This document shows positions 1 through 64,000 of a stretch of 64,000 nucleotides of DNA, one piece after another. This stretch comes from a virus. A model generated the notes under the pieces. It was not told where the DNA came from, made no database searches, and was given only the letters and a program-made list of their open reading frames with translations. Location: positions 43,054 through 107,053 of the IMG/VR virus record IMGVR_UViG_3300036790_000500; one strand, given 5' to 3'. How positions within the stretch are numbered: the first letter of the stretch is position 1; every line of letters starts with the position of its first letter. The translations under genes and the position numbers were made by a program.

Positions 1-111
1 TCCCTTAGTGAGATGGAGGAGATGGTGCGAACGTTCCTTGCAACGCCGTTCGGTGAGGGTCGTCATGCCGCTCGCGTGGATAAGGTTTGGCGGCTGGAGC
101 GTCGTCCGTGA
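1..111 (+). CDS. Ribose-5-phosphate isomerase B-like protein, C-terminal fragment
   Basis: The window opens inside this reading frame; only the last 36 residues are present. They contain a TPFGEGRHAARVDK stretch that matches the conserved C-terminal end of RpiB/LacA-family sugar-phosphate isomerases (typically TpFegGRHxrRvxKI). RpiB interconverts ribose 5-phosphate and ribulose 5-phosphate; relatives act on other aldose/ketose phosphates. The stop codon TGA (109-111) overlaps the GTG start of the next gene in a GTGA junction, so the two are probably translationally coupled. Its position at the head of a sugar kinase and transaldolase cassette supports the call. The catalytic residues lie outside the window, so substrate cannot be judged. 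Confidence 0.6.
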   Translation, partial: SLSEMEEMVRTFLATPFGEGRHAARVDKVWRLERRP

Positions 112-995
112 GACTCACCGTCATCGGCGACGCCATCGAGGACGAGGTCGTTGACCTCGAGGTCCTGCATGAGGGAGCCGAGGGCCAACCCACGTATCGA
201 GAGGTTCGTCGACGTCTCATGGCCGGTGGGGCCGCGAACGTTGCTAAGCACTGCGCTCGTCTCGGGGCCCATGTTTACCTCGTTCACAGCGGAAAGCCGG
301 AGACGTTCAAGGACGACCTCACGCTGCGAGAGTCGCTGCAAATCATGCAAAACTACGAGGTCGGTCAGGGGTCGGGTCCCCGTGCCGTCATTCGCAAGAC
401 GCGGTATTATTGCGGTGACAGGAAGGTGTTGAAGGTCAACCATCCACCCGAGTGCGAGACGCAGGGGCCCGATGTCACCAGTCAAATGTTGCTCTATGGA
501 CACACTGATGCCGTGCTTGCCTGTGACAACGGTCACGGCTTCTTTAACCAAGAGAATGCCCAAGAATTGGTCCGCCTGTGTGACCGCCGAAGCATTCCTT
601 TGTTTGTAGACTGTCAGGCATCCAGCGGGAGTCCATGCTTCGAGCGATGGTTTGGAGCCAACTCTGTCTTCGTTAACAAGGATGAGGCGGAGCACCTCGG
701 GGCGGCGTGCTCTCGGTTTGAGAACGTTCACTATAAGTGCGGTTTTGCCGGTTCACGCCTCGTCAACCGGAGTACCCCTCCATATGTTCGCGAAGTATGC
801 GGCGGATACTCGGTCAAGGTCGTTGATGCAGTCGGGGCCGGCGACGCCTACATGGCCGCCTGGGCTGTCCATGGAAACCTGAACCTCGCTAACGCCTGGG
901 CGGCCCTCTCCTGTAAGCGAAGGGGAACCGAGTTGCCGGAACTCTCTGAGATTGGAGAAATAGATGCGTCTCTTGCTCGATACGGCGAACCTTGA
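108..995 (+). CDS. PfkB-family sugar (phosphate) kinase
   Basis: A 295-residue ribokinase-fold protein. The N-terminus (RLTVIGDAIEDEV) is the first beta strand of PfkB kinases, followed by a GGAANVAKHCARLGA segment that corresponds to the sugar-binding glycine motif. Near the C-terminus DAVGAGDAYMAA is the PfkB signature with the anion hole and catalytic Asp (GAGD). The closest functional group by eye is the RfaE1/HldA heptose-kinase-like branch, as for the second kinase at 6071. I chose GTG at 108 because it gives the GTGA overlap with the upstream gene and has a GGAG about 10 bases upstream; a TTG at 87 in the same frame is possible. The sugar substrate is inferred from context only. Confidence 0.8.
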   Translation: MRLTVIGDAIEDEVVDLEVLHEGAEGQPTYREVRRRLMAGGAANVAKHCARLGAHVYLVHSGKPETFKDDLTLRESLQIMQNYEVGQGSGPRAVIRKTRYYCGDRKVLKVNHPPECETQGPDVTSQMLLYGHTDAVLACDNGHGFFNQENAQELVRLCDRRSIPLFVDCQASSGSPCFERWFGANSVFVNKDEAEHLGAACSRFENVHYKCGFAGSRLVNRSTPPYVREVCGGYSVKVVDAVGAGDAYMAAWAVHGNLNLANAWAALSCKRRGTELPELSEIGEIDASLARYGEP

Positions 996-1629
996 TGACG
1001 TCAAGCGCTTTGCACAGAATGATGCCATAGCCGGCGTTACCACTAACCCGTCCCTTGTCGCGAGGGAGCAACGGGCCAACTACTTCTCACTCCTGCGTTC
1101 AATCGCTGACGTATTGGGACCGTCTCCGCATCTGAGTGTCGAGGTCATTACCCTTGACCCGGACATAATGTTAAAGCAGGCGGACAGCCTCCATGAACTC
1201 ATTCCTTGTGCGGCAATCAAGGTCCCAGTCCTCCCTGAAACGCTTCGGGTCATCACTCGTTTGCATGACATGAAGATAGCCGTGAATGCGACCGCCTGCT
1301 TCACAGCGCTTCAGGCAAAGATTGCTGAGGATGCGGGTGCGGACTTCGTCTCGTTTTTCTTCAATCGAATGATAGATGCAAAAAGCGGGCAGAGTAATCC
1401 ACGTGAGCACGCTCTCGCTGAGATTTCGACATACAAGCATCGCTTCTGTAGACAGGCCAAGGTCATTTGCGGTAGCATCAGAGAGCCGCTCGACATTCAG
1501 GACTGCTGGGCAAACGGTGCAGACTTCGTGACGGCATCGGCCAAGGTTATCGACCGCGCCGTCACACACGTGAAGACGACCGAGAGCGTGCAGCAGTTTC
1601 AGAAGGACATCGAAGCATGGCTCGCATAA
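964..1629 (+). CDS. talC: TalC-type transaldolase / fructose-6-phosphate aldolase
   Basis: A 221-residue protein of the small transaldolase (TalC/FSA) group, a TIM-barrel class I aldolase. The start MRLLLDTANLDDVKRF and GVTTNPSLVAREQ are the family's N-terminal signatures. The Schiff-base lysine should be the Lys of AIKVPVL. Length matches the family (about 215-220). VICGSIREPLDIQDCWANGADFVTAS corresponds to the conserved late strand that reads ASxR in most members; here it reads GSIR. The segment SFFFNRMID replaces the usual SPFxGRxxD, an unusual active-site-loop change. Transaldolases move a dihydroxyacetone unit and can form sedoheptulose 7-phosphate, which would link RpiB and the heptose-type genes here. 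It overlaps the kinase gene by 32 bases. Transaldolase genes are known auxiliary genes of T4-like cyanophages. Confidence 0.82.
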   Translation: MRLLLDTANLDDVKRFAQNDAIAGVTTNPSLVAREQRANYFSLLRSIADVLGPSPHLSVEVITLDPDIMLKQADSLHELIPCAAIKVPVLPETLRVITRLHDMKIAVNATACFTALQAKIAEDAGADFVSFFFNRMIDAKSGQSNPREHALAEISTYKHRFCRQAKVICGSIREPLDIQDCWANGADFVTASAKVIDRAVTHVKTTESVQQFQKDIEAWLA

Positions 1630-1997
1630 GCAAGAGGACGCTGGCAGAGCGTCATATCCAGGCCCGCGGATGGGGCCGAGAGCATTGGATTGAGAACCTT
1701 CCAGAGTATTGCGGGAAGATACTCGTGATTGACCCGGGAAAGCGCGGCTCATTTCACTTCCATCAAAACAAGATGGAAACGATGCTGGTTATTAAGGGAG
1801 CAATGCGGCTCAGGCTGCTCGACACCGACACGGCAGAGGAGTACTTTCAGGTGCTTATAGAGAACGAAAGCATTCTGCTTAAGCCAGGCCAACCCCATCA
1901 GATAATCAACGATTACAGTGACGAGGAGTTGGTGGTCATCGAGTTCAGCACCATCCATGAGGAGACCGACAGTAAACGCATTCAGAAGGGGGACTGA
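1617..1997 (+). CDS. Small cupin-domain protein (mannose-6-phosphate isomerase type II-like)
   Basis: A 126-residue single-domain cupin. GSFHFHQNKMETMLVIKGAMRLRLLD is the first cupin motif: H-x-H followed by Glu supplies metal ligands. KPGQPHQIINDYSDEELVVIEFST is the second motif with its His. The fold is that of the C-terminal half of type II mannose-6-phosphate isomerase/GMP and of small sugar-phosphate isomerases or epimerases. The start ATG overlaps the end of the transaldolase gene by 13 bases. In this operon it most likely isomerises or binds a sugar phosphate, but the exact reaction cannot be read from the sequence. Confidence 0.72.
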   Translation: MARISKRTLAERHIQARGWGREHWIENLPEYCGKILVIDPGKRGSFHFHQNKMETMLVIKGAMRLRLLDTDTAEEYFQVLIENESILLKPGQPHQIINDYSDEELVVIEFSTIHEETDSKRIQKGD

Positions 1998-2000
1998 GGA

Positions 2001-2924
2001 ATGCGTTTCAATATGGTGGGAGCCTTTCTTCGCAACTTCCCGTTTGGGACGGAAATCGCCTTCGCGAAGGGCCTCGAGCGCCGCGGCCACACGGTCCATC
2101 GCATCGACCCGGGATATCCGAACCAGGTCTGGGACGATGACGCCGACGCCACGATAGTCTTCAAGTGGATTGACCTCGGTCTGAAAGACGTCTACGAGCG
2201 GCTCGAACGCTGTGCCGGTCTGAAGGTCGTCTACCAGCCCGACGACGCCAGGTTTCCACACATCAAGGAGATGATAAGGGGGATGCGTGGCTTCTGTACG
2301 CACCTGCTGTCGTTCGATGACTACGGCGCGGAATACGCGTTGACCGTCGGATACCTCGATGCGGAGACGCTGCGAGTGACCGCCGATGATGAACTGTACT
2401 GTCCCGACTCGAATGTGGAGCGGGACATCGACGTTTCGTTCGTGGGTAGCCTGACCGCTGGCCCGAACCACGCCTCCCGCATGGAGATGTGTCGCCTGGT
2501 ACAGGCCTGGGCGAACGCTAACGGTAAGACCACGTGGTTCGGGGAGACGTACTTCAGCGTTCCCGGCTACCCCTCTCCACTCGACATCTACAGGCGCTCC
2601 AAGGTCGTTCTTAATCATGCGACGGACGTTGGTCAGCCGTTCGGATGGGGGCACGGTTTTCAGTGCAGACACTTTGAGGTGGGGATGGCCGGAGTGTTCC
2701 TGCTCTCGAACATGGTGTATGGGGAACGGTTTGAACTGCTCCATACCCAGTATGGAAACGAGACCCAGTTAATCAACAAGTTGGAAACATACCTCGGCAC
2801 CGGTGGAGGGGTTCTCTTTGACCGAGAGGTCCTCGCAGGCTTCCATCGCAATAACATTCTTCGTGAACACATGCCGGAGCATCGCGCTGACCAGATAGTG
2901 AGTTTCGTCAAGAGGAACACGTGA
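2001..2924 (+). CDS. Glycosyltransferase, CgeB/GT-B-like
   Basis: A 307-residue protein that begins MRFNMVGAFLRNFPFGTEIAFAKGLERRGH, a typical GT-B Rossmann start with a glycine-rich loop. ERDIDVSFVGS and YRRSKVVLNHATDVGQPFGWGHGFQCRHFEVGMAGVFLLS resemble the core of CgeB-like glycosyltransferases, in which the C-terminal half binds the nucleotide sugar. The stop overlaps the next gene in a GTGA junction. With a second glycosyltransferase two genes downstream and nucleotide-sugar genes beyond, it probably transfers a phage-made sugar to a host envelope glycan, a virion protein or modified DNA. The acceptor cannot be told from sequence. Confidence 0.65.
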   Translation: MRFNMVGAFLRNFPFGTEIAFAKGLERRGHTVHRIDPGYPNQVWDDDADATIVFKWIDLGLKDVYERLERCAGLKVVYQPDDARFPHIKEMIRGMRGFCTHLLSFDDYGAEYALTVGYLDAETLRVTADDELYCPDSNVERDIDVSFVGSLTAGPNHASRMEMCRLVQAWANANGKTTWFGETYFSVPGYPSPLDIYRRSKVVLNHATDVGQPFGWGHGFQCRHFEVGMAGVFLLSNMVYGERFELLHTQYGNETQLINKLETYLGTGGGVLFDREVLAGFHRNNILREHMPEHRADQIVSFVKRNT

Positions 2925-3553
2925 GGAACATCGCAGACACTGGGGTTGGTTGTAAACTGAATCTCGGTTGCGGGGACGACGTGCGAGAGGGACACGTTAA
3001 CGTCGACTTTAGGCAGACCCATCCGAACGTCATCATCGCCGACCTCTCCAGGTTTCCCTGGCCGTTCGCTGATGCTTGCGCCTCACAGGTCCTGATGCTG
3101 GACTTTCTTGAGCATTTCCCATGGGCCCAGACGGCGCAGATACTACTTGAGTGCTATCGGGTGCTTGAGCCGAGTGGGGTCGTGGTGGTCCAGGTCCCGG
3201 ACGCCCTTCATACGACCCGGGCCCTGACGCAACGGGGGCACTACCGCTGCAACCGATGTGGCGCGGGGTTCCATGACGGCGAGGTCACGGGCACACGACC
3301 TGGGTGCCCTGGGTGTGGACAGACCAGGGACGAGGTCTCCGAGGTCGCCATGCGAAGGTTCTACGGCGGTCAGGACTACCCGGGAAACTGGCATCAGACC
3401 TGTTTCACGGAGCAGATGTTGAGGTCGAAGGCCAAGGCCGCAGGCCTGGAGCAAATCGAGCGTGGAACACACGACGCTAAGGCCGGCGACGACGAACATT
3501 ACTGGGCGAACTGGACGCTGCACATGACGTTCAGGAAGGGTGACTTGTGGTAG
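2921..3553 (+). CDS. SAM-dependent methyltransferase with inserted zinc ribbon
   Basis: A 210-residue class I methyltransferase. LNLGCGDDVREGHVNVD is motif I (SAM-binding GxG) with the acidic residue at the end of strand 2. LDFLEHFPWAQTAQILLECYRVLEPSGVVVVQVPD covers motifs IV to VI. After the core, CNRCG and CPGCG form a CxxC...CxxC zinc ribbon inserted before the last helix and strand. The gene starts with GTG in a GTGA overlap and ends 7 bases inside the next glycosyltransferase gene. Placement between two glycosyltransferases suggests O-methylation of a sugar or capping of a glycan. Confidence 0.72.
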   Translation: MRNIADTGVGCKLNLGCGDDVREGHVNVDFRQTHPNVIIADLSRFPWPFADACASQVLMLDFLEHFPWAQTAQILLECYRVLEPSGVVVVQVPDALHTTRALTQRGHYRCNRCGAGFHDGEVTGTRPGCPGCGQTRDEVSEVAMRRFYGGQDYPGNWHQTCFTEQMLRSKAKAAGLEQIERGTHDAKAGDDEHYWANWTLHMTFRKGDLW

Positions 3554-4617
3554 AAGACCGCTCCCGAAACCTCCGCGTCGCCTTCGTCGGTCAGTCCCGC
3601 TCCCCTAACGACATGCCTGAGGGGTATTGGCCAACGTTCTTGAAGTTCCATATGGAACTCCCGTATTACTTTGCCATGAACGCTCCGATGGACGTGACCG
3701 TCACCACGACGGAGCCGGTCACGCACGAGTTCGAGAGCAATCTAGGCTCACTTCGCTGCATCACTGAGGATGAGTTCTGTGACAATCCGCAGACCGGGAT
3801 GAACTACGACGTCGTCGTGCACTGGCGGAAGTGGTTCGAGTCCCTGTACTGCATGGGCGGACGGAACGTCATCCTCTCCCAGGACCACTCGTACTCCCGT
3901 GACTGGTTGGAGACGGCCAAGGACGCCTATGTCGATGGCCTACTCGACGGCGTCCTGGTCTTCCCGACTTGGCATCGACGCAACACGGAACGCGAACTGA
4001 CCGGGGTCCTGCCCTCCAGCCGCCTCTACGAGGGTCTGACCTTCGGCGTGGACACCTCTGTCTATTACCCCATGGAGAAGGACCCCTTCCATCTCCTGTG
4101 GGCCTCCGACCCCGGCAGGGGCCTCGATGACTTCATCAACCCGTTCCTAAGGCTCTGGCAGCGCGACCGCCGGTTCCGCCTGACGGTGACCTATCCGGAC
4201 TACGTGAGGCCCGAGGCAGTCGCTCGGTTCTCAAGTTTTCTATCGCATCCGGCCGTTAGCCATCGGCCGAGACTACGCAACGGCCCTGAACTCTGGAACC
4301 TCTTCAACTCGGCCGGCTTCCTGCCGTATTCCTCCAATTTTCCAGAGCCGTCGAGCCGTTGCCATCGCCAGGCCATGGCCGCCGGCTGCTGCGTGCTCTA
4401 TCCCCCGAACATGGGAACGCCGTCCGAGACCATCGAGAGCGGTTTGACGGGAGTAATCGAGAGTCCTCGGCTCTGGTCTGACGTGATACCTACGCTTGTG
4501 AAAACCGGACAGTGGGAGGAACTCGGGCATAACGCTCGCGTGTTCGCTCACTCCGAGAGGTGGGCGGTCCAGGCCCAGCGTTTCTACGACTTCTTCTCCA
4601 GGGGACTCCAGCAGTGA
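3547..4617 (+). CDS. Glycosyltransferase, GT-B fold (group 1/CgeB-like)
   Basis: A 356-residue protein starting at GTG. The C-terminal half holds the recognisable part: HLLWASDPGRGLDDFINPF, followed by EPSSRCHRQAMAAGCCVLYP and GTPSETIESGLTGVI. This is the donor-binding alpha/beta/alpha pattern of GT4 and CgeB-like enzymes (E...AMA.G...v...n.G..E.i..g..G.). A KWFESLYCMGGRNVILSQDHSYS segment lies in the N-terminal acceptor domain. It overlaps both neighbours and so belongs to the same transcription unit. Donor and acceptor are unknown; the nucleotide-sugar enzymes downstream may supply the donor. Confidence 0.68.
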   Translation: MVEDRSRNLRVAFVGQSRSPNDMPEGYWPTFLKFHMELPYYFAMNAPMDVTVTTTEPVTHEFESNLGSLRCITEDEFCDNPQTGMNYDVVVHWRKWFESLYCMGGRNVILSQDHSYSRDWLETAKDAYVDGLLDGVLVFPTWHRRNTERELTGVLPSSRLYEGLTFGVDTSVYYPMEKDPFHLLWASDPGRGLDDFINPFLRLWQRDRRFRLTVTYPDYVRPEAVARFSSFLSHPAVSHRPRLRNGPELWNLFNSAGFLPYSSNFPEPSSRCHRQAMAAGCCVLYPPNMGTPSETIESGLTGVIESPRLWSDVIPTLVKTGQWEELGHNARVFAHSERWAVQAQRFYDFFSRGLQQ

Positions 4618-5603
4618 TTGACATCCAAGCCGAGGACTTCGTCCAGGCATTCGACATGACCCAGGCCACGGTCGGCCAGGTCGGTTACGGCTTCATTGGA
4701 AACGCAGTCGTTGAGTTGTTTCGACCGCACTGTCAAGTTGCGGTTTACGACAAGGCCGGCTACGGGGGCAAGGAGCGTCCACCCAATGTCACGCTTTGCG
4801 AGGACCTCGACGGCGTCGTGGCTAACGCTGAGGTCGTCTTCGTGGCCGTTCCGACCCCGATGAAGCCGTCGGGTGAGTGTCACACGGGCATCGTCGAAGC
4901 GGTGCTTCAAGACATCCAGAACTCCGCCGTTCGCATCGGTCGGGATGTGATGTCGTTCATCGTGGTCATCAAGAGCACGATGCCACCGGGCTTCACGGCG
5001 CGGATGCAGGAGAGGTACGCGCTCCGCATCCTCTTCTCTCCCGAGTTCCTGACGGAGGCGAACGCGGTCCAGGACTTTAAGAAGGCCAATCGCGTGATTC
5101 TCGGCGGTGAGGTAGAGGACGCTCGGGTCGTCTTCAAGTACTTCGAGGGAGTGTGGCCGGACCGCCAGCCGAACACTTGGATAAACGGCGAGGGAGGCCA
5201 CCCAGACGGACCGGTACAGGTCATTCAATGCGACAGCACCGAGGCCGAGATGGTCAAGTTGTCGACTAACGTTCACCTGACGGCAAGGGTAATGGTCTCC
5301 AACGAACTCTATCAAATCTGTCAGAAACTGGGAATCGACTACGACACCGTGCGACTGCTCACGCAACTTGACCGTCGCATCGGTCTCAGCCACATGAATG
5401 TGCCGGGTCCGGACGGTTCCCTGGGGTTCGGAGGCCATTGCTTCTGGAAAGACACACAGAGCCTTAAGTTCATTACGGAAAATCTGGGGACTCTCGGTCT
5501 ATCTGGTCGCTCTATCTTTCACACTCTCGTTGAGAGAAATCTTGAAATTCGTGAAGACCGTGACTGGGAAAAGCAACCCGGCAGGGCGGTCATCAATGAG
5601 TGA
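4614..5603 (+). CDS. UDP-glucose/NDP-sugar 6-dehydrogenase-like protein
   Basis: About 329 residues. GQVGYGFIGNAVVELF is the N-terminal NAD-binding Rossmann loop. VPTPMKPSGECHTGIV and SPEFLTEANAVQDFKKANRVILGG are UDP-glucose dehydrogenase family motifs. AEMVKLSTNVHLTARVMVSNEL contains the conserved Lys/Asn pair, and GFGGHCFWKD carries the catalytic Cys. The enzyme oxidises C6 of an NDP-hexose to the carboxylate in two NAD-dependent steps. At about 330 residues it is shorter than the usual 390-450, so the C-terminal UDP-binding domain is reduced or absent. GTG at 4614 gives the GTGA overlap with the preceding gene; ATG at 4656 (MTQATVGQVGYG) is an alternative start. Confidence 0.8.
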   Translation: MIDIQAEDFVQAFDMTQATVGQVGYGFIGNAVVELFRPHCQVAVYDKAGYGGKERPPNVTLCEDLDGVVANAEVVFVAVPTPMKPSGECHTGIVEAVLQDIQNSAVRIGRDVMSFIVVIKSTMPPGFTARMQERYALRILFSPEFLTEANAVQDFKKANRVILGGEVEDARVVFKYFEGVWPDRQPNTWINGEGGHPDGPVQVIQCDSTEAEMVKLSTNVHLTARVMVSNELYQICQKLGIDYDTVRLLTQLDRRIGLSHMNVPGPDGSLGFGGHCFWKDTQSLKFITENLGTLGLSGRSIFHTLVERNLEIREDRDWEKQPGRAVINE

Positions 5604-6069
5604 GCGGTTTACGATTAACCTCGATGAACTCGAGTTCAACGGAGAGGCTGGGCTGCTGACCAACGTTCGTGGCCGCTGCATCGTGGCCAACGGCTGCTTC
5701 GACATCATCCATCCCGGTCATCTCTCTCTCCTCGCTAGCCTCGACACGCTGGCCTACCAGATGAAGTTGCGGCCCATCGTGGCCATGAACTCGGACGCTT
5801 CAGTTCGACGATTGAAGGGCGACGCCCGACCGATAGTCCCCCAGGAGAGCCGGTCCCTCCTCATCAACTCCCTGAAGTGGCCCCTGACGGTGGTCCTCTT
5901 TGACGAGGACACACCGCAACGGTTGATGGACGTGTTGCAGCCGGCCGCCGTTCTCAAGGGCTCCGAGTACCCGAAGGAAGCCGTGATACGATGGAGGGAC
6001 AGCCAGGTCGTCACGGTGGACATGGTCCCCGGGTGGTCGACCTCAAGGATAGTCGGCGATACGAGGTAA
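5596..6069 (+). CDS. RfaE2/HldE C-terminal-like nucleotidyltransferase
   Basis: A 157-residue single-domain cytidylyltransferase-like protein. VANGCFDIIHPGHLSLL contains the HxGH nucleotide-binding motif, VAMNSDASVRRLKG is the second conserved block, and WSTSRIV is the late ISTT-like motif. These are the hallmarks of RfaE domain II (HldC/HldE-C), which attaches AMP or another nucleotide to a heptose or glycerol phosphate. ATG 5596 lies 8 bases inside the dehydrogenase gene; longer in-frame starts would run into that gene and were not used. Together with the kinase that follows it reconstitutes the two halves of HldE as separate proteins. Confidence 0.82.
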   Translation: MSERFTINLDELEFNGEAGLLTNVRGRCIVANGCFDIIHPGHLSLLASLDTLAYQMKLRPIVAMNSDASVRRLKGDARPIVPQESRSLLINSLKWPLTVVLFDEDTPQRLMDVLQPAAVLKGSEYPKEAVIRWRDSQVVTVDMVPGWSTSRIVGDTR

Positions 6070-6070
6070 G

Positions 6071-7027
6071 TTGAAGAGGGTTCTGGTCATCGGGGACGTC
6101 ATCAAGGACGTCTACACCGACTGCGTTTTTAGAAAGATGTGTCCGGACGCGCCGACGGTCCCCGCGGCTCTCGTCGACCGAACTTCCTTCCGGCCCGGGG
6201 GTGCAGCGAACGTTGCCCTGAACATCGCCCAATTGGCACCCGGCGTCCACGTCGACCTAATCGGCGTCGTCGACGTGGACCTAAAGCGAACCATCGGAGC
6301 CATTTCTGAACAGATGGTTGCAATGGATTGGGCGGTCCTCGGGAGCCCCCTCGAGAAAAACCGTGTCTCCGTTGACGGTGAACTTCGGTTGCGTCTCGAC
6401 GACCAGGGAAAACTAAACCCCTGGTACGGCAGCCACATCGCCCTCAACCTGAGGGACTACCTCGGCTACGTCACTCCAGACCTCATAGTCTTGTCTGAGT
6501 ACGCCGGAGGGACGGTGGATGACCAATCCCTGGACCTTCTGCTTGAGCATCGCTCGAGGCTCCTGGTGGACACTAAGCGGACGGACCTATCGGTCTTCGC
6601 CGTGGGGGGCCAGTCCACCCTGCTTTGCAAACTGAACCATGAGGAGTGGATGAACGTCGTCAAGACCGATTCGACCCCTGAAGGCCACTTCAAGTACCTC
6701 GTCGTGACGGAGGGTCGAGCCGGGTCCGTCCTCCGTCGAATGGAGCGGTTGCTCGCGTCCCAGACAGGGGTCACCGTTGCCCGACACATCACCCATACGC
6801 TTCGAGTCTCGGCCGTCATGGCCGAGACGGTTGACGTCTGTGGCTGCGGGGACACGTACCTAGCCGGCATGGTCGCATCGCTCCTGGACAACGCGGACCC
6901 GTACACCGCCATGCAGTTCGGTGCCGCCGCCGCGGCCACCGTCGTCACGAAGCCTCGGGTCGCTGTGGCGGACCGCGCACTCACCCTGCAGATACTTGGA
7001 AGGACTCACGAAGATGAAACTCTCTAA
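6071..7027 (+). CDS. PfkB kinase, RfaE1/HldA-like (heptose 7-phosphate kinase type)
   Basis: A 318-residue ribokinase-fold enzyme starting at TTG with GAGG just upstream. RVLVIGDVIKDVYTDCVF and RPGGAANVALNIAQL are the N-terminal motifs shared with HldA/RfaE1; the C-terminal signature reads VDVCGCGDTYLAGM. The usual GAGD is GCGD, but the catalytic Asp is kept. In the HldA pathway the kinase makes heptose 1,7-bisphosphate, a phosphatase removes the 7-phosphate, and the nucleotidyltransferase encoded immediately upstream activates the product. No isomerase (GmhA) or phosphatase (GmhB) is seen in the window, so host enzymes or upstream genes must complete such a route. This is the second PfkB kinase in the cassette. 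Confidence 0.78.
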   Translation: MKRVLVIGDVIKDVYTDCVFRKMCPDAPTVPAALVDRTSFRPGGAANVALNIAQLAPGVHVDLIGVVDVDLKRTIGAISEQMVAMDWAVLGSPLEKNRVSVDGELRLRLDDQGKLNPWYGSHIALNLRDYLGYVTPDLIVLSEYAGGTVDDQSLDLLLEHRSRLLVDTKRTDLSVFAVGGQSTLLCKLNHEEWMNVVKTDSTPEGHFKYLVVTEGRAGSVLRRMERLLASQTGVTVARHITHTLRVSAVMAETVDVCGCGDTYLAGMVASLLDNADPYTAMQFGAAAAATVVTKPRVAVADRALTLQILGRTHEDETL

Positions 7028-7187
7028 CGAAGCCCTGGTGTCAATCATTGAGGCATTGCGTCTCGGTCTCACCGAAGGCGTGGACGTCTCCGAGTTGCTG
7101 AAGCGGCTCGACCTCGAACCAAACTCAGAGAACAGGCTCACACCAATAAAACCAGTGAATGAGGTTTTCACGCTGAAAACGGAGTGA
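7014..7187 (+). CDS. Small protein of unknown function (57 aa)
   Basis: A 57-residue ORF beginning with ATG inside the end of the kinase gene (14-base overlap) and ending in a GTGA junction with the zinc-ribbon gene. The first two thirds are predicted helical (NEALVSIIEALRLGLTEG, VSELLKRLDLEP). No catalytic motif is visible. Overlaps on both sides suggest a real coupled gene, but the function is unknown. Confidence 0.55.
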   Translation: MKLSNEALVSIIEALRLGLTEGVDVSELLKRLDLEPNSENRLTPIKPVNEVFTLKTE

Positions 7188-7390
7188 CCGTGGCTCGCTT
7201 TGATTACGAGTGTCAGAAGTGTAAGAGGGTCGTTGAGATTGAGCGGTCGGTCCATGACGAGTCTGACGTTCTTTGCTGCGAGCCCGACTGCGGTGCGATA
7301 CCGATGCTTCAACTGATTAGCAGGTCTACCTTCCACTTGAAGGGCCTCGGCTGGGCAGCCGAGGGATACTCGAAGAACGGAGTTGATTGA
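7184..7390 (+). CDS. FmdB-type zinc-ribbon protein
   Basis: A protein of about 66-68 residues. ARFDYECQKC near the start and the later Cys pairs (LCCEPDCG) match the FmdB/CxxC zinc-ribbon regulatory protein family, small proteins found in many large phages near late genes. Either GTG 7184 (GTGA overlap) or GTG 7190, which gives the typical MARFDYEC start, could be used; the second resembles the family better. Its nucleic-acid or protein partner is unknown. Confidence 0.65.
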   Translation: MTVARFDYECQKCKRVVEIERSVHDESDVLCCEPDCGAIPMLQLISRSTFHLKGLGWAAEGYSKNGVD

Positions 7391-7698
7391 TGATTCTGCT
7401 CGCTTGCTCCGTCGCATTGAACGTCGGCCTGGCTTTTCTCCTAGTTCGAATCGGTCGTCGACTACTGCAGTTCGATGAGGCCCTAGCGATTCTCACCGAG
7501 CCGATGCAGGACTACGCGGAGTACCTGAAGAAAGTGATGGACGCAGAGGGCGTGCTTCATGACAGTCCTGAGATTGTAGCCTTCCATAAGGCGAATCGAA
7601 ACGCACTGAAACTGATTGAGGGAGTCATCCAGGAGTCCTTCGCCGATAGGCCCAAGAAGCCGCGGCTGTCTAAGCTTCCCCGACCAGTCGTGAGGTGA
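7390..7698 (+). CDS. Small single-pass membrane protein
   Basis: 102 residues starting at ATG 7390 in a TGATG overlap with the zinc-ribbon gene. The N-terminus (ILLACSVALNVGLAFLLV) is a hydrophobic helix followed by positive residues, so it should be anchored N-out/C-in. The rest is a charged, helical cytoplasmic tail (FDEALAILTEPMQDYAEYLKKVMDAE) with a basic, Pro-rich end. No family recognised. It immediately precedes the late sigma factor gene. Confidence 0.6.
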   Translation: MILLACSVALNVGLAFLLVRIGRRLLQFDEALAILTEPMQDYAEYLKKVMDAEGVLHDSPEIVAFHKANRNALKLIEGVIQESFADRPKKPRLSKLPRPVVR

Positions 7699-7702
7699 CG
7701 CA

Positions 7703-8377
7703 ATGCCAATGTACTTCGGCCCCGAGGTCGACGCCAAGATATCGGAATACGTCAAGGAGACTGACGTCCCCACGAAGAACAAGATTTTCGAAGACAGCAT
7801 CCGACCGGCGCTGCTCAAACTAATCGAGAGTCAACTCTACATGTACGGGTTCTATAAGATTGATGACCCGGACATGCTCAAGAACGAGTGCCTGTCAAAC
7901 CTATACGAGATTCTTCCCAAGTTCGACCCAAACAAGGGCAAGAAGGCCTTCTCGTACTTCAATGTCGTCGTCAAGAACTGGTTCATCTGGAAGATTCGCG
8001 ACAAGAACAAGCGGCTAAGGCAGCAGTCTGAGAACTTCTACGGCATCGACCACGACGTCGTCCGCAACGACCCATCGCTGATATCCGCCTCACACGAGGA
8101 TAACATCGTAGATGCGGAGTTCCTGCTCTCTCTTCATCGGGACATGGACAAGTGGCGACCGCTCCTTCAGAAGGACCAGGAACGAAAGGTCCTGGATGCC
8201 ATTCGGTTTCTCCTTCAGAATCCAGACCTGGTGACTATCTTTAACAAGAAGGCCGTCTTCTTTTACATTCGTGAAATCACGGGGTTGACCATGAAGCAGG
8301 TCAACCATAACATGAATAGATTGAGGGCCTTATACTCGGAGTTCCGAGAGAGGTTCCACAGTGGGGAAGAAGAGTGA
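7703..8377 (+). CDS. gp55: gp55-like sigma factor for late transcription
   Basis: A 224-residue divergent sigma-70-family protein of the T4 gp55 type. NECLSNLYEILPKFDPNKGKKAFSYFNVVVKNWFIWKIRDKNKR corresponds to sigma region 2 (core binding and -10 recognition): the FDPxKGxxAFxYF pattern and the aromatic/basic stretch are typical. The C-terminal half (DKWRPLLQKDQERKVLDAIRFLL...) is helical and has no sigma-4-like -35-binding domain, as in gp55. It would recruit host RNA polymerase core to late promoters of the head and tail genes. A good Shine-Dalgarno (GAGGTGA) precedes ATG 7703. Candidate target sites are listed as the promoter-motif features. Confidence 0.82.
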   Translation: MPMYFGPEVDAKISEYVKETDVPTKNKIFEDSIRPALLKLIESQLYMYGFYKIDDPDMLKNECLSNLYEILPKFDPNKGKKAFSYFNVVVKNWFIWKIRDKNKRLRQQSENFYGIDHDVVRNDPSLISASHEDNIVDAEFLLSLHRDMDKWRPLLQKDQERKVLDAIRFLLQNPDLVTIFNKKAVFFYIREITGLTMKQVNHNMNRLRALYSEFRERFHSGEEE

Positions 8378-8675
8378 AAAGGACTTGCTTGCAGAGAAGG
8401 TCGCCAAGGTCCTCGCCGATGCAGGCGACGACCGCGACCGAATCTCAAAGTTTCTCGACGACCTAATCAACTCGGTCTCGGGAACCGAGGTCATTGGCAT
8501 CGCGGAGTACGTCTCTAAGATTGCTGACGCTCTGACACGGCAAAACCAACTCCGCGTGGCCGCCCTCAAGGTGGAGCAGAAGGCCGGCGCGGCTGTATCT
8601 GATGATGACTCCGATGACATCGCTGGCGAGATTGGTCTGCCGTTCGAGCAGGAACTCGATGAGAGTTCGAACTGA
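8361..8675 (+). CDS. Small acidic protein of unknown function
   Basis: 104 residues from GTG 8361, which overlaps the end of the sigma gene. The protein is helical, begins basic (GKKSEKDLLAEKVAKVL) and ends acidic (SDDDSDDIAGEIGLPFEQELDESS). Its size and position after gp55 would suit a late co-activator such as gp33, but no gp33-specific motif can be seen, so no function is assigned. It ends in a TGATG overlap with the next small gene. Confidence 0.55.
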   Translation: MGKKSEKDLLAEKVAKVLADAGDDRDRISKFLDDLINSVSGTEVIGIAEYVSKIADALTRQNQLRVAALKVEQKAGAAVSDDDSDDIAGEIGLPFEQELDESSN

Positions 8676-8833
8676 TGGTGGACCGCTCCCGCGTCGATAG
8701 GTTGCAGAAGATTGCCATCGAGATGGACGAGATTGTCCGTGAGATAGGTCCGAAATGGATTAAGTTGGCTCACCTTCGTAAGGAGAGCCAATCGATAATG
8801 GAGGAGTTGAGGGACGATGCCGAAAAGTTTTGA
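8675..8833 (+). CDS. 52-residue helical microprotein
   Basis: ATG 8675 sits in a TGATG overlap with the preceding gene, and the ORF ends 17 bases inside the hub gene, so its stop is probably coupled to the next start. The product is almost entirely helical with heptad-like hydrophobics (RLQKIAIEMDEIVREIG, LAHLRKESQSIMEELRDD). It could be a short coiled-coil chaperone or assembly factor for the baseplate hub protein that follows. This is inference only. Confidence 0.5.
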   Translation: MVDRSRVDRLQKIAIEMDEIVREIGPKWIKLAHLRKESQSIMEELRDDAEKF

Positions 8834-9416
8834 TTGGTATCGTCGGCCCGAACTCATCATCGCGGACCTGGTGCAGCGCGCCGGTCGCGGCGAACTCGAG
8901 GGTCGTCGGCAGTATTATCGTGCCGTCGTACTCGCGGTGGACCTTGAGGGAGGACTGCTTCAGAACAAGGGCGGCTCCGGTTCAATCACTGTGAAGCGCT
9001 CCGACGGGTCCTCCCAGACGTATAGCGCCGCTCCAGGGCTCGAGAACCCACGCGGTTCCGTGAAGGCCCGGATTCTAACTGATGGGTTCGACCGCCTCAT
9101 CACGGACGATGAGACTCGGGTCTTCTGGCCCATGTTTCCCACCGACCAGTTGGGCGTTCCCGTGGCTCCCGGTGAACACGTCTACGTGACCTTCGAAGGG
9201 AAGGGGACTGAGCACGGCCTCTGGCTCTCGCGGGTGTCTGGACAGGACTCCGCAGGCAGTTTTCAAGGCGTCGATTCGTACACGGCCCCCTCTGCGCAAC
9301 AGAGCGCGATGGACAACTTCGAACCGAATGACCCAGAGTACCAGCGAACGGACGCGTCGGCCGGCATGGCCCCAGGGGTGAGTGCCATGCGGTTCTTCGA
9401 CGGCGGAGACGACTAA
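8817..9416 (+). CDS. Baseplate hub OB-fold protein (gp5 N-domain-like)
   Basis: A 199-residue protein. The stretch VFWPMFPTDQLGVPVAPGEHVYVTFEGKGTEHGLWLSR fits the OB-fold domain of gp5/gpV-type hub proteins, where PGExVxVxFEG...HGxW is the recurrent pattern. The N-terminal RRQYYRAVVLAVDLEGGLL strand pair fits the same beta barrel. No lysozyme domain is present, unlike T4 gp5. It is followed at once by a spike-like protein and gp25, the usual hub-spike-wedge order. The ATG is 17 bases before the end of the upstream ORF. Confidence 0.62.
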   Translation: MPKSFDWYRRPELIIADLVQRAGRGELEGRRQYYRAVVLAVDLEGGLLQNKGGSGSITVKRSDGSSQTYSAAPGLENPRGSVKARILTDGFDRLITDDETRVFWPMFPTDQLGVPVAPGEHVYVTFEGKGTEHGLWLSRVSGQDSAGSFQGVDSYTAPSAQQSAMDNFEPNDPEYQRTDASAGMAPGVSAMRFFDGGDD

Positions 9417-9994
9417 TGGGACAGGACATGGTCTACGAGGTCGTTCCGAGGCTGCAACGTCGAGTGGGTGACGCGGTCCTGGCCAACCAGAACAATGCGA
9501 CTATTCTTCTCGGTCGTGACCGCCCGGGAGGCGTCGACAGCGGCTACGGCAGCGGTCCTGGAGCGGGGGCCGTTCATGCGATTGCGGGACGAGCGAACGC
9601 CGATGACCCCTCCATCGCTGACGATTCCGTCACGCTTTATCTGTCTGCGAAGTCAGACCCGGACGACAACTCAGGAACGACCTCCGTGGGAACCGCGGTT
9701 AAGGGCGTGCCCACGGCCGTCCTGCGGGCTGACTGCGTCCGCATCGTGCCGCGCCGCGACTTCAAACTCTCAGTCGGCTCAGCATACCTCATCATGCAGA
9801 GCGACGGTACGGTCGTGATTGAGGGAAACGTTTCACTCGGAGTGGGTGCCGCCCAGCGGCTCATCCGCGGCGACCTCTTCAACCTAGCGTTCGCGGCCCA
9901 CACCCACGTGTCCGCGGCCCCAGGAAACCCGACTTCGCCACCGACAGCCCCCCTTCCGGACTCCCTCTTCAGTTCTAAAGTCCTGGTCTTCTAA
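9416..9994 (+). CDS. Baseplate spike-like protein
   Basis: 192 residues starting in a TAATG overlap. DFKLSVGSAYLIMQSDGTVVIEGNVSLGVGAAQRLIRGD has the short alternating beta repeats of gpV/gp5-type triple-stranded spikes. The C-terminus (AFAAHTHVSAAPGNPTSPP...) has the HTH-plus-Gly/Pro end commonly seen in baseplate spike and assembly proteins. The middle is Gly/Asp rich. It probably forms the membrane-piercing spike on the hub encoded just upstream. No PAAR protein is seen in the window. Confidence 0.6.
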   Translation: MGQDMVYEVVPRLQRRVGDAVLANQNNATILLGRDRPGGVDSGYGSGPGAGAVHAIAGRANADDPSIADDSVTLYLSAKSDPDDNSGTTSVGTAVKGVPTAVLRADCVRIVPRRDFKLSVGSAYLIMQSDGTVVIEGNVSLGVGAAQRLIRGDLFNLAFAAHTHVSAAPGNPTSPPTAPLPDSLFSSKVLVF

Positions 9995-10005
9995 GGCAGT
10001 AGAGC

Positions 10006-10026
10006 CGCCTCGGCTTTGCTGAGGCG
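10006..10026 (+). terminator. Hairpin upstream of the gp25 gene
   Basis: A 9-bp stem (one G-T pair) with a TTT loop lies between the spike and gp25 genes. No T-run follows, so factor-independent termination would be weak. Four bases after the 3' arm the candidate late-promoter motif begins, the same arrangement as near 52,299, 55,907 and 61,331. Confidence 0.45.
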
Positions 10027-10029
10027 CCG

Positions 10030-10039
10030 CTACCTATAG
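10030..10039 (+). promoter_or_regulatory. Candidate late promoter motif (CTACCTATAG)
   Basis: One of seven intergenic matches to a loose cTAYTTAtcc pattern. It lies 14 bases before the gp25 ATG, with no Shine-Dalgarno between, so a transcript starting here would be nearly leaderless. The assignment is by pattern recurrence only. Confidence 0.35.
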
Positions 10040-10043
10040 CCTG

Positions 10044-10430
10044 ATGAGTTACGGAGTTTCCTTTCCGCTCGCCTATGCGACCGGTTCGGTCGGTTACCTA
10101 GAGCCAACAAACGACATCGTTTCGGCCCTTCAGTCGAACGTCCGTTGCCTCCTCCTCACCAACTGGGGAGAGCGCGTCATGCACGCGGACATGGGTGGCA
10201 ACTTCCGCGGCTTTCTGTTCGAACCGATGACGAACACCCTGCGCGCCGCCGTCGCCGCTCGGGTCAAGCAGCAACTATCCAAGTGGCTGCCGTTCCTTAC
10301 CCTGACAGGCCTCACCGTCACGTTCTCCTCTGAGGACGCCTCGATTTCCGACCCTGGGTTTCGCGTCGAGATGGCAATGTCGTACGGCAACGTGCCCGTC
10401 AACCTCTCCCTGCTCTATCCGCCCTCCTGA
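10044..10430 (+). CDS. gp25: Baseplate wedge protein gp25 (GPW/gp25 family)
   Basis: A 128-residue protein of the GPW/gp25 family. NDIVSALQSNVRCLLLTNWGERVMHADMGGNFRGFLFEP is the family core: the inner-wedge helix plus the WGERxM...G...FEP signature. GFRVEMAMSYGNVPVNLSLLYP is the closing beta sheet. gp25 initiates sheath polymerisation at the baseplate and forms the wedge core with gp6. The gp6 gene follows 8 bases downstream. Length matches T4 gp25 (132). Confidence 0.88.
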   Translation: MSYGVSFPLAYATGSVGYLEPTNDIVSALQSNVRCLLLTNWGERVMHADMGGNFRGFLFEPMTNTLRAAVAARVKQQLSKWLPFLTLTGLTVTFSSEDASISDPGFRVEMAMSYGNVPVNLSLLYPPS

Positions 10431-10438
10431 GGTCACCG

Positions 10439-12274
10439 ATGGCAAGCACTCCCGCACCGCCGAACGTCTATAAGCAGCGCATCGTCAGCCTCCTCAACCG
10501 TGACTTCCGCTCGTTCAAGCGGGACCTCCTCACGTACAGTTCGGCCTATGCCACGGCGTCCTTCTCGGACTACAACGAGTCCTCGCCAGGCATGTCCTTT
10601 CTGGAGATGGGTGCGTACATCGGCGACGGTCTGAGTTACATGCTCGACCAGGCGTTCAATGAGGGCACCGACGCCGCGACGCAGATGAAGAACGTCCAGG
10701 CCAACGCTAAGATGCGCGGCTATCGACCGCTCGGCAAGCGTCCCTCGGTCGGTCAACTTGCCTGGGCCGTCGAGGTTCCGGCCACCGTCGACAACACGGG
10801 GGCCGTGGTTCCCGACGACAGTTACACGCCGGCGCTTCTCAAGGGCTCACAAGCCATATCCCAGAATGGAACGCCGTTCGAGACCCTTGCTGACGTCTAC
10901 TTCACCGCTTCACTCGGGAGAATGGTGACCGGTTCGGCCTTTGACCCGACCACCGGTGTGCCGACCTCGTTCGCAATTCAATGCACAGTGGACGTGGTGG
11001 CCGGCAAGACCGTCACTGACTCCGTTGCAGTCACCGACTTTCAGCAGTTCCGGCGCATCGACCTCGGACAGACGGACGTCATTGAGGTGATTGACGTCTT
11101 CGACAGCCAGGGCAACGAGTGGTACGAGGTCGACTACCTCGCGCAGGACTGGGTCTTCGTCGCTGAGACGAACACCAACGATGACTCCGACACCGTTCCG
11201 TACGTAATGAAACTCCAGACGGCGCCGTATCGCTTCGTCATCGACCGCGACATCACGACGGGCGTCTCCACGTTGGTGTTTGGGTCCGGAGACGGTCTGA
11301 ACTTCGACGATGAGTTGGTCCCGAACGTGGGGTCATATGCCTTGCCGCTGGCTGGGAGACAGACCTATAGCACCTTCTCCATAGACCCCCAGAACTTCCT
11401 GCGAACGAGAAGCCTGGGGCTCTCACCGCACAACACGACCCTGACGATAAACTACCGCGTCGGCGGCGGCTCGGCCACCAACGTCCCCGCTCGTTCCGTG
11501 CGTCAGGCCTCGAACGCCGTCCTGTCGTTCCCGAGTACGAACCTGAACACCACCACACTCGGTGCAGTAGAGGGTTCAATCGGGTGCCTCAACCTCGCGT
11601 CCATGACGGGCGGCGGTGAGTCCGAGACCATTCGAGAAATCAAGGCCAATGCCGCGGCCTTCTTCGCTGCCCAGAACAGAATCGTGACCCGCGAGGACAT
11701 CATCGCGCGAGCCTACTCGATTCCGGCCCCGTTCGGCATGCCGGCCCGTGTCTATGCAAAGCCGAGCCTGAGCGGCCGGTATGCGTTCGACCTGCACATG
11801 CTCTCGTACGACAGCACCGGAAACCTGGTCGTGGCCACGCCGACCCTGAAGTCGAACATGGCCACCTACCTCAGTAAGTTCAAAATGCTGACGGACGGAA
11901 TCAACATCCTTGACGCGGACATCCTAGACCTGCGGGTCTACTTCGGCGTGACGGTCACGGCGGGCTCGAACGCCTCCCAGGTGCTCTTGAACTGCACGAA
12001 CGCCTTGACCAGTTACTTCGCTCAGGGAAACCTCCAGATAGGTCAGCCGATTGTCGTGTCTAACGTCGTCGCCGTCCTCGACGGCCAGACCGGCGTCCAG
12101 GCGGTGACCGACGTCTCGTTCACGAACGTCTACGGCATCACCGATGGGCTCCAGTACTCGGACGACCGCTTTAACATCTCCCAAAACCTGCAGAACGGCA
12201 TGCTGGTCTGTCCCCCTGAGGCGACCTTCCAGGTCAAGTTTCCCACGAAGGACATAGTCGGGAGCGCTTCGTGA
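10439..12274 (+). CDS. gp6: Baseplate wedge protein gp6-like (J-like)
   Basis: A 611-residue protein with the gp6/gpJ architecture. The N-terminal FKRDLLTYSSAYATASFSDYNESSPGMSFLEMGAYIGDGLSYMLDQAFNE corresponds to the helical gp6 region, and EIKANAAAFFAAQNRIVTREDIIARA is the diagnostic core of Baseplate_J proteins (N...f..Q.RavT..Dy...). The middle is beta-rich. Two gp6 copies and one gp25 form the wedge ring that controls contraction. T4 gp6 is 660 residues. It ends with GTGA overlapping the next gene. Confidence 0.85.
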   Translation: MASTPAPPNVYKQRIVSLLNRDFRSFKRDLLTYSSAYATASFSDYNESSPGMSFLEMGAYIGDGLSYMLDQAFNEGTDAATQMKNVQANAKMRGYRPLGKRPSVGQLAWAVEVPATVDNTGAVVPDDSYTPALLKGSQAISQNGTPFETLADVYFTASLGRMVTGSAFDPTTGVPTSFAIQCTVDVVAGKTVTDSVAVTDFQQFRRIDLGQTDVIEVIDVFDSQGNEWYEVDYLAQDWVFVAETNTNDDSDTVPYVMKLQTAPYRFVIDRDITTGVSTLVFGSGDGLNFDDELVPNVGSYALPLAGRQTYSTFSIDPQNFLRTRSLGLSPHNTTLTINYRVGGGSATNVPARSVRQASNAVLSFPSTNLNTTTLGAVEGSIGCLNLASMTGGGESETIREIKANAAAFFAAQNRIVTREDIIARAYSIPAPFGMPARVYAKPSLSGRYAFDLHMLSYDSTGNLVVATPTLKSNMATYLSKFKMLTDGINILDADILDLRVYFGVTVTAGSNASQVLLNCTNALTSYFAQGNLQIGQPIVVSNVVAVLDGQTGVQAVTDVSFTNVYGITDGLQYSDDRFNISQNLQNGMLVCPPEATFQVKFPTKDIVGSAS

Positions 12275-13632
12275 TTTACAGAATTTATCCAACGGCCGAC
12301 ACGTTCCTAACGGACAACTACGTCTACCCGAACTACACCCCGATGACCGGCGCGAACGTGGGTGCCGCTCCTGAGTTGCAGGTCTTCAAGCGAGCGGGGG
12401 TTTCGGGCGCGGTCGGTTCAATCGGTTCATCGAGCCTCGGTCGAATCCTGATGCAGTTCGACCTAACCCAGTTTTGTTCATTGACCGGTTCCGGCGACCT
12501 CCCCTCGAACGGCACGTTCACGCTGCAACTGAACCACAAGACGACCGGCGGCCGCCGTCCCACGAGTTTTGACCTCGTCGTGAGTCCGGTCCAGGCTCCA
12601 TGGGACGAGGGCTCGGGCCAGGACGTTGAGCAACTCCAAGACGCAGGCTGGGCGAACTGGACGATGCGTGATTCCCAGAACTACTGGGGCACGCCGGGCG
12701 GCGACTTCTGGACCGACATCACCGCCTCCCAGCACTTCGATACGGGCCTTGAAGACCTCAGCGTCGATGTCACCTCGATGGTTGGAGACTGGCTGGGGAG
12801 CGAGTTCGCCAACTACGGCTTCGGGATTATGCTTACCTCGTCCATTGAGTCGAACTCGGTGTACATCGACTACTACAAGAAGGTCTTCTATGCGCGTGAA
12901 ACGCAATACCAGGACCGCGCCCCATATCTCGAGTATCGAGCCAATGACTTCACTCATGACGACCGTGTGAACGCGCAGTGGGGCCAACCGGTCACCCTGT
13001 ACCTGTATAACGTCATCGGCGGCGTCTTTGCAGACATCCCGCAGCCGATTCTGATGTCCGTCTCGGACGCCTCTGGAACCCTAACGAGCGTCACCGCAAG
13101 CCGCGGACTCGTTCCCGGGGTGTATAGCGCCTCCTTCGTGTTGCCCACTGGCTCCTATAGCGGCTCTGTCTTCTATGACTTATGGGGTAGCGGTTCGTAC
13201 GCCTATTCCACTGGAACGTTCTCCCTCGTGGGTGGACTGCCCATCAACTCGATTCAACGCCCGCAACTCACGGCTCGGGTCCGGAACCTCCAAGACGAGT
13301 ACTCCTGTGAGGACTCGCCTGTCTTGGAGGTGTTCTTTCGGAAGCGTCCATTGACGGTCCAGGTCGTGCAGACGGCCTCGCTCAGTCCAACTCCGTACAT
13401 CGTGGAGCACGGCTACTGGGCCATTGAGAACGACAGCACCGGCCAACGGGTGATTCCGTTCGGGACCGGTTCGCTCCAAGAGACGCGCCTCTCGTACGGG
13501 GCTGACGGCAACCAGTTTCGGCTCTTCATGTCAAACCTGCACGCAGGCAACGCCTACCGGGTCCTCTTCCTCGTGAACGACAACGGGGCCCAGCAGGTCA
13601 TTGACAATCAGATTCTCTTCAAAGTCGTGTGA
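12271..13632 (+). CDS. Baseplate-associated beta-rich protein with DNRLRE-like N-domain
   Basis: 453 residues from GTG 12271. The N-terminal 230 residues (IYRIYPTADTFLTDNYV, SLGRILMQFDL, VDVTSMVGDWL, NYGFGIMLTSS, APYLEYRAND) follow the DNRLRE/CBM96-like jelly-roll plan seen in surface proteins. The rest looks like Ig-like beta sandwich. The carbohydrate-binding-type fold and position directly after gp6 suggest a wedge-mounted adhesin or a gp53/gp8 functional replacement. Which role applies cannot be told. Confidence 0.5.
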   Translation: MIYRIYPTADTFLTDNYVYPNYTPMTGANVGAAPELQVFKRAGVSGAVGSIGSSSLGRILMQFDLTQFCSLTGSGDLPSNGTFTLQLNHKTTGGRRPTSFDLVVSPVQAPWDEGSGQDVEQLQDAGWANWTMRDSQNYWGTPGGDFWTDITASQHFDTGLEDLSVDVTSMVGDWLGSEFANYGFGIMLTSSIESNSVYIDYYKKVFYARETQYQDRAPYLEYRANDFTHDDRVNAQWGQPVTLYLYNVIGGVFADIPQPILMSVSDASGTLTSVTASRGLVPGVYSASFVLPTGSYSGSVFYDLWGSGSYAYSTGTFSLVGGLPINSIQRPQLTARVRNLQDEYSCEDSPVLEVFFRKRPLTVQVVQTASLSPTPYIVEHGYWAIENDSTGQRVIPFGTGSLQETRLSYGADGNQFRLFMSNLHAGNAYRVLFLVNDNGAQQVIDNQILFKVV

Positions 13633-13637
13633 GTTAA

Positions 13638-16562
13638 GTGACCGACATCTTTCAACTCTTTGATGGCACGATGGGCGCGGGTGCGGCCGCGTCCGTCTCT
13701 AATCAAAGCGCCGGTTCGTTCTCAAGTGTCACGACCGATAACGACCTCATCTCGACGCTGGCCTCCGGCAGCGACGCGGTGTCCCTGCTCGTCGATTACT
13801 CAGACTTCGCGAACTTCGTCACGTTCAACTCAGCCCAGAGTTACGTGACCGTGACGGCCGACCAGGTCGTCAATGAGTATCCGATGGGCGGCTCCGCCAA
13901 CGACCTGCAGGTCTTCATCAACTCGCTGGACGGGTACCAACAGTACTTTCTGACGAATTGGCCGTCATGGGCCGGTCACCTGCGGCTGAACCCCGCCGTC
14001 TCCGCGTCGTACGTCAGCATCTCTGACAACGGAGTCCAGGACGGCGTGGCCCGAACGGCCATGCTCAGTCCCGGTACCGGGTCAATCACCGTCCAGGCGT
14101 GGATTGATGTGCCGGTCCTGACCGGGAGCAGCGACGTGCAGGTGGTCTTTCAGAAGGCCGCTCCCGGTGGGACTGACGGCTATACCGCCTTCGTCTCCGG
14201 CTCAGCGGTCTACTTCCAGGTCTCGTCCGGCTCTACGCTGGCGACGGTCTCGGGTTCCCTATCGCTGATGCCGTCGTTCTTCTCGGCCGTCCTCGACCGC
14301 GGCTCTGCGACGGGTTCACTCTCGATGTACGTCGGTACCTCGGGCACGTACCCGGTCCGCACCGACTTCACGTCGGTGCTCCTCGGGTCTCGCTTCGACC
14401 TCGCGTCCGGCTCGTTCTACATCGGCTCCGGCTCAGTGGTGAGTAAGGTCGTGCGACCGTTCACGGGCTCGTTGGACGACGTCAGCGCATGGTTCATTCC
14501 GCGGGCCTGCCAGGACATCACCGGCTCGTACAACAGGAGAACGTTCGCGCAGTACGGACTAACGGGGCTTTGGCGTTTCAATGACGCATCACCGAGTACA
14601 CCGTCCGTCATCGGCGGAGTAATTCACGATTCGTCCGGTAACAGGCTGGACGGCCGAGTCCAGATGTACTTCTCGGGTTCCAGGGGCTCGGGGTCGCTGA
14701 CCAACGATTCGGTCGACCCAATTCTCTCGTTGGATGACCCGACCGTCGTGAGTTACGTCGTGAACGCGCAGGTCACCGGCGCTCTCTACGACCGAAATAA
14801 CCAGAGTTTAATCTTCAACCTCTTTCCGGACGCGTTCTCGAGCGTCGACCCCGCGTCACAAGCGGTGTTCGAGAGTTTTACGTTGATTCTGGCACGGCAC
14901 TACGACCGGCTCAAACTCTACATTACGCAACTGCCGAACCTTCGTCGGGTGAACTACGACGAGTTCGACCAGGCACCGGACGAACTGCTGGACCAGGTCG
15001 GCGACTTCATGGGTTGGAACCTCCAGGGCAGTTTCGTGACGACTGACGCCCTGAAGTACTTCCTCGGTCGAAACGTGACCCTTGGGCCCGAGGGCAACGC
15101 TCCGCTCGACACTCAACTCTTCGACATCAAGGCCCAGTTCTGGCGTCGAGTGCTGCAGAACCTGGTGTATCTGTACAAGACGAAGGGAACCCGAGAGGGC
15201 GTTGAGGCCCTGATGCGGGCCTATGGCGTCGATGATAACTTCGTTCGTCTGAAGGAGTACTCGAATCGAAACGAGCAGCAACTCGTTCTCAATCGAGTAG
15301 AAGCCGAGAAAAGCGTGTTCGCGCTTCAGGTCTCCGGGTCCGTGGCCGTCTCAGCGGCGGCGTTAAACTCCTCGCTTACGTCCGACCGCGGCGACTTCTC
15401 AATCGAGGCCCGCGTGCGGTTTCCTCTCCCGGATGATGACCTGATGCCGCCGACGCAACTGTCGGGGGTCATTGCGTCGCTCTCCTCTGGCTCATCGGCG
15501 GTCTCCGTCTGGTACAGCAAGCCCCTGGCCACGTCGCTCACCGGAAACATCTACGTCTCGAGTTCCGCGGGAGTTCTGCAACTCACGTCGGCGTCCGTGT
15601 TCGACGATAACTTCTACAACCTGAGCGTGGTTCGCGAACACGTCACCGGTACGATGACCCTCGACGCCCGGCGGTACTCGAACGGTGACTTGGTCTTCGT
15701 GACCAGTTCCGTGGCCGTGAGCGGGTCCGGAGCCTACCCCGGTTTCGTTCCGTACACGGGCTTCGCCGTCGGCTCCACGAACACGAACGGTGAGTTTTGG
15801 GTACAGGAGACCCGTGCTTGGTCATCCCATCTTCTGGCGGATGAGGTCGATGCGCATGCGCAACACTTTGAGAGTTACGGGCGCGACGAGAGCCATAGGA
15901 ACGACGACCTTCGAGTACACTGGCGGCTCGCCGACGGAGCATACGTCACCGCGACCGGAGCACTCACCGTTCTAGACTCGACTCCGTACGGCGTCAACGG
16001 CTCAGGCACGAACTTCGTCCCTAACACCCAGCCGTTCACGAAGTTCCTCGTCGACTACGCGTATATTCCGAGCGTCGATTGGAACGGGCAGAAGGTCAGA
16101 ATCTTCTCTGGCTCGACAATCGACCCGCAGGACGCCTGGCACGACGACCGGTTCGTGGCCCTCGAGTTCAACATGTACGACGCTCTAGACGAGGACATCT
16201 CTCATCTAATGACCTCGTATCAGGAGTTGAATAACGTGCTCGGTCTTCCGGTGAATCGGTATCGGGAGGAGTACGAGGGCCTGCAGCAGATGCGGGAGAC
16301 GTACTTCAAACGGCTCCAAGGCCAACTCAACTTTAGAGTATTTGTGGACATGCTGGACTTCTTCGACACGTCATTCGTCACGATTGTGCAGAGGATGCTG
16401 CCGGCCCGGGCCCTCTTCAAGGGTGATGAGTTGGTCGTAGAGAGCCACATGCTCGAGCGGCCCAAGTACCAGTATCAACTTCGACCCGTCCATGAGGGTC
16501 TGATTGACATCTCTGGGTCCATTTCGGTGACGGACCTCTATGATATCTACTGCTCACGATGA
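13638..16562 (+). CDS. Large baseplate wedge protein with two LamG-type domains
   Basis: 974 residues from GTG 13638. Residues about 140-310 and 560-740 are LamG/concanavalin-like sandwiches (SITVQAWIDVP... and DFSIEARVRFP...). Between them is a helical block (VFESFTLILARHYDRLKLYITQLPN, FDQAPDELLDQVGDFMGW, NLVYLYKTKGTREGVEALMRAYG) that resembles the tail protein I/gp7-type core joining wedge to fibres. The C-terminal 130 residues are helical. The combination suggests a gp7-like outer-wedge protein carrying carbohydrate-binding domains, so that host recognition is built into the wedge. Confidence 0.55.
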   Translation: MTDIFQLFDGTMGAGAAASVSNQSAGSFSSVTTDNDLISTLASGSDAVSLLVDYSDFANFVTFNSAQSYVTVTADQVVNEYPMGGSANDLQVFINSLDGYQQYFLTNWPSWAGHLRLNPAVSASYVSISDNGVQDGVARTAMLSPGTGSITVQAWIDVPVLTGSSDVQVVFQKAAPGGTDGYTAFVSGSAVYFQVSSGSTLATVSGSLSLMPSFFSAVLDRGSATGSLSMYVGTSGTYPVRTDFTSVLLGSRFDLASGSFYIGSGSVVSKVVRPFTGSLDDVSAWFIPRACQDITGSYNRRTFAQYGLTGLWRFNDASPSTPSVIGGVIHDSSGNRLDGRVQMYFSGSRGSGSLTNDSVDPILSLDDPTVVSYVVNAQVTGALYDRNNQSLIFNLFPDAFSSVDPASQAVFESFTLILARHYDRLKLYITQLPNLRRVNYDEFDQAPDELLDQVGDFMGWNLQGSFVTTDALKYFLGRNVTLGPEGNAPLDTQLFDIKAQFWRRVLQNLVYLYKTKGTREGVEALMRAYGVDDNFVRLKEYSNRNEQQLVLNRVEAEKSVFALQVSGSVAVSAAALNSSLTSDRGDFSIEARVRFPLPDDDLMPPTQLSGVIASLSSGSSAVSVWYSKPLATSLTGNIYVSSSAGVLQLTSASVFDDNFYNLSVVREHVTGTMTLDARRYSNGDLVFVTSSVAVSGSGAYPGFVPYTGFAVGSTNTNGEFWVQETRAWSSHLLADEVDAHAQHFESYGRDESHRNDDLRVHWRLADGAYVTATGALTVLDSTPYGVNGSGTNFVPNTQPFTKFLVDYAYIPSVDWNGQKVRIFSGSTIDPQDAWHDDRFVALEFNMYDALDEDISHLMTSYQELNNVLGLPVNRYREEYEGLQQMRETYFKRLQGQLNFRVFVDMLDFFDTSFVTIVQRMLPARALFKGDELVVESHMLERPKYQYQLRPVHEGLIDISGSISVTDLYDIYCSR

Positions 16563-16595
16563 TGTGGCCATGGGGGCCTAGGTAAAGAAACACAG

Positions 16596-17345
16596 ATGGC
16601 AGACAACACCATACTCAACCTCGGAACGGGCGGCGACACCCTTCGCACTGAGGACGTCGGCGGCGGCGTCAAGGTTCCCGTTTCGAAGATTCACACGGGA
16701 GCCTCGGACGTGGACGGCGGTCCCGTCACGACCGCTAATCCGTTTCCCGTGCAAGTCGTCTCCGGCTCCCAGACAAGCCTGTTGCAGGGAGGCGTGCTCG
16801 CGGGACCCGCGAATCCGATTTCGACGCAGACAGTGTCCGGTTCCCTAGTCAGTCTGCTACAGGGTGGGCTCGCCGTCTCGGCCGGCAACGCCGTTCCGGT
16901 GCAGGTCGAGAATCCGGTGAGCATCACGGCGAACGGAAGCACCGTTTCGTGGACCGCACAGTTACCGGTCATTGAACCATGCGGCCAGGTCGTCTCCGGT
17001 TCAACGGTCTCGACGGTCAACTACGCCTTCGGTGACTTCAGTACGTCGGGCTCCGCCAATCAACTCGTGGGACAGCAGGGAACAGGCGCAGGCAAGCGCA
17101 TTCGCGTGCTTTCGGCCGTCCTCTCCTCGGCGAACGCCGTGAACGTACGCTTCACGACGGCGAACCCAAACGGTTCGACCGGCAGCATCAGCGGTCAGTT
17201 CTTCGTGGCGGCATCGGGCGGCTTCGTCCTGCCCTTCAACCCCCACGGTTGGTTCCAAACGAACGTCAGCGAGAGCCTGAACGTCGCCACGACGGGTGGC
17301 ACCGACGTCGGAATCGGAATTACCTGGGTCCTTGCGGGGCAGTAA
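16596..17345 (+). CDS. Repeat-containing virion/fibre protein, short paralogue
   Basis: 249 residues. The first half holds copies of an SGSxxxLLxGGxxxxxxNP repeat; the last 125 residues form a beta domain (GAGKRIRVLSAVLSSANAVNVRF, PHGWFQTNVSESLNVATTGG, VGIGITWVLA). A longer paralogue at 52,544 has eight copies of the repeat and the same C-terminal domain (GAGVRIRVIAVHV, HGWFQTAANAALNINL). The pair occurs once in the baseplate region and once after the major capsid gene. Function unknown; the repeats probably form an extended trimeric stalk and the C-domain a tip. Confidence 0.6.
   Translation: MADNTILNLGTGGDTLRTEDVGGGVKVPVSKIHTGASDVDGGPVTTANPFPVQVVSGSQTSLLQGGVLAGPANPISTQTVSGSLVSLLQGGLAVSAGNAVPVQVENPVSITANGSTVSWTAQLPVIEPCGQVVSGSTVSTVNYAFGDFSTSGSANQLVGQQGTGAGKRIRVLSAVLSSANAVNVRFTTANPNGSTGSISGQFFVAASGGFVLPFNPHGWFQTNVSESLNVATTGGTDVGIGITWVLAGQ
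16761..16893 (+). repeat. Two SGS-LL-GG coding repeats
   Basis: Two in-frame copies of the repeat (SGSQTSLLQGGVLAGPANP and SGSLVSLLQGGLAVSAGNA) spaced 27 residues start to start. They match the eight copies in the gene at 52,544. Confidence 0.6.
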
Positions 17346-17355
17346 GGAGTAAGCG

Positions 17356-18873
17356 ATGCCCCTCTCCAGCGTCACCCGGGACGCCCTCGGCGGCTGGTAC
17401 TTTCCGTCGGGCTCGACCGAGTGGGCGACCCTGCTCGCCGGGTCCGGCCTCGGGCTGCCGGTCTCCGTCTGGTCGCTCCAGGAGAGGTCCGGCGGCGTCT
17501 TCGGCGACAGCGTGCAGGGGAACGGGAACAACGACCTCGTCGTCGGTACCTCGACGGCGGAGTACGTCCCTGGATGGTCTCGCATCGGCATCATTCCCAG
17601 CTTCAGCAACACCACCAATCCGAACCTGAATATCGCGGTCAGCAGCTCACTGCTCCTCACGGTCGTGAGGCCGAGGGCCCTCCAGACTGCCTCTACCGGG
17701 ACCGTCGTTGGCCTCGGGGTCAATACCTCGTATCGGGCCATTGCCTTTACCGGCGAGGTCGGCGTACAGCCGGGTCACACCGGTTCCTGGATGTACGCCA
17801 CCATCGACGGCTCGGCCCAGCCCACCGGGTCTCTGCCTGTCACGTCGGGCCAGGTCTATCTCGTCGCTCTGCGTGTCAACCTGACGGCCGGCTCGACCGG
17901 ACTCGTCACCGAGTACGAGACGATAACCCAGACGCCGTACACGGTCCCTCCGAACACGGGCGCCGGAATACTCTGGGGAGCGGCGTTGACGAATACCGCG
18001 AACGTCGACTTCCTCTACGGCGCCCTCTGGCAGGGCCCCACGGCGGAGATGACGGACACGCAGGTCCAGTCGCTCTTCAACCTGATGAAGTACGGGACGG
18101 TGGCCCGCGGCGTCACCCAGGACACGACCTCGGGCTGGCGCGCCCCGCGGGACCCCACCGAGTGGGCCCTGCTGCTCACCGGCTCCGGCGTTCCCGTCCC
18201 GAGCGCGGCCTACAACATGACCGAGACGAGCAGTCCGACGGCGGACAACGTGGGCCAGGACATGTTCTACAGCGACCACCTGACCGCCGGCACCGTCGGC
18301 GTCGGCGGGACGTTCCCCGGTTGGTCGCGACCGGGATTCCAGACGTACGACGGCGGCGCGTACGGTGTGCAGACCGCGAACACCCTGACGGGCGCCTCCC
18401 GGGCCGTCCTCATGTACTACGGCATCAGCGGCTCCGCCGAGCTGCTCAACATGCTCAACTACATGGGCAACGGCCTCGACGTCTCCCTCGTCTCGGGGAG
18501 CATCTACGCCGTCGGCGGAAACCGAGTGGGGACCGGCGTGCGGGGGTCCGTCCCCGCGGCGTTGCCCAGCGTTCGGCCCTTCCTCTACGTCGTCAACGAC
18601 ACGGCCGGCACCAACAAGTACTACTCGACCGTCGAGAGCGTGGTCGGCTCGGCCGGCATCGTCGACGCGAACACCATCACCCTCGGCTCGAACGTCAGTT
18701 CCCAGCCGGCCCCCTCCGGCACGCTCCTCTACGCCGCCGTCTGGACCGGCAGTTACGCGGAGATGACGGACACCCAGGCGGCGACCCTGCTGCGGCTGGC
18801 GCAGTTCGGCACGCTGTCGAGCGGGTCGGCGGTGGCGCGCAATCTCCTCATGCTCATGGGTTACGGGAGTTGA
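17356..18873 (+). CDS. Duplicated-domain (LamG-like) tail fibre/baseplate protein
   Basis: 505 residues made of two tandem copies of a domain of about 240 residues. Copy 1 runs from GGWYFPSGSTEWATLLAGSG to MTDTQVQSLFNLMKYGT; copy 2 from SGWRAPRDPTEWALLLTGSG to MTDTQAATLLRLAQFGT. Each contains a W-S/T-R-x-G-F/I block and a late LYxAxWxGxxAEMTDTQ strand and helix, suggesting a concanavalin-like sandwich. The third codon positions look more strongly G/C (CTG, GCG, CGG) than in neighbours, and a 514-codon open frame runs through it in another phase as a result. This hints at later acquisition. Exact role unknown. Confidence 0.55.
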   Translation: MPLSSVTRDALGGWYFPSGSTEWATLLAGSGLGLPVSVWSLQERSGGVFGDSVQGNGNNDLVVGTSTAEYVPGWSRIGIIPSFSNTTNPNLNIAVSSSLLLTVVRPRALQTASTGTVVGLGVNTSYRAIAFTGEVGVQPGHTGSWMYATIDGSAQPTGSLPVTSGQVYLVALRVNLTAGSTGLVTEYETITQTPYTVPPNTGAGILWGAALTNTANVDFLYGALWQGPTAEMTDTQVQSLFNLMKYGTVARGVTQDTTSGWRAPRDPTEWALLLTGSGVPVPSAAYNMTETSSPTADNVGQDMFYSDHLTAGTVGVGGTFPGWSRPGFQTYDGGAYGVQTANTLTGASRAVLMYYGISGSAELLNMLNYMGNGLDVSLVSGSIYAVGGNRVGTGVRGSVPAALPSVRPFLYVVNDTAGTNKYYSTVESVVGSAGIVDANTITLGSNVSSQPAPSGTLLYAAVWTGSYAEMTDTQAATLLRLAQFGTLSSGSAVARNLLMLMGYGS

Positions 18874-18876
18874 TGG

Positions 18877-19194
18877 ATGGCGCTCGGCGGCATCATCATT
18901 TACATCCAGAACCTGCAGGACGCGACGCCTCCTGCGCCTCCCGTAGTCCCGTCTCGGCTCTTTAATCGCAGAAATTGGCTCTATCGTCCGAGACGCGGAA
19001 TGATGGTGTCTGGGCGTCAGCCAGCGAGTGTGCCGACCGGCATGTTCATTGGCTCCGCCGCAGTCACGCGGACACGATGCACGCCGCTGAAGAAAACGTT
19101 CGTGATTACGACCACAGACAGCCTAGACATCGGTGGCGACGTGATGACCTCGGCCGTCGGTCCGAGCGGTTGCATCTCAAGGTCCGGTCCCTAA
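18877..19194 (+). CDS. Small protein of unknown function (105 aa)
   Basis: 105 residues with a GGGAG-type Shine-Dalgarno close to ATG 18877. The N-terminus is hydrophobic (GGIIIYIQNL), then Pro-rich, then basic (RLFNRRNWLYRPRRG). No family recognised. It sits between fibre-type genes and ends 2 bases before the next ATG. It could be a fibre attachment or assembly factor, but nothing in the sequence proves this. Confidence 0.45.
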   Translation: MALGGIIIYIQNLQDATPPAPPVVPSRLFNRRNWLYRPRRGMMVSGRQPASVPTGMFIGSAAVTRTRCTPLKKTFVITTTDSLDIGGDVMTSAVGPSGCISRSGP

Positions 19195-19196
19195 CA

Positions 19197-21251
19197 ATGA
19201 GACTCAGTAAGACCGTCTTCACATCATCGATTTACCTTGATGGAGCAATTTCCACGGGACGTCGATACGAGGTCGCGAAGTACAACGCTAAACTCCTCGG
19301 CCTATCTGCGAATTCGATTGGAATTCCTCCGGGTCCATCGACCGTGGTCGTCGATGCCGTGTCGACAGGCACGCTGACGAGCCCCTCGTGGACCCATGCG
19401 TCGGTCGGCTTCAACCAAGCGTTCGTTGGGATGTCGCTCTCGGCCAGTTTCTACGAGGCGAAGGAACTCAACTACTACTTCTCCGGTACCGAGGTCCTGG
19501 AGCAGACCCCTGCTCCAGTGAGCGCCCAACTCTATTACTCGAAGCAGACCAAACTTCAGACAATCATCATCAAGCACACGGCGTCGTTCCTTGACACAGT
19601 TGTTCCGGTCGGCTCCCAGTTTTCCGGCGTCTTCAACACGTACACTCCAAGAAGTTTTTTTCCAGGAACCGGAACGCTCTGTTATCCGAATACGAACCCG
19701 AACTTCGGGTTGCCCGATGTCATCGGACCCACGAAGTTCTTCCTTAACGTGCCGCAGTCAGGCAAACTGGTCGACATTAAGGTCTGGATTGAGTTCGTTC
19801 AGGCGAGTGCTTCGGGGCTTATCGGAAACTCTCCGCTCGCTAACGTGGCCATCTCGCTTCGCAGTCCGAACGTGAGTTGGAACGGCGCTCTCGGTTTTGG
19901 CCACGCGCATCCCATTCTGAACAATTCGACGCTCATAAACCAAATCGGTAATTTAAACGGGGTTGTCTTTCCTAACGCTGAACTCTATGCGAATTCGTTT
20001 CTGCTGTGGGAGGGAAGGAACCAGACCCCCTCGGCTCCCTTCGGTCTTATAAACTGGCCGGGCGGCGGCCGCGTCTCAGACCTTCCGACATGGGATTACG
20101 ACCGCGGAATGCGCGTCGTCTTCTCCGATGGAGGGATTAACAATCCGCGACGACTAACTCTTGATGTCTCCACTTCAGGAAACTTCGTTGGTTCGCCGAA
20201 CTCATCCGGAAGCACTGTGACCGGCAGCGCGTGGGGCGCCGGTGTCCCCTGGACGTCTGATGTGACCGCCGTATCCGCTAGTCACACCGCCTCGGGCTCA
20301 CCGCCACCCGGCTGGCTGACGGGACCGGGCGGAGTCGCGAGCGTCAATGAGTGGCCGACGACGGGAGTCAATTACGGTGCGAACTACCTGCAACCGGTGT
20401 ACCCGCTTCTTGACCCCATTCTCGTGAAAAAGAGAATGACGGGAGTAGGATTCTCGTATGATGACACCGGAAATTACGCAAATCCCCAGGTTTCCATGGC
20501 TCAAATTCCGACGCCGTCGGCGTGGCTGGGTGCTCGCCCCGGGCTAAGGGGTTCAGAAATTAGCGGCACTTGGGTGTTGATGTTTTCCGAGATTGGCTAT
20601 GCATGGTACGATGGAAATTGGGCCGCCACAGGAACGATTTTCTTCCGTCAGGCTCGCCTCGAGATTACGTACGAGACACCGCAGTGGACGGCCCCGGCAC
20701 GCGTTAGACGCACCAGTGCCGGAGCCCAAGCGATTGGAGAAACGTCGTATAAGTACGAAATCTCTGGGACTGACACGATTTGCTGTAATTTTTTTGACTT
20801 GCAATACGAATATCCGTTTAATCCGATTGGCGGCTACTTTACCAGTAAGACCGTGACGGAGGTCTGGGTGAATCCGCCGCCGCTGGCTCAGGTCGGGCGA
20901 ACGTTCGGGGTCACATACAACACTGGGTCTACAGGCGCCGGCGCGAACTGGGCCTTGCTCTATCGCTTGAGCGGCACGCTTGCGGGAATCTCCGGGTCCG
21001 TTCCAGGATGGCTTACGAACGCCGACCCGTCCGGCATGCCTAGCATTCCAGTGTCGTCCGCCTCCCTGGCTCCGCCGTCGAACTCATCGAGCATCGACTC
21101 GAGCCTGGTCGCAAGCGCTGCCACTTTCATCTCCCCTCCGAAGACCCTCGATGGCGCTCGAAGCCTGTCCCTGGTCGCGCAGGACATCAATCCCACCAAG
21201 TCGCTGCCCCAGTTGGCCGTCGACTTCGTCTCCGGAACGACCGGGGGCTGA
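19197..21251 (+). CDS. Large beta-rich tail/baseplate protein
   Basis: 684 residues from ATG 19197, two bases after the previous stop; an in-frame extension upstream would overlap that gene and was rejected. The central part has short strands with Asn/Ser/Gly. ISGTWVLMFSEIGYAWYDGNWAATGTIFFRQARLEITYE near residue 450 resembles the final strands of P-domain (proprotein convertase-like) jelly rolls. Base composition is less GC-rich than the flanking genes. No clear Shine-Dalgarno is seen. Probably a virion surface protein; role unknown. Confidence 0.5.
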   Translation: MRLSKTVFTSSIYLDGAISTGRRYEVAKYNAKLLGLSANSIGIPPGPSTVVVDAVSTGTLTSPSWTHASVGFNQAFVGMSLSASFYEAKELNYYFSGTEVLEQTPAPVSAQLYYSKQTKLQTIIIKHTASFLDTVVPVGSQFSGVFNTYTPRSFFPGTGTLCYPNTNPNFGLPDVIGPTKFFLNVPQSGKLVDIKVWIEFVQASASGLIGNSPLANVAISLRSPNVSWNGALGFGHAHPILNNSTLINQIGNLNGVVFPNAELYANSFLLWEGRNQTPSAPFGLINWPGGGRVSDLPTWDYDRGMRVVFSDGGINNPRRLTLDVSTSGNFVGSPNSSGSTVTGSAWGAGVPWTSDVTAVSASHTASGSPPPGWLTGPGGVASVNEWPTTGVNYGANYLQPVYPLLDPILVKKRMTGVGFSYDDTGNYANPQVSMAQIPTPSAWLGARPGLRGSEISGTWVLMFSEIGYAWYDGNWAATGTIFFRQARLEITYETPQWTAPARVRRTSAGAQAIGETSYKYEISGTDTICCNFFDLQYEYPFNPIGGYFTSKTVTEVWVNPPPLAQVGRTFGVTYNTGSTGAGANWALLYRLSGTLAGISGSVPGWLTNADPSGMPSIPVSSASLAPPSNSSSIDSSLVASAATFISPPKTLDGARSLSLVAQDINPTKSLPQLAVDFVSGTTGG

Positions 21252-21281
21252 GATTGTCTTCCGATGCAACTAATTGATTGA

Positions 21282-21908
21282 ATGGGGTTCCTGGATAAGA
21301 AGAGCCGGGTGATTGACGTCGCGCTCACCGAGCGCGGACGGGAACTCTATGCCCTTGGGCAACTCGATTTCGCTTACTTCGGGCTCTTTGATGACGGCAT
21401 CGATTACGACCCCTGGACCACCGGCAGTTTCTCTGACACTGACATTCAAGAGCAAATCGAGGCATTTCCGATGCTCGAGGCCCCGCTCGTGCGGGACGTC
21501 CGAGGCGCCACGGCTCCCCTCGAGCCCATCGACCACCTCTTCACAGCCGCGGCCGGGTACACCGAGATACCGTACATGGACAACCCCCTGGACGGCTCCA
21601 CAGTGAGTCTACAGGCCGACCAGCGGGGGAGTGCCGGCACATACCGGAGGACCGGCACGAGCCTCGCTCAGATAAGCATGCACATCAACGGCGAGGTCGA
21701 GGCAGGGAACCCCGGTTACCTCGTTCGCGTCTACGCCAGCGGCTCCACCGGCATCCAGGCGCTCGACCTTCGATGGGACCTGACCGGTCGTCGCTCCTAT
21801 GACCCTTTCATCGCGGTCGTCGTTGACGATGAGAGGTCCGTCGACGTCGCCACCGTCGCGAATCCGAGTTCACGCCGAGCCTTCGTTTCACCGAGAATCA
21901 AGCGATGA
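21282..21908 (+). CDS. Baseplate/fibre protein with LTxxGRxLxA N-domain
   Basis: 208 residues. The N-terminus (VIDVALTERGRELYALGQLDFAYFGLFDDGIDYDPW) has the same pattern as the 237-residue protein at 28,300 (IDSCLTDQGRQLLA...SRFRLGDDEVDYRNW). The two are distant paralogues in the same cluster. The rest is beta-rich. No Shine-Dalgarno is visible before ATG 21282 (upstream is CAACTAATTGATTGA). It overlaps the next gene by ATGA. The domain recurs in structural proteins of other large phages, but I know no function for it. Confidence 0.5.
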   Translation: MGFLDKKSRVIDVALTERGRELYALGQLDFAYFGLFDDGIDYDPWTTGSFSDTDIQEQIEAFPMLEAPLVRDVRGATAPLEPIDHLFTAAAGYTEIPYMDNPLDGSTVSLQADQRGSAGTYRRTGTSLAQISMHINGEVEAGNPGYLVRVYASGSTGIQALDLRWDLTGRRSYDPFIAVVVDDERSVDVATVANPSSRRAFVSPRIKR

Positions 21909-24625
21909 TTACGAAGTTGCCGGCCGGCGTTCCCGGTGTTCCCTCCGCGACGGCTTTGAAGACCGCCGTTGGAGCGCTCGCGTCGAACGCCGTCGCGGAG
22001 GTCTCGGCGATTCGCAATGCGTTCACGACGAGGGTCTCGCCCGTCCTGACGGTGGGCTCGGGCTCGGTCTCCACGTTTTTGGGAGCGCTTTCGGTTCGGG
22101 TCAGCAGCACGCTCGCCACGAACATTATCAACTCGACGGCCGACATGGGCGTCGCCTCCTCACCCGTCGGCAGTATCGTTTCCCCGCCCGCGCCTGAACT
22201 CGATTTCGTGCGCATCGGTAACGGACAGAAGCGCGGTCGAGGCACCCTCGATTCGTTCTATGCGAAGGTCGTGGTCTCACTGACCCAGGCCGACGCCGCC
22301 GAGGCCTCGTACGTTCGCATCCTGCGAGCCAGCAACGGAGTCTTGTCGAGCGCGCCGTCTCCCGGCTTCTCGGCGATGATTGACGCGATGCCGGCCACGG
22401 TGTCTCGCAAGAACACTGACTGCGTTGCGCAGACGGCCTTTCGTGCCGCTGCCGTCGGCGTCGGTAATAGACTGACAACGGCGGTTCACGACGATGTATT
22501 CACGGGGACACGCGTCGTAGTCGCCTCCGCTAGCCTCCGCCCGCTTCCCACCCCGGTGAATACGAATAGGACGACGAGCAGTCCGGCCGGCCTGGTCACG
22601 CTGGCGAACGCCGACCGAAGCGTTCTCGAGAACGTCACTTTCTATGTGAACCAGCGCTCATCGACCATTCCGGGCCAGTTGCAACTCCCGCTTCAGGTAG
22701 TCAGCAAGCAGGGCATGAACGTCCTACAGGGGTCCGGCGTCTCGTCGGCCTCACCGATTGTGCAGGCCTCCAACGCAGCGGGCTTCGCTGAGGTCGCTCG
22801 TCTCACGGTGGCCAATCGCCCGACCGTCGGCGGCTACGTGGAACTCGAGTGGACCGACGGGGCGGTGACATACGGCTCCAGTTACAGTTACTACGCCGTC
22901 GTTGGCAACTCGCTCGGTCTCGAGGGGCCGCGCTCCCGCATCATCAAGGCGGACGTGATTCGCGTCGTGCCTCCCAAGGCGCCCGTGACCCTGTTCTCCG
23001 TCATCTCGGATGAGCCGAGGTTCTCACTGGTCTGCTCGGGTTCGTTCCTCGACCACATCGAGGTGTTTCGTCGGGGCGGAAAGCCGCCCCAGACCGTCCC
23101 CCTTCTGAACACCGCGCAGGCGGCCTTTGATGAGGGTCCGCCAGTCACGACGGACTCAGGGTATTACCACATCGGTGACGTCGGCTTGGGAATCGACCGC
23201 TCGGCTGTGTACGTCGACACGGACGTCCTCGCCGGTCAGGCCTACGACTATCGCATCTTCACCGTCGATTCGTTCGGGTTCAAGTCATCGACCCCGTTCT
23301 CATGCTCAATCACCCTGCCGGACTACGGCTCCCGTGCCCCCTTGGCCCTGCCGGCGATTACCGCGGAGCAGTCACAGGGAGGCGAGGCCGTGACAGTGAC
23401 GCTCGCCGCAGACGACGACCGTGTGACGTCCTTCATTGTCTCGCGAATCGAATGTAAGACGCATGAGGAAGCCTTTCGGTCACCGACCACGCCCTCGTAC
23501 TTCACCCTAGGAACCCCAAGGAGCGCCAAGCGCTTTCGTTCACGCAGCGGTCCGTCCCTCGACCGAAACTCGTCGAAGGCCTGGACCGGAGTTCTTACGG
23601 CCGTCTCGGGAGCGGCACAGTTCGTCGACCAAGCCGTGACATTCGACCGCGTCTATCAGTACGCTGTGAAGTCCGTCGACGTCCGCGGCAACACGACAAC
23701 GTCCGTGCTCTCCGCGCCGGTGATGGTCGCCGTTAAGCCGGTCTCCGACAGCCCCGTCGCTGTGACCGCCGCAGTCGTCCTCGAACCGACGACCGGTGCA
23801 CCGACGGCCGTGACCGTTGCATGGGGCGCGGGCACGAACGACTTCTCGCCGAATGACCTAATCGGAGACCAGGACGTGTTGGCGTCCACGGCCCAACGCT
23901 CCGTCTATCAGGTGGAGCGCCGTGCCATCGGCGCCAGCAAGTGGGAGGTCATGCCGGCGACGACCGACCTGAGTTTCTCTGACCCTGTTTCGACCGCGCC
24001 AGCGCCTAAGTTTCGGCCGCCGTACGCCGCCGTTAACCTCGAGTACGACTACCGCGTCATCGCGATGCAGAGTGGAGCGTACCTGAGCACCTATACCGAC
24101 CCGGTTCGAATCGTTGTGGCACCCGGAATCACTGCGCCTCCAATTCTGTATGTGAGGTCCACGCCGAGTTCGGTTCGACCGGTTGTACTCGCAGTCTCTT
24201 GGAGGTATGACGGTCAGTTCGTCGACCAATGGGAGATTCAGCGTGCCGTTACGAACAAAATCTACGGCTCTAAAATATTCTCCATGGCGTCAGCCGATGC
24301 CCAGTCCCTTGACTACCAGTGGTTTGCCACCGTTCCTCGTGAAGCGAGCCAGGGAGTGGGGGTGAGCGCCGAAGCGGTCCCGTTGCCAACGACCGTTGTT
24401 CCGGGAAACAGGTTCGTTCTTGACCCCTGGGTGTCGCTCGCGAACTCATACTTCTATCGAGTGCGCGCTCTCGACGCGAACGGAAACCCGTCCGCGTGGA
24501 CGTACGGCGGAATCCAACTCACGGACTCTCCGTTCGATAGGAAGTTCATGAGTTCCCTCACGGCGGCTCAGAAGTCCTCGATGGCCACCGACCCCCGACC
24601 TGTCTCCGACTGGAAGGAAGCATGA
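21905..24625 (+). CDS. Multi-domain FN3-like tail protein (906 aa)
   Basis: 906 residues starting ATGA-overlapped. After an Ala/Val/Ser-rich N-terminal 120 residues, several segments have the strand pattern of fibronectin III domains: VTYGSSYSYYAVVGNSLGLEGPRS, VLAGQAYDYRIFTVDSFGFKSS, VTFDRVYQYAVKSVDVRGNTT, VNLEYDYRVIAMQSGAYLS, VSLANSYFYRVRALDANGNPS. Each is a Y-x-Y/F-x-V F-strand with a G-strand following. Chains of such domains act as spacers or glycan-binding arms on virions. No enzymatic motif is visible. Three large proteins in a row (this one, 24,622 and 26,462) look like one co-translated assembly. Confidence 0.55.
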   Translation: MITKLPAGVPGVPSATALKTAVGALASNAVAEVSAIRNAFTTRVSPVLTVGSGSVSTFLGALSVRVSSTLATNIINSTADMGVASSPVGSIVSPPAPELDFVRIGNGQKRGRGTLDSFYAKVVVSLTQADAAEASYVRILRASNGVLSSAPSPGFSAMIDAMPATVSRKNTDCVAQTAFRAAAVGVGNRLTTAVHDDVFTGTRVVVASASLRPLPTPVNTNRTTSSPAGLVTLANADRSVLENVTFYVNQRSSTIPGQLQLPLQVVSKQGMNVLQGSGVSSASPIVQASNAAGFAEVARLTVANRPTVGGYVELEWTDGAVTYGSSYSYYAVVGNSLGLEGPRSRIIKADVIRVVPPKAPVTLFSVISDEPRFSLVCSGSFLDHIEVFRRGGKPPQTVPLLNTAQAAFDEGPPVTTDSGYYHIGDVGLGIDRSAVYVDTDVLAGQAYDYRIFTVDSFGFKSSTPFSCSITLPDYGSRAPLALPAITAEQSQGGEAVTVTLAADDDRVTSFIVSRIECKTHEEAFRSPTTPSYFTLGTPRSAKRFRSRSGPSLDRNSSKAWTGVLTAVSGAAQFVDQAVTFDRVYQYAVKSVDVRGNTTTSVLSAPVMVAVKPVSDSPVAVTAAVVLEPTTGAPTAVTVAWGAGTNDFSPNDLIGDQDVLASTAQRSVYQVERRAIGASKWEVMPATTDLSFSDPVSTAPAPKFRPPYAAVNLEYDYRVIAMQSGAYLSTYTDPVRIVVAPGITAPPILYVRSTPSSVRPVVLAVSWRYDGQFVDQWEIQRAVTNKIYGSKIFSMASADAQSLDYQWFATVPREASQGVGVSAEAVPLPTTVVPGNRFVLDPWVSLANSYFYRVRALDANGNPSAWTYGGIQLTDSPFDRKFMSSLTAAQKSSMATDPRPVSDWKEA

Positions 24626-26460
24626 CCACTTTCATCGGAAAGGGGTCTGCCACCGACTCACAAGTCACGACTTCAGCGGGAACGGTCGGTTCAACCTTTG
24701 GAAACCGTCCGCCGGCCGGCCCGGTCTTCACGGCCACGGCGACCTCCGAGAACGTCACCCAGCAACTCGCAGACGTTCTCAAGGGCCTCGGTGACAACGG
24801 CTCGGACCTCGTCGTAAACGCGTACCTCTCCTCGTGCACGTTCGTGGCGCAGGCCCTGAACATCGATTGGAACGTGAACAGCGGAGCGACCGTTGGCCAG
24901 ACCGCAGACCTCATGCGGGCCGCGGTCGTCACACGCTTTCAGGAAGCCGCCCCCATCATCGCCGCTGCAGCGAGCCAGGGATACGTGTTGCCGGCCGACC
25001 CAACGCCGACGTTCAATGCCATCAACGCGACGCGGGCCCTCTTCGCTCAGTTGACGATTAGTGACGACGTGTCCACTCAACTCAGCGAGGCGGCCATTGG
25101 CCTCAGCCAGGTCGTGGCGGCCTATCAGGCCGGAACGATAACGTTCAATCGGAGCCAACCGGCCGCACAATTATCTTCGTTTGAGGTCTCAGTCGATGGA
25201 ATGACTTCGCCGTCCGGTGACGCGCTCGCCGACGTACTGGGATACCAGCCCGATGCTAACATCGTGAAGCAGCAGGCCGCCCTGTCGTCACTCGCCGGAC
25301 TCGACTTCAGTAAGCGCCAGCCGTACCTGCTCTTTACCGCCGATGTCATCACGAACGGAAAGAGACAGAATGGAACAATCGTTGCCTGGCAGGTGATGCA
25401 TGACGCGTCTGCCTACAGCGTCGTTCGCACCGACGTCTTCGGTCAGGTCACGTACCCCGCGATTACGCTGGCCAATGCGGACGTCCAGGCCTCGACGGCC
25501 CAGTTGCTAACCGACAACAACTTTCAACAGGTCCTCTCGTATTACGACTGGATTACGCCGTCGAACGTCTATGCGTTCGTCGATAGCGGCACGATGCCGA
25601 ACACGCTCTACTCGTATACCGTAACGGGCCTGCAAGCGATTGCACCCTCGTCCCCGTTCCTGTTCAACGTTCCCATGAGCGCTCTCTACTTGTCCGCCGC
25701 CCAGGCGGCCCAGGTCCAGGCCCTGATAGCGGCCGACCTGACGGAGTTCGCTGACTCGGGTTCAATCAATTCCGTTAGTCCGTATCCGGCCCTCGCCCAG
25801 GCGGTGTATGGCGATTCCAGTCTGGGTTGGATTCTGGCGGGAGTAAACGTGCAGGCCAGCCAGACCCGCGGCGACGACTACGACGCGACCCTCCTGTTGA
25901 CGTACATGGGTGCCCAGGCCACGGACATAATCCAAGAGGCCGCGGCCGGCCGCCTGTTCGTCCCGAACGACATCAACTCCGTCCATGCGAACGTCGATGC
26001 CGCGATTTCCTCGTATGGGGTCTCCCAGACGCTCTTGGCGGTCTTGGATGCGACCGGCATGACGCTGTTCATTTCGGGTAAGGACGACCCATTGGGTTCG
26101 CAGCCGACCGTTGAGGCACTCGCGGACGCCACTGGCGGCCTCGCTAAGGTGCTGTCAGCCATCGACCCGCAGACGGCCACATTGGACCCACAGGTCTTGG
26201 CTGCGGCCCTATCCGTTCCCACCACTGATTCCGCCGCTAAGTCCTATACTTTCCAGGAGGTTTCGTCCGGCGCGCCCACGGCCGTTCACACGTTCCAGTT
26301 CGGTGTGAACGCCGGGTCTTCGCCTCCAGTCGCGGTCGCTCCCTCTCTCTCTTCTGTTCTTGGAACGCAGACCATCGACCTTACGACCTACATTGGCATT
26401 TCCTCTCTGATGCAGTTGCTGAGGACCGTGTACGACTTCTATCCGGGGTCATTGACTTAA
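24622..26460 (+). CDS. Tail/baseplate structural protein (612 aa), unknown
   Basis: 612 residues, ATGA overlap with the previous gene. The N-terminal 200 residues are Ala/Thr-rich and helical (TQQLADVLKGLGDNGSDLVVNAYLSS), followed by a single FN3-like segment (ASAYSVVRTDVFGQVTY...LYSYTVTGLQAIAPSSPF) and a helical C-terminal half. No motif points to a known protein. Context (between two FN3-type proteins in the baseplate cluster) suggests a virion component. Confidence 0.5.
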   Translation: MTTFIGKGSATDSQVTTSAGTVGSTFGNRPPAGPVFTATATSENVTQQLADVLKGLGDNGSDLVVNAYLSSCTFVAQALNIDWNVNSGATVGQTADLMRAAVVTRFQEAAPIIAAAASQGYVLPADPTPTFNAINATRALFAQLTISDDVSTQLSEAAIGLSQVVAAYQAGTITFNRSQPAAQLSSFEVSVDGMTSPSGDALADVLGYQPDANIVKQQAALSSLAGLDFSKRQPYLLFTADVITNGKRQNGTIVAWQVMHDASAYSVVRTDVFGQVTYPAITLANADVQASTAQLLTDNNFQQVLSYYDWITPSNVYAFVDSGTMPNTLYSYTVTGLQAIAPSSPFLFNVPMSALYLSAAQAAQVQALIAADLTEFADSGSINSVSPYPALAQAVYGDSSLGWILAGVNVQASQTRGDDYDATLLLTYMGAQATDIIQEAAAGRLFVPNDINSVHANVDAAISSYGVSQTLLAVLDATGMTLFISGKDDPLGSQPTVEALADATGGLAKVLSAIDPQTATLDPQVLAAALSVPTTDSAAKSYTFQEVSSGAPTAVHTFQFGVNAGSSPPVAVAPSLSSVLGTQTIDLTTYIGISSLMQLLRTVYDFYPGSLT

Positions 26461-26461
26461 G

Positions 26462-28273
26462 ATGCCGCGCAAGTTCATACTGGGACTCGGGGCGCTCGCG
26501 CCGGCGGCCCTATCGGCCAACGTCGGTGGTGTGCAAGCCACGATTCTCACCGGTTCCATCCTCAATGGAATCACGAGCGTCCTCTCGACGAACAACTCCC
26601 AGATAGTCACGCAACTCGGCTCGAGCGCCGGCAATCAAACGCAAAATGCAGTCTCCTCCGAGAGCAGCACGACTGCCTATCACTCGACCCTGTTCGAGGA
26701 CTTCGGTGTGGAGGCGACGCCGACTTACAACTTCTATACGCCTGACGAACAGACCAATGCCCAGGCGAACCCCTCTGCGAGTCTCGCGGACCTTCCGCGT
26801 TACGTCACGGTGACATGGAACCCGACGCCGGTCCAACGCATCCTCACGCCGGCCGTGAAGGGAGTCCGCAGTTACGGGGGCCACGGTCCGGTGCTGCCCG
26901 CCATTCCCATCTCGACCGCGAAGAGGTCCGTGAGCAACGGCTACGTGTCCCCGGGAGCGGTGCAGGCGCTGCTCGTTCCACCCGTTCAGGCACCCACACC
27001 GCCGACTTTCAGTGAGGACCTCTTCCTCGCCGACCCGACCGCAGGTGGCCTCAGCGCGGCCGCGGCGATAGACAGCGGCTCACTCTACCACACGCCGGCG
27101 GTCACTCCACCGTCCCTACGCATCCGGGTCAACTTCGTCGACCCGTCCATCGCCGGTGCCCTCAATTCGAATCGAATCGCCGTTGCGACCGACCAGGTCC
27201 ACCTAACCTCCCTCGGTTCACTCTCGAAACTCATGGGAGGCCTCGAGGTCATCTCTGAGTTCAATCAGGACGTTCCCCTTAGGAACCCGATTCCGAAGTT
27301 TCCGACGCCGACCCAGACCCCGGGGCTGGCCTACGTCGGTTACGTCCTCGAGAGGTATACCCTAGACGTCAGCGGCTCCATGACGCTAACCAAGACCGTG
27401 GACCTCGACGACGCGACCGACGACAACTACGTCGATAGAGAGGTCACCTACGGTGCGAACTACACGTATCGGATTCGCACCGTGGTCCAGTGGACCCACG
27501 CGGCCAACGTGGACTTTCCGGGCTCCTCAAGCCTCGTGTTGCTCCCGGCGTTCGACACCTCGGCCGGCTCCAACGGCCAGCAGTCATCGTTCTACGCGGG
27601 TCAGTGGTCCGACTGGTCACGGGTCCAGGTGCTTGATACCTCAACTCCGTCCTATCCAGACGAGTTTACCGTTCGTCCGGTCTCACCGCTCGGACAGGTT
27701 CACGTCTCTTGGAAGATGCCCGCGGACCCACAGCAGGACCTCTCCTCCCTGTATCTCCTACGGGCAACTCTTGTCCGCGGTCGGCTCTCCGATTGGGTCC
27801 AGGTCGGCCAGTTCGTGCCCGGAAACGGGCTCTACGTCGATTCCCACGTGGCTCCCTTCGAGGAGAGCCACACGAGTTACGTGTACTCGATGTACTCGGT
27901 GAGTTACCACGGTGCCTTCTCGACCCTCTGTGAGAAAGTACAGGTCCGACTGACCGACCGATACAAGTACATCGGGGAGGAGCCGCTCGTCCTGCTCGGA
28001 CCGGCCGGGGACGACCCGTTCGACCCGGCCTCCGGAGCGGCCCCTCCGCCCGTGACTGAACTTGTTGCGGCCTCCCGAGCGGTCTTTTACGTCCGCGGAG
28101 CCAGCAGCACCCTTCCGCTCTTTGGAAGGACGTATACCGTTGAGATTCAATCGCTCTCGACAGGGGAGCGGGCCGAGGTGACCCTCGAGGTCGACACGAC
28201 GGACGTAGACCAAGTCCCCGCCCCGTCGACTCCGACTCCGGTCGTGGCCGTCGGGCGTTCGCCCTCCACCTAA
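26462..28273 (+). CDS. FN3-like tail/baseplate protein (603 aa)
   Basis: 603 residues. The N-terminal third is Ser/Ala/Pro-rich. Two FN3-like domains follow: YVGYVLERYTLDVSGSMT...VTYGANYTYRIRTVVQW, and PLGQVHVSWKMPADPQQDLSSLYLLRATL...SYVYSMYSVSYHGAFS. The C-terminal 90 residues end in a Thr/Pro-rich tail. It begins just after the TAA of the previous gene. It shares domain type with the 906-residue protein and probably belongs to the same baseplate-borne structure. Confidence 0.5.
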   Translation: MPRKFILGLGALAPAALSANVGGVQATILTGSILNGITSVLSTNNSQIVTQLGSSAGNQTQNAVSSESSTTAYHSTLFEDFGVEATPTYNFYTPDEQTNAQANPSASLADLPRYVTVTWNPTPVQRILTPAVKGVRSYGGHGPVLPAIPISTAKRSVSNGYVSPGAVQALLVPPVQAPTPPTFSEDLFLADPTAGGLSAAAAIDSGSLYHTPAVTPPSLRIRVNFVDPSIAGALNSNRIAVATDQVHLTSLGSLSKLMGGLEVISEFNQDVPLRNPIPKFPTPTQTPGLAYVGYVLERYTLDVSGSMTLTKTVDLDDATDDNYVDREVTYGANYTYRIRTVVQWTHAANVDFPGSSSLVLLPAFDTSAGSNGQQSSFYAGQWSDWSRVQVLDTSTPSYPDEFTVRPVSPLGQVHVSWKMPADPQQDLSSLYLLRATLVRGRLSDWVQVGQFVPGNGLYVDSHVAPFEESHTSYVYSMYSVSYHGAFSTLCEKVQVRLTDRYKYIGEEPLVLLGPAGDDPFDPASGAAPPPVTELVAASRAVFYVRGASSTLPLFGRTYTVEIQSLSTGERAEVTLEVDTTDVDQVPAPSTPTPVVAVGRSPST

Positions 28274-28299
28274 GTACACTGACCAGACAGGGAGACACT

Positions 28300-29013
28300 G
28301 TGGGATACAACGACAACACTACCGACTTCTTCATCGATTCCTGCCTCACGGACCAGGGTCGACAACTGCTGGCACGCAACGACGGCAGTTTCTCAATCTC
28401 GAGGTTTCGCCTCGGTGACGACGAGGTGGACTATCGAAACTGGAACGAGTTGACCGGCTCGGACAACAAGGACCAGAAGATTCTCGATACCCCTGTCTTC
28501 GAGGCCTTCGCCAACGAAACAATCGCTCTGCGAAACCCGCTCGTGACGATTCGAAACGCCTCCCTTCAGTTCCTTCCCAGCATGGTAGCGAACCCGAGCC
28601 AGGCGGCCCTGAAGGACCGAACGGACGCGACCGGCGGCGGCGTGGCCGTCACGGTCTCGCAGCAGACCACGCAGTCCCAGGCGGTCATTCCGGCCGAACT
28701 CGTAGATTTCAGTTACATCGTGCAGGCCGACAACGACCTGATTTACGTGGCCGACGAGAGCCCCGTGGCCATCACGGCCTTCGGTGCGGCGCGGTACATC
28801 GTTCCAGCGGCGTCCGGCCAGTCCACCGCGGCCAACGGCTCCCAGTGCGTCTTCACCCTTCGCGTACAGACCCTGAACTCGAGCATCTTCGACATCCTGG
28901 CGGGCGCCTCGACGCCCCAGCCGCGGACCATCAATACGACGGTCACCGTGACCGGCCAGCAGAGCGGACTCAGCGCACAGATTCCGGTCAGCATCCTTGA
29001 GTTCGTGAGTTAA
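28300..29013 (+). CDS. Baseplate/fibre protein with LTxxGRxLxA N-domain
   Basis: 237 residues from GTG 28300, with AGGGAGA 7 bases upstream. The N-terminus (DFFIDSCLTDQGRQLLARNDGSFSISRFRLGDDEVDYRNW) is the fuller version of the domain in the protein at 21,282. The C-terminal part has alternating strands (CVFTLRVQTLNSSIFDIL, NTTVTVTGQQSGLSAQIPVSI), typical of Ig-like modules. It lies just upstream of a small zinc protein and the pair of FKxF-starting proteins. A virion role is likely; details unknown. Confidence 0.5.
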   Translation: MGYNDNTTDFFIDSCLTDQGRQLLARNDGSFSISRFRLGDDEVDYRNWNELTGSDNKDQKILDTPVFEAFANETIALRNPLVTIRNASLQFLPSMVANPSQAALKDRTDATGGGVAVTVSQQTTQSQAVIPAELVDFSYIVQADNDLIYVADESPVAITAFGAARYIVPAASGQSTAANGSQCVFTLRVQTLNSSIFDILAGASTPQPRTINTTVTVTGQQSGLSAQIPVSILEFVS

Positions 29014-29016
29014 GGC

Positions 29017-29202
29017 ATGAAGGCTCGGACCTGCGAGACTTGTGGAACGGAGTATCCGGAGGGGGCCGGACTACACACCTGTTCCATGGAGTGCGGCATG
29101 GGACACCATGTTATTTACGCGAATCATTATGTTTTGACGAGAGTATTCGGGCTTGACCTCTCGCCAGGCAGTCTCAACGTTGCAGTTGAGGAAGTTGTCT
29201 AA
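29017..29202 (+). CDS. Small zinc-finger protein (61 aa)
   Basis: 61 residues with CETCG and CSMECGMGHH, a treble-clef-like Cys/His cluster. The rest (VIYANHYVLTRVFGLDLSPGSLNVAVEEVV) is a helix and strand tail. The start is ATG 29017, 3 bases after the previous stop. Small zinc proteins are scattered through this phage (also 7,184 and 38,305). Function unknown. Confidence 0.5.
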   Translation: MKARTCETCGTEYPEGAGLHTCSMECGMGHHVIYANHYVLTRVFGLDLSPGSLNVAVEEVV

Positions 29203-29206
29203 GCCT

Positions 29207-29223
29207 AGGAGATTATTACAATT
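29207..29223 (+). promoter_or_regulatory. Shine-Dalgarno and AUU start codon
   Basis: AGGAGA (29207-29212), an 8-base spacer and ATT (29221-29223) precede the frame that encodes the protein at 29,221-30,216. An in-frame TAG at 29206 excludes a more distal start, and no ATG, GTG or TTG appears in frame until 29512. The ribosome-binding site therefore supports AUU initiation. Confidence 0.6.
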
Positions 29224-30216
29224 TCGTTTAAAACCTTCAATCTGCAAGACGACTTCAGTCCGCTGAGCACCGCGGTAAACGAGACGATTATCATCACAGG
29301 GTCAATCATCTCGAACATCCTGGACGTCAAGTACTACCAAAACATCGCCTCGGGCTCAGTCGGCGTAGACCAGGGCGGGTACTTCGAGACCGTCTATGAC
29401 AGTGCCCCGAGTTCGTCCCTCTCGACGGCGCTCCTCGACATAACGTACGGCCAGGCGACCGGCTCGAAATACAACGTTCAGGCGACCGTTACGTCGAGCC
29501 TCGTCGAGAAGGTGAAGATTTATCGCCAGTTCGCGGCGGTCCTCCTCGGCAGTCCGGACGCGACCTTCACGATTAACTCGACCACTCGACAGGAGGCCGT
29601 CTTCATCGCCATGAAGCGGAACCTGGCCAAGGACGAACTCAAGAAGGGAACGGTGGCCCTGACGATTAACTCGTCGGCGCCGTCCCAGTACACCGCCTCC
29701 GATGCCGGAGCGGCGGCGACCTTCAAGCAGTCCCTCGGCGGCGACTACGCGCCCCTCAAGTACAACGGCACGGGCTCGGAGGTGGGGCAGGTCTGGTACA
29801 ACGCTGGCATCATCGTCCTGCATCCCGACTCGACCTGGGGGGCCGTCCCGGTCTGGTCGGGGACCGTGACGCTGATTAACGCCCAGTCGTCGGGCTGCAT
29901 CAACAACGTCGTTGACGGCGTCCGCACGCACCTCGAGAACCTGCAACTCAACAACCAAACGAACCTCCAATCGTCGATTTACTTCTGTCGGGCCTTCAAC
30001 AGCGAGTTCAACTACTCGTCGAACCCGACCTTCGTGGACTCGACCGGCCTCATTCTGGTAACCTCAGGCAGCAACATCCTCACGACCCGCACGTACGTCA
30101 CGACCATCGGCCTGTACGATGAGAACGACAACCTGCTCGCGACCGGCAAGGTAAACAAGCCTGTCTTGAAGTCGCCCGAGACTGAAGCGATTTTCCGACT
30201 TCGTTTGGACTACTAG
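29221..30216 (+). CDS. Baseplate/fibre protein initiated at AUU; shares C-domain with the 627-aa neighbour
   Basis: 331 residues if started at ATT 29221. The N-terminus then reads (M)SFKTFNLQDDF, which parallels MPAFKKFGPGDQL of the next gene, strong evidence that translation begins here rather than at GTG 29512, which would remove the first 97 residues. The C-terminal domain (FNSEFNYSSNPTFVDSTG, TYVTTIGLYDENDNLLATGKVNKPV, FRLRLDY) is paralogous to that of the following protein and resembles a module recurring in structural proteins of T4-like phages. It is probably a baseplate or fibre component. Confidence 0.6.
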   Translation: MSFKTFNLQDDFSPLSTAVNETIIITGSIISNILDVKYYQNIASGSVGVDQGGYFETVYDSAPSSSLSTALLDITYGQATGSKYNVQATVTSSLVEKVKIYRQFAAVLLGSPDATFTINSTTRQEAVFIAMKRNLAKDELKKGTVALTINSSAPSQYTASDAGAAATFKQSLGGDYAPLKYNGTGSEVGQVWYNAGIIVLHPDSTWGAVPVWSGTVTLINAQSSGCINNVVDGVRTHLENLQLNNQTNLQSSIYFCRAFNSEFNYSSNPTFVDSTGLILVTSGSNILTTRTYVTTIGLYDENDNLLATGKVNKPVLKSPETEAIFRLRLDY

Positions 30217-30232
30217 TCGTACTCACTTCAAA

Positions 30233-30244
30233 GCACTTATCCCG
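30233..30244 (+). promoter_or_regulatory. Candidate late promoter motif (GCACTTATCCCG)
   Basis: Shares the 10-base string ACTTATCCCG with the motif upstream of the terminase operon at 38,552. Both lie in intergenic gaps 25-35 bases before a start codon. The repeated string in non-coding DNA is the best-supported pair of the seven candidate sites. Confidence 0.45.
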
Positions 30245-30267
30245 TTGCTGTCGAGGTCTCTCCCTAA

Positions 30268-32151
30268 GTGCCAGCGTTTAAGAAGTTCGGACCGGGCGAC
30301 CAACTCGATAGCGTGATGGTCCTTGAGCCGAGTTACGCGCTCGCCTCGGGAACGAACGGCTGGCACGGCTCTCCGGACGGCTCCGGCTCCATATCGCTCT
30401 ACGGCGGGACCCGTCGAAGTTCGACCGGTGTGGTAAAGCGAATCGAGTACCAGTCGCTGAATCCCATCGCGGAACAGGTCGGCAACCCGATTCTGCAGAT
30501 GCCCACAACGGCGTCAATCCAGTTCGTTTACATGACGAGCGACGAGATTGACCTGAACTATCAGGTGACCGCGACCCGGTGGGGCGCCGAGCACTGGGGT
30601 ACCGTCGGCCGGCTCTATCAAGACTACTACCAGATTGACCCGGACTACGTGACCGGGTCGTACGACTACTACTGCCTGTACTTCAATCAGTTCTCACAGA
30701 ACATCGTCAACTTCCCGTCGCCGTACGCCGCGGGGCTGCCGCTGACGGGTTCATTCACGGTTGAGGGCTGGGTTAAGCCGTTCATCACGGCCAGTAACTC
30801 CCAGGACTTCACGATTGCCTCGATGAATCGGGTCTTCTGGTTCGGCATCACCGGCTCGACCGGCCAACTCGTGATGTCGTCCTCCTACGGCGCCCTCACC
30901 TCGTCGTATGGCCCGGCCGCGCGCCGGTGGTCCCACGTCGCCTGCAGTTTCAATGCAACGACCGGCACCGGCTCGTTCCTGATTAACCTCAACGATGCCG
31001 GGCAGTTCAAGCAAACGACGTTCTCCGCCAGCCTCGGTGGCTTTCAGCCGGTCTTTAGCCTCGGTGCGAAGGCCTCGGGTTCGACCGAGGTCGCGTCGAC
31101 CTCGGTCGGACAACTGTATCGGGTCTTCCATGGCTTCATGGGGGAACACCGGCTCTGGTATCAGGCCCGTACGGTGGCGCAACTCTCTGCCTCATGGAAC
31201 GTTCAACTGACCGCGTCCAGTCCTGTCCTCACGGGTTCAGTGATAAGGACCGGCTTCACCGAGGGCCCGCTTGCCACGTTCCCGACGGACACGAACTCGA
31301 ACTCACCGCGAAACGGCTCCGGCACCGTTGACTGGGCCTCCCTTGAGCAACTCTCCGCCAACGCGGCCGCCGGTCGCCTTCCCTGGGGCTACCTGGTCTC
31401 ATTCGATGACCGAATTGCCCCGGTCTGGCAGCCGAACGACAACGTCTCGTTCCGTCCCTATAAGAACCTCAACGGTCCACCGGACTCCAGTCCGAACCTG
31501 GTTCAGGCCCTCTCCCTCACGGGTTCAGGGCTCACGGGCCTGGGATGCGCGCCTGTGCAGCGGATGCTGGTCATCGACGTGCCGCAGGCGTTCTATGGCA
31601 GGCAACTTCAACCGAACAGCGTGTCCGTCACCGATTGGACGTACTCCTCGAGTTCCTACGGGCTGGTGCGGACCCTGGTCGACGACGGCCGCGGCAACCT
31701 CTATCTCTCCGGGTCGGCCTGTTCCTCCTCCCTTGCGAGCAAGGAGGACTACGCCGGTGTGCAGTGGAACAAGGTCGGCAACGTGTTCTACGGCGAAGGT
31801 CTCATCGTCATCAAGGACCAGTCGCTTCTGGACTTCGGCCGGCTTGACGGAGTCTCTAACGACCCCAGCAACGTGTTGCAGGTCGGCTTCATGGGACAGA
31901 CCCGGACTCCGGTGAAGACCCTGATGTGTCGGCTCGACCACGGCGAGTTCAACGCCTCGAATAACCCCACGTTCTATACGACCGGCTCGGCCGGGGAGCG
32001 CATCGCCCGGCATCCGAGCGGCTCCGTCTACGTCTCCACCGTTGGCATCTATAACTCAGACCGTGAGTTGGTCGCCGTCGCGCGCCTGGCCGACCCCGTG
32101 CGCAAGCGGACCCGAGACCGGATAAACATTCGGTTGCGCGTCGATTTCTAG
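30268..32151 (+). CDS. LamG-domain baseplate/fibre protein (627 aa)
   Basis: 627 residues from GTG 30268. The N-terminus (PAFKKFGPGDQLDSVMVLEPSYALASG) and C-terminus (GEFNASNNPTFYTTGSAG, VYVSTVGIYNSDRELVAVARLADPV, INIRLRVDF) match the preceding protein. Inserted between them is a LamG-type sandwich at about residues 150-310 (SFTVEGWVKPF, RRWSHVACSFNATTGTGSFLINL, EHRLWYQARTVAQL). The neighbours are therefore paralogues, one with and one without a glycan-binding-type insertion. Last gene of the baseplate cluster. Confidence 0.6.
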   Translation: MPAFKKFGPGDQLDSVMVLEPSYALASGTNGWHGSPDGSGSISLYGGTRRSSTGVVKRIEYQSLNPIAEQVGNPILQMPTTASIQFVYMTSDEIDLNYQVTATRWGAEHWGTVGRLYQDYYQIDPDYVTGSYDYYCLYFNQFSQNIVNFPSPYAAGLPLTGSFTVEGWVKPFITASNSQDFTIASMNRVFWFGITGSTGQLVMSSSYGALTSSYGPAARRWSHVACSFNATTGTGSFLINLNDAGQFKQTTFSASLGGFQPVFSLGAKASGSTEVASTSVGQLYRVFHGFMGEHRLWYQARTVAQLSASWNVQLTASSPVLTGSVIRTGFTEGPLATFPTDTNSNSPRNGSGTVDWASLEQLSANAAAGRLPWGYLVSFDDRIAPVWQPNDNVSFRPYKNLNGPPDSSPNLVQALSLTGSGLTGLGCAPVQRMLVIDVPQAFYGRQLQPNSVSVTDWTYSSSSYGLVRTLVDDGRGNLYLSGSACSSSLASKEDYAGVQWNKVGNVFYGEGLIVIKDQSLLDFGRLDGVSNDPSNVLQVGFMGQTRTPVKTLMCRLDHGEFNASNNPTFYTTGSAGERIARHPSGSVYVSTVGIYNSDRELVAVARLADPVRKRTRDRINIRLRVDF

Positions 32152-32246
32152 GCGTACTCAGGATAGAATTCTAGGCCACGTAAACATCATCCCGTTCATC
32201 AGGATGTCCGTCACCCCGTGCCTACCTTGTGCATGGAGCATATCTC

Positions 32247-32852
32247 ATGCTGATTTGCGGATGGGACATCTCCACGTCAGCCATCGGTGTCTGCGTCTGT
32301 GACCGGGACGGAACGTTCATGGAGCACGACCTCATTCTTCCCAAGGGTGAGACCCACCACGAGAAGCACCGCGACGCGGCCACCAGGGTCCAGCAGTGGT
32401 TGGCGGCCTTCGGCATCAAGGAGTGCGTCCACGTCGTGGAGCAACACCTCGGCGGCTTCTCGGGCGGCTTCTCGTCGGCCCAGACAAAAATGGCCCTGGC
32501 GTCGATGAACGCCGTCATCAGTTACGTCCTCGGCCTCCACTCGAAGGTCATTCACATCCTCCCCGTCACGACAAAGGCCATCATGAGGCTCGTGAAGCAG
32601 GACGGCGAGGACAAGAAGGACGCGGTGGTCCGCATGTTTCGGGCCGCCGTGCCGTCCTTTCCCTATCGGGAGACCAAGGCAGGAAACTGGGTCAAGGGAA
32701 CCGATGACATCGCCGACGCCTGGCTGCTTGCCTCGGCCGGAGGTCGTATAATCCGGGGTGAGGCCTCGCTTCCAAGTGGACGTAAGAAGAAAACTGCAAG
32801 CGATAAGCCGAAGGCTCGGCGAGCCAAGGGTAAACGCGAAGCGGAAGGGTGA
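32247..32852 (+). CDS. RuvC-like Holliday junction resolvase
   Basis: 201 residues of RNase H-like fold. LICGWDISTSAIGVCV holds the first catalytic Asp with the GxD-S-x-x-x-G signature, HVVEQH the Glu, and TDDIADAWLLA the C-terminal Asp pair expected of RuvC-type resolvases. A Lys/Arg-rich tail follows. It would cut branched DNA during recombination-dependent replication or before packaging, a role filled in T4 by the unrelated gp49. ATG 32247 has GGAG 13 bases upstream; an earlier GTG (32229) adds six unconserved residues. The end overlaps the primase gene by 95 bases. Confidence 0.72.
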   Translation: MLICGWDISTSAIGVCVCDRDGTFMEHDLILPKGETHHEKHRDAATRVQQWLAAFGIKECVHVVEQHLGGFSGGFSSAQTKMALASMNAVISYVLGLHSKVIHILPVTTKAIMRLVKQDGEDKKDAVVRMFRAAVPSFPYRETKAGNWVKGTDDIADAWLLASAGGRIIRGEASLPSGRKKKTASDKPKARRAKGKREAEG

Positions 32853-33714
32853 GTACGGCTTCCTGTGTCCGGGTCGGCCGGGCTCCGGTGGCTGCCCGTC
32901 TGCGCGTGAGGACAAGGTCAAACTCTTCGTCAATCCGGAGAGCGACCGCTTCAACTGCTGGGTCTGCGGCTTCCATGGCGGTAGCCTGGCGCCGCTCATG
33001 GTTCGTCGCTCCCCGGAGTTGTATGAGTACCTGGGCGAGCGGCCCGACGACCCCAAGGACCGCTTCCGCGTTCCGGAGGCCAAGGAGCGCTGCCAGTCCC
33101 TCCCGTCCGGTTTCACTCCGATTCGTCTGAGAGGGGCGATTGGCGAGGCCCCATACCTCCATTACCTTCGGCGCCGGGGTGTCACCGACGAGGACGTGGT
33201 GCTCTACCGAATGGGTTATGTGCCCTCCGGTCAGGAGGGCGGTCGGGTGGTGGTGCCGACGTTCGATTGCAACGGTGCGGTCTGCTTCTGGTCAGCGCGG
33301 ACGATACATCCGAGCGTTCGACCGAGTTACCGGCTGCCGCATGCCTCGAAGGACGTGGTGAGCAACGAGCACATGGTCGATTGGTCAAAACCTGTCTATC
33401 TGGTCGAGGGAGTCTTCGATGAGGTCGCGATTGGGCCACAGGCCATCGCGCTCTATGGGAAGTTCATGATGCCGCAGTTGGCTCTGCGACTTGTTGAGAA
33501 GAGGCCGCCGATGGTTAACGTGTGCTTGGACGACGACGCTGACCGCGAGGCCTTCAGCCTCATGCAGCGATTGGTTGGGTACGACGTGCCCTGCGCGATG
33601 GTGCGACTGGACTCCAAGGACCCAGCGACGGCTGGGGGCGCGGCGGTTGAGCGCGCGGCGTCTGAGGCCTCCCGGGTGACGGGCTCAATCGGTCTCGTGG
33701 GGATGCGTCTATGA
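32758..33714 (+). CDS. DNA primase (zinc finger plus Toprim)
   Basis: 318 residues. FLCPGRPGSGGCP and FNCWVCGFHGGS supply the Cys ligands of a CHC2-type zinc finger. LHYLRRRGVTDEDVVLYRMGYVP is a helical linker as in DnaG. VYLVEGVFDEVAIG and VCLDDDADREAF are the Toprim Glu and DxD motifs. It would make primers for lagging-strand synthesis (T4 gp61 role). The protein is compact and has no visible helicase domain. The start GTG 32758 lies inside the resolvase gene; a later GTG at 32776 is also possible. Confidence 0.78.
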   Translation: MRPRFQVDVRRKLQAISRRLGEPRVNAKRKGEYGFLCPGRPGSGGCPSAREDKVKLFVNPESDRFNCWVCGFHGGSLAPLMVRRSPELYEYLGERPDDPKDRFRVPEAKERCQSLPSGFTPIRLRGAIGEAPYLHYLRRRGVTDEDVVLYRMGYVPSGQEGGRVVVPTFDCNGAVCFWSARTIHPSVRPSYRLPHASKDVVSNEHMVDWSKPVYLVEGVFDEVAIGPQAIALYGKFMMPQLALRLVEKRPPMVNVCLDDDADREAFSLMQRLVGYDVPCAMVRLDSKDPATAGGAAVERAASEASRVTGSIGLVGMRL

Positions 33715-33751
33715 CTTCAGACCGACCCGTTGACGCGAAGGGGTACACTGG

Positions 33752-36700
33752 ATGCGCATAGCCCATGTCTCGGACTTACACTTAAGGAACAGCAAGTATC
33801 GCTCGGAGTACGCAGTGGCCCTACACCGGCTCCAGCGACAACTCGCTGACCTGCAGCCGGACCTCATCGTCAACACCGGTGACACGGTCCACAGCAAACT
33901 CGCGGTCTCCCCGGAACTCTTCGATGACGTTGCGAAGCACATGCAGGAGATGACCCGAGTTGCCCCGTATTGGCTCATCCTCGGAAATCACGACCTAAAC
34001 CTGAAGAACAAGAGCAGGATGGACGCGATATCACCCGTCGTGAACGCGCTCCAGGGTTCGACCGCGAACCAATTGAAACTTCTCGAACCGGGAATGCATC
34101 GGGCCCCGGGAGGCCTCAATCACGGTTTCATCCTTTGGAACTATTGCATCAAGGGTCACGACGCCGCGGCCATCGACCCGCATCCGGACGACATCAACAT
34201 CGGTCTATACCACGGTTCAATCTCCGGCTGCGTGACTGACATCGGCTTCACCATGGAGGACGGAGAGGCCGAGGTCTCCAAGTTTGACGCCATGGACTAC
34301 GTGCTGTTGGGTGACATCCACAAGCGTCAGTCGTTCCGGGGAGGTCGGATGCAGTATCCGGGTTCACTCATTCAGCAGAACTACGGGGAGGAACTCGTGA
34401 AGGGGTTCCTCCTCTGGGACATCAAGTCAAAGACCGAGTTCACGTGTGACTTCCATCCGGTCGAGGCCCCGGGCCGGTTCCATACGATTCAGGTTCCGGC
34501 CTCCCTGGACCTGAGCACCCACGTCGTTCCCGCGGGTTCCCGCCTGCGGGTCCTCGTTGAGGGGGACCTGACCCCCTCGAAGCGGCTTCAACTGGAGCGT
34601 GACGTTCGAGAGCGGTACCAACCCCTTGAGGTCATCGTACCGGACGCCTCCGCCGAGCGAACCCAGGAGCCGACCGACATCGATAGGTTGATTGCCGACC
34701 GTCGCGCCGTCGCGACGGAGTACCTCGAGGAACACGGCTTCACGGACGTGGCCAACGAGGCCCTCAGGCTCTTCACGGAACACGAGCAAAGCATCGAAGA
34801 GGAGGCCAGTGCCCCGGCCTACGGTACGACTTGGAGCCTGAAGCGGGTGGCCTGGGACAACGTGTTGAACTACGGCGAAGGCAACTCGATTGACCTAACG
34901 AACCTCAAGGGGGTCGTCGGCATCTTCGCCCCCAACGCGGCCGGAAAGTCGTCGATATTCGACGTGATACTACAGGCCCTGTTCGATAAGGTGACCAAGG
35001 ACGTCCCCAAGAACATCGACGTCGTGAACGACAACAAGGACCGCGCTACCATGGAGGTCGAGTTCGAGGCCGGCGGCACGCCCTATTCGATTCGTCGTGA
35101 AATCGAACGAATTAGTTTCGGTCAACGAACGATGAGTGAGACCAAGCAGTGGGGCAAGACCACTCTCGACTTCACTTCCGTTGACGACGACCTGAACGGC
35201 ACTTCCAGGCCTGAGACCGAGCGTCACGTTAGGTACCTGATAGGAACGTTCGAGGACTTCTGCCTCACGACGATGGTCAGTCAGAACCCGATATTCGCCC
35301 TGCCCGGAGGCGGTGACGTCGTCAACTGCAAGGAGACCGACCGACGCAAGATACTGTTTCGATTTCTGCAGTTAGATGTCTACGAGCGGGTCCTGAGCCG
35401 CGTGAAAGACGAACTGAAGACCCTGATGGGCCGTCTGAGCGGTCTCGACCCTGTGAAGTTGCAGATGGAGTTGCTGGCTCTAATCGAGGAGAAGAAGGGA
35501 CGCGAGCGGGAGGTCCCCGGGTTCGAGCGAACAATCGCTCGACTTGAGACAGACCTCAAGGAAGCGGCCGCGGCGTTAGAGCGCACCGACATCAAGCACA
35601 CAATCGCTGCGATTAAGGATAAAAAGCGATACGGGGCCGAACTCACGAAGGCCCAGACCCTACTCGCCGAGGCGGAGACCGAACTCCTTGCGAAGCGTCA
35701 CGGGCTTGAGGGCCTGCGCGCTTCGCTGGCGCACCTCGGCGAACGCCCACCTGAGCCTGAAATCACCCTCGCGGACCTGACTGCGGAACTCGAACGGGTG
35801 CGAGAGCGTCGGGAGACGACGAAGCGTCGTCGGTCCCTACGGCTCGCGGAGATGTCCACGGGCCAAGAGGCGCTGCGGACCCTGGATGACATCCCGTGCG
35901 AGGGAAAGTTCCCCAGTTGCCGGTACATCGTCGATGCCACCGAGTTTGAGAAGATTGAATCCGAGGTCCAGGCGGCCATCGAGAACCTAACTGCGGACAT
36001 GGCGGTCGATGAGAATCGAGCGAATGGGCTCACTCAATTGAGGGTCATTCACGAGTTAGTTCAACGCTGGGACAGGGACCATAACCGGATTCAACTGTCG
36101 ATAGTTGAGGCGACGGCCGAACTGACCACCAAGGACTCAGTTCGCGCGACGTTGACCAATGAAGTTCATCGTTTACAGGCACTCCTCAAGGAGGCCGAGG
36201 ACATCCTCAGAGGCTCATCGAATGAGCAAGCGAGCGCGGCCCGTGACCTCCATGTCTCTCTCTCTTCAGAACTCAAGAGCGTGAAGCAGACTCACGCCGA
36301 CGCCTTGAAGAGCATCGGTGGATTGGAGGTCCATCTGATGAAGTTGCAGGGAGACGTTGACTCCCTAGAGGGTCTACGGGAGACCGTAAGGGTCCATGAG
36401 GCGGTGGTTCAACTCTGTGGAAAGAACGGTCTTCCCTACCGCATCCTCGCCATGGTGCTGCCGGTCATCAACGCAGAGATTGCAAAGATATTGACCGGCG
36501 TCGTGGGCTTCAACGTGTTCTTTGAGGACGACCCTGAGGAGCAGACCGTGCGTCTATACCTTCGGTATGGCGATTACAAGAGCCGTCCGTTGTCCCTATG
36601 CGGCGGCGCTGAGCGCTTCATCGCTGCCCTCGCGATTCGAGTGGCCCTTCTCAGCGTCTCATCCATTCCGAAGACTGACATTCTCATTATCGATGAGGGA

Positions 36701-36874
36701 TTCGGGAAACTTGACCCGGAAAACCTCGAGGCTCTACACCGGATGTTTGAATACCTAAGGCAGGCGTTCGGCACTATCTTTGTGGTCTCCCATGTGGATT
36801 TCATGAAGGACATCGTCGACCACTCGATTGAGATTACGAGTCAGGACGGATACGCACACGTGGAGGTCACATGA
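33752..36874 (+). CDS. Mre11-Rad50 (gp47-gp46/SbcD-SbcC) single-chain fusion
   Basis: 1040 residues in one uninterrupted frame. Residues 1 to about 330 are an Mre11/SbcD metallophosphoesterase: SDLHL (D8, H10), NTGDT (D44), GNHD (79-82), LYHGS and LLGDIHKRQ. From about 355 a Rad50/SbcC ATPase begins: Walker A GIFAPNAAGKSS (390-401), long charged coiled coils, a zinc-hook-like C-x6-C (CEGKFPSC), signature LCGGAERF (about 949-956) and Walker B DILIIDEGFGKLD (about 976-988). In T4 these are separate genes 47 and 46. The complex resects DNA ends to start recombination-dependent replication. The Rad50 signature has Cys for the usual Ser. The frame ends in ATGA overlap with the next gene. Confidence 0.85.
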   Translation: MRIAHVSDLHLRNSKYRSEYAVALHRLQRQLADLQPDLIVNTGDTVHSKLAVSPELFDDVAKHMQEMTRVAPYWLILGNHDLNLKNKSRMDAISPVVNALQGSTANQLKLLEPGMHRAPGGLNHGFILWNYCIKGHDAAAIDPHPDDINIGLYHGSISGCVTDIGFTMEDGEAEVSKFDAMDYVLLGDIHKRQSFRGGRMQYPGSLIQQNYGEELVKGFLLWDIKSKTEFTCDFHPVEAPGRFHTIQVPASLDLSTHVVPAGSRLRVLVEGDLTPSKRLQLERDVRERYQPLEVIVPDASAERTQEPTDIDRLIADRRAVATEYLEEHGFTDVANEALRLFTEHEQSIEEEASAPAYGTTWSLKRVAWDNVLNYGEGNSIDLTNLKGVVGIFAPNAAGKSSIFDVILQALFDKVTKDVPKNIDVVNDNKDRATMEVEFEAGGTPYSIRREIERISFGQRTMSETKQWGKTTLDFTSVDDDLNGTSRPETERHVRYLIGTFEDFCLTTMVSQNPIFALPGGGDVVNCKETDRRKILFRFLQLDVYERVLSRVKDELKTLMGRLSGLDPVKLQMELLALIEEKKGREREVPGFERTIARLETDLKEAAAALERTDIKHTIAAIKDKKRYGAELTKAQTLLAEAETELLAKRHGLEGLRASLAHLGERPPEPEITLADLTAELERVRERRETTKRRRSLRLAEMSTGQEALRTLDDIPCEGKFPSCRYIVDATEFEKIESEVQAAIENLTADMAVDENRANGLTQLRVIHELVQRWDRDHNRIQLSIVEATAELTTKDSVRATLTNEVHRLQALLKEAEDILRGSSNEQASAARDLHVSLSSELKSVKQTHADALKSIGGLEVHLMKLQGDVDSLEGLRETVRVHEAVVQLCGKNGLPYRILAMVLPVINAEIAKILTGVVGFNVFFEDDPEEQTVRLYLRYGDYKSRPLSLCGGAERFIAALAIRVALLSVSSIPKTDILIIDEGFGKLDPENLEALHRMFEYLRQAFGTIFVVSHVDFMKDIVDHSIEITSQDGYAHVEVT

Positions 36875-37155
36875 AACTGTTCATTAAGGATTCAAGCGGG
36901 AACGAGAGCCTGACGGCGACAACCGTCGTGTTCACGATGTTAGTGGTTCTGCTGAAGGTCCTCCTTAACGGAGCGTCCATCACGATTGCGAGCCATTCGT
37001 ATTCCTTCGGAACCATCGATGCGTTGACCATCGGAGCCCTACTCGCTCCGACCCTGGGAGCGTATACCGCGCGTCGCTGGAACTCATCCGACCCGGTGGT
37101 CCCGGTTGCGACTGGCGATTCCGCTGGTTCTAAGCCGAATGACGGTGCCGCGTGA
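36871..37155 (+). CDS. Small two-helix membrane protein (holin-like?)
   Basis: 94 residues with two hydrophobic stretches (TTVVFTMLVVLLKVLLNGASITI and IDALTIGALLAPTLGAYTA) and a polar Asp/Pro/Gly-rich tail. Size and topology would fit a holin, and an adjacent membrane protein could be a partner, but no endolysin is in the window and no holin family signature is recognised. ATGA overlap with the Mre11-Rad50 gene and GTGA overlap with the next. Confidence 0.5.
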   Translation: MKLFIKDSSGNESLTATTVVFTMLVVLLKVLLNGASITIASHSYSFGTIDALTIGALLAPTLGAYTARRWNSSDPVVPVATGDSAGSKPNDGAA

Positions 37156-37997
37156 TTGCTGTCATCGCGAAGGCGTTCTCCAATGTCTGGATTGGGCTCA
37201 AGAGGTACGCGACGCCGCTGCTCGCGCTTGCAGTCGTTCTCGTTCTGTTGTACGGGGGATATAAGTGGGGGGCGCGTTCTGCCAACTCCGAAGTCGCGAC
37301 GCTAACCGAGAAACTCGCTGAGAGCGAGAAGACCGTCGAGTTGAAGCAGGGCCTATACGCCACGACGCTCGTTCAGGCTAATGACCTCCAGTCCCTTTTA
37401 ACGGGTAAGGATGCACAGGTTCAGGCCCTGCAGAAGCAACTGACCGATAGCCAGGCCCAACTCCTCACCACACAACAGTTGGTCGTCCAATGGAAGTCCG
37501 CCTACCAGGGAGCCTTGAAAGCGACTCAGACGAACGGGGGAGCCACTCCGACCCCCGTGGACGGAGCGGTCGAGGTCCCCGTGGCCCTCGGGCGAACTCG
37601 AGTGGACTTCACCGGCGGCCTGGGCCCGATTTCGGCGACTGGCTATACCCTCACGAATCCTCCCGAGGCCTATCTCAGCCTGATTCAAACCCGACCGCTG
37701 AAATTGACCGTTTCAGTGGCCAGGGAGAGGGACGGAACCTGGACCTCGTATGTGACGTCCTCCGAGCCGAACATCGGTGTTAACGTGTCTCTCGGTGGAG
37801 TCGACCCGGGAGTGCTCGCCCCGTCGTGGTACGAGCGTATTTGGGTTGACGGTGGAATTGACTTCCTCGGCGGCAAGCGTGCCTCGTTGGGCCTCTCCTA
37901 TCGCATGGACCGCTGGGCCCTAGGCGCGGGCTGCTCACTCGAGACAGGATGGTCGGCCGGCTGCGGTTTGACGGCGGGGTTCAGGCTGTTCAAGTGA
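37152..37997 (+). CDS. Membrane-anchored coiled-coil protein
   Basis: 281 residues from GTG 37152. A transmembrane helix (YATPLLALAVVLVLLYGGYKWG) is followed by a coiled coil (EVATLTEKLAESEKTVELKQ...DAQVQALQKQLTDSQAQLLTTQQLVVQW) and then a beta-rich C-terminal half of Gly/aromatic strands (ASLGLSYRMDRWALGAGCSLETGWSAG). The architecture resembles an inner-membrane spanin or a similar periplasmic bridge, which would fit a lysis group with the preceding small membrane protein. This remains inference. Confidence 0.5.
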   Translation: MIAVIAKAFSNVWIGLKRYATPLLALAVVLVLLYGGYKWGARSANSEVATLTEKLAESEKTVELKQGLYATTLVQANDLQSLLTGKDAQVQALQKQLTDSQAQLLTTQQLVVQWKSAYQGALKATQTNGGATPTPVDGAVEVPVALGRTRVDFTGGLGPISATGYTLTNPPEAYLSLIQTRPLKLTVSVARERDGTWTSYVTSSEPNIGVNVSLGGVDPGVLAPSWYERIWVDGGIDFLGGKRASLGLSYRMDRWALGAGCSLETGWSAGCGLTAGFRLFK

Positions 37998-38308
37998 AGC
38001 AACGTAAGAGCCGAGGGGTGGTCACGCCGGTCACCCTGAATGACCTGTATCGGGAGCGCGGGGAGTTCACCGCCAAACTCATAATCGACCCACGTGAGAG
38101 CGGGAAGATTGACACCGTCGACGTCCACGTTTGGAACTCGGACGGCCGGCCAATGGACTTCACGGCTAAGCGCTGGGGAACCAAACTGACTGTCACTTTC
38201 AAGATTGATGAGAAAACCTCAGACGGCGTCGGCGTCATTGACATGCTGCTTCGAGGGAAACAGTGGGTCGAGTCCCGGGAGCGTCTGTCGTTTTGGATTG
38301 TTACATGA
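37994..38308 (+). CDS. Small protein of unknown function (104 aa)
   Basis: 104 residues from GTG 37994 in a GTGA overlap; the ORF ends with ATGA shared with the next gene. It reads as a compact beta protein (EFTAKLIIDPRESGKIDTVDVHVWN, TKLTVTFKIDEKTSDGVGVIDMLL, RERLSFWIVT), resembling Ig-like or bacterial sandwich domains. No family recognised. Confidence 0.5.
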   Translation: MKQRKSRGVVTPVTLNDLYRERGEFTAKLIIDPRESGKIDTVDVHVWNSDGRPMDFTAKRWGTKLTVTFKIDEKTSDGVGVIDMLLRGKQWVESRERLSFWIVT

Positions 38309-38535
38309 CCGAGGAAGAGAAACAGGCGCTTCGGGTGCCGATGTGGTGCCCCGTCTGCGACTACGTCATGAAGAACGGACCGGGCGGAGACAACAAAACC
38401 TATTTCAAATGGGGATGTTGCAGACACTGCCACGTTGAGTTCATTGAGGACCGGGAGTCACGTTGGAAGTCCGGCTGGCGTCCGTCCGCCGAGGACGTGG
38501 CTGGGTTTATCAAGAAGTTGTACGGCCGGGGCTGA
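38305..38535 (+). CDS. Small zinc-ribbon protein (76 aa)
   Basis: 76 residues from ATG 38305. CPVC and CCRHC provide a two-knuckle zinc ribbon (MWCPVCDYVMKNG...YFKWGCCRHCHVEFIED). The tail RWKSGWRPSAEDVAGFIKKLYG is helical. Similar short zinc ribbons occur near phage packaging genes, but no role is known. It is the last gene before the promoter-motif gap that precedes the head operon. Confidence 0.5.
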   Translation: MTEEEKQALRVPMWCPVCDYVMKNGPGGDNKTYFKWGCCRHCHVEFIEDRESRWKSGWRPSAEDVAGFIKKLYGRG

Positions 38536-38549
38536 CTGAGGTCGGGTCC

Positions 38550-38561
38550 CTACTTATCCCG
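38550..38561 (+). promoter_or_regulatory. Candidate late promoter motif (CTACTTATCCCG)
   Basis: Shares ACTTATCCCG exactly with the site at 30,235. It lies in a 43-base gap, 29 bases before the ATG of the gene that opens the terminase-portal-capsid operon, and a GGGAGAAGAGGA Shine-Dalgarno follows downstream of it. A good candidate for gp55-dependent initiation of the head operon. Confidence 0.5.
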
Positions 38562-38578
38562 AACGGGAGAAGAGGACC

Positions 38579-39001
38579 ATGCCGAAGCCAAAGGACGCAG
38601 AGGGATTTGATGTAGCCGGAGAGCGCTATCGCCAACACGAGGACCCCCGGGCGTCCCTCGCCCAGGCAATGGCAGACTACAGCACCTCCGTTCCCAGTCG
38701 AAACTTCACTCATCGAGTGAACGGCAACAGCGTGACGCTGTACTGCCATGCCCACGAGCAGGCTCTGGGTGACCCCGGTAAGCGGGCCCTCTGCTTGGAT
38801 GCTGCTGCCAAGGCCATGGACAACTACGTCAAGGGCCTCAAGAAGCATTACCGCGAGTGCGGTGCGGGCACCCTTGCCATCGATGAGGTGAAGCACTCCC
38901 GGGGACACACGCTCCAAAAAACCGGTCTGAACGACCGTTGGGAGTTGGTCTATCGGCGGACGTATGAGGTTTCGGACCTCGTCGAGGTCCCTGAGGACTG
39001 A
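38579..39001 (+). CDS. Unknown protein preceding the large terminase
   Basis: 140 residues with a strong Shine-Dalgarno before ATG 38579. It contains a His/Cys-containing middle (FTHRVNGNSVTLYCHAHEQ) and a helical stretch (LCLDAAAKAMDNYVKGLKKHYREC). Being 3 bases upstream of the large terminase, it sits in the place of a small terminase, but no helix-turn-helix or gp16-like pattern is evident. No function assigned. Confidence 0.55.
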   Translation: MPKPKDAEGFDVAGERYRQHEDPRASLAQAMADYSTSVPSRNFTHRVNGNSVTLYCHAHEQALGDPGKRALCLDAAAKAMDNYVKGLKKHYRECGAGTLAIDEVKHSRGHTLQKTGLNDRWELVYRRTYEVSDLVEVPED

Positions 39002-39004
39002 TTC

Positions 39005-40684
39005 ATGCGCAAGGCCTCCGTCAAGGAGGAGATTATCAAGTGCGGACTGGACCCGGCGTACTTCATCAACAAGTACGTTAAGATTAGGCATCCCGTTCGC
39101 GGTCTCATTCCGTTTAAACTATTTGAGTACCAGGGCAAGACCCTCGAGTTCTTCAGAAAGAAGCGCTTCAACGTCGTTCTGAAGCCTCGGCAGATGGGCT
39201 TCACCGAACTCACGGCCGCGTTCATCACGTGGCTGATGCTCTTTCACCCGAACCAGTCGATTCTGGCCCTCGCGACCAAGTCCGACACCGCGAAGCAAAT
39301 CGTTCGCCGGTGTCGAGTGGCCCTGAAGTCGCTTCCGAGGTGGCTCCTAATCGCTGACATCACGACCGACAACAAGACCGGTCTTGAGTTGGCCAATGGG
39401 TCGTTCGTGAAGGCCGTCAGCAAGTCGGCCGACGCCGGTCGTTCGGAGGCGCTGTCGCTCCTGGTCGTTGACGAGGCGGCGCACATCGAGGGCTTCGATG
39501 ACATCTGGACCGGCATCAAGCCGACCATCTCCGCCGGCGGTCGAATCATCATGCTCTCGACGCCGAAGGGCGTTGGCAACGTGTACCACCAGACCTACAC
39601 CGAGGCCTTGGAGGGCAGGAACGACTTCAACCCGATTCGGGTTGACTGGTGGGAGCATCCCGAGCACGTCGAGGAACTCACCCTTGACCCGAAGACCAAC
39701 AAGTACACCTCGAAGTGGTTCAAGCGGGAGACCAAGGGCTTCTCCCAGCGACAGATTGCGCAGGAGTACGAGTGCGAGTTCCTGGGTTCGGGTGACACGT
39801 TCTTCGCGCCTGAGGACATCGCCCGCATCATGCAGACCCAGGTCGAACAGTCCATGGACGAAGGCCTGCATGTCTACGCTGAGCCCCTGCCGGGACGCAA
39901 GTACATCCTCGGGATTGACTCCGCGACCGGCCGCGCCTTCGATTGCGGCGGCGTCCAGGTCATCGACATTGAGTCCATGGACCAAGTGGCCGAGTTGAAC
40001 GTCCACCAACTGCCCAATGACTTCGCCCAGGCCCTGATGGCGCTGGGCTACAGGTACAACACCGGACTCCTGGTTGTGGAGAACAACGCCGTCGGAATGG
40101 CGGTCATCGAGCACATCAAACTCGCGGGCTACCCGAACTTCTTCTACTGCAAGAAGGGGACCAAGGCCGGCGACAAGTTGGGGGAGTCAGGCAACGCCGC
40201 CGAGGGGTCGATGCCCAAGGACTTCATTCACGGCGTAATGACCCTCGGACCGAACCGCTCCTTCATGCTTAGCAAACTTGAGGAGTTCATTCGGACCGGC
40301 ATCGTTCGCGTCCGTAGTCCCCGCTTTCGAGCGGAGATGGAGACGTTCGTATGGAACGGTGACCGGGCGGAGGCCCGGAGCGGTAAACGCGACGACCTCA
40401 TCATGGCCATGGCCCTGGCCGTCTGGGTCCGTGACAACATCTACGGCGGGGTCTATAACACCCCGGGCCTAGCTGCGGCCATGATGAACGCCATGAAGAT
40501 TAACCGGACCCAGAACACCCAGGTCCAAGGGGCATCCAAGAACCCAGACCACGTTCCGGTGCGGTCCATGGGCACCTTCAACATCAGCACCTCGGCCAGA
40601 CCACATGTGGTTCCGCTGCCGAGCGGTCGAGGCTACATAGACCTCATGGCTGAGATGGGCATGTACGTTCCGAGGAGGCGCTGA
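39005..40684 (+). CDS. gp17: Terminase large subunit (gp17)
   Basis: 559 residues. The ATPase domain has an arginine-type Walker A (LKPRQMGFTELTA, residues about 59-71, with GFT instead of GKT), Walker B with Glu (LLVVDEAAHIEG) and a coupling motif (IIMLSTPKG). The nuclease domain has RNase H-like acidic motifs ILGIDSATG, LLVVENN and KRDDLIMAMALAVW. It pumps and cuts DNA at the portal. The ORF shares TGATG with the portal gene. T4 gp17 is 610 residues. Confidence 0.93.
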   Translation: MRKASVKEEIIKCGLDPAYFINKYVKIRHPVRGLIPFKLFEYQGKTLEFFRKKRFNVVLKPRQMGFTELTAAFITWLMLFHPNQSILALATKSDTAKQIVRRCRVALKSLPRWLLIADITTDNKTGLELANGSFVKAVSKSADAGRSEALSLLVVDEAAHIEGFDDIWTGIKPTISAGGRIIMLSTPKGVGNVYHQTYTEALEGRNDFNPIRVDWWEHPEHVEELTLDPKTNKYTSKWFKRETKGFSQRQIAQEYECEFLGSGDTFFAPEDIARIMQTQVEQSMDEGLHVYAEPLPGRKYILGIDSATGRAFDCGGVQVIDIESMDQVAELNVHQLPNDFAQALMALGYRYNTGLLVVENNAVGMAVIEHIKLAGYPNFFYCKKGTKAGDKLGESGNAAEGSMPKDFIHGVMTLGPNRSFMLSKLEEFIRTGIVRVRSPRFRAEMETFVWNGDRAEARSGKRDDLIMAMALAVWVRDNIYGGVYNTPGLAAAMMNAMKINRTQNTQVQGASKNPDHVPVRSMGTFNISTSARPHVVPLPSGRGYIDLMAEMGMYVPRRR

Positions 40685-43600
40685 TGGCCGGTGAAGAGAC
40701 AGTCTGGCGCAGGCTAACGCGGCTGTTCCGCAGCGGGCCCATCGTCCGCCATAAGATTGCGAACGGCGAACGCCTCCAGGAGCCGCAGGGCACGGCCCGG
40801 GCCTTCAAGAAGGAACTGAGTTCGCTCTACGTCCGAGCCCTGGCCTCCTACGCCAACTACGAGCGGCTCTCGAGATACTGCGTCACAGGAGACACTCTTG
40901 TTGCAGTGAACCTCGAGGAGGGGAACATCCGCATCGATGAACTCGTTCAAAGAGTTGCAAACGGCGAGGACATTCGGGTCTTTTCGTATGACAACTCACG
41001 TGATGAGTTAGTTGCGACTCCCATCGAAAGGGCGGTATGCAACGGTGAACGGGAAGTCTGTGAAGTTGAACTAGACGATGGAAGCGTCATTCGCTGCACC
41101 CCTGACCATCGTTTCATGCTGCGCGACGGAACGTATCGTGAGGCCAAGGACCTCACACCGAGCACAGCACTCATGCCGTTCCACCGCAAGGAGTGGGGCG
41201 GCAAGCGCGGCGAGTACCGGTACGTCTACTCGTACTCCCGCGGATGGGTTCCAGAGCACGTCATTGTCGCCGAGAGCGTCACCGGTGAGCGGTACGTCCG
41301 CGAGGGCGGCATCCACATCCACCACAAGAACTTCAAGCACCGTGACAACAGAGCGGACAATCTTCAACCGCTGCCGGCCGCCGACCACCTGGCGCTTCAC
41401 GCCCGTATCAACAACAAGCGCTTCGAGGACCCAACGGAACGGGAGAAGCAGGCGGAGCACGCGCGACGTCGATGGGCCACCGGAGGTGACCTCAGGACGT
41501 CACAGGAGAATGGCTCCATTGTGTCTGAGCGAGGTCGGGAGGCGCACCGTGCCTGGATGGTGGACTTCAATAAGAAGAACAAACCGGGGACAGGCAATGC
41601 AGGACGGACCGACCAGGTCGGTCTCGATAACGCCAACGCAGACAAGTCACTGACCTATCAGACCATCTGTGACGCGTATCGTCCCAACATGGAACTATCG
41701 ACGCTCTGCTCTCAGGTCGGAGCGTCTCGATACAAGGTCCTCAAGCGTCTAAAATGGGCCGGCTTCCAATCATTCGACGACTTCGAAGAGAACTACACCA
41801 ACCACAAAGTCGTCGCGGTGCGCATGACTGGAGCAGTCGAAAAGGTCTACGACCTCACCGTCGCACCCCATCATAACTTCGCTATCTCATCGCAGAGTGG
41901 AAAAAGTTTAATAATAATCCACAACAGCGATTACAACGAAATGGAGTATACACCCGAGTTGCACTCGGCCCTTGACATCTACTCCGACGAGGCCACAGTC
42001 AAGAACGACGACGGCAACGTAGTGGAGGTCACGTCCAGGAACGCAGAGATAAAGGAGGTCCTCGAGACCCTGTTCTTCGACATCCTGAACCTCAACTTCA
42101 ATGCCTGGTCGTGGATGCGGCATTTCTGTAAATTTGGCGATTTCGTCCTCTTCGTGGACGCTGACGAGGAGCACGGCATCCTCAACCTGGTGCCGATTCC
42201 CATCAATGAAATCGAGCGTGAGGAGGGCTTCGACGCCAAGGACCCGCTGGCGGTCCGCTTCCGCTGGCTCACCCGCGGCAACACTATTCTGGAGAACTGG
42301 CAGGTCGTGCACTTCCGTCTCCTCGGAAACGATGCCTACCTGCCATACGGGTCGTCCGTCCTCGAGCCGGCCCGTCGCATCTGGCGGCAGTTGATTCTCA
42401 TCGAGGACGCGATGCTCGTCTACCGCGTCGTTCGCTCCCCCGAGCGGCGCGTGTTCCACATCGAGGTCGCGAACACGCCACCGGACCAGATTGATGCCTT
42501 CATCGAACAGGTGAAGACCCAACTCAAGCGCAACACAATCGTCGATAACGAGACCGGCCGCGTCGACCTCCGGTACAATCCGCTGTCTGTGGAGGAGGAC
42601 TACTTTCTGCCGAAGCGCGGCGACGTTCAGTCCCAGATAGACACCCTGGCCGGCGGACAGTTTCCAGTACGCCGAGATACCCTTATTCCATTGCTCGATG
42701 GACGGCTCATCACCATCGAGCAGTTGGCCGCCGAGTACGACGACGGTAAGGAGAACTGGGTTCACTCAGTCAAATCCGGGTCGAACGCTTTCGTTCCGGG
42801 CAAGGTCGTTTGGTGCGGACGCAATTACGCCTGTGACCGCCTACACCGAGTTTGGTTGGACGATGGCTCATACGTCGACATGGCTCCTGAGCATCCAATC
42901 GTGATGCGTGACGGCAGTAGCAAGCGCGCCGATGAGGTCAAGCCCGGCGAAAGCGTCATGCCTTTTCGTTGCCGCCGTGAATGGCTCGGAGACCATGACT
43001 ACGAGATGGTCCAAGACACCGCCGATGACACGTGGAAGTTTATTCATCGACAGGTAGCCGGCCCTCATGGCATCTCTGAGGCCCACCTCCGTAGCGGTGA
43101 GGGCGCCGTGGCCCTTCACCACGTGGACTTCAATCGCTTCAATAATCGACCGGATAACCTCCGTTGGATGGGCCGGCTTGAGCACATCAGGTTGCATGGG
43201 GAGAACGCCGCTCGAAACCTCCACACGCCTGAGATGGACGCTGAGAATGCTCAGCGAATGATTGAGTACAACAGGTCTCCTGAAGGTCGAGCCGCCAGGG
43301 CCGCCCGGGATTTCCTCGATGTGACACCGGCCAATCATACCGTGCTCCGGGTCGAGATACTGGACGGCGTGACCGATGACGTCTTCTGCATGACCGTCGT
43401 CGGTCCTGACGGTGAGGACGACCGCCACAACTTCGCTGTCGTGACCAGGCTTCAAGACGGCTCCATCCCATCCAACTGGGGAGGACTGTTCGTAAAAAAC
43501 ACCGGAGACATTGATGACGTCCGGTACATCCAGTCGAAGATGTTCGCGGCCATCAAGATTCCTCGGGCGTATCTCGGGTACGAGGACCAGATTGGCTCGA

Positions 43601-44433
43601 AGTCGACCCTGGCGCAGGAGGACGTGAGATTCGCCAAGACGATTGAGCGCATCCAGTCCCTCTTCGTCTCCGAGTTGAACAAGATTGCCATCATTCACCT
43701 CTATCTGCTCGGCTATCAGGGCTCGGACCTGACGAACTTCGACATCACGCTGGCCTCCCCGTCGACGGTGGCAGAGCAACAGAAGTTGGAGTTGTGGCGG
43801 ATGAAGCTTGAGGTCGCGGGGATGGCCCAGGAGGGCGTCTTCGACCGCAACTTCGTGTATCGCAAGATATTCAGTCTAAACGACAAGCAGATTGCGGCCA
43901 TCAAGGACGGCAAGCGGACCGACAAACTGGAGGACGCCCTCCTGGAGTCGATTCAGGCGCCGCCGCCCCCCGGCGGTGAGCCCCCTCCGGCCGGCGGTCC
44001 TGAGCCCGAGCCGGCCGCTCCGGGAGCGGACGAGTTGCCGAACACCCTCGGCGGTCCCGCTCCCGGCGAGGGAGGTGGCGGAGGCGGTGAGCCGCCGCCG
44101 GTCACCGCCGGTCTCTCTCTCCCCGGCTCCGTGATGGCCGAGGCCAAGTTCAACCGCGGCTCGACCGGCAACCGGGCCGAGTTGGCCGTCGACAGGGGCC
44201 GCAACCTCTTCTCGACCGGTGAGGACCCCCTGAAACTGACCTTCGGGACCGAGAAGCAGACCGCGTCCGACCCGTACGACCGCCGAACCCGCAACCGCGG
44301 AATCACCCGACCGTTCTCCGAGACGTCCGCGGAACCGGACTTCGATGAGATGCCCGGCTCGTCCCAGGTGGACGAGGTTGAGGAGATGTTGCAGAAAGTT
44401 TCAGAGTGGCTTAACCGCCGAGACGGTCGCTGA
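40684..44433 (+). CDS. gp20: Portal protein gp20 interrupted by two inteins
   Basis: The 1249-residue precursor contains two inteins (349 and 279 residues). Removing them leaves about 621 residues, close to other gp20-type portals. Joined exteins read LSRY-SDYNEMEYTPELHSALDIYSDEA and LAGGQF-TGDIDDVRYIQSKMFAAIKIPRAYLG, the conserved portal core (GG...GxxDDVxYxxxKxxxAxxxP), so both insertions lie in conserved portal sites. Between them are FNAWSWMRHFCKFGDFVLFVD and VFHIEVANTPPDQ. After residue 1085 the tail is Pro/Gly-rich and variable. The portal forms the dodecameric DNA gate and packaging motor dock. Splicing is required for function. Confidence 0.9.
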   Translation: MAGEETVWRRLTRLFRSGPIVRHKIANGERLQEPQGTARAFKKELSSLYVRALASYANYERLSRYCVTGDTLVAVNLEEGNIRIDELVQRVANGEDIRVFSYDNSRDELVATPIERAVCNGEREVCEVELDDGSVIRCTPDHRFMLRDGTYREAKDLTPSTALMPFHRKEWGGKRGEYRYVYSYSRGWVPEHVIVAESVTGERYVREGGIHIHHKNFKHRDNRADNLQPLPAADHLALHARINNKRFEDPTEREKQAEHARRRWATGGDLRTSQENGSIVSERGREAHRAWMVDFNKKNKPGTGNAGRTDQVGLDNANADKSLTYQTICDAYRPNMELSTLCSQVGASRYKVLKRLKWAGFQSFDDFEENYTNHKVVAVRMTGAVEKVYDLTVAPHHNFAISSQSGKSLIIIHNSDYNEMEYTPELHSALDIYSDEATVKNDDGNVVEVTSRNAEIKEVLETLFFDILNLNFNAWSWMRHFCKFGDFVLFVDADEEHGILNLVPIPINEIEREEGFDAKDPLAVRFRWLTRGNTILENWQVVHFRLLGNDAYLPYGSSVLEPARRIWRQLILIEDAMLVYRVVRSPERRVFHIEVANTPPDQIDAFIEQVKTQLKRNTIVDNETGRVDLRYNPLSVEEDYFLPKRGDVQSQIDTLAGGQFPVRRDTLIPLLDGRLITIEQLAAEYDDGKENWVHSVKSGSNAFVPGKVVWCGRNYACDRLHRVWLDDGSYVDMAPEHPIVMRDGSSKRADEVKPGESVMPFRCRREWLGDHDYEMVQDTADDTWKFIHRQVAGPHGISEAHLRSGEGAVALHHVDFNRFNNRPDNLRWMGRLEHIRLHGENAARNLHTPEMDAENAQRMIEYNRSPEGRAARAARDFLDVTPANHTVLRVEILDGVTDDVFCMTVVGPDGEDDRHNFAVVTRLQDGSIPSNWGGLFVKNTGDIDDVRYIQSKMFAAIKIPRAYLGYEDQIGSKSTLAQEDVRFAKTIERIQSLFVSELNKIAIIHLYLLGYQGSDLTNFDITLASPSTVAEQQKLELWRMKLEVAGMAQEGVFDRNFVYRKIFSLNDKQIAAIKDGKRTDKLEDALLESIQAPPPPGGEPPPAGGPEPEPAAPGADELPNTLGGPAPGEGGGGGGEPPPVTAGLSLPGSVMAEAKFNRGSTGNRAELAVDRGRNLFSTGEDPLKLTFGTEKQTASDPYDRRTRNRGITRPFSETSAEPDFDEMPGSSQVDEVEEMLQKVSEWLNRRDGR
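40879..41925 (+). mobile_element. Intein 1 in the portal, class 1 with HNH endonuclease
   Basis: 349 residues from Cys66 (CVTGDTLVAV, block A) to Asn414 (IIIHN, block G with penultimate His), with Ser as +1 extein residue. Block B is CTPDHRFMLRDG (TxxH) and block F is KVYDLTVAPHHNFAIS. All residues for standard Cys-initiated splicing are present. In the middle, IHIHHKNFKHRDNRADNLQPL followed by DHLALH is an HNH homing endonuclease motif of the HxxN...H type, so this intein may be mobile. The DNA near the 3' junction is AT-rich (TTTAATAATAATCC). Placement is between conserved portal residues Tyr and Ser. Confidence 0.9.
42664..43500 (+). mobile_element. Intein 2 in the portal, atypical, with HNH endonuclease
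   Basis: 279 residues from Pro661 (PVRRDTLIPLLDG, block A) to Asn939 (GLFVKN, block G), followed by Thr. Block A has no Cys or Ser at position 1. Block B reads MAPEHPIVMRDG (Ala in the Thr position). Block F is DVFCMTVVGPDG...RHNFAV with Cys at F:4. The penultimate residue is Lys, not His. The Cys in block F is the nucleophile position of class 3 inteins, though the class 3 Trp after the block B His is not seen. VALHHVDFNRFNNRPDNLRWM followed by EHIRLH is an HNH motif. The exact N-boundary (Pro661) was set by aligning with portal GG...GDIDDV. Confidence 0.82.
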
Positions 44434-44459
44434 GCATAGGTACGAACGGAGGAATTGAG

Positions 44460-45308
44460 ATGCGGAAGCTGTCTCACAACAAGCGCAGGAACGTCGGACT
44501 CGTCTACGAGTTCCTTTCAAGGGTCGTGACTGAGGCCGTCATGGCCAAGGACCAGTCCCGAACGGCGGCGGCTCTGGCCATCGTCTCGGAGCACCTCGCA
44601 GAGGGGTGCCCGCTCTATTCGGAACTCTCCCTGCATCGACAGGTGATGGAGACCAAGGGCGTCTCCGAGCGTCTCGCTAGACGCATCGTGGATGAACTGA
44701 AGGCCGCCGGCGTGCGAACGTCCGCGGCCCGGCCCATCCTTGAGCGAGCAAAGACCGAACTCATCCATGAAATGAACCGGGCCCTCGGTCGAGAGGTCTT
44801 CGACCGATATCGCATCCCGGACTACACGGCACACGCGTCCGTGAGCATCCTGATGACTCGCGGCATGTCCGGGCGCATCGATGAGGGCGTCGACCTGGCC
44901 CGGGTCGAGGACCACCTCCTCGAGTACCTGACTCGACCTGCGAGTGAGGCCGTTCGATACGACCCCGATGCCTCGCTGTATGCCTACAAGACCGCCGTCG
45001 GTCTCTTCGAGCAGGAGTTCGGGCGGGAGTTGACCTCCGCGCAGGCCGAGTTGCTTCAGGAGTACGTTCGCGTGAGCCTCGGCGGCAACCCGGCTCCATT
45101 CGAGCGGACGTTCGAGCGGCAGCGCCGGCACCTCCATGAGGCCCTTCGGACCAGGCGGACCGACGACGTCTTCCGCGACGACGCCGAGATGGCCACCCGT
45201 CTCGACGAGGCCCTTGCTGAACTCGATGGGCTGCGTCCGTCCGTCGACGACGAGGCCGTCGAGAGCCTCCTTCTCTTTCACAATCTGCACCGTGAGGTCT
45301 TCTCCTGA
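44460..45308 (+). CDS. Head-operon helical protein (possible prohead core component)
   Basis: 282 residues with a strong GGAGGAATTG Shine-Dalgarno before ATG 44460. It is almost all helical, starting MRKLSHNKRRNVGLVYEFLSRVVTEAVMAKDQSRTAAALAIVSEHLAEGCPLYSEL. Similar proteins follow the portal in several large T4-like phages, without a known function. Position between portal and gp21 suggests an internal core or scaffolding protein. Confidence 0.6.
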   Translation: MRKLSHNKRRNVGLVYEFLSRVVTEAVMAKDQSRTAAALAIVSEHLAEGCPLYSELSLHRQVMETKGVSERLARRIVDELKAAGVRTSAARPILERAKTELIHEMNRALGREVFDRYRIPDYTAHASVSILMTRGMSGRIDEGVDLARVEDHLLEYLTRPASEAVRYDPDASLYAYKTAVGLFEQEFGRELTSAQAELLQEYVRVSLGGNPAPFERTFERQRRHLHEALRTRRTDDVFRDDAEMATRLDEALAELDGLRPSVDDEAVESLLLFHNLHREVFS

Positions 45309-46762
45309 TGAGCAAGAACAACAAGAATGAGGCGCCCATGAACTGGGACGTCTCCGACACCCCGGAGGAGCCGATGCAGTCGCGTGACCCGCGCAAGGCC
45401 CCGCCGATTCCCGTCCGCGTTACCCACGTGAAGGACGCCTCCGGTCGCCCCGTGAAGCCGCCGAAGTTCCTGCCGGGGGCGACCAACGCCCCGTACACTC
45501 GGACCCGTCAGGAGGCCCGCGCCGGCACCGCCACGCTCGCTCCCACCGGCACCGACCAGACCCCGCCGCCGGGCTCGTCCAACAGCCAAGGGGGTCGGAC
45601 GTGGATGGTCACCGTTCCCGGCCTCGGTGAGTACCGCGTCGAGGACGCCGGCACGGCCGAGGAGGCCAAGCAGGGCCTTGCCACCTGGTTCCAGGAGGAC
45701 CAGGAGCAGGGACAGGCCCGCTACCTCGACCCGAAGCGCTTCACCGTTCGTCCGGCGATGGCCGGCGAGGGAGTTGGGGCCGCAGCCATGGGCGGACAGG
45801 CCCAGACCGCTAGTCCCGATGAGGCCTATGAGGCTCGACTCAAGGAGGCGATTCGCGCCCACGTTCGTGAGGTCGTTCGCAAGAAGGCCGGCGGCGGCGG
45901 GTACGTCCTCTACGGTCCGAACAAGGGCAAGAAGAAGAACCCCAAGCCCGCCGGTGAGTTCCCGACGCGCCTCGCCGCCAAGCGCGCTGAACTCGCCCGT
46001 TTTCCACCCAAGGACCCTGAGCAGTTGAAGAAGATGCGCTCGCGCCTCGATAAACTCAACAAGGACCCGAAGAAGCGCGCCGCGGCTGAACTCAAGGACC
46101 TGACCGGGCGAAAGGCCGCCAAAAAGAGCGGCTCACCGGCCGGGTCCCGGAAGAAGAAGACCGAGGCCATCGTCCGAATGATGGTTCGAGACATCCAGGA
46201 ACGCCTCTTCCGTGACGAGGAGGTCCCGGGTTCGCCGTGGGACGAGCGGATTGATTCGCTGCATCCCGAGGCGCTCGCCTCGGACAAGAAGTTGGCGGCC
46301 CATCACAAGAACATGGAGACCGCCTCAATCGGTGCCCTCGGTGACGCCCACAAGTCCCTGGCCAAGGCCCTGCGCGGCATGGCCAAGGTTCACCCCGGCG
46401 ACGTGGCCCATGACCCGGAGCGTCGGAAGACGTTCATGCCGGTCAACCTGGACGTCGACGGCGATGAGATTGGACCCATTCACCTCTACGTCGACGGCGG
46501 CCACGTGAAGATTGAGATGTCACCGGACGCCCGTGAGGCAATCGGAAAGCTTGAGCCTCCGCAGGCCCGGGACCTCCGTGGAGGCCTGATGTCGTTCGAG
46601 GAGGACTACCTTCCGAGAATCGATAGGGCGAAGAAGGCCTGGAACGAGCGCGACGCGTACCTCGACAAGATGCACGGCAAACTGAAGAAGCAGGTCGGCG
46701 GCATGTCGGACGTGGAGTCCCACCTGGCTCGCCAACTTCTGAACAAGAACCGGAGGCGCTGA
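45308..46762 (+). CDS. Lys/Pro-rich head protein with GxVLY...FPT motif
   Basis: 484 residues. The N-terminal 100 are disordered (Pro, Thr, Ser, charged). GYVLYGPNKGKKKNPKPAG EFPTRLAAKRAELARF resembles a short motif found in head-associated proteins of T4-like phages. It is followed by a Lys-rich segment (KKMRSRLDKLNKDPKKRAAAELKDLTGRKAAKKSGS) that could bind DNA, and a helical C-terminus. It may be an internal head or core protein processed by gp21. Overlap with the preceding gene is TGATG. Confidence 0.5.
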   Translation: MSKNNKNEAPMNWDVSDTPEEPMQSRDPRKAPPIPVRVTHVKDASGRPVKPPKFLPGATNAPYTRTRQEARAGTATLAPTGTDQTPPPGSSNSQGGRTWMVTVPGLGEYRVEDAGTAEEAKQGLATWFQEDQEQGQARYLDPKRFTVRPAMAGEGVGAAAMGGQAQTASPDEAYEARLKEAIRAHVREVVRKKAGGGGYVLYGPNKGKKKNPKPAGEFPTRLAAKRAELARFPPKDPEQLKKMRSRLDKLNKDPKKRAAAELKDLTGRKAAKKSGSPAGSRKKKTEAIVRMMVRDIQERLFRDEEVPGSPWDERIDSLHPEALASDKKLAAHHKNMETASIGALGDAHKSLAKALRGMAKVHPGDVAHDPERRKTFMPVNLDVDGDEIGPIHLYVDGGHVKIEMSPDAREAIGKLEPPQARDLRGGLMSFEEDYLPRIDRAKKAWNERDAYLDKMHGKLKKQVGGMSDVESHLARQLLNKNRRR

Positions 46763-46765
46763 GCA

Positions 46766-47371
46766 ATGGTCACCAACCGCCGAATCCTTCGTGAATGGGA
46801 GGCCTTGGTTCCCGACCGCGGCTTCATCGTGGAGTCGCGTGAGCAGAACAACGGTCGCCTGTTCCTCAGGGGGCCGATGCAGCGTGCCGAGGCCCCGAAC
46901 CAGAACAAGCGCATCTATCCCCGCAGCCTCCTCAGGCGTGAGTTCGAGAACTACCAGAAGCAGGTCCGGGAGGGACGGGCCACCGGTGAACTCGACCACC
47001 CTGAGACGTCAACGGTGAGCCTAGAGAAGGTCTCCCACGTCGTCCGGGAGATGGGATGGGAGGGCGACACCTGGGTCGGCCGAATTGAGGTCCTGCCGAC
47101 CCCCTGTGGGAAAATCGCCGAGACGTTAATCGAGTCCGGCATCACCCTCGGCATCTCTAGCCGAGGCGTCGGCAGCACGAGCACGAATGAGTCCGGTCTC
47201 GACATGGTGCAGGACGACTTCACCCTCGTAACCTTTGACCTCGTGCAGGAGCCGAGCACCCACGGTGCCTTCATGACCCTGGGTGAGTCCGTCGACCGGA
47301 GCGGAGGTCCGGTCCTGAGTCGCGCCGACCGCATCAATCGCGTGTTGAATGACATTAGGAGTCGCAAGTGA
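46766..47371 (+). CDS. gp21: Prohead core protease gp21
   Basis: 201 residues of the S78/herpes assemblin-type serine protease fold. GELDHPE (residues 74-80) carries the catalytic His78, GISSRGVGS (129-137) carries the nucleophile Ser, and DFTLVTFDLVQEPS is the conserved late block. GRLFLRGPMQRAEAPNQNKRIYP is the N-terminal family signature. It digests the scaffold and trims capsid proteins before packaging. T4 gp21 is 212 residues. Its end overlaps the next ORF by GTGA. Confidence 0.9.
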   Translation: MVTNRRILREWEALVPDRGFIVESREQNNGRLFLRGPMQRAEAPNQNKRIYPRSLLRREFENYQKQVREGRATGELDHPETSTVSLEKVSHVVREMGWEGDTWVGRIEVLPTPCGKIAETLIESGITLGISSRGVGSTSTNESGLDMVQDDFTLVTFDLVQEPSTHGAFMTLGESVDRSGGPVLSRADRINRVLNDIRSRK

Positions 47372-47976
47372 GCCAGCCCGCCAAGGCCCTTCGTGAGGCA
47401 ATCGATAGGATGGTTCGTGAGTCCCTCGAGCGTCTTCTGCCCGAGGTGATGAACGAGGTCCTGCTCCGCGCCATCGCCAACTCCGGTGTCATGACCGAGC
47501 GACGGGAGCCGGCTTCCCGTCAACCCCCGGTGCGTCCGCAGGCCCGTCGCTCTTCGCAGCAGCAGAAGCCGCGCCGCCCCGACCTGAGCGGCTACCTCGA
47601 TGAGTCCGCCGGCGCGGACTTCTATGAGCGGGCCGTCTCGCGGATGCCGCAGCGTGACGACGACGCGACTGAGGAGACGGTGAGTGAGGAGCGGCAAGCC
47701 CCGTCACTGTCCTCCCGTCTCAACTCGCTTCCTCCTGAACTTCGGGAGATGGCCGAGGACATGGACCTCTCCGCCGACACGGACTTCGGCTCAGTCGACC
47801 CGAGTCCGGTGGCCGCTGGGAAGTCGATAGGGCTCGACTTCTCCGCGATGAAGCGGACGATTAACATGACGGAGGGCTCGAAGGGACCGGCCCTTGACCC
47901 ACGAGCGAAGGCCAAGTTCGAGGAACAACGAATCGCTCGCATGCGCGCGGAGCTTGACGGTGGAAAACAGGTCTAA
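47368..47976 (+). CDS. Head-operon protein of unknown function (202 aa)
   Basis: 202 residues from GTG 47368. A helical N-terminus (AKALREAIDRMVRESLERLLPEVMNEVLLRAI) is followed by a Gln/Arg/Pro-rich linker (PPVRPQARRSSQQQKPRRP), an acidic segment and a basic tail. Low-complexity linkers and acidic/basic alternation suit an internal core or gp21 substrate. No family recognised. Confidence 0.5.
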   Translation: MSQPAKALREAIDRMVRESLERLLPEVMNEVLLRAIANSGVMTERREPASRQPPVRPQARRSSQQQKPRRPDLSGYLDESAGADFYERAVSRMPQRDDDATEETVSEERQAPSLSSRLNSLPPELREMAEDMDLSADTDFGSVDPSPVAAGKSIGLDFSAMKRTINMTEGSKGPALDPRAKAKFEEQRIARMRAELDGGKQV

Positions 47977-48562
47977 GACGCTCTCCCTGCTGCGAGAGGC
48001 GTTCCTGGCCGAGGACCCATCGGGTTACAGCCAGGCCCAGGCCCACCCCGAGCCGATGGACCCGAACGACCGACTTAGGCAACAGACCCAGGCCCGGTCC
48101 GGAGACTATCCGTACGACATGCCCGTGATGTACGGCCGCGACGTGGGCACCGACATGGGTGGCGCGGCCTACCAGTTGCCCGCACCCGACGGCAAGCCCC
48201 CCGTGCCGCAGCATCGGAAGGCCAGCGACTGGCAGCCGAAGGACGCCTACGGCCTCCAAAGCGGCCAGGAGAACGAGGACCGCGGCTACGACGCCCTGGA
48301 CCCCGACGTCGGCCGCTCCGACTACTACGAGCCCGGGAGCCAGGCCGACGACGCCGCCGAGTTCGGCTACGGTAAGCACGGATTGGGCGGCGACGGCCTC
48401 GGCCTGGAGGACTACTTCCCGGCCCACGCCACGCACAAGAGCCTGAGCGACTTCCTTGACTCGGAACCCGACCACGACGGCGGGGACCGGGACGAGCGGA
48501 CTACTTACGACGAATGGATTGAGGAGATGTCCGTCAGTCCCGAGGAGATTCCCAGCACATGA
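47960..48562 (+). CDS. Asp/Gly/Tyr-rich head-operon protein (200 aa)
   Basis: 200 residues if started at GTG 47960 (GGAG 7 bases upstream, overlapping the previous gene by 17 bases); earlier in-frame starts lie deeper inside that gene. Composition is hydrophilic and acidic (DPNDRLRQQTQARSGDYPYD, GYDALDPDVGRSDYYEPGSQADDAAEFGYG), probably disordered. It ends in ATGA overlap. Probably an internal or scaffold-associated head protein; function unknown. Confidence 0.5.
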   Translation: MENRSKTLSLLREAFLAEDPSGYSQAQAHPEPMDPNDRLRQQTQARSGDYPYDMPVMYGRDVGTDMGGAAYQLPAPDGKPPVPQHRKASDWQPKDAYGLQSGQENEDRGYDALDPDVGRSDYYEPGSQADDAAEFGYGKHGLGGDGLGLEDYFPAHATHKSLSDFLDSEPDHDGGDRDERTTYDEWIEEMSVSPEEIPST

Positions 48563-49077
48563 AGGTCACCATCACTGAGTTCCGCTCCCTCCTCGCTGAG
48601 GCCGTTCGGCAGGTAGTCGCAGAGGCGAAGAGGAAGCCGAAACTGCACGCCCCTCGTTCCGAGGAGTCAATCGCTGACGAACGGGACCGGCAACTTCGCG
48701 GACTTCCGGGCTTCCATCACTCCGAGCCGAACAGTTTCGCCAAGCCGCTCGGCAAGCGTAACATCGTAAAGCGCCAGGGAGCCGCGGGAATGGGCAATTG
48801 GACCTCTGAGGCGCTCGAGCCCAGTGGCGGCTCCGTCAAGAGCAAGGCCCAGGAACTAATGGCCTTCTGTAAGTGGTCAGGCATGGACCAGAGGAAGGCC
48901 ACGGAGTACGTCGCGAGGTACCTGAAGCAGAACTCCCCGTTGGTCAATCCCGAAGACAACGGCTTGGACGACCCCCAGGACCTCGGCATCGAATCGACGC
49001 CGATGGCCAACGAGGGGCTCAAGGCCTTGGTGCGCATGGTCGTTGACGAGGAAGTCCGGGTCAAGCGTGGACGTTAA
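48559..49077 (+). CDS. Head-operon protein of unknown function (172 aa)
   Basis: 172 residues. The N-terminus (VTITEFRSLLAEAVRQVVAEAKRKPK) is an amphipathic basic helix of the kind found at the start of prohead core proteins. The middle is polar; FCKWSGMDQRKATEYVARYLK is a helical C-terminal part, ending ALVRMVVDEEVRVKRGR. It overlaps the bS21 gene by 11 bases. Confidence 0.5.
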   Translation: MKVTITEFRSLLAEAVRQVVAEAKRKPKLHAPRSEESIADERDRQLRGLPGFHHSEPNSFAKPLGKRNIVKRQGAAGMGNWTSEALEPSGGSVKSKAQELMAFCKWSGMDQRKATEYVARYLKQNSPLVNPEDNGLDDPQDLGIESTPMANEGLKALVRMVVDEEVRVKRGR

Positions 49078-49261
49078 GCCCTTCAGGCCGGTCCAAGTGA
49101 CCACCGAGGAGTGCGACGGCTCCTTTGATAGGATGCTCCGTCGCTTCATCCGGCGCAGTCGGGAGTCCGGCGTGATGGAGGAACTGCGGGACCGCCGCGG
49201 CTTCGTGAAGCCGTCCCAACGCCGTCGCCGGCGTCCCAAAACCCGTCCCGCGGGTCGATAA
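49067..49261 (+). CDS. rpsU-like: Ribosomal protein bS21-like protein
   Basis: 64 residues from GTG 49067. FDRMLRRFIRRSRESGVMEELRDRRGFVKPSQRRRRR matches the bS21 pattern FDxALRRFKRxxEKAGVLxExRRRexyEKPxxxRKR in order and spacing, including the basic tail (QRRRRRPKTRPAGR). The N-terminus (VDVKPFRPVQVTTEE) replaces the short bacterial start. bS21 sits at the 16S 3' end near the anti-Shine-Dalgarno and helps initiation. Phage-encoded bS21 is known from large uncultivated phages. Here it lies in the head operon 32 bases before the scaffold gene. By the family's role it could favour late phage mRNAs; that is inference. Confidence 0.82.
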   Translation: MDVKPFRPVQVTTEECDGSFDRMLRRFIRRSRESGVMEELRDRRGFVKPSQRRRRRPKTRPAGR

Positions 49262-49270
49262 CTGTCGGAG

Positions 49271-49282
49271 CGTCTTTTTAGG
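49271..49282 (+). promoter_or_regulatory. Candidate late promoter motif (CGTCTTTTTAGG)
   Basis: A weaker member of the motif set, in the 32-base gap between bS21 and the scaffold gene, 23 bases before ATG 49294. It would give separate, strong expression of scaffold and major capsid. It keeps the central TTTTTA but not the CTA. Confidence 0.25.
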
Positions 49283-49293
49283 ACCCAGAACCA

Positions 49294-50376
49294 ATGAGCA
49301 TCGTCAAGAACGCCGTCAAGGAGTCGAAGGACGTCGCCCGCCTCGCGGTCGATGCGGCCAAGAACGAACTCATCGAGCAACTGACGCCGACGATTAAGCA
49401 AATCATCGACGGACAACTTCGAGCGGGAACGCTCGGTCGCGACGTCCTCGCCCTGGAGGGCGTGAACAGGATGCGACAGGCCGCCGACGGATACGGCGGC
49501 ATCTCTGACTTTGAAGAGGGCAAGGACATGAAGAACAAGAAGGATAAGATGGAGTCCGTTGCCGCCCTTTTCCCGGGCGTCACGGAGGTCTCCGACGTCG
49601 CCGAGTCCGAGGACATGGACGAGGCGGCCTGTGAGGACAACGACGACGGCCACGCCGACATGAAGGAGTCTGACGAGATGGGTAACGAGGGTGACGGCAT
49701 GGACGAGACGATTGAAATCTCGGAGTCGGAGTTGGACGCGATGTACGCGGAGGCCCTGCAACTCGAGGTCGACGTGTCCAAGGGCTTCAAGGACATGGCC
49801 AAGCCCCATGAACTCGGCGCCGGCGCGAAGTACAACAACACCACGGAGCCCGGCTCGCTCGAGAAGTTGAAGAGCGGCGAGCACGAGTGGGACGATGAAC
49901 TTCCCCCGCACAAGCAGGACTTCATCCCGGAGCAACTTCGGAACCTGGTCCGCAACGGTGTTGCGGAGAACAAGGCGCTGTCCGAGCAGAACGGTCAACT
50001 TCGTGAGATGGTGCGGAACCTCCACGGCAAACTCACGGAGATGAATCTGCTAAACAGCAAGATTCTCCACGTCAACAAGTTCATGACGGCGCACCGCCTC
50101 ACCGCGGAGCAGAAGAAGACCGTCATTGAGAGCATCGATAAGGGAAGCACGGTGAAGGAAGTCAAGAGCATCTACGGGATTCTCGAGAGTTCCTTCAAGT
50201 CGGCCGGAGCGGTAAACGAGTCCACCGCTCGCCGGGCCCCCCGTGCGGATTCCCAGAAGCGCCGCACGAGCGGCGCGCCCGACACCCGAGTCCTCCGTGA
50301 GTCGGCGGACAAGGCGGAGGGCCGCGGCTTCAGCCGCTGGCAGCACCTCGCCGGACTAACGAACGGCAAGGACTGA
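49294..50376 (+). CDS. gp22: Prohead scaffold/core protein gp22-like
   Basis: 360 residues located just before the major capsid gene, as in T4. It is acidic and helical: ESEDMDEAACEDNDDGHADMKESDEMGNEGDGMDETIEISESELDAMYAEALQLE, then a coiled coil (NKALSEQNGQLREMVRNLHGKLTEMNLLNSKILHVNKFM) and a C-terminal basic segment. LTAEQKKTVIESIDKGSTVKEVKSIYGIL is the conserved end of T4-like gp22. It would nucleate the prohead and be degraded by gp21. Confidence 0.78.
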   Translation: MSIVKNAVKESKDVARLAVDAAKNELIEQLTPTIKQIIDGQLRAGTLGRDVLALEGVNRMRQAADGYGGISDFEEGKDMKNKKDKMESVAALFPGVTEVSDVAESEDMDEAACEDNDDGHADMKESDEMGNEGDGMDETIEISESELDAMYAEALQLEVDVSKGFKDMAKPHELGAGAKYNNTTEPGSLEKLKSGEHEWDDELPPHKQDFIPEQLRNLVRNGVAENKALSEQNGQLREMVRNLHGKLTEMNLLNSKILHVNKFMTAHRLTAEQKKTVIESIDKGSTVKEVKSIYGILESSFKSAGAVNESTARRAPRADSQKRRTSGAPDTRVLRESADKAEGRGFSRWQHLAGLTNGKD

Positions 50377-50416
50377 ACCTCTACCCAGGACCGACTGAGA
50401 CTCAGGAGAACGAACA

Positions 50417-52168
50417 ATGAGTGAGAATCTGATTAGGGAAATGTCCCGGGACGTGGTTCAGCAGAACCTCCTTAAGGAGGGGAAGCGAATCCACGCCAAG
50501 TGGCAGAAGACGGGCCTCCTCGAGGGCCTCGACGACAAGCGCGGCGCGATGATTGCCCGCCTCATGGAGAACCAACTCAAGGAGTTCCTCCTCAAGGAGA
50601 ACTCCACCCAGAGCGACATCATTGGCTTCCAGAACGTGGCCTTTCCCATCATCCGGCGCGTGTTCGCCGGTCTGATTGCGAACGAACTCGTCTCGGTCCA
50701 GCCGATGAGCCTGCCCTCGGGTCTGCTCTTCTACATGGACTACCGGTACGACACGCAGAAGGCCGGTGACCAGGCGGACAACTTCGCCACGGGCGGCTCT
50801 ATCTTCGGTGACCGCAACTCGCTTCAGGACGCCAAGGGCTCGGGCGGCCCGTACAACTACTCGCCGTCCTTCTCGCTCCGTGAGCGCGTCTCGACGGCGA
50901 CCTTCTCGGCCTCGTTCGCAGTGCCGACCATCGTCGACATCGAGTGGGACCCGGAGTTGTCGGCGTCGATGACGCCGACTCCGGCCGGATTCGCGAAGAT
51001 GACCGTGACGAACGGCTACGCGGCGCTCGTTGCGTCGGGTGGCCTCTCGTCGGCGGCCGAACTGAAGATGGCGGTGCCGGTCTCCGGTACCTCGACCTCC
51101 TGGGCCTACGTGTCGCCGGGTAACTCCAGCAACACGGACGGCGTGCCGGTCCAGTTCGCGCAGGCCGCCGGCGTCGGTGGCCTCCACGTCTATCGTCGGT
51201 TCACCAAGGTGGCCCCGAACGGCGTCGACCTGACCTTCATCGTCTCAGGCACTGCCGCTGACGTGAACGGCGCCGCCGCAGGCGGTCCCGCGGGCGCCGC
51301 GGCCATCAAACTCAGTTGGCCCATCGCGCCGACCCTCACGGGCGGCACCTCGGGCACCCTGACGCTCGATGCGAACGAGTCGGACCTCGGCGGCCCGGCG
51401 ATGCCGGTCATTCCGCAACTCGACTTCCAGATTCAGTCGGTGGCTGTCACCGCCAAGAGCCGTAAACTCAAGGCGCAGTGGACTCCGGAACTGGCTCAGG
51501 ACCTCGCTGCGTACCAGAACCTGGACGCTGAAGTTGAGTTGACCCAGGTCCTCTCGGAGCAGATTGCTCTCGAGATTGACCGTGAAATCCTCGCGGAACT
51601 TCTGTTCCGGGCGACGGGCGCGAACTACTACTGGTCGCGCGCTCCGGGCAGGTTCCTGGACAAGACGACGGGCAGCCAGGTCACGGGCGCGACCTTCACC
51701 GGTACGGTCCGTGAGTGGTACGAGACCCTAATCGAGTGCATCATCGACGTTGGCAACCAGATTCAGCGGAAGACGCTCCGCGGAGCCGCGAACTTCCTCG
51801 TGACGTCCCCGGACGTCTCGACGATTCTCGAGGCCTCGGTGCTCTACAAGCCGATTTACGACGCCACGGACACGATGCAGACCACGATGGGAATCGGTAC
51901 CGAGAAGATTGGTACCATGTCGCAGCGGTACACGGTCTACAAGGACCCGTACTTCCCCCGCAACAAGATTCTCATCGGGTACAAGGGCTCGAGTTTCCTC
52001 GAGACGGGCTTCGTCTACGCCCCGTACGTGCCGCTCATCGTGACTCCGGTCATCTACAAGTACGATGACCTTACTCCGACGAAGGGCGTCATGACGAGGT
52101 ACGCGAAGCAGTTGGTCAGGAGTGACTTCTACGGTACCCTTACCGTCCAAGACATGAACTACCCGTGA
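50417..52168 (+). CDS. gp23: Major capsid protein gp23
   Basis: 583 residues of the HK97-fold T4 gp23 type. FQNVAFPIIRRVFAGLIANELVSVQPMSLPSGLLFYMDYRYDTQ is the highly conserved gp23 N-arm and P-domain start. TPELAQDLAAYQNLDAEVELTQVLSEQIALEIDREIL is the spine helix region, and FLVTSPDVSTILEA, FETGFVYAPYVPL and MTRYAKQLVRSDFYGTLTVQD are late blocks. LKE (residues 59-61) near the expected position is a plausible gp21 cleavage site, as E65 in T4. Residues about 190-310 form a beta-rich Gly/Ala insertion. An intrinsic terminator follows. Confidence 0.94.
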   Translation: MSENLIREMSRDVVQQNLLKEGKRIHAKWQKTGLLEGLDDKRGAMIARLMENQLKEFLLKENSTQSDIIGFQNVAFPIIRRVFAGLIANELVSVQPMSLPSGLLFYMDYRYDTQKAGDQADNFATGGSIFGDRNSLQDAKGSGGPYNYSPSFSLRERVSTATFSASFAVPTIVDIEWDPELSASMTPTPAGFAKMTVTNGYAALVASGGLSSAAELKMAVPVSGTSTSWAYVSPGNSSNTDGVPVQFAQAAGVGGLHVYRRFTKVAPNGVDLTFIVSGTAADVNGAAAGGPAGAAAIKLSWPIAPTLTGGTSGTLTLDANESDLGGPAMPVIPQLDFQIQSVAVTAKSRKLKAQWTPELAQDLAAYQNLDAEVELTQVLSEQIALEIDREILAELLFRATGANYYWSRAPGRFLDKTTGSQVTGATFTGTVREWYETLIECIIDVGNQIQRKTLRGAANFLVTSPDVSTILEASVLYKPIYDATDTMQTTMGIGTEKIGTMSQRYTVYKDPYFPRNKILIGYKGSSFLETGFVYAPYVPLIVTPVIYKYDDLTPTKGVMTRYAKQLVRSDFYGTLTVQDMNYP

Positions 52169-52175
52169 TAGCGGC

Positions 52176-52196
52176 CTAACCCAGGCAATGGGTTAG
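52176..52196 (+). terminator. Perfect 8-bp hairpin after the capsid gene
   Basis: CTAACCCA, a 5-base loop (GGCAA) and TGGGTTAG begin 7 bases after the capsid stop. No T-run follows immediately, so it may protect the 3' end or assist the terminator just downstream. Confidence 0.6.
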
Positions 52197-52202
52197 ACGG
52201 TC

Positions 52203-52240
52203 AAGGCCCGGCGGCGAGAGTCTCCGGGCCTTTGTTGTCT
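52203..52240 (+). terminator. Intrinsic terminator after the capsid gene
   Basis: A 9-bp GC-rich stem (AAGGCCCGG / CCGGGCCTT) with a 12-base loop is followed by TTGTTGTCT. This is a textbook Rho-independent terminator, separating head transcription from the downstream structural genes. Confidence 0.8.
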
Positions 52241-52271
52241 CCGCCGCATGCCTCGCTTTCGGGTACAAGGC

Positions 52272-52299
52272 GCCGGCTCGAACGCAGAGACGAGCCGGC
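52272..52299 (+). terminator. Perfect 9-bp hairpin immediately before a promoter-like motif
   Basis: GCCGGCTCG and CGAGCCGGC flank a 10-base loop (AACGCAGAGA). The motif CTACTTACCATTG begins 2 bases after the 3' arm. No T-run follows. It may be a boundary element rather than a true terminator. Confidence 0.5.
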
Positions 52300-52300
52300 C

Positions 52301-52313
52301 CTACTTACCATTG
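52301..52313 (+). promoter_or_regulatory. Candidate late promoter motif (CTACTTACCATTG)
   Basis: Matches CTACTTA of the site at 38,550. It sits in an intergenic region between the capsid terminator and the next operon, where a new promoter is expected. Confidence 0.45.
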
Positions 52314-52406
52314 CTCTCTCTCTCTAACAGTAGCATACTGCATCTTTACAGAGTGAAGTGACCTGTCCCGAGCGAAGGCCTTCGGTGCCGGTCTCGGGGT
52401 ATCAAC

Positions 52407-52553
52407 TTGCTCTCCCAAACCACTCAATTCGTTCATCTCCTGGTCACCGTCGTGACCCTCTGGGTGGTGGTCCGTCGTGGCCAGGCCCCGTCCCTCGACG
52501 CCACGAGCGTCCGCCGCTGTGAGCGCTGCCGAGGAGCCCTTCGATGCCGATGA
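52407..52553 (+). CDS. Possible 48-aa membrane protein with Cys knuckle
   Basis: A 48-codon frame from TTG 52407 (CGGGGT about 8 bases upstream) reads LLSQTTQFVHLLVTVVTLWVVVRR..., a single membrane helix followed by arginines, and ends with CERCRGALRCR, a possible zinc knuckle. Its stop overlaps the start region of the repeat protein. The TTG start and short length make this uncertain, but the hydrophobic helix plus Cys cluster is unlikely by chance. Confidence 0.38.
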   Translation: MLSQTTQFVHLLVTVVTLWVVVRRGQAPSLDATSVRRCERCRGALRCR

Positions 52554-54100
52554 GCACCCCGTCCCCGACCACCGTGACGCTGCTCTCGGGCAGCACCACC
52601 GAAACCACCTCGGGTGGCACGCCCAACGGTAGGTCCAACCCGACCTGGGTGACCGGCTCGGTTTACGTCCTGAACCAAACGGCCGGCGGCGCGGCCTCCA
52701 ACGTCGTCGCCAACAGCGGCTCCGTCGTGGGCCTGCTCATGGGCGGCCAACCGGTCTCGACCGGCAATCCGGTCGTCGTCACTGGCAGCGTCTACGTCAT
52801 CAATCCATCGGGCGGCGGCTCCGGCGGCAACATTACGTCACAGAGCGGAAGCGTCACCGGCCTGCTCATGGGTGGCCAACCGGTGGCGGGCGCCAATCCC
52901 CTCTGGGTGACCGGCTCCGTGGGCCTTACCAACTCACCGGCCTCCACCACAGTCATCTCTGGAAGCGTCTCGGGGCTCCTCGTTGGAGGGCAGCCGAACT
53001 CCCAGGCCAACCCGCTTCCGGCGCTACACGTCAGCGGCTCCGTGACCGGTCTCCTGGTCGGGGGACTTGGCGTCTCGACCGCGAACCCCGTGCCGGTGGT
53101 CCAAGAGGGAACGGTCACGGTCACGGGGTCAATAGGCTTCACCCAGGGAATCGCGATAACGGCGCTTCCCAGTGTCACGGTCAGCAACTTCCCTGCGACG
53201 CAGGCAATCACCGGTAGCGTCGGGTTGACCGCCGCGGTCACCGTCGCCAATCCGCAGACCACTGTGACGACCGTCTCCGGCTCCGTGGCCGGGTTGCTCC
53301 AGGGCGGTCAGGTCGTCTCGACGGCCAATCCGCTTCCCATCACGGGTTCCGTCTACATCATAAATCCGTCGGGGGGAGCCGGAGGAAGCGTTACCGCGCA
53401 GAGCGGCTCGGTCACCGGTCTCCTCATGGGTGGACTGCCTGTCTCCAGCGGCAACCCGCTCTGGGTCACCGGGTCCGTCTATGTCTTGGACCCAGGCGGC
53501 GGAGCGGGAGGCAGCGTGACGGTGCAGTCCGGCTCCGTCACCGGCCTGTTGGTCGGCGGCCAGCCCGTCTCCGCCGCCGACCCCGTCCCCGTCTCCCAAC
53601 AGGGGACCGTCACCGTCACCGGCTCCGTCGGCTTCACCCAGGGTGTCGCGGTCACCAACTTCCCCGTCACCCAGAACGTGGCCTCCGGCTCGGTCGTCGG
53701 ACTGCTCATCGGCGGCGTCCCGGTAAATTCCACGAATTGGGTGCCTGTGCAGGACGTGGCCGGCACGCTGGCCGACGAGACGGGCGTCGTTCGGACCGTC
53801 AACCGGTCGTTCGCCAATGCGACGACGTCCGGAAACACCCAGGTCGTCGCGGCCCAGGGAGCCGGCGTTCGCATCCGGGTCATCGCGGTCCACGTCATGA
53901 CGGACACCGCCATGGCCATAAAGTTTCAGTCCGCGACGAGCGACATCTCGGCCGGAATGGTCCTGGCGGCAAACGGAGGCTACGTGAAGCAGGAGAACGA
54001 ACACGGCTGGTTTCAGACGGCGGCGAACGCCGCTCTGAACATTAACCTCGGGGTAAACGGCAACGTCGGCGTCGATGTGGTCTGGGTACAGGCGACCTGA
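52544..54100 (+). CDS. Repeat-containing virion/fibre protein, long paralogue
   Basis: 518 residues starting at ATG 52544 (or 52550). Eight copies of an SGSVxGLLxGGxPVxxxNP repeat, interspersed with VTGSVYVxNPSGG and VTVTGSxGFTQG strands, span residues 58-398. A C-terminal domain of about 120 residues (GAGVRIRVIAVHVMTDTAMAIKF...HGWFQTAANAALNINLGVNGNVGVDVVWV) is shared with the protein at 16,596. The repeats suggest an extended beta-structured stalk, as in phage whiskers or head fibres; the position after the capsid gene favours a head or neck fibre. Confidence 0.62.
   Translation: MPMSTPSPTTVTLLSGSTTETTSGGTPNGRSNPTWVTGSVYVLNQTAGGAASNVVANSGSVVGLLMGGQPVSTGNPVVVTGSVYVINPSGGGSGGNITSQSGSVTGLLMGGQPVAGANPLWVTGSVGLTNSPASTTVISGSVSGLLVGGQPNSQANPLPALHVSGSVTGLLVGGLGVSTANPVPVVQEGTVTVTGSIGFTQGIAITALPSVTVSNFPATQAITGSVGLTAAVTVANPQTTVTTVSGSVAGLLQGGQVVSTANPLPITGSVYIINPSGGAGGSVTAQSGSVTGLLMGGLPVSSGNPLWVTGSVYVLDPGGGAGGSVTVQSGSVTGLLVGGQPVSAADPVPVSQQGTVTVTGSVGFTQGVAVTNFPVTQNVASGSVVGLLIGGVPVNSTNWVPVQDVAGTLADETGVVRTVNRSFANATTSGNTQVVAAQGAGVRIRVIAVHVMTDTAMAIKFQSATSDISAGMVLAANGGYVKQENEHGWFQTAANAALNINLGVNGNVGVDVVWVQAT
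52715..53737 (+). repeat. Eight in-frame SGS-LL-GG repeats
   Basis: Eight diverged copies, for example SGSVVGLLMGGQPVSTGNP, SGSVTGLLVGGLGVSTANP and SGSVTGLLVGGQPVSAADP, separated by variable beta linkers. Two further copies occur in the gene at 16,596. The DNA copies are diverged, so this is an old protein repeat rather than a recent DNA tandem. Confidence 0.75.
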
Positions 54101-54102
54101 GC

Positions 54103-54900
54103 ATGGCGTTAACCACACGAGACGGGCTCATCGCGGCCTTGGCCGGCAGCCAGGACATGACGTATTACAAGTCGGCCTCACGCACCACGGTCGCCGGCGT
54201 CTGGTTCTCCATGTTTGACCTCGCGGGAAACCCCGGAGCGGGCGTGCTAGCGGGCACGAGCACCGCCGCCGGCGTTGTACCCGATGACACCGTTCCCGGA
54301 ACGATTCCCGTGAACTCCTTCTCGGGCAGCAACACCGGGTACGTCTCGAACGTCGATTACGGGTCATCCGTGGCGTGTCGTTTTCGGGTCTATGACATGC
54401 TCTTCAAGGCGGGCGCGTTCACCTTTAGCGCCAGCGGAACCCTCTCCGGTCAGCCGAGTTACTCGTCTCGGGTCCCCGGCGGAGACTACGACGGCCTCCA
54501 GATTTGGCTGGAGACGGTCACGGCGTTCACGGGAAACCAGAGCATTAACATAACGTACACCAATCAGAGCGGCGTTGTGAAGAGCACCGGAGTGATAGCG
54601 ACGGGTGCCGCTCCGACCGTCGGCCGCCTGTTCCAGGTCCCACTCGCCGCGGGAGACACGGGAGTGCAACAGATAAACGGGGTCGTTTCGACGGTCGCTA
54701 CGGTGGGAACGTTCAACGTCCTCGTCCTTCGTCGGCTCGTCTCCTGTCGGGTGCGAATGGTCAACGACGGCGGCGTCAAGGGTCCCGACCTGACCGGGCT
54801 TCCCATAGTCTATTCCAACAGCGCTCTCTACGTGATGGTGGCCACCGACAGCACCGCGACCGGCGTTCCTGAACTGCAAATCTCGGTCATCAACGGTTAA
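54103..54900 (+). CDS. Virion protein, tandem paralogue 1
   Basis: 265 residues. It is clearly paralogous to the following gene over its whole length: shared blocks include LSGQPSYSSR, YDMLFKxG, TAFTG, TYTNQSGV, SGDTGVQ, ATVGTFNVLVLRRL and GVKGPDLTGLP. The product is all-beta with a final GLP...SALYVMV strand. It lies between the repeat protein and neck genes, and is likely a head decoration or neck-associated protein. Function unknown. Confidence 0.6.
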   Translation: MALTTRDGLIAALAGSQDMTYYKSASRTTVAGVWFSMFDLAGNPGAGVLAGTSTAAGVVPDDTVPGTIPVNSFSGSNTGYVSNVDYGSSVACRFRVYDMLFKAGAFTFSASGTLSGQPSYSSRVPGGDYDGLQIWLETVTAFTGNQSINITYTNQSGVVKSTGVIATGAAPTVGRLFQVPLAAGDTGVQQINGVVSTVATVGTFNVLVLRRLVSCRVRMVNDGGVKGPDLTGLPIVYSNSALYVMVATDSTATGVPELQISVING

Positions 54901-54906
54901 GCCCAA

Positions 54907-55695
54907 ATGCCTCTCACGACGCAGGCAGAGTTACTTCAGGCGATGAATCGACAGCAGGACCTGCAGTACGTTAAGACGGCGTCCGCGACCTCGGTCGCCG
55001 CGACGTGGTGCTCCCTCTTTAACCTCGCTGGGATTCCCGTCGCGGGAACGCTCTCCGGTTCCGTCGCCGTCGTGCCGACCAGTGCGACGACGGGGTGTCC
55101 CTCCATTCAGCCCTTCACGGGAAGCACCGGCTACATCACGACCGTTGAGCACGGCTGCTCCGTCGCCACCCGCTGGCGGCTCTATGACATGCTCTTCAAG
55201 ACGGGGACGCAGAACGTCCTCAGCACGGGTACCCTCTCCGGCCAGCCGAGTTACTCCAGTCGGATACCGAACGGCGACTATGCCGGAACCCAGATATGGA
55301 TTGAGGCCGTGACGGCCTTCACGGGGGTTCCCGCGTTCACCGTGACTTACACGAACCAGAGCGGCGTGACAGGACAGACAACGGGCGGCGTGGTCGCCCC
55401 GTCCGCCCTAAAGTTAGCGAACATGTTTCAGATGCCCCTGGCGTCGGGAGACACGGGTGTGCAGAGGATAGAGAGCGTCGCCTGCGGCACCGCCACGGTC
55501 GGGACGTTCAATGTTCTGGTCCTCCGACGCCTTCTCTCGGGCAGGGTCGTCACGCCCGACGATAGCGGCGTCAAGGGTCCCGACCTGACCGGGCTGCCGC
55601 AGGTCTACGCCACCAGCGCTCTCTACGTGATGGTGGCACCGGACAGCACGTCCACGGGGGTCCCTGAGTTCGTCTTCGACGTCTGCAGCGGGTGA
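54907..55695 (+). CDS. Virion protein, tandem paralogue 2
   Basis: 262 residues; the second copy of a tandem duplication with the preceding gene, separated by six bases. N-termini (LTTRDGLIAAL and LTTQAELLQAM) and C-termini (STATGVPELQISV and STSTGVPEFVFDV) align end to end. The divergence suggests distinct positions on the virion. Function unknown. Confidence 0.6.
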   Translation: MPLTTQAELLQAMNRQQDLQYVKTASATSVAATWCSLFNLAGIPVAGTLSGSVAVVPTSATTGCPSIQPFTGSTGYITTVEHGCSVATRWRLYDMLFKTGTQNVLSTGTLSGQPSYSSRIPNGDYAGTQIWIEAVTAFTGVPAFTVTYTNQSGVTGQTTGGVVAPSALKLANMFQMPLASGDTGVQRIESVACGTATVGTFNVLVLRRLLSGRVVTPDDSGVKGPDLTGLPQVYATSALYVMVAPDSTSTGVPEFVFDVCSG

Positions 55696-55698
55696 CGA

Positions 55699-55881
55699 GT
55701 GGCGCAACTATTCCTTCAAAGCCCCGGATTCGCGGCGGAACAGGCCGACAGCGGAACCACTCTGTTGTTAAGCCTGGGAACGTATTCGACAATCGTTGAC
55801 AGCGAGTTGTTCTCCGCTCCCGCTCCACCGCCGCCGGTAGGCAGCACGGCCGTCCTCATGCCCTGCCTCGACTGCGGATAA
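55699..55881 (+). CDS. Small protein of unknown function (60 aa)
   Basis: 60 residues from GTG 55699, three bases after the previous stop. It has a hydrophobic middle (TTLLLSLGTYSTIV), a Pro-rich stretch (APAPPPP) and ends in CLDCG. Followed by the promoter-motif gap. No family recognised. Confidence 0.42.
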   Translation: MAQLFLQSPGFAAEQADSGTTLLLSLGTYSTIVDSELFSAPAPPPPVGSTAVLMPCLDCG

Positions 55882-55907
55882 AAACGGTCCGTCTCCCCGT
55901 TCGACGG

Positions 55908-55918
55908 CTATTTTAATG
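55908..55918 (+). promoter_or_regulatory. Candidate late promoter motif (CTATTTTAATG)
   Basis: It begins directly after the 3' arm of a short 5-bp stem (CCGTC/GACGG, 55889-55907) and 15 bases before ATG 55923. No Shine-Dalgarno lies between, so the transcript could be nearly leaderless, as at the gp25 gene. Confidence 0.38.
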
Positions 55919-55922
55919 AACC

Positions 55923-56261
55923 ATGGCCAGCGAAGCCCAGTTCAATACCACCGCCGTCTCGGGCTCGGACCAGCACTGGTTGGTCGCAAGCACCGTCAGC
56001 ACGACCCTCATTCTCTCGGCCTCCCAGGAGCAGCGGAGCCACGCGTCAATCTTCAATGACAGCCCGGCCACCCTCTACTTGAAGTTCGGTTCAGACTCGA
56101 GCATGGCGACCGGCTCGTCCGGCGTCTGGGACGTCAAGTTGACCTCTGGAACGTACTTCGAACTGCCGAAGCCCGAGTGGCAGGGCGAGGTCTGGGGCTC
56201 CTGGGACAGCGGCTCGGCGGGCGGCTTCGCTCGCGTCTTGCAACTCGGAACTCCTCGCTGA
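55923..56261 (+). CDS. Small beta-rich virion protein (112 aa)
   Basis: 112 residues. VSTTLILSASQEQRSHASIFNDSPATLYLKFGSDSS and VKLTSGTYFELPKPEWQGEVWGSWDSGSAGGFARVLQL form a compact beta sandwich that resembles small head or tail decoration proteins (the N-S/D-S-x-x-x-LYLKFG pattern occurs in such domains). The stop shares TGATG with the next microORF. Confidence 0.5.
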   Translation: MASEAQFNTTAVSGSDQHWLVASTVSTTLILSASQEQRSHASIFNDSPATLYLKFGSDSSMATGSSGVWDVKLTSGTYFELPKPEWQGEVWGSWDSGSAGGFARVLQLGTPR

Positions 56262-56338
56262 TGCCGCTTTTTAAGCCCGGTCAACCCATCGCGAGCATCC
56301 TCCGCCCCGTGGACAAGTCCAAGGGCGGTAAGCGCTGA
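56261..56338 (+). CDS. 25-residue basic microprotein
   Basis: ATG 56261 overlaps the preceding stop (TGATG), and the frame runs 25 codons (MPLFKPGQPIASILRP then Lys/Gly-rich end) to a stop 3 bases before the next gene. It fills the gap exactly, which suggests a real coupled microORF. Function unknown. Confidence 0.42.
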   Translation: MPLFKPGQPIASILRPVDKSKGGKR

Positions 56339-56341
56339 GCC

Positions 56342-57499
56342 ATGCCCTTCACTCCCGGTTCAACTGCCTTCGGTGTTTACGACAACGACGCGATGTTCGC
56401 GTCCGATGCGGACCACATCGTGAAGTACGTTTCGGTGAAACTCGGCGGCGGATTGCCTCCGATAGTCGGACCGGACGGGACCCACGTACAGGTGGAACTC
56501 TCGTCGTCGGACATCTACACATGCTTCGAGGAGGCAACGGTCGAGTACTCCGCCATCGTGAACGCCTATCAGGCGAAGTCCGCGATGGCCTCGTATCTCG
56601 GGTCCAACACAGGCTCGTTGACCGGTGGACAGAACCGGTATCCGGCCAACTCGCTTGAGTGGGCCCGACGGCAGGCCCAGCCCTTCGGTGAGGAGGCCTA
56701 CGTCGGCGGCAATCGCACGCTCTATAGCGCTTCAATTCAACTCCAACCGGGCGTGCAGGACTACGACCTCCAGGAACTCCTGAACCCGACCGGGTCGGAC
56801 GGGTCCCCCTGTCGAATCATCGTTCGTAAGATATTCCACTTCTCTCCGTTCGCGACCGCGCGCTTCTTTGGAACGACCGCGGCCATCAACTACCTGAACG
56901 GCCAGTTCAACTTTCAGAGTTTCACGCCGGAGTCGGTCTTCTACATGCTCCCGGTCTGGGAGGACGTCCTTCGCGGGGCCCAGTTTGAACTCTCGAACAA
57001 GGTTCGACGGTCCAACTACAGTTTCGAGATGCACGGGCCGGACAACGTTCTGAAGGTCCTTCCCTGTCCGAACTGCGACAACACGATGTTCCTGACCTAC
57101 AACCTCATGGACATGTCCATCGAGCCGGTCGACCCGAACGACCCGATGACGTACGGGGTGTCCAACCTCAGCGACATTCCGTTCGGCAACATCTCGTACT
57201 CGAGCATCAACTCAATCGGTCGACAGTGGATATGGAAGATGTCTCTCTCCTACGCTAAGGAGGTCCTCGGTCTTATTCGTCGAAAGATGCTGACCGTGCC
57301 CATCCCGGGCGGTGACCTCCAACTCGACGGCAGCGACCTGGTGAACGACTCTCGCCAGGAGATGGACGCGCTGCGCGGGGAACTCCGGGACCTACTGGAC
57401 TCCATGACCTACGACAAGTTGGCCGCCAAGGAGGCCGAGCAGGCCGCGAACCTGACTCGGTTGCTGAGCGGGGTCCCGATGCGGATATACACCGGCTGA
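56342..57499 (+). CDS. Neck/head-completion protein (gp13-like?)
   Basis: 385 residues. ELSSSDIYTCFEEATVEYSAIVNAYQAKSAMASYLGSNTGS and the PNCDNTMFLTYNLMDMS strand resemble head-tail connector or neck proteins of T4-like phages. The C-terminus is helical (DSRQEMDALRGELRDLLDSMTYDKLAAKEAEQAANL). Position upstream of a stopper-like protein, tail terminator and sheath fits gp13 or a related neck protein, but the identification is not firm. Confidence 0.5.
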   Translation: MPFTPGSTAFGVYDNDAMFASDADHIVKYVSVKLGGGLPPIVGPDGTHVQVELSSSDIYTCFEEATVEYSAIVNAYQAKSAMASYLGSNTGSLTGGQNRYPANSLEWARRQAQPFGEEAYVGGNRTLYSASIQLQPGVQDYDLQELLNPTGSDGSPCRIIVRKIFHFSPFATARFFGTTAAINYLNGQFNFQSFTPESVFYMLPVWEDVLRGAQFELSNKVRRSNYSFEMHGPDNVLKVLPCPNCDNTMFLTYNLMDMSIEPVDPNDPMTYGVSNLSDIPFGNISYSSINSIGRQWIWKMSLSYAKEVLGLIRRKMLTVPIPGGDLQLDGSDLVNDSRQEMDALRGELRDLLDSMTYDKLAAKEAEQAANLTRLLSGVPMRIYTG

Positions 57500-57515
57500 T
57501 TTTTGAGGAGAACGA

Positions 57516-59051
57516 GTGTACCAAAGCGCCTGGTGTAAACTGCAGCGAGTGGTCCTGAAGCGGGAGAGCCTCAATGAGGGTCGGTCGTTCCGGGGCACGA
57601 CGGACATCCGCATGAAGGACCTCCAGGCCCTCGTTGATGAGATGAGGGAGAAGGGAATCAAGGCCGGCCGCCTCGCCCCCGAGGGCGGCGTCCTCGATTG
57701 CGGAGGCTGGCCGTTCGACCCCAACATTTGGAAGGGGTTCGGTCCGCAGTCGGGCGCGGCCCTCGCCAAGGCCTCGACGGACAGTTCTCGCGACGTCTAC
57801 ACCCAGCACGTCCCCCAGGGCGGGACCGTGACCAAGAAGAACTACGGCGGTCGCGTGGGCTACACCCCCGGTCCGACGCGGCCCCATGCGAACGACAGCC
57901 TCGGCTCCACCATGGACCGCTACGACGTCGTGATGGTGGCGGATGTCGGGCAACGCGTCACCAAGACCGGTAAGACGGTTCAGACGGGCTCGCTTCAACG
58001 CCTGGTCTACTCACCGGCCATCGGAACCGGAGAGGAGCGGCGGGCCCGCCTCGAGGCCCTCCTCGCAGGCCAGACGCCTCCGCCCATCGGTCGCCGCCCC
58101 CAGCCGGAGGTGCCGGTGCCGGACCGCGACACGACCGGTCCTGCGGCCCAACCGGTCCGCCGCCAGGGTCAGAACGTTCGGCCGAGCAAGGACGAGAGTT
58201 TTCTCTATGAGATGTTTCTGGAAGAGGCGGTGGAGCAACCACTCACTCCCGAGCAGGTCGAGGGGATGGCACCCGGCGCCGTTGAGGAACTCCGTCAGGA
58301 ACTGGAGAGCCCAAACGAATGGAACCATCGCCGTGGAGCGTTTGCACGCGTCACCTTCGTGAAGGTTCCGAAGGGCAAGGGTGTCGGCCTCCGCGCTCGC
58401 GCGCCTTTTGCGGCTAAGATTCCCGTACCTGACTCCGATGACTTTGAGGTCTGGAATTACTATCCAGACCTCCACATGTGGAGGCTCGCTCCGGCTAAAG
58501 GTCCACTTCCGGCCTTCAAGCGTGACGCGATATCGATGGCTGATGCAGAGAAGGATTTTCCGAATGCGATGCCGTACTTTGACCACCAGGTGCTTGGGGT
58601 AGTTGGTCACGATGCGAAGGCGAATTTCTATCGGAGCGGTGGTTATCCCGATGGAACGATTAATGTCAAGGTTCAACAAAAGGGCGGAAAAACCTCAACT
58701 TGGAGTTGGTCGGAGAAGGACCAGGAGTGGCAGTCGGCGTCTCCACGACGGGACCTTAGCAAGGACACGGCCGAGACGCTTCTTCGGGATTACGCTGGGA
58801 AGTGGGTGACCGGAAGCGACCTTAAGCGAATCGCCAAGGAACTCGGTGGTGGTGACATGGGGTCCAGCATCCTAAAGTTCGTCGGCCGCCTCATCGCCGC
58901 AGGTGTTTTCTCAGACTGGGAGATTCCGGAACAGACTTCACTGGGCCGGCTGCACGGCCGTCCGGTGACCAATTGGGGTCCCGGCGGTAGCATCCGCACC
59001 CGTTTCAAGGTGTGTAGACCGGGTGAGGAGCCCCGCACCACCTATGGCTAA
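57516..59051 (+). CDS. Unknown protein with mosaic composition (511 aa)
   Basis: 511 residues from GTG 57516 with AGGAGAACG upstream. The N-terminal 230 residues are Gly/Thr/Asp-rich (TDSSRDVYTQHVPQGGTVTKKNYGGRVGYTPG), followed by a Pro/Gln linker. The C-terminal 250 residues are a distinct module (ESPNEWNHRRGAFARVTFVKVPKG... DTAETLLRDYAGKWVTGSDLKRIAKELGGGD) encoded in less GC-rich DNA from about 58,320 to 58,800. LLRDYAGKWVTGSDLKRIAKELGG...SILKFVGRLIAAGVFSDWEI looks like a winged-helix domain. Possibly a recent domain fusion. Function unknown. Confidence 0.45.
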   Translation: MYQSAWCKLQRVVLKRESLNEGRSFRGTTDIRMKDLQALVDEMREKGIKAGRLAPEGGVLDCGGWPFDPNIWKGFGPQSGAALAKASTDSSRDVYTQHVPQGGTVTKKNYGGRVGYTPGPTRPHANDSLGSTMDRYDVVMVADVGQRVTKTGKTVQTGSLQRLVYSPAIGTGEERRARLEALLAGQTPPPIGRRPQPEVPVPDRDTTGPAAQPVRRQGQNVRPSKDESFLYEMFLEEAVEQPLTPEQVEGMAPGAVEELRQELESPNEWNHRRGAFARVTFVKVPKGKGVGLRARAPFAAKIPVPDSDDFEVWNYYPDLHMWRLAPAKGPLPAFKRDAISMADAEKDFPNAMPYFDHQVLGVVGHDAKANFYRSGGYPDGTINVKVQQKGGKTSTWSWSEKDQEWQSASPRRDLSKDTAETLLRDYAGKWVTGSDLKRIAKELGGGDMGSSILKFVGRLIAAGVFSDWEIPEQTSLGRLHGRPVTNWGPGGSIRTRFKVCRPGEEPRTTYG

Positions 59052-59568
59052 GAAGTTCATCACGGAGAGGGAACTGGCCCTCGTCCACAGTTGGAGTTCC
59101 GAGTTGATGCAGGAGGTCTCCAAGCAGGACGTCCTGTACTACGCGATTGATTACGAGGCCAGTCGGGTGCATGACATCTACGACGAGGCCGTGGAGAAGG
59201 CGTACATGGCGCCGGTCCTCATCTCGGCCCGCACAGAGTTCAATCAGATAGCCACGACGGTTGGCAACGGGGTGGAGGACGCGGGCTACACCCTTAGCGT
59301 AGAACTCCACGTGAGCGAGTGCAACCAACGGAACGTGCATCCCCGTGAGGGCGACTTCATCGAGCACGGACAGGTGATGTTCGAAATCACCACCGTCGGC
59401 TACGCCGAGGCCGTGTTCGGTCAGATTAACGATAAGATGGCTTACAAACTCACTTGCGTGCCTAGCCGCGAGAGCCAGTTCAAGGCGGACAGTTCGACCC
59501 GAGACGGGGTCGACAACACACATCCGGTCCAACCCGCCCGACCGCGTTCCCTCGGTGATGACCTCTGA
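59044..59568 (+). CDS. Neck/head-closure protein (gp14-like)
   Basis: 174 residues from ATG 59044. EVSKQDVLYYAIDYEASRVHDIYDEAVEKAYMAPVLISARTEF and VELHVSECNQRNVHPREGDFIEHGQVMFEITTV have the order seen in stopper or neck proteins (helix, then a beta core with a GDFI turn). Together with the tail terminator and sheath genes it fits T4 gp14-type neck function, sealing the head after packaging. The identification is by pattern, not by long motifs. Confidence 0.55.
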   Translation: MAKKFITERELALVHSWSSELMQEVSKQDVLYYAIDYEASRVHDIYDEAVEKAYMAPVLISARTEFNQIATTVGNGVEDAGYTLSVELHVSECNQRNVHPREGDFIEHGQVMFEITTVGYAEAVFGQINDKMAYKLTCVPSRESQFKADSSTRDGVDNTHPVQPARPRSLGDDL

Positions 59569-59581
59569 AGAAAGGCTACCA

Positions 59582-60391
59582 ATGAAGCGACTTTACCTCC
59601 TCATGATTGTTATGTTCGCGGGAATCGCCGCCTTTGCCGGTTGCTGCCTCGGACCGAGCCCACGCTGGGCCCACTACGAGAGCCCGAACGACGCCCAGCA
59701 CTCGGTCTACAAGATTAAGGCCGAGATGGTCGTTGACGTCTCCTCAATCGCTGATGACCTCGGCCTCGCCCCCGACGACCCGACCACCAAAACCGCCAAG
59801 TGGTCCGGCACGGCCTGGGTTCAACAGAGTAGCACCAAGGAATCGTACATCGTCACCGCCGGTCACGTCTGCGAGGAGGCCGGCGGCATGTACTCATATG
59901 AGACCGTTGACTTCGAGAAAATGAAACTCGTGGAGCACAAGTTGCCAATCCTCAGCGTCAACTACACGCTCATTGACCAGGACGGCACTGAGTTCCATGG
60001 GGCCAAGGTGGTCCTGGACGACGACAGCGTTGACCTCTGCATGCTTGGAATCGCCGGTGACCTCGGTTCACCCCTGGCAATCTCGGGTCACGACCCGAGA
60101 TACTCCCAGGAGGGGTGGTACATCGGGGCCCCGTACGGCATTTGGGGCGGCGGCATCGCCGGCGTCTATAAAGTCGTTTTCTCGGGTCGGGGAAACGTCT
60201 TCGGCACGCGGCCGATGATGGCCTTCAGTTCGGCCTCGGCCGCCCCTGGCGCGTCGGGCTCACCCATCATGTTCGACGGTGAGGTCGTCGCCGTGCTCAC
60301 CGAGGGCGCGGACGGGTTCATGACATACACCCAGGGAGTCCCGCGAGATATCCTACAGGCCTTCTGCGACCGGGCCCACCACACGGAGTGA
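59582..60391 (+). CDS. Lipoprotein-signal trypsin-like serine protease
   Basis: 269 residues from ATG 59582. The N-terminus (MKRLYLLMIVMFAGIAAFAGC) is a signal peptide with a lipobox-like FAGC, so it is probably exported and lipid-anchored or processed. The catalytic triad of chymotrypsin-fold proteases is present in order: TAGHVC (His), DDDSVDLCMLGI (Asp) and APGASGSPIMF (GxSGxP Ser). It sits between neck and tail terminator genes. Exported phage proteases could act on envelope proteins in entry, lysis or superinfection exclusion; which applies is unknown. Confidence 0.72.
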   Translation: MKRLYLLMIVMFAGIAAFAGCCLGPSPRWAHYESPNDAQHSVYKIKAEMVVDVSSIADDLGLAPDDPTTKTAKWSGTAWVQQSSTKESYIVTAGHVCEEAGGMYSYETVDFEKMKLVEHKLPILSVNYTLIDQDGTEFHGAKVVLDDDSVDLCMLGIAGDLGSPLAISGHDPRYSQEGWYIGAPYGIWGGGIAGVYKVVFSGRGNVFGTRPMMAFSSASAAPGASGSPIMFDGEVVAVLTEGADGFMTYTQGVPRDILQAFCDRAHHTE

Positions 60392-61303
60392 ATGCCTTTG
60401 ACCGATGAGGCCCCGCCGCCGTTTGAGCCGTCCGCGAGGACGATTCGCATCGAGGACATCGACCGCGGCGTGGTGGACTTCTTCGCGCGCGTCGTGGCGG
60501 CCCACTGCAAGAGCCCCCAGGGCGAGCGGGTGCTCGTTCCCGTCAAGTTCTCGTCGGGAGAGCGCTGGGTGGCCTCGGCCGACCGCGCCGGCATTCGAGA
60601 CCGGGACGGCCGGCTCATTCTGCCAATCATCCAGGTTAGACGTCAGGGCATCGACGCCCTGAACAACAAGACCGCCCTGGGAGCCAACGTGCCGCGGATG
60701 CAGGTCTCCCGCCTGGTCTCCGCTAAGACCTCAGACCTGAGGAACCTCGACCAGTCCCGGCCGATATCACTGCGCCGGCTGCGCGGCGGCTCGGTCTATG
60801 ACGTCTACACGGTGCCGTTCCCCAGCAACAACAACTTCCCCTACTTCGTTCGCATTCAGACCCAGAACCAGACCCAGATGAACGACATCATCGAGAAGTT
60901 GCTGTCTAAACTGGAGTTCTTTAACGTGCCGTCGTTCGTCATCTCCCTGGCCGGGGAGACCCGTCAGACGGGAATCAAGCAGGGCGACGGCGACACGGAG
61001 TTGCTCCCCGAGGACCACTCGGAGTTCGAGGAGAGGAAGCCGCTCGACAACTATTACTGCGTCGGGTACATCGAGGGCAAGATTGATGACCAAGGCAACC
61101 TGGAAGAGTTCACCGACCAGGAGCGCATTCTTCAGTTACAGTTTGGCTTTAGCGTCCCCACGGTCCTGATGCTGGACCCGGAGGGGGAACGCCCCGCGGT
61201 TCAGGTCCAGCGAACGGCCTTCGGGCTCTCTCTCGGTCGCGAGGAGGCCCACGTGATTGACGACCCCGCTGAGGCCGACCGCATCTTCGGGCGACCTAAA
61301 TGA
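60392..61303 (+). CDS. Tail terminator/sheath-stabiliser protein (gp15-like)
   Basis: 303 residues. VVDFFARVVAAHCKSPQGERVLVPVKFSSGERW, then ILPIIQVRRQGIDALN, YFVRIQTQNQTQMNDIIEKLLSKLE and a late QFGFSVP strand follow the plan of T4 gp15-type tail terminators (272 residues in T4): VPVxFxSxER followed by xPIIxV. The protein caps tail tube and sheath and links to the neck. The sheath gene is the next gene. The ATG overlaps the protease stop by one base (TGAATG). Confidence 0.68.
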   Translation: MPLTDEAPPPFEPSARTIRIEDIDRGVVDFFARVVAAHCKSPQGERVLVPVKFSSGERWVASADRAGIRDRDGRLILPIIQVRRQGIDALNNKTALGANVPRMQVSRLVSAKTSDLRNLDQSRPISLRRLRGGSVYDVYTVPFPSNNNFPYFVRIQTQNQTQMNDIIEKLLSKLEFFNVPSFVISLAGETRQTGIKQGDGDTELLPEDHSEFEERKPLDNYYCVGYIEGKIDDQGNLEEFTDQERILQLQFGFSVPTVLMLDPEGERPAVQVQRTAFGLSLGREEAHVIDDPAEADRIFGRPK

Positions 61304-61310
61304 GGGCCCG

Positions 61311-61331
61311 ACGGCTTGTCTAGAAAGCCGT
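61311..61331 (+). terminator. 7-bp hairpin upstream of the sheath gene
   Basis: ACGGCTT and AAGCCGT flank a 7-base loop, 8 bases after the tail terminator stop. A promoter-like motif starts 3 bases after the 3' arm, as at the other hairpin sites. Confidence 0.45.
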
Positions 61332-61333
61332 GT

Positions 61334-61346
61334 CTATTTAACGCCG
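61334..61346 (+). promoter_or_regulatory. Candidate late promoter motif (CTATTTAACGCCG)
   Basis: Lies between a hairpin and the sheath gene. A separate promoter is plausible for this abundant product, since the remaining 45-base leader holds a GGGG/CCCC hairpin and a GAAGAGG Shine-Dalgarno. Confidence 0.45.
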
Positions 61347-61390
61347 GGGTTTTCTCCCCAACGGTCGTTTCGAAGAGGATGAGCAACTAA

Positions 61391-63763
61391 ATGGCGCAGA
61401 GCTTCCTGTCCCCCGGTGTCCAGACGAACGAGGTCGACCAGTCGTTCCTGCAGGCGGGAGCGCCGCAACCGGCTGCAATCATGATTGGACGGACCGCCAA
61501 GGGTCCGGCCTTCTATCCAGTCACGGTTAGCAACTACTCGGACTTCGTCTCCCAGTTCGGTGACGTAGACCCGACCGGTCGCCTCGCGAGCGCCCTACCG
61601 TACGCGGCTCGCAACTACCTGATGAACTCGACGTCCCTGACGGTCGTTCGCGTCCTCGGTTCCGCCGATGGCACGACGGTCAACAACGGGTACAACGTCG
61701 GTACAATCTTCGGCATCTGCGACACCTCAGGTTCGACGAATTCTACCGGTTCCGTTCTGGCGGTCGTCCATACCTCACAGCCCTTCGTCTCGATGAGCCT
61801 CGCGGGTGTCGCCGGAGACGCCAATCGGTTCGTGATTAAGTTCGGCACAGTCTTCGCGACTACGGCCAGTTTCCTCACGAGTTCCGACGACTACGTCGGA
61901 AAGTCCCTGAACAGCGACCCCACGCAGTACGGCACCTATGGCCACTACGTCTATCAGATTTTCGGCTATCAGACCCAGAACGTGTCGGCCTCGTGGTCGG
62001 CCGTCAACTCCATCTCCTCCTCGTTCACGGCGTTTAACCGCGACTACGACCACGGTCGGTCGGCCTTCATTAAGAGCCAGCCGGTCGGCGGAATCGAGTA
62101 CGACCTCTTCCGCTTCAACACCCTGGGCCGCGGTCGGGCGACCAACGACGACATCAAGATTCAAATCGACAACGTGAAGCCGTCGTCGGTCCCGAACGTC
62201 TACCCGTACGGCACCTTCGACGTCCTCGTTCGCTCCTTCTATGACAACGACAGCCGACCGGTTGTCCTCGAGACCTGGGCCGGCTGCACCCTCGACCCGA
62301 ACAGCCCGAACTTCATCTCCCGTCAAATCGGTGACGTCGACGAATCGTTCAACACCGCAACTCGTAAGTTCGCCATCAACTCCGGAAAGTATCCGAACAA
62401 GAGCCAATACGTTCGGGTCGAGATTCCCACGAACAACAACCCGCCTCCCACGGCGCTTCCGTGGGGCTTCCGCGGCTACTTTAAGACCCTCTTCTCCGGT
62501 TCGAACGCCGGCACCGGCGGCGCCCTCGGCGCCGCTCAGGTTCCGCCGCTGCAGTACGTCGTGAACCAGTTCGACACGAACGGCAACTACAACGGCAACA
62601 TCGTCTGGGGTGTGCAGTTCCTCTCGGGCGGCGTCGTTGACCGGATGCGGGCGATGCCTGACGGGGCGGTCAACGCGCTCGCTCCGCTCACGGCCTCGGA
62701 CCCGGACTTCTCGCTCCGGTTCCTCTCTGGAACGTACATCAACGGAAGCCTCCGGTTCGCCTATAACACAGCAACTCCGGTCAACTACCTTCCAATCTTT
62801 AGTTCGGCGTCCCTTCAGACCTTCACCGTTCCGTTCTGGGGTGGCTTCGACGGTTGGGACCTCCGCGTGGCGGACCCGCTGTACCTGAACAACACAGACG
62901 GAACCTCGGTGATTGGCGTCGTCGCCTCGCAGCGCGCCGTCGACTGCGTCGCCAATCCCGACCAGGTCGCGGGTAACACGCTCGCCCTTCCGGGCCAGAC
63001 CAACATCGCGGTCTGCGACTATGCGCGAAGCCTGGTCAACAGCCGCATGGACATGTACTACGTGATGGACGTGACGGGCGCGACGCCGAACGAGGTCATC
63101 GCGAACCTGAACGCCCGTCAAATCGACGACAACTACAGCGGCTGCTACTACCCCGACCTCTGGATTAAGGACCAGACCTCGAACAACATCCTCCGGATGC
63201 CGCCGTCGGTCGGCGTGATGGGCGCCCTCGCCTATAACGATAGAGTGGCCCAGGCGTTCTTCGCTCCCGCTGGCATGAACCGCGGCGGCCTCGGCCAGTT
63301 CGGCGTGATTGACATCGTCGACCGCCTGGACCACCAGGACCGCGACCAACTCTACGAGGCCCGCATCAACCCGATTACGAAGTTCCCCGTCGAGGGCATC
63401 GTGATATTCGGGCAGAAGACCCTGCAGTTGAAGCAGTCGTCGCTGACCCGGGTCAACGTTCGTCGTCTGCTCATCCTCGCGAAGGGCGCGGTGGCCTCGG
63501 TCGCCAACACCCTCCTCTTCGAGCCGAACAACCCGGCCACTTGGACCCGGTTCGTCAACAAGGTGAACCCAATCCTGGACGCCTATCGCAGTGCCCAGGG
63601 CATCAACCGGTTCAAGGTCGTGATGGACAACACCACGAACACCCCGGACAAGATTGACGCGAACGAGATGTACGGGAAGATATTCCTTGAGCCGGTCCAG
63701 GCCGCTGAGTTCGTGAGCATCGACTTCGTCATCACGGCGGCCGGAGTGACCTTCGGTAGTTGA
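61391..63763 (+). CDS. gp18: Tail sheath protein gp18
   Basis: 790 residues. The N-terminus FLSPGVQTNEVDQSFLQAGAPQPAAIMIGRTAKGPAFYPVTVSNYSDFVSQFGDVDP is typical of T4 gp18, with the E-D-x-S extended arm that links sheath subunits. KFPVEGIVIFGQKTLQLKQSSLTRVNVRRLLILAKGAVASVANTLLFEPNN is the conserved C-terminal core, and FKVVMDNTTNTPDKIDANEMYGKIFLEPVQAAEFVSIDFVIT ends in the C-arm. It is longer than T4 gp18 (659), with Gly/Asn-rich insertions in the outer domains. Confidence 0.93.
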   Translation: MAQSFLSPGVQTNEVDQSFLQAGAPQPAAIMIGRTAKGPAFYPVTVSNYSDFVSQFGDVDPTGRLASALPYAARNYLMNSTSLTVVRVLGSADGTTVNNGYNVGTIFGICDTSGSTNSTGSVLAVVHTSQPFVSMSLAGVAGDANRFVIKFGTVFATTASFLTSSDDYVGKSLNSDPTQYGTYGHYVYQIFGYQTQNVSASWSAVNSISSSFTAFNRDYDHGRSAFIKSQPVGGIEYDLFRFNTLGRGRATNDDIKIQIDNVKPSSVPNVYPYGTFDVLVRSFYDNDSRPVVLETWAGCTLDPNSPNFISRQIGDVDESFNTATRKFAINSGKYPNKSQYVRVEIPTNNNPPPTALPWGFRGYFKTLFSGSNAGTGGALGAAQVPPLQYVVNQFDTNGNYNGNIVWGVQFLSGGVVDRMRAMPDGAVNALAPLTASDPDFSLRFLSGTYINGSLRFAYNTATPVNYLPIFSSASLQTFTVPFWGGFDGWDLRVADPLYLNNTDGTSVIGVVASQRAVDCVANPDQVAGNTLALPGQTNIAVCDYARSLVNSRMDMYYVMDVTGATPNEVIANLNARQIDDNYSGCYYPDLWIKDQTSNNILRMPPSVGVMGALAYNDRVAQAFFAPAGMNRGGLGQFGVIDIVDRLDHQDRDQLYEARINPITKFPVEGIVIFGQKTLQLKQSSLTRVNVRRLLILAKGAVASVANTLLFEPNNPATWTRFVNKVNPILDAYRSAQGINRFKVVMDNTTNTPDKIDANEMYGKIFLEPVQAAEFVSIDFVITAAGVTFGS

Positions 63764-63774
63764 GGAGACACGCG

Positions 63775-64000
63775 GTGGTCAATCGTAAGTTGCTCGGTGA
63801 GATGTTCGGCGTGGTCGTGTCCGAGGACAGGGTCGCGACCCGCGCCCTCACCGACATCATCGCGAAGGCGATAGCCGGCGGGGGGCTCTCTCCCCTTGAG
63901 CGGCAGTGGGCCGACCAACTCACCCAGGCCATCGCGAAGTCCGGTCCCGAGGCGCTCAGTTATCCCGTCCTTGGGCTCAAGGCCCCGAAGGCCGAGCCCA
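63775..64000 (+). CDS. Start of a protein following the sheath (truncated by window)
   Basis: GTG 63775 with TGAGGAG 6-12 bases upstream begins a frame that stays open to the window end: MVNRKLLGEMFGVVVSED, then ALTDIIAKAIAGGGLSPLERQWADQLTQAIAKSG. In T4 the gp19 tube protein follows gp18, but this helical, Ala-rich start does not look like gp19. No assignment possible from 75 codons. Confidence 0.5.
   Translation, partial: MVNRKLLGEMFGVVVSEDRVATRALTDIIAKAIAGGGLSPLERQWADQLTQAIAKSGPEALSYPVLGLKAPKAEP

Follow-up and report, generated by a model that had tools for sequence, protein, structure and literature searches.

Class 3 inteins splice by way of a cysteine at block F:4 (Cys F:4), a mechanism that is established (PMC5222942, PMC4031507). 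Their published signature is the WCT triplet of Trp B:12, Cys F:4 and Thr G:5 (PMC5222942, PMC7891396), and in members such as the M. smegmatis DnaBi1, M. chimaera DnaB1 and mycobacteriophage TerL inteins residue 1 does not need to be Cys, Ser or Thr. Proline is found there in one canonical WCT intein (Petp2012 TerL), which rules out Pro1 in itself as an unprecedented feature. The signature is not complete in every class 3 intein. The split intein AceL NrdHF (class 3, MCT, with no His at G:6 or F:13) has a functional Cys F:4 without Trp B:12 (PMC7891396). Known class 2 inteins are orthologues of KlbA with Ala1 and Asp F:4. Inteins in phage portal genes have also been described, in mycobacteriophage cluster C1, and the survey that reported them contained class 1 and WCT class 3 inteins only, with no Pro1 type lacking WCT (PMC5050341). 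Here we describe a T4-type portal gene interrupted by two inteins, both of which are probably excised, the second through class-3-like chemistry at Cys F:4 that would have arisen within T4-type portals.

The stretch of DNA analyzed (the window, 64,000 nucleotides) is a section of a 107,053-bp IMG/VR viral contig. It holds an open reading frame of 1249 codons (1249 aa) which matches portal profiles and, in addition, the Pfam families Intein_splicing (1.8e-22) and, in two stretches, HNH_3 (1e-9) (Table 1). The Portal_T4 profile, a T4-type large terminase (TerL) gene before it and an S77 prohead protease gene after it identify the frame as a T4-type portal (gp20). The initial annotation placed two HNH inteins in this portal, at the conserved Tyr65/Ser and GGQF/TGDIDD positions (a slash within a sequence marks a junction), and both the profile matches and the boundaries agree with that placement. 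It also called for comparison with intein-free portals, and in 14 relatives (L014-L027) both sites are indeed empty and contiguous, with junctions such as ERLSRY/SDYNEM and LAGGQF/TGDIED read through without interruption. Six of these 14 have portals 77-82% identical to that of the window. With both inteins taken out, the window portal has 621 aa. The GC3 of intein 1 and intein 2 (0.68 and 0.67) lies below that of the exteins (0.83), which fits acquisition from elsewhere.

Table 1. Features of the portal gene and its neighbors, in window coordinates.
Feature	Position	Strand	Basis
T4-type large terminase (TerL)	39005-40684		
Portal (gp20-type) ORF split by two inteins	40684-44433	+	Pfam Portal_T4 5.8e-67; PHROG 213 portal 6e-62
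Portal N-extein, aa 1-65, end SRY	40684-40878	+	Alignment with intein-free relatives L014-L027
Intein 1, aa 66-414, 349 aa, CVTGDT...IIIHN/S	40879-41925	+	Intein_splicing 4.1e-18; TIGR01445 2.4e-13; ends set by empty sites
HNH_3 homing-nuclease motif, intein 1	41257-41388	+	Pfam HNH_3 6e-05; PHROG 7545 HNH 3.8e-09
Portal middle extein, 246 aa, SDYNEM...AGGQF	41926-42663	+	Best Portal_T4 stretch; 46-90% identity to relatives
Intein 2, aa 661-939, 279 aa, PVRRDT...LFVKN/T, Pro1/Cys F:4 type	42664-43500	+	NF052663 3.1e-20; model pLDDT 88; Pro1 clade member
Pro1 codon (CCA), intein 2; Cys/Ser here in class 1	42664-42666	+	Sequence; invariant across clade
Cys51 (WC motif), intein 2, clade-specific cysteine	42814-42816	+	Pro1 inteins 57/58 vs Cys1/Ser1 4/72
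His77, block B:10 catalytic His, intein 2	42892-42894	+	58/58 Pro1 inteins
HNH_3 motif, intein 2	43111-43185	+	Pfam HNH_3 1.9e-05; alignment
Cys242, block F:4, putative first nucleophile, intein 2	43387-43389	+	Pro1 inteins 58/58; Asp in most Cys1 relatives
Asn279 (intein 2 C-terminus) and extein Thr+1	43498-43503	+	Sequence; clade: Asn then Ser/Cys/Thr
Portal C-extein, TGDIDD...	43501-44430	+	Alignment with relatives
S77 prohead protease	46766-47371		

Both insertions have the features of an intein: they lie in frame, contain blocks A, B, F and G, end in Asn ahead of a nucleophilic +1 residue, and have an empty allele. They can be aligned with each other along their whole length (CVTGDTL with PVRRDTL), and an HNH motif is present in each (Pfam HNH_3, PHROG HNH). 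The residues of intein 1 are those of an ordinary class 1 intein: Cys1, TPDH in block B (Thr B:7, His B:10), Asp F:4 and a His-Asn end followed by Ser. It would splice by the ordinary class 1 pathway, through Cys1 and then Ser+1.

Intein 2 does not fully conform to any of the three classes. Its boundary, set by the empty sites, puts Pro where class 1 has Cys, Ser or Thr. Block B (APEHPI) has Ala at B:7, block F (VFCMTV) has Cys at F:4, and the C-terminal end (FVKN/T) has Val at G:5 and Lys at G:6, the penultimate His being absent. Its place in a portal, Pro1 and Cys F:4 all differ from what is found in class 2. A non-nucleophilic residue 1 together with Cys F:4 is the arrangement of class 3, but of the WCT triplet only the C is present, with Ile at B:12 and Val at G:5; failure at two of the three positions rules out a plain class 3 intein. 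With no penultimate His and with Ala at B:7, activation at both junctions must differ from the cases studied. AceL NrdHF, active without Trp B:12 and without a penultimate His, provides a precedent for such losses being tolerated (PMC7891396), although unlike intein 2 it keeps Thr G:5, is split, begins with Ala1 and does not reside in a portal. Alignment with the same-site relative in L002 shows that intein 2 is about 120 aa shorter after the HNH motif, so its homing activity is doubtful and may be lost. The initial annotation had overlooked Pro1, and with it the lack of an N-terminal nucleophile, as well as the non-standard set of active-site residues.

Intein 2 is not alone. A profile built from six Pro1/Cys F:4 inteins matched 81 viral loci, the best 80 of which were kept, and the resulting Pro1 clade comprises at least 56-58 non-redundant inteins; the profile also matches the HNH homing endonuclease 1u3e. 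T4-type portal genes house every Pro1 intein found, at three sites which in the coordinates of the window portal are 132, RN(L or M)/CKYGD; 285, RYNP(L or M)/S; and 311, GGQF/T. When the inteins were removed in silico, the portal rejoined without a gap (132/132, 285/285 and 311/311) in nearly every case. In 84,980 prokaryote genomes, the patterns used gave 35 matches, none of them related to the Pro1 inteins, and among the matches examined in isolated-phage records only Cys1-type HNH inteins and no Pro1 member were recognized. The clade is apparently undescribed in the open-licence literature, though its members may possibly be among the 1701 inteins that PMC7891396 assigns to class 3 on an operational definition.

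Cys F:4, Met F:5, His B:10 and His F:13 are each present in all 58 non-redundant Pro1 inteins, the WC pair at positions 50-51 in 57 and Ala B:7 in 49, and a GExDRHNF insert in block F is typical. No member has a penultimate His (0/58) or the full WCT triplet (0/56), and wherever the junction was read the +1 residue is Ser, Cys or Thr. In the 72 Cys1/Ser1 portal inteins, F:4 is Asp in 46, Cys in 13, Thr in seven and Asn in five, and a penultimate His occurs in 43; the residue-association counts for the two groups are not independent, as all Pro1 members go back to one origin. The HNH domain has been lost from three Pro1 mini-inteins (157, 165 and 175 aa), which nevertheless keep every splicing residue. 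This is hard to explain unless splicing occurs, and on the evidence of these residues splicing appears to be maintained in them without homing.

AlphaFold models of intein 2 with its flanks (pLDDT 88.3, pTM 0.84) and of the Pro1 mini-intein of L098 (pLDDT 92.4, pTM 0.87) both have a predicted HINT fold. Foldseek matches of the mini-intein model are inteins and BIL domains, with the class 1 inteins Ssp DnaB and Npu DnaE (target TM about 0.85) above the class 3 structures 6bs8/6riy (about 0.76). The full-length intein 2 model likewise matches inteins, more weakly (TM 0.2-0.8).

The nearest relatives of the Pro1 inteins appear to be the class 1 HNH inteins of the same gene, sometimes at the same site: intein 1 itself, a mini-intein at site 132 in L106 and inteins at site 285 in L009 and L028. 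These resemble the Pro1 clade in their HNH nuclease type, in identity (37-47%) and, in some cases, in Cys F:4, and differ from it in having Cys1 or Ser1, mostly Thr B:7 and often His G:6. Conclusions on origin rest on a careful maximum-likelihood (ML) tree built from 58 rows and 141 columns of the splicing blocks; quick trees made at the start were set aside as under-searched, a constrained tree having scored higher. Nine class 3 references were included, namely the retrieved sequences of PDB 6rix/6bs8 and phage TerL and DnaB inteins. In this tree the Pro1 inteins form one clade (98/93), with the Cys1 mini-intein found at site 132 in L106-L109 as its sister (99/90), and the two together are nested among Cys1 portal inteins, while the nine WCT references group apart in a clade of their own (100/100). 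Alongside Cys1, the intein of L106 already carries Cys F:4, WC, Met F:5, EQDRHNF and an SN/C end. Basal Pro1 members also occupy site 132 and keep Thr B:7. It is plausible that the L106 mini-intein, with both Cys1 and Cys F:4, represents a living intermediate. On average, Pro1 inteins share 47% identity with L106, 37% with the Cys1 inteins of sites 285-349 and 20% with class 3. When the trait columns are left out, the Cys1 sister is placed, with weak support, among basal rows of the Pro1 clade, and the approximately unbiased (AU) test does not reject a joint group of Pro1 and WCT class 3 inteins (p = 0.19 and p = 0.28). Independence of the Cys F:4 chemistry from WCT class 3 is thus favored rather than proved, and the balance tilts somewhat toward T4-type portals holding a second, independently evolved lineage of Cys F:4-initiated inteins without WCT, with a Cys1 and Cys F:4 intermediate at the same site.

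The identity of the inteins, their boundaries, membership of the Pro1 clade, conservation of residues, the position in the tree and the HINT fold follow directly from these comparisons; that splicing takes place, the sequence of its steps and the independence from WCT class 3 we infer from them. Both homing inteins would have to splice out of the precursor to yield the 621-aa portal. For intein 2 a class-3-like pathway has the most support, in which Cys242 at F:4, aided by His B:10, would attack the Phe-Pro bond at the N-terminal junction, giving a branched thioester at this block F cysteine. The N-extein would then move to Thr+1, Asn279 would cyclize and the exteins would be joined by an amide bond. 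As to origin, a class 1 HNH intein at RN(L or M)/CKYGD in which Cys F:4 was already present may have lost Cys1, after which the Pro1 inteins would have spread to the two further portal sites.

The main chemical rival to initiation at Cys F:4 is a class 2 route, in which the +1 residue attacks the N-terminal junction directly. A linear (thio)ester is impossible at Pro1, as it is in class 2, and a +1 nucleophile is found in every junction read. Moreover, Cys F:4 also occurs in class 1 inteins (PMC4031507), including the 13 of 72 Cys1/Ser1 portal inteins counted above, and so it is by itself no proof of route. However, known class 2 inteins have Ala1 and Asp F:4, Pro1 inteins often have Ser or Thr at +1, both less nucleophilic than the Cys that class 2 has there, and Cys F:4 is invariant in the clade though D, C, T and N all occur at F:4 in its Cys1 relatives. 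We therefore regard a class 2 route as quite unlikely. The loss of Cys1 and of the penultimate His, together with the shortened endonuclease region, might instead mean that intein 2 is decayed and defective in splicing, with the portal made without full splicing or the phage of this contig being defective. There is a dead class 3-type precedent in Arth_1007 (PMC3196547), although that intein lost both Cys F:4 and His B:10, which intein 2 retains. The same residues are conserved across dozens of independent contigs and even in mini-inteins, and the exteins are conserved and intact, which makes decay very improbable.

A different question is whether Cys F:4 initiation in the Pro1 clade had a separate origin at all, or whether the clade is a derived branch of WCT class 3 that lost Trp and Thr and gained an HNH nuclease. 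The two groups have in common Cys F:4, a residue 1 that is not a nucleophile, His B:10, the terminal Asn and the HINT fold. Pro1 is known from the Petp2012 TerL intein, five basal Pro1 inteins have Trp B:12, and the AU test leaves the grouping standing. The Pro1 clade differs in lacking the full triplet and the penultimate His and in its frequent Cys+1. Against descent from WCT class 3, its nuclease is HNH and not the LAGLIDADG found in most of WCT class 3, its predicted fold is nearer to class 1, and its identity to class 3 is about half that to the Cys1 portal inteins. With the site-132 Cys1 intein as its sister and the WCT references grouped separately, such descent seems unlikely, and we favor an origin from class 1 within the portal gene.

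If true, a second Cys F:4 lineage would contradict the view that class 3 chemistry arose only once, as well as the claim that class 1 could not have given rise to it. The natural series from Cys1 with Cys F:4, through Pro1 with Thr B:7, to Pro1 with Ala B:7 would let the transition from class 1 to an internal nucleophile be probed residue by residue, and the Pro1 mini-inteins may serve as non-WCT, Pro1 splicing tools.

The initial annotation considered two inteins in one structural gene unusual and suggested that they could time or gate packaging. The first point stands only in part, with portal inteins already known from mycobacteriophages (PMC5050341) and some portals carrying five. As for timing or gating of packaging or head assembly, the portal is required early in the latter and conditional splicing is documented in other inteins (e.g., PMC6195587). 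However, both inteins are missing from the relatives with 77-82% portal identity, and a patchy spread over more than 20 sites, together with homing-nuclease domains, fits selfish mobility, which leaves a packaging switch highly improbable. The homing-nuclease motifs and foreign codon composition of the two inteins likewise agree with selfish mobile elements that have to be spliced out. T4-type portals emerge as a strong intein hotspot, with inteins at more than 20 positions and as many as five in one gene (L067, L095/L096, L090) in a portal set that was chosen for its Pro1 inteins. In a set chosen by portal sequence, six of 70 full-length T4-type portals have at least one intein. This distribution fits repeated homing rather than a conserved packaging switch.

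Several of the related viral loci compared here carry portal genes with more than one intein. Five are found in each of the portal genes of L067, L095/L096 and L090, with ORFs of 2366-2578 codons and spliced products of roughly 500-780 aa. Three occur in the portal of L029 (LR756508.1, a 484-kb uncultured phage), two of which are mini-inteins of 141-150 aa spaced only about a dozen residues apart. In the L067 portal ORF (2578 codons), site 285, the insertion point RYNPL-S or RYNPM-S of T4-type portal genes, holds two adjoining inteins with zero extein residues separating them (RYNPM/CLSLGTH...ILLHN/CFQGSTRI...KVQSFQ/SVEED, junctions at slashes). The second of these seems to end in Gln, and it is probably excised before the first, which would thereby regain its Ser+1.

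Among the portal-gene inteins with Pro at residue 1, the WC-motif Cys51 is near-invariant (57 of 58) and may be a redox partner of Cys F:4 or play a structural role. Separately, the TerL intein of Acidovorax phage ACF1 (L111), with Cys F:4 and THN, groups with the WCT class 3 inteins and yet begins with Cys1; it is possibly an intermediate or a reversion within canonical class 3.

Features in the window
Feature	Position	Content or basis
Cys51 codon, intein 2	42814-42816	WC motif
Fused gp46-gp47 type protein (1040-aa ORF)	33752-36874	Mre11/gp47-like metallophosphatase domain together with a Rad50/gp46-like AAA/SbcC Walker B domain
Gene cluster	87-7027	two PfkB-type kinases, one UDP-glucose/GDP-mannose dehydrogenase, one glycosyltransferase

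The gene cluster could represent a nucleotide-sugar pathway carried by this T4-type phage.
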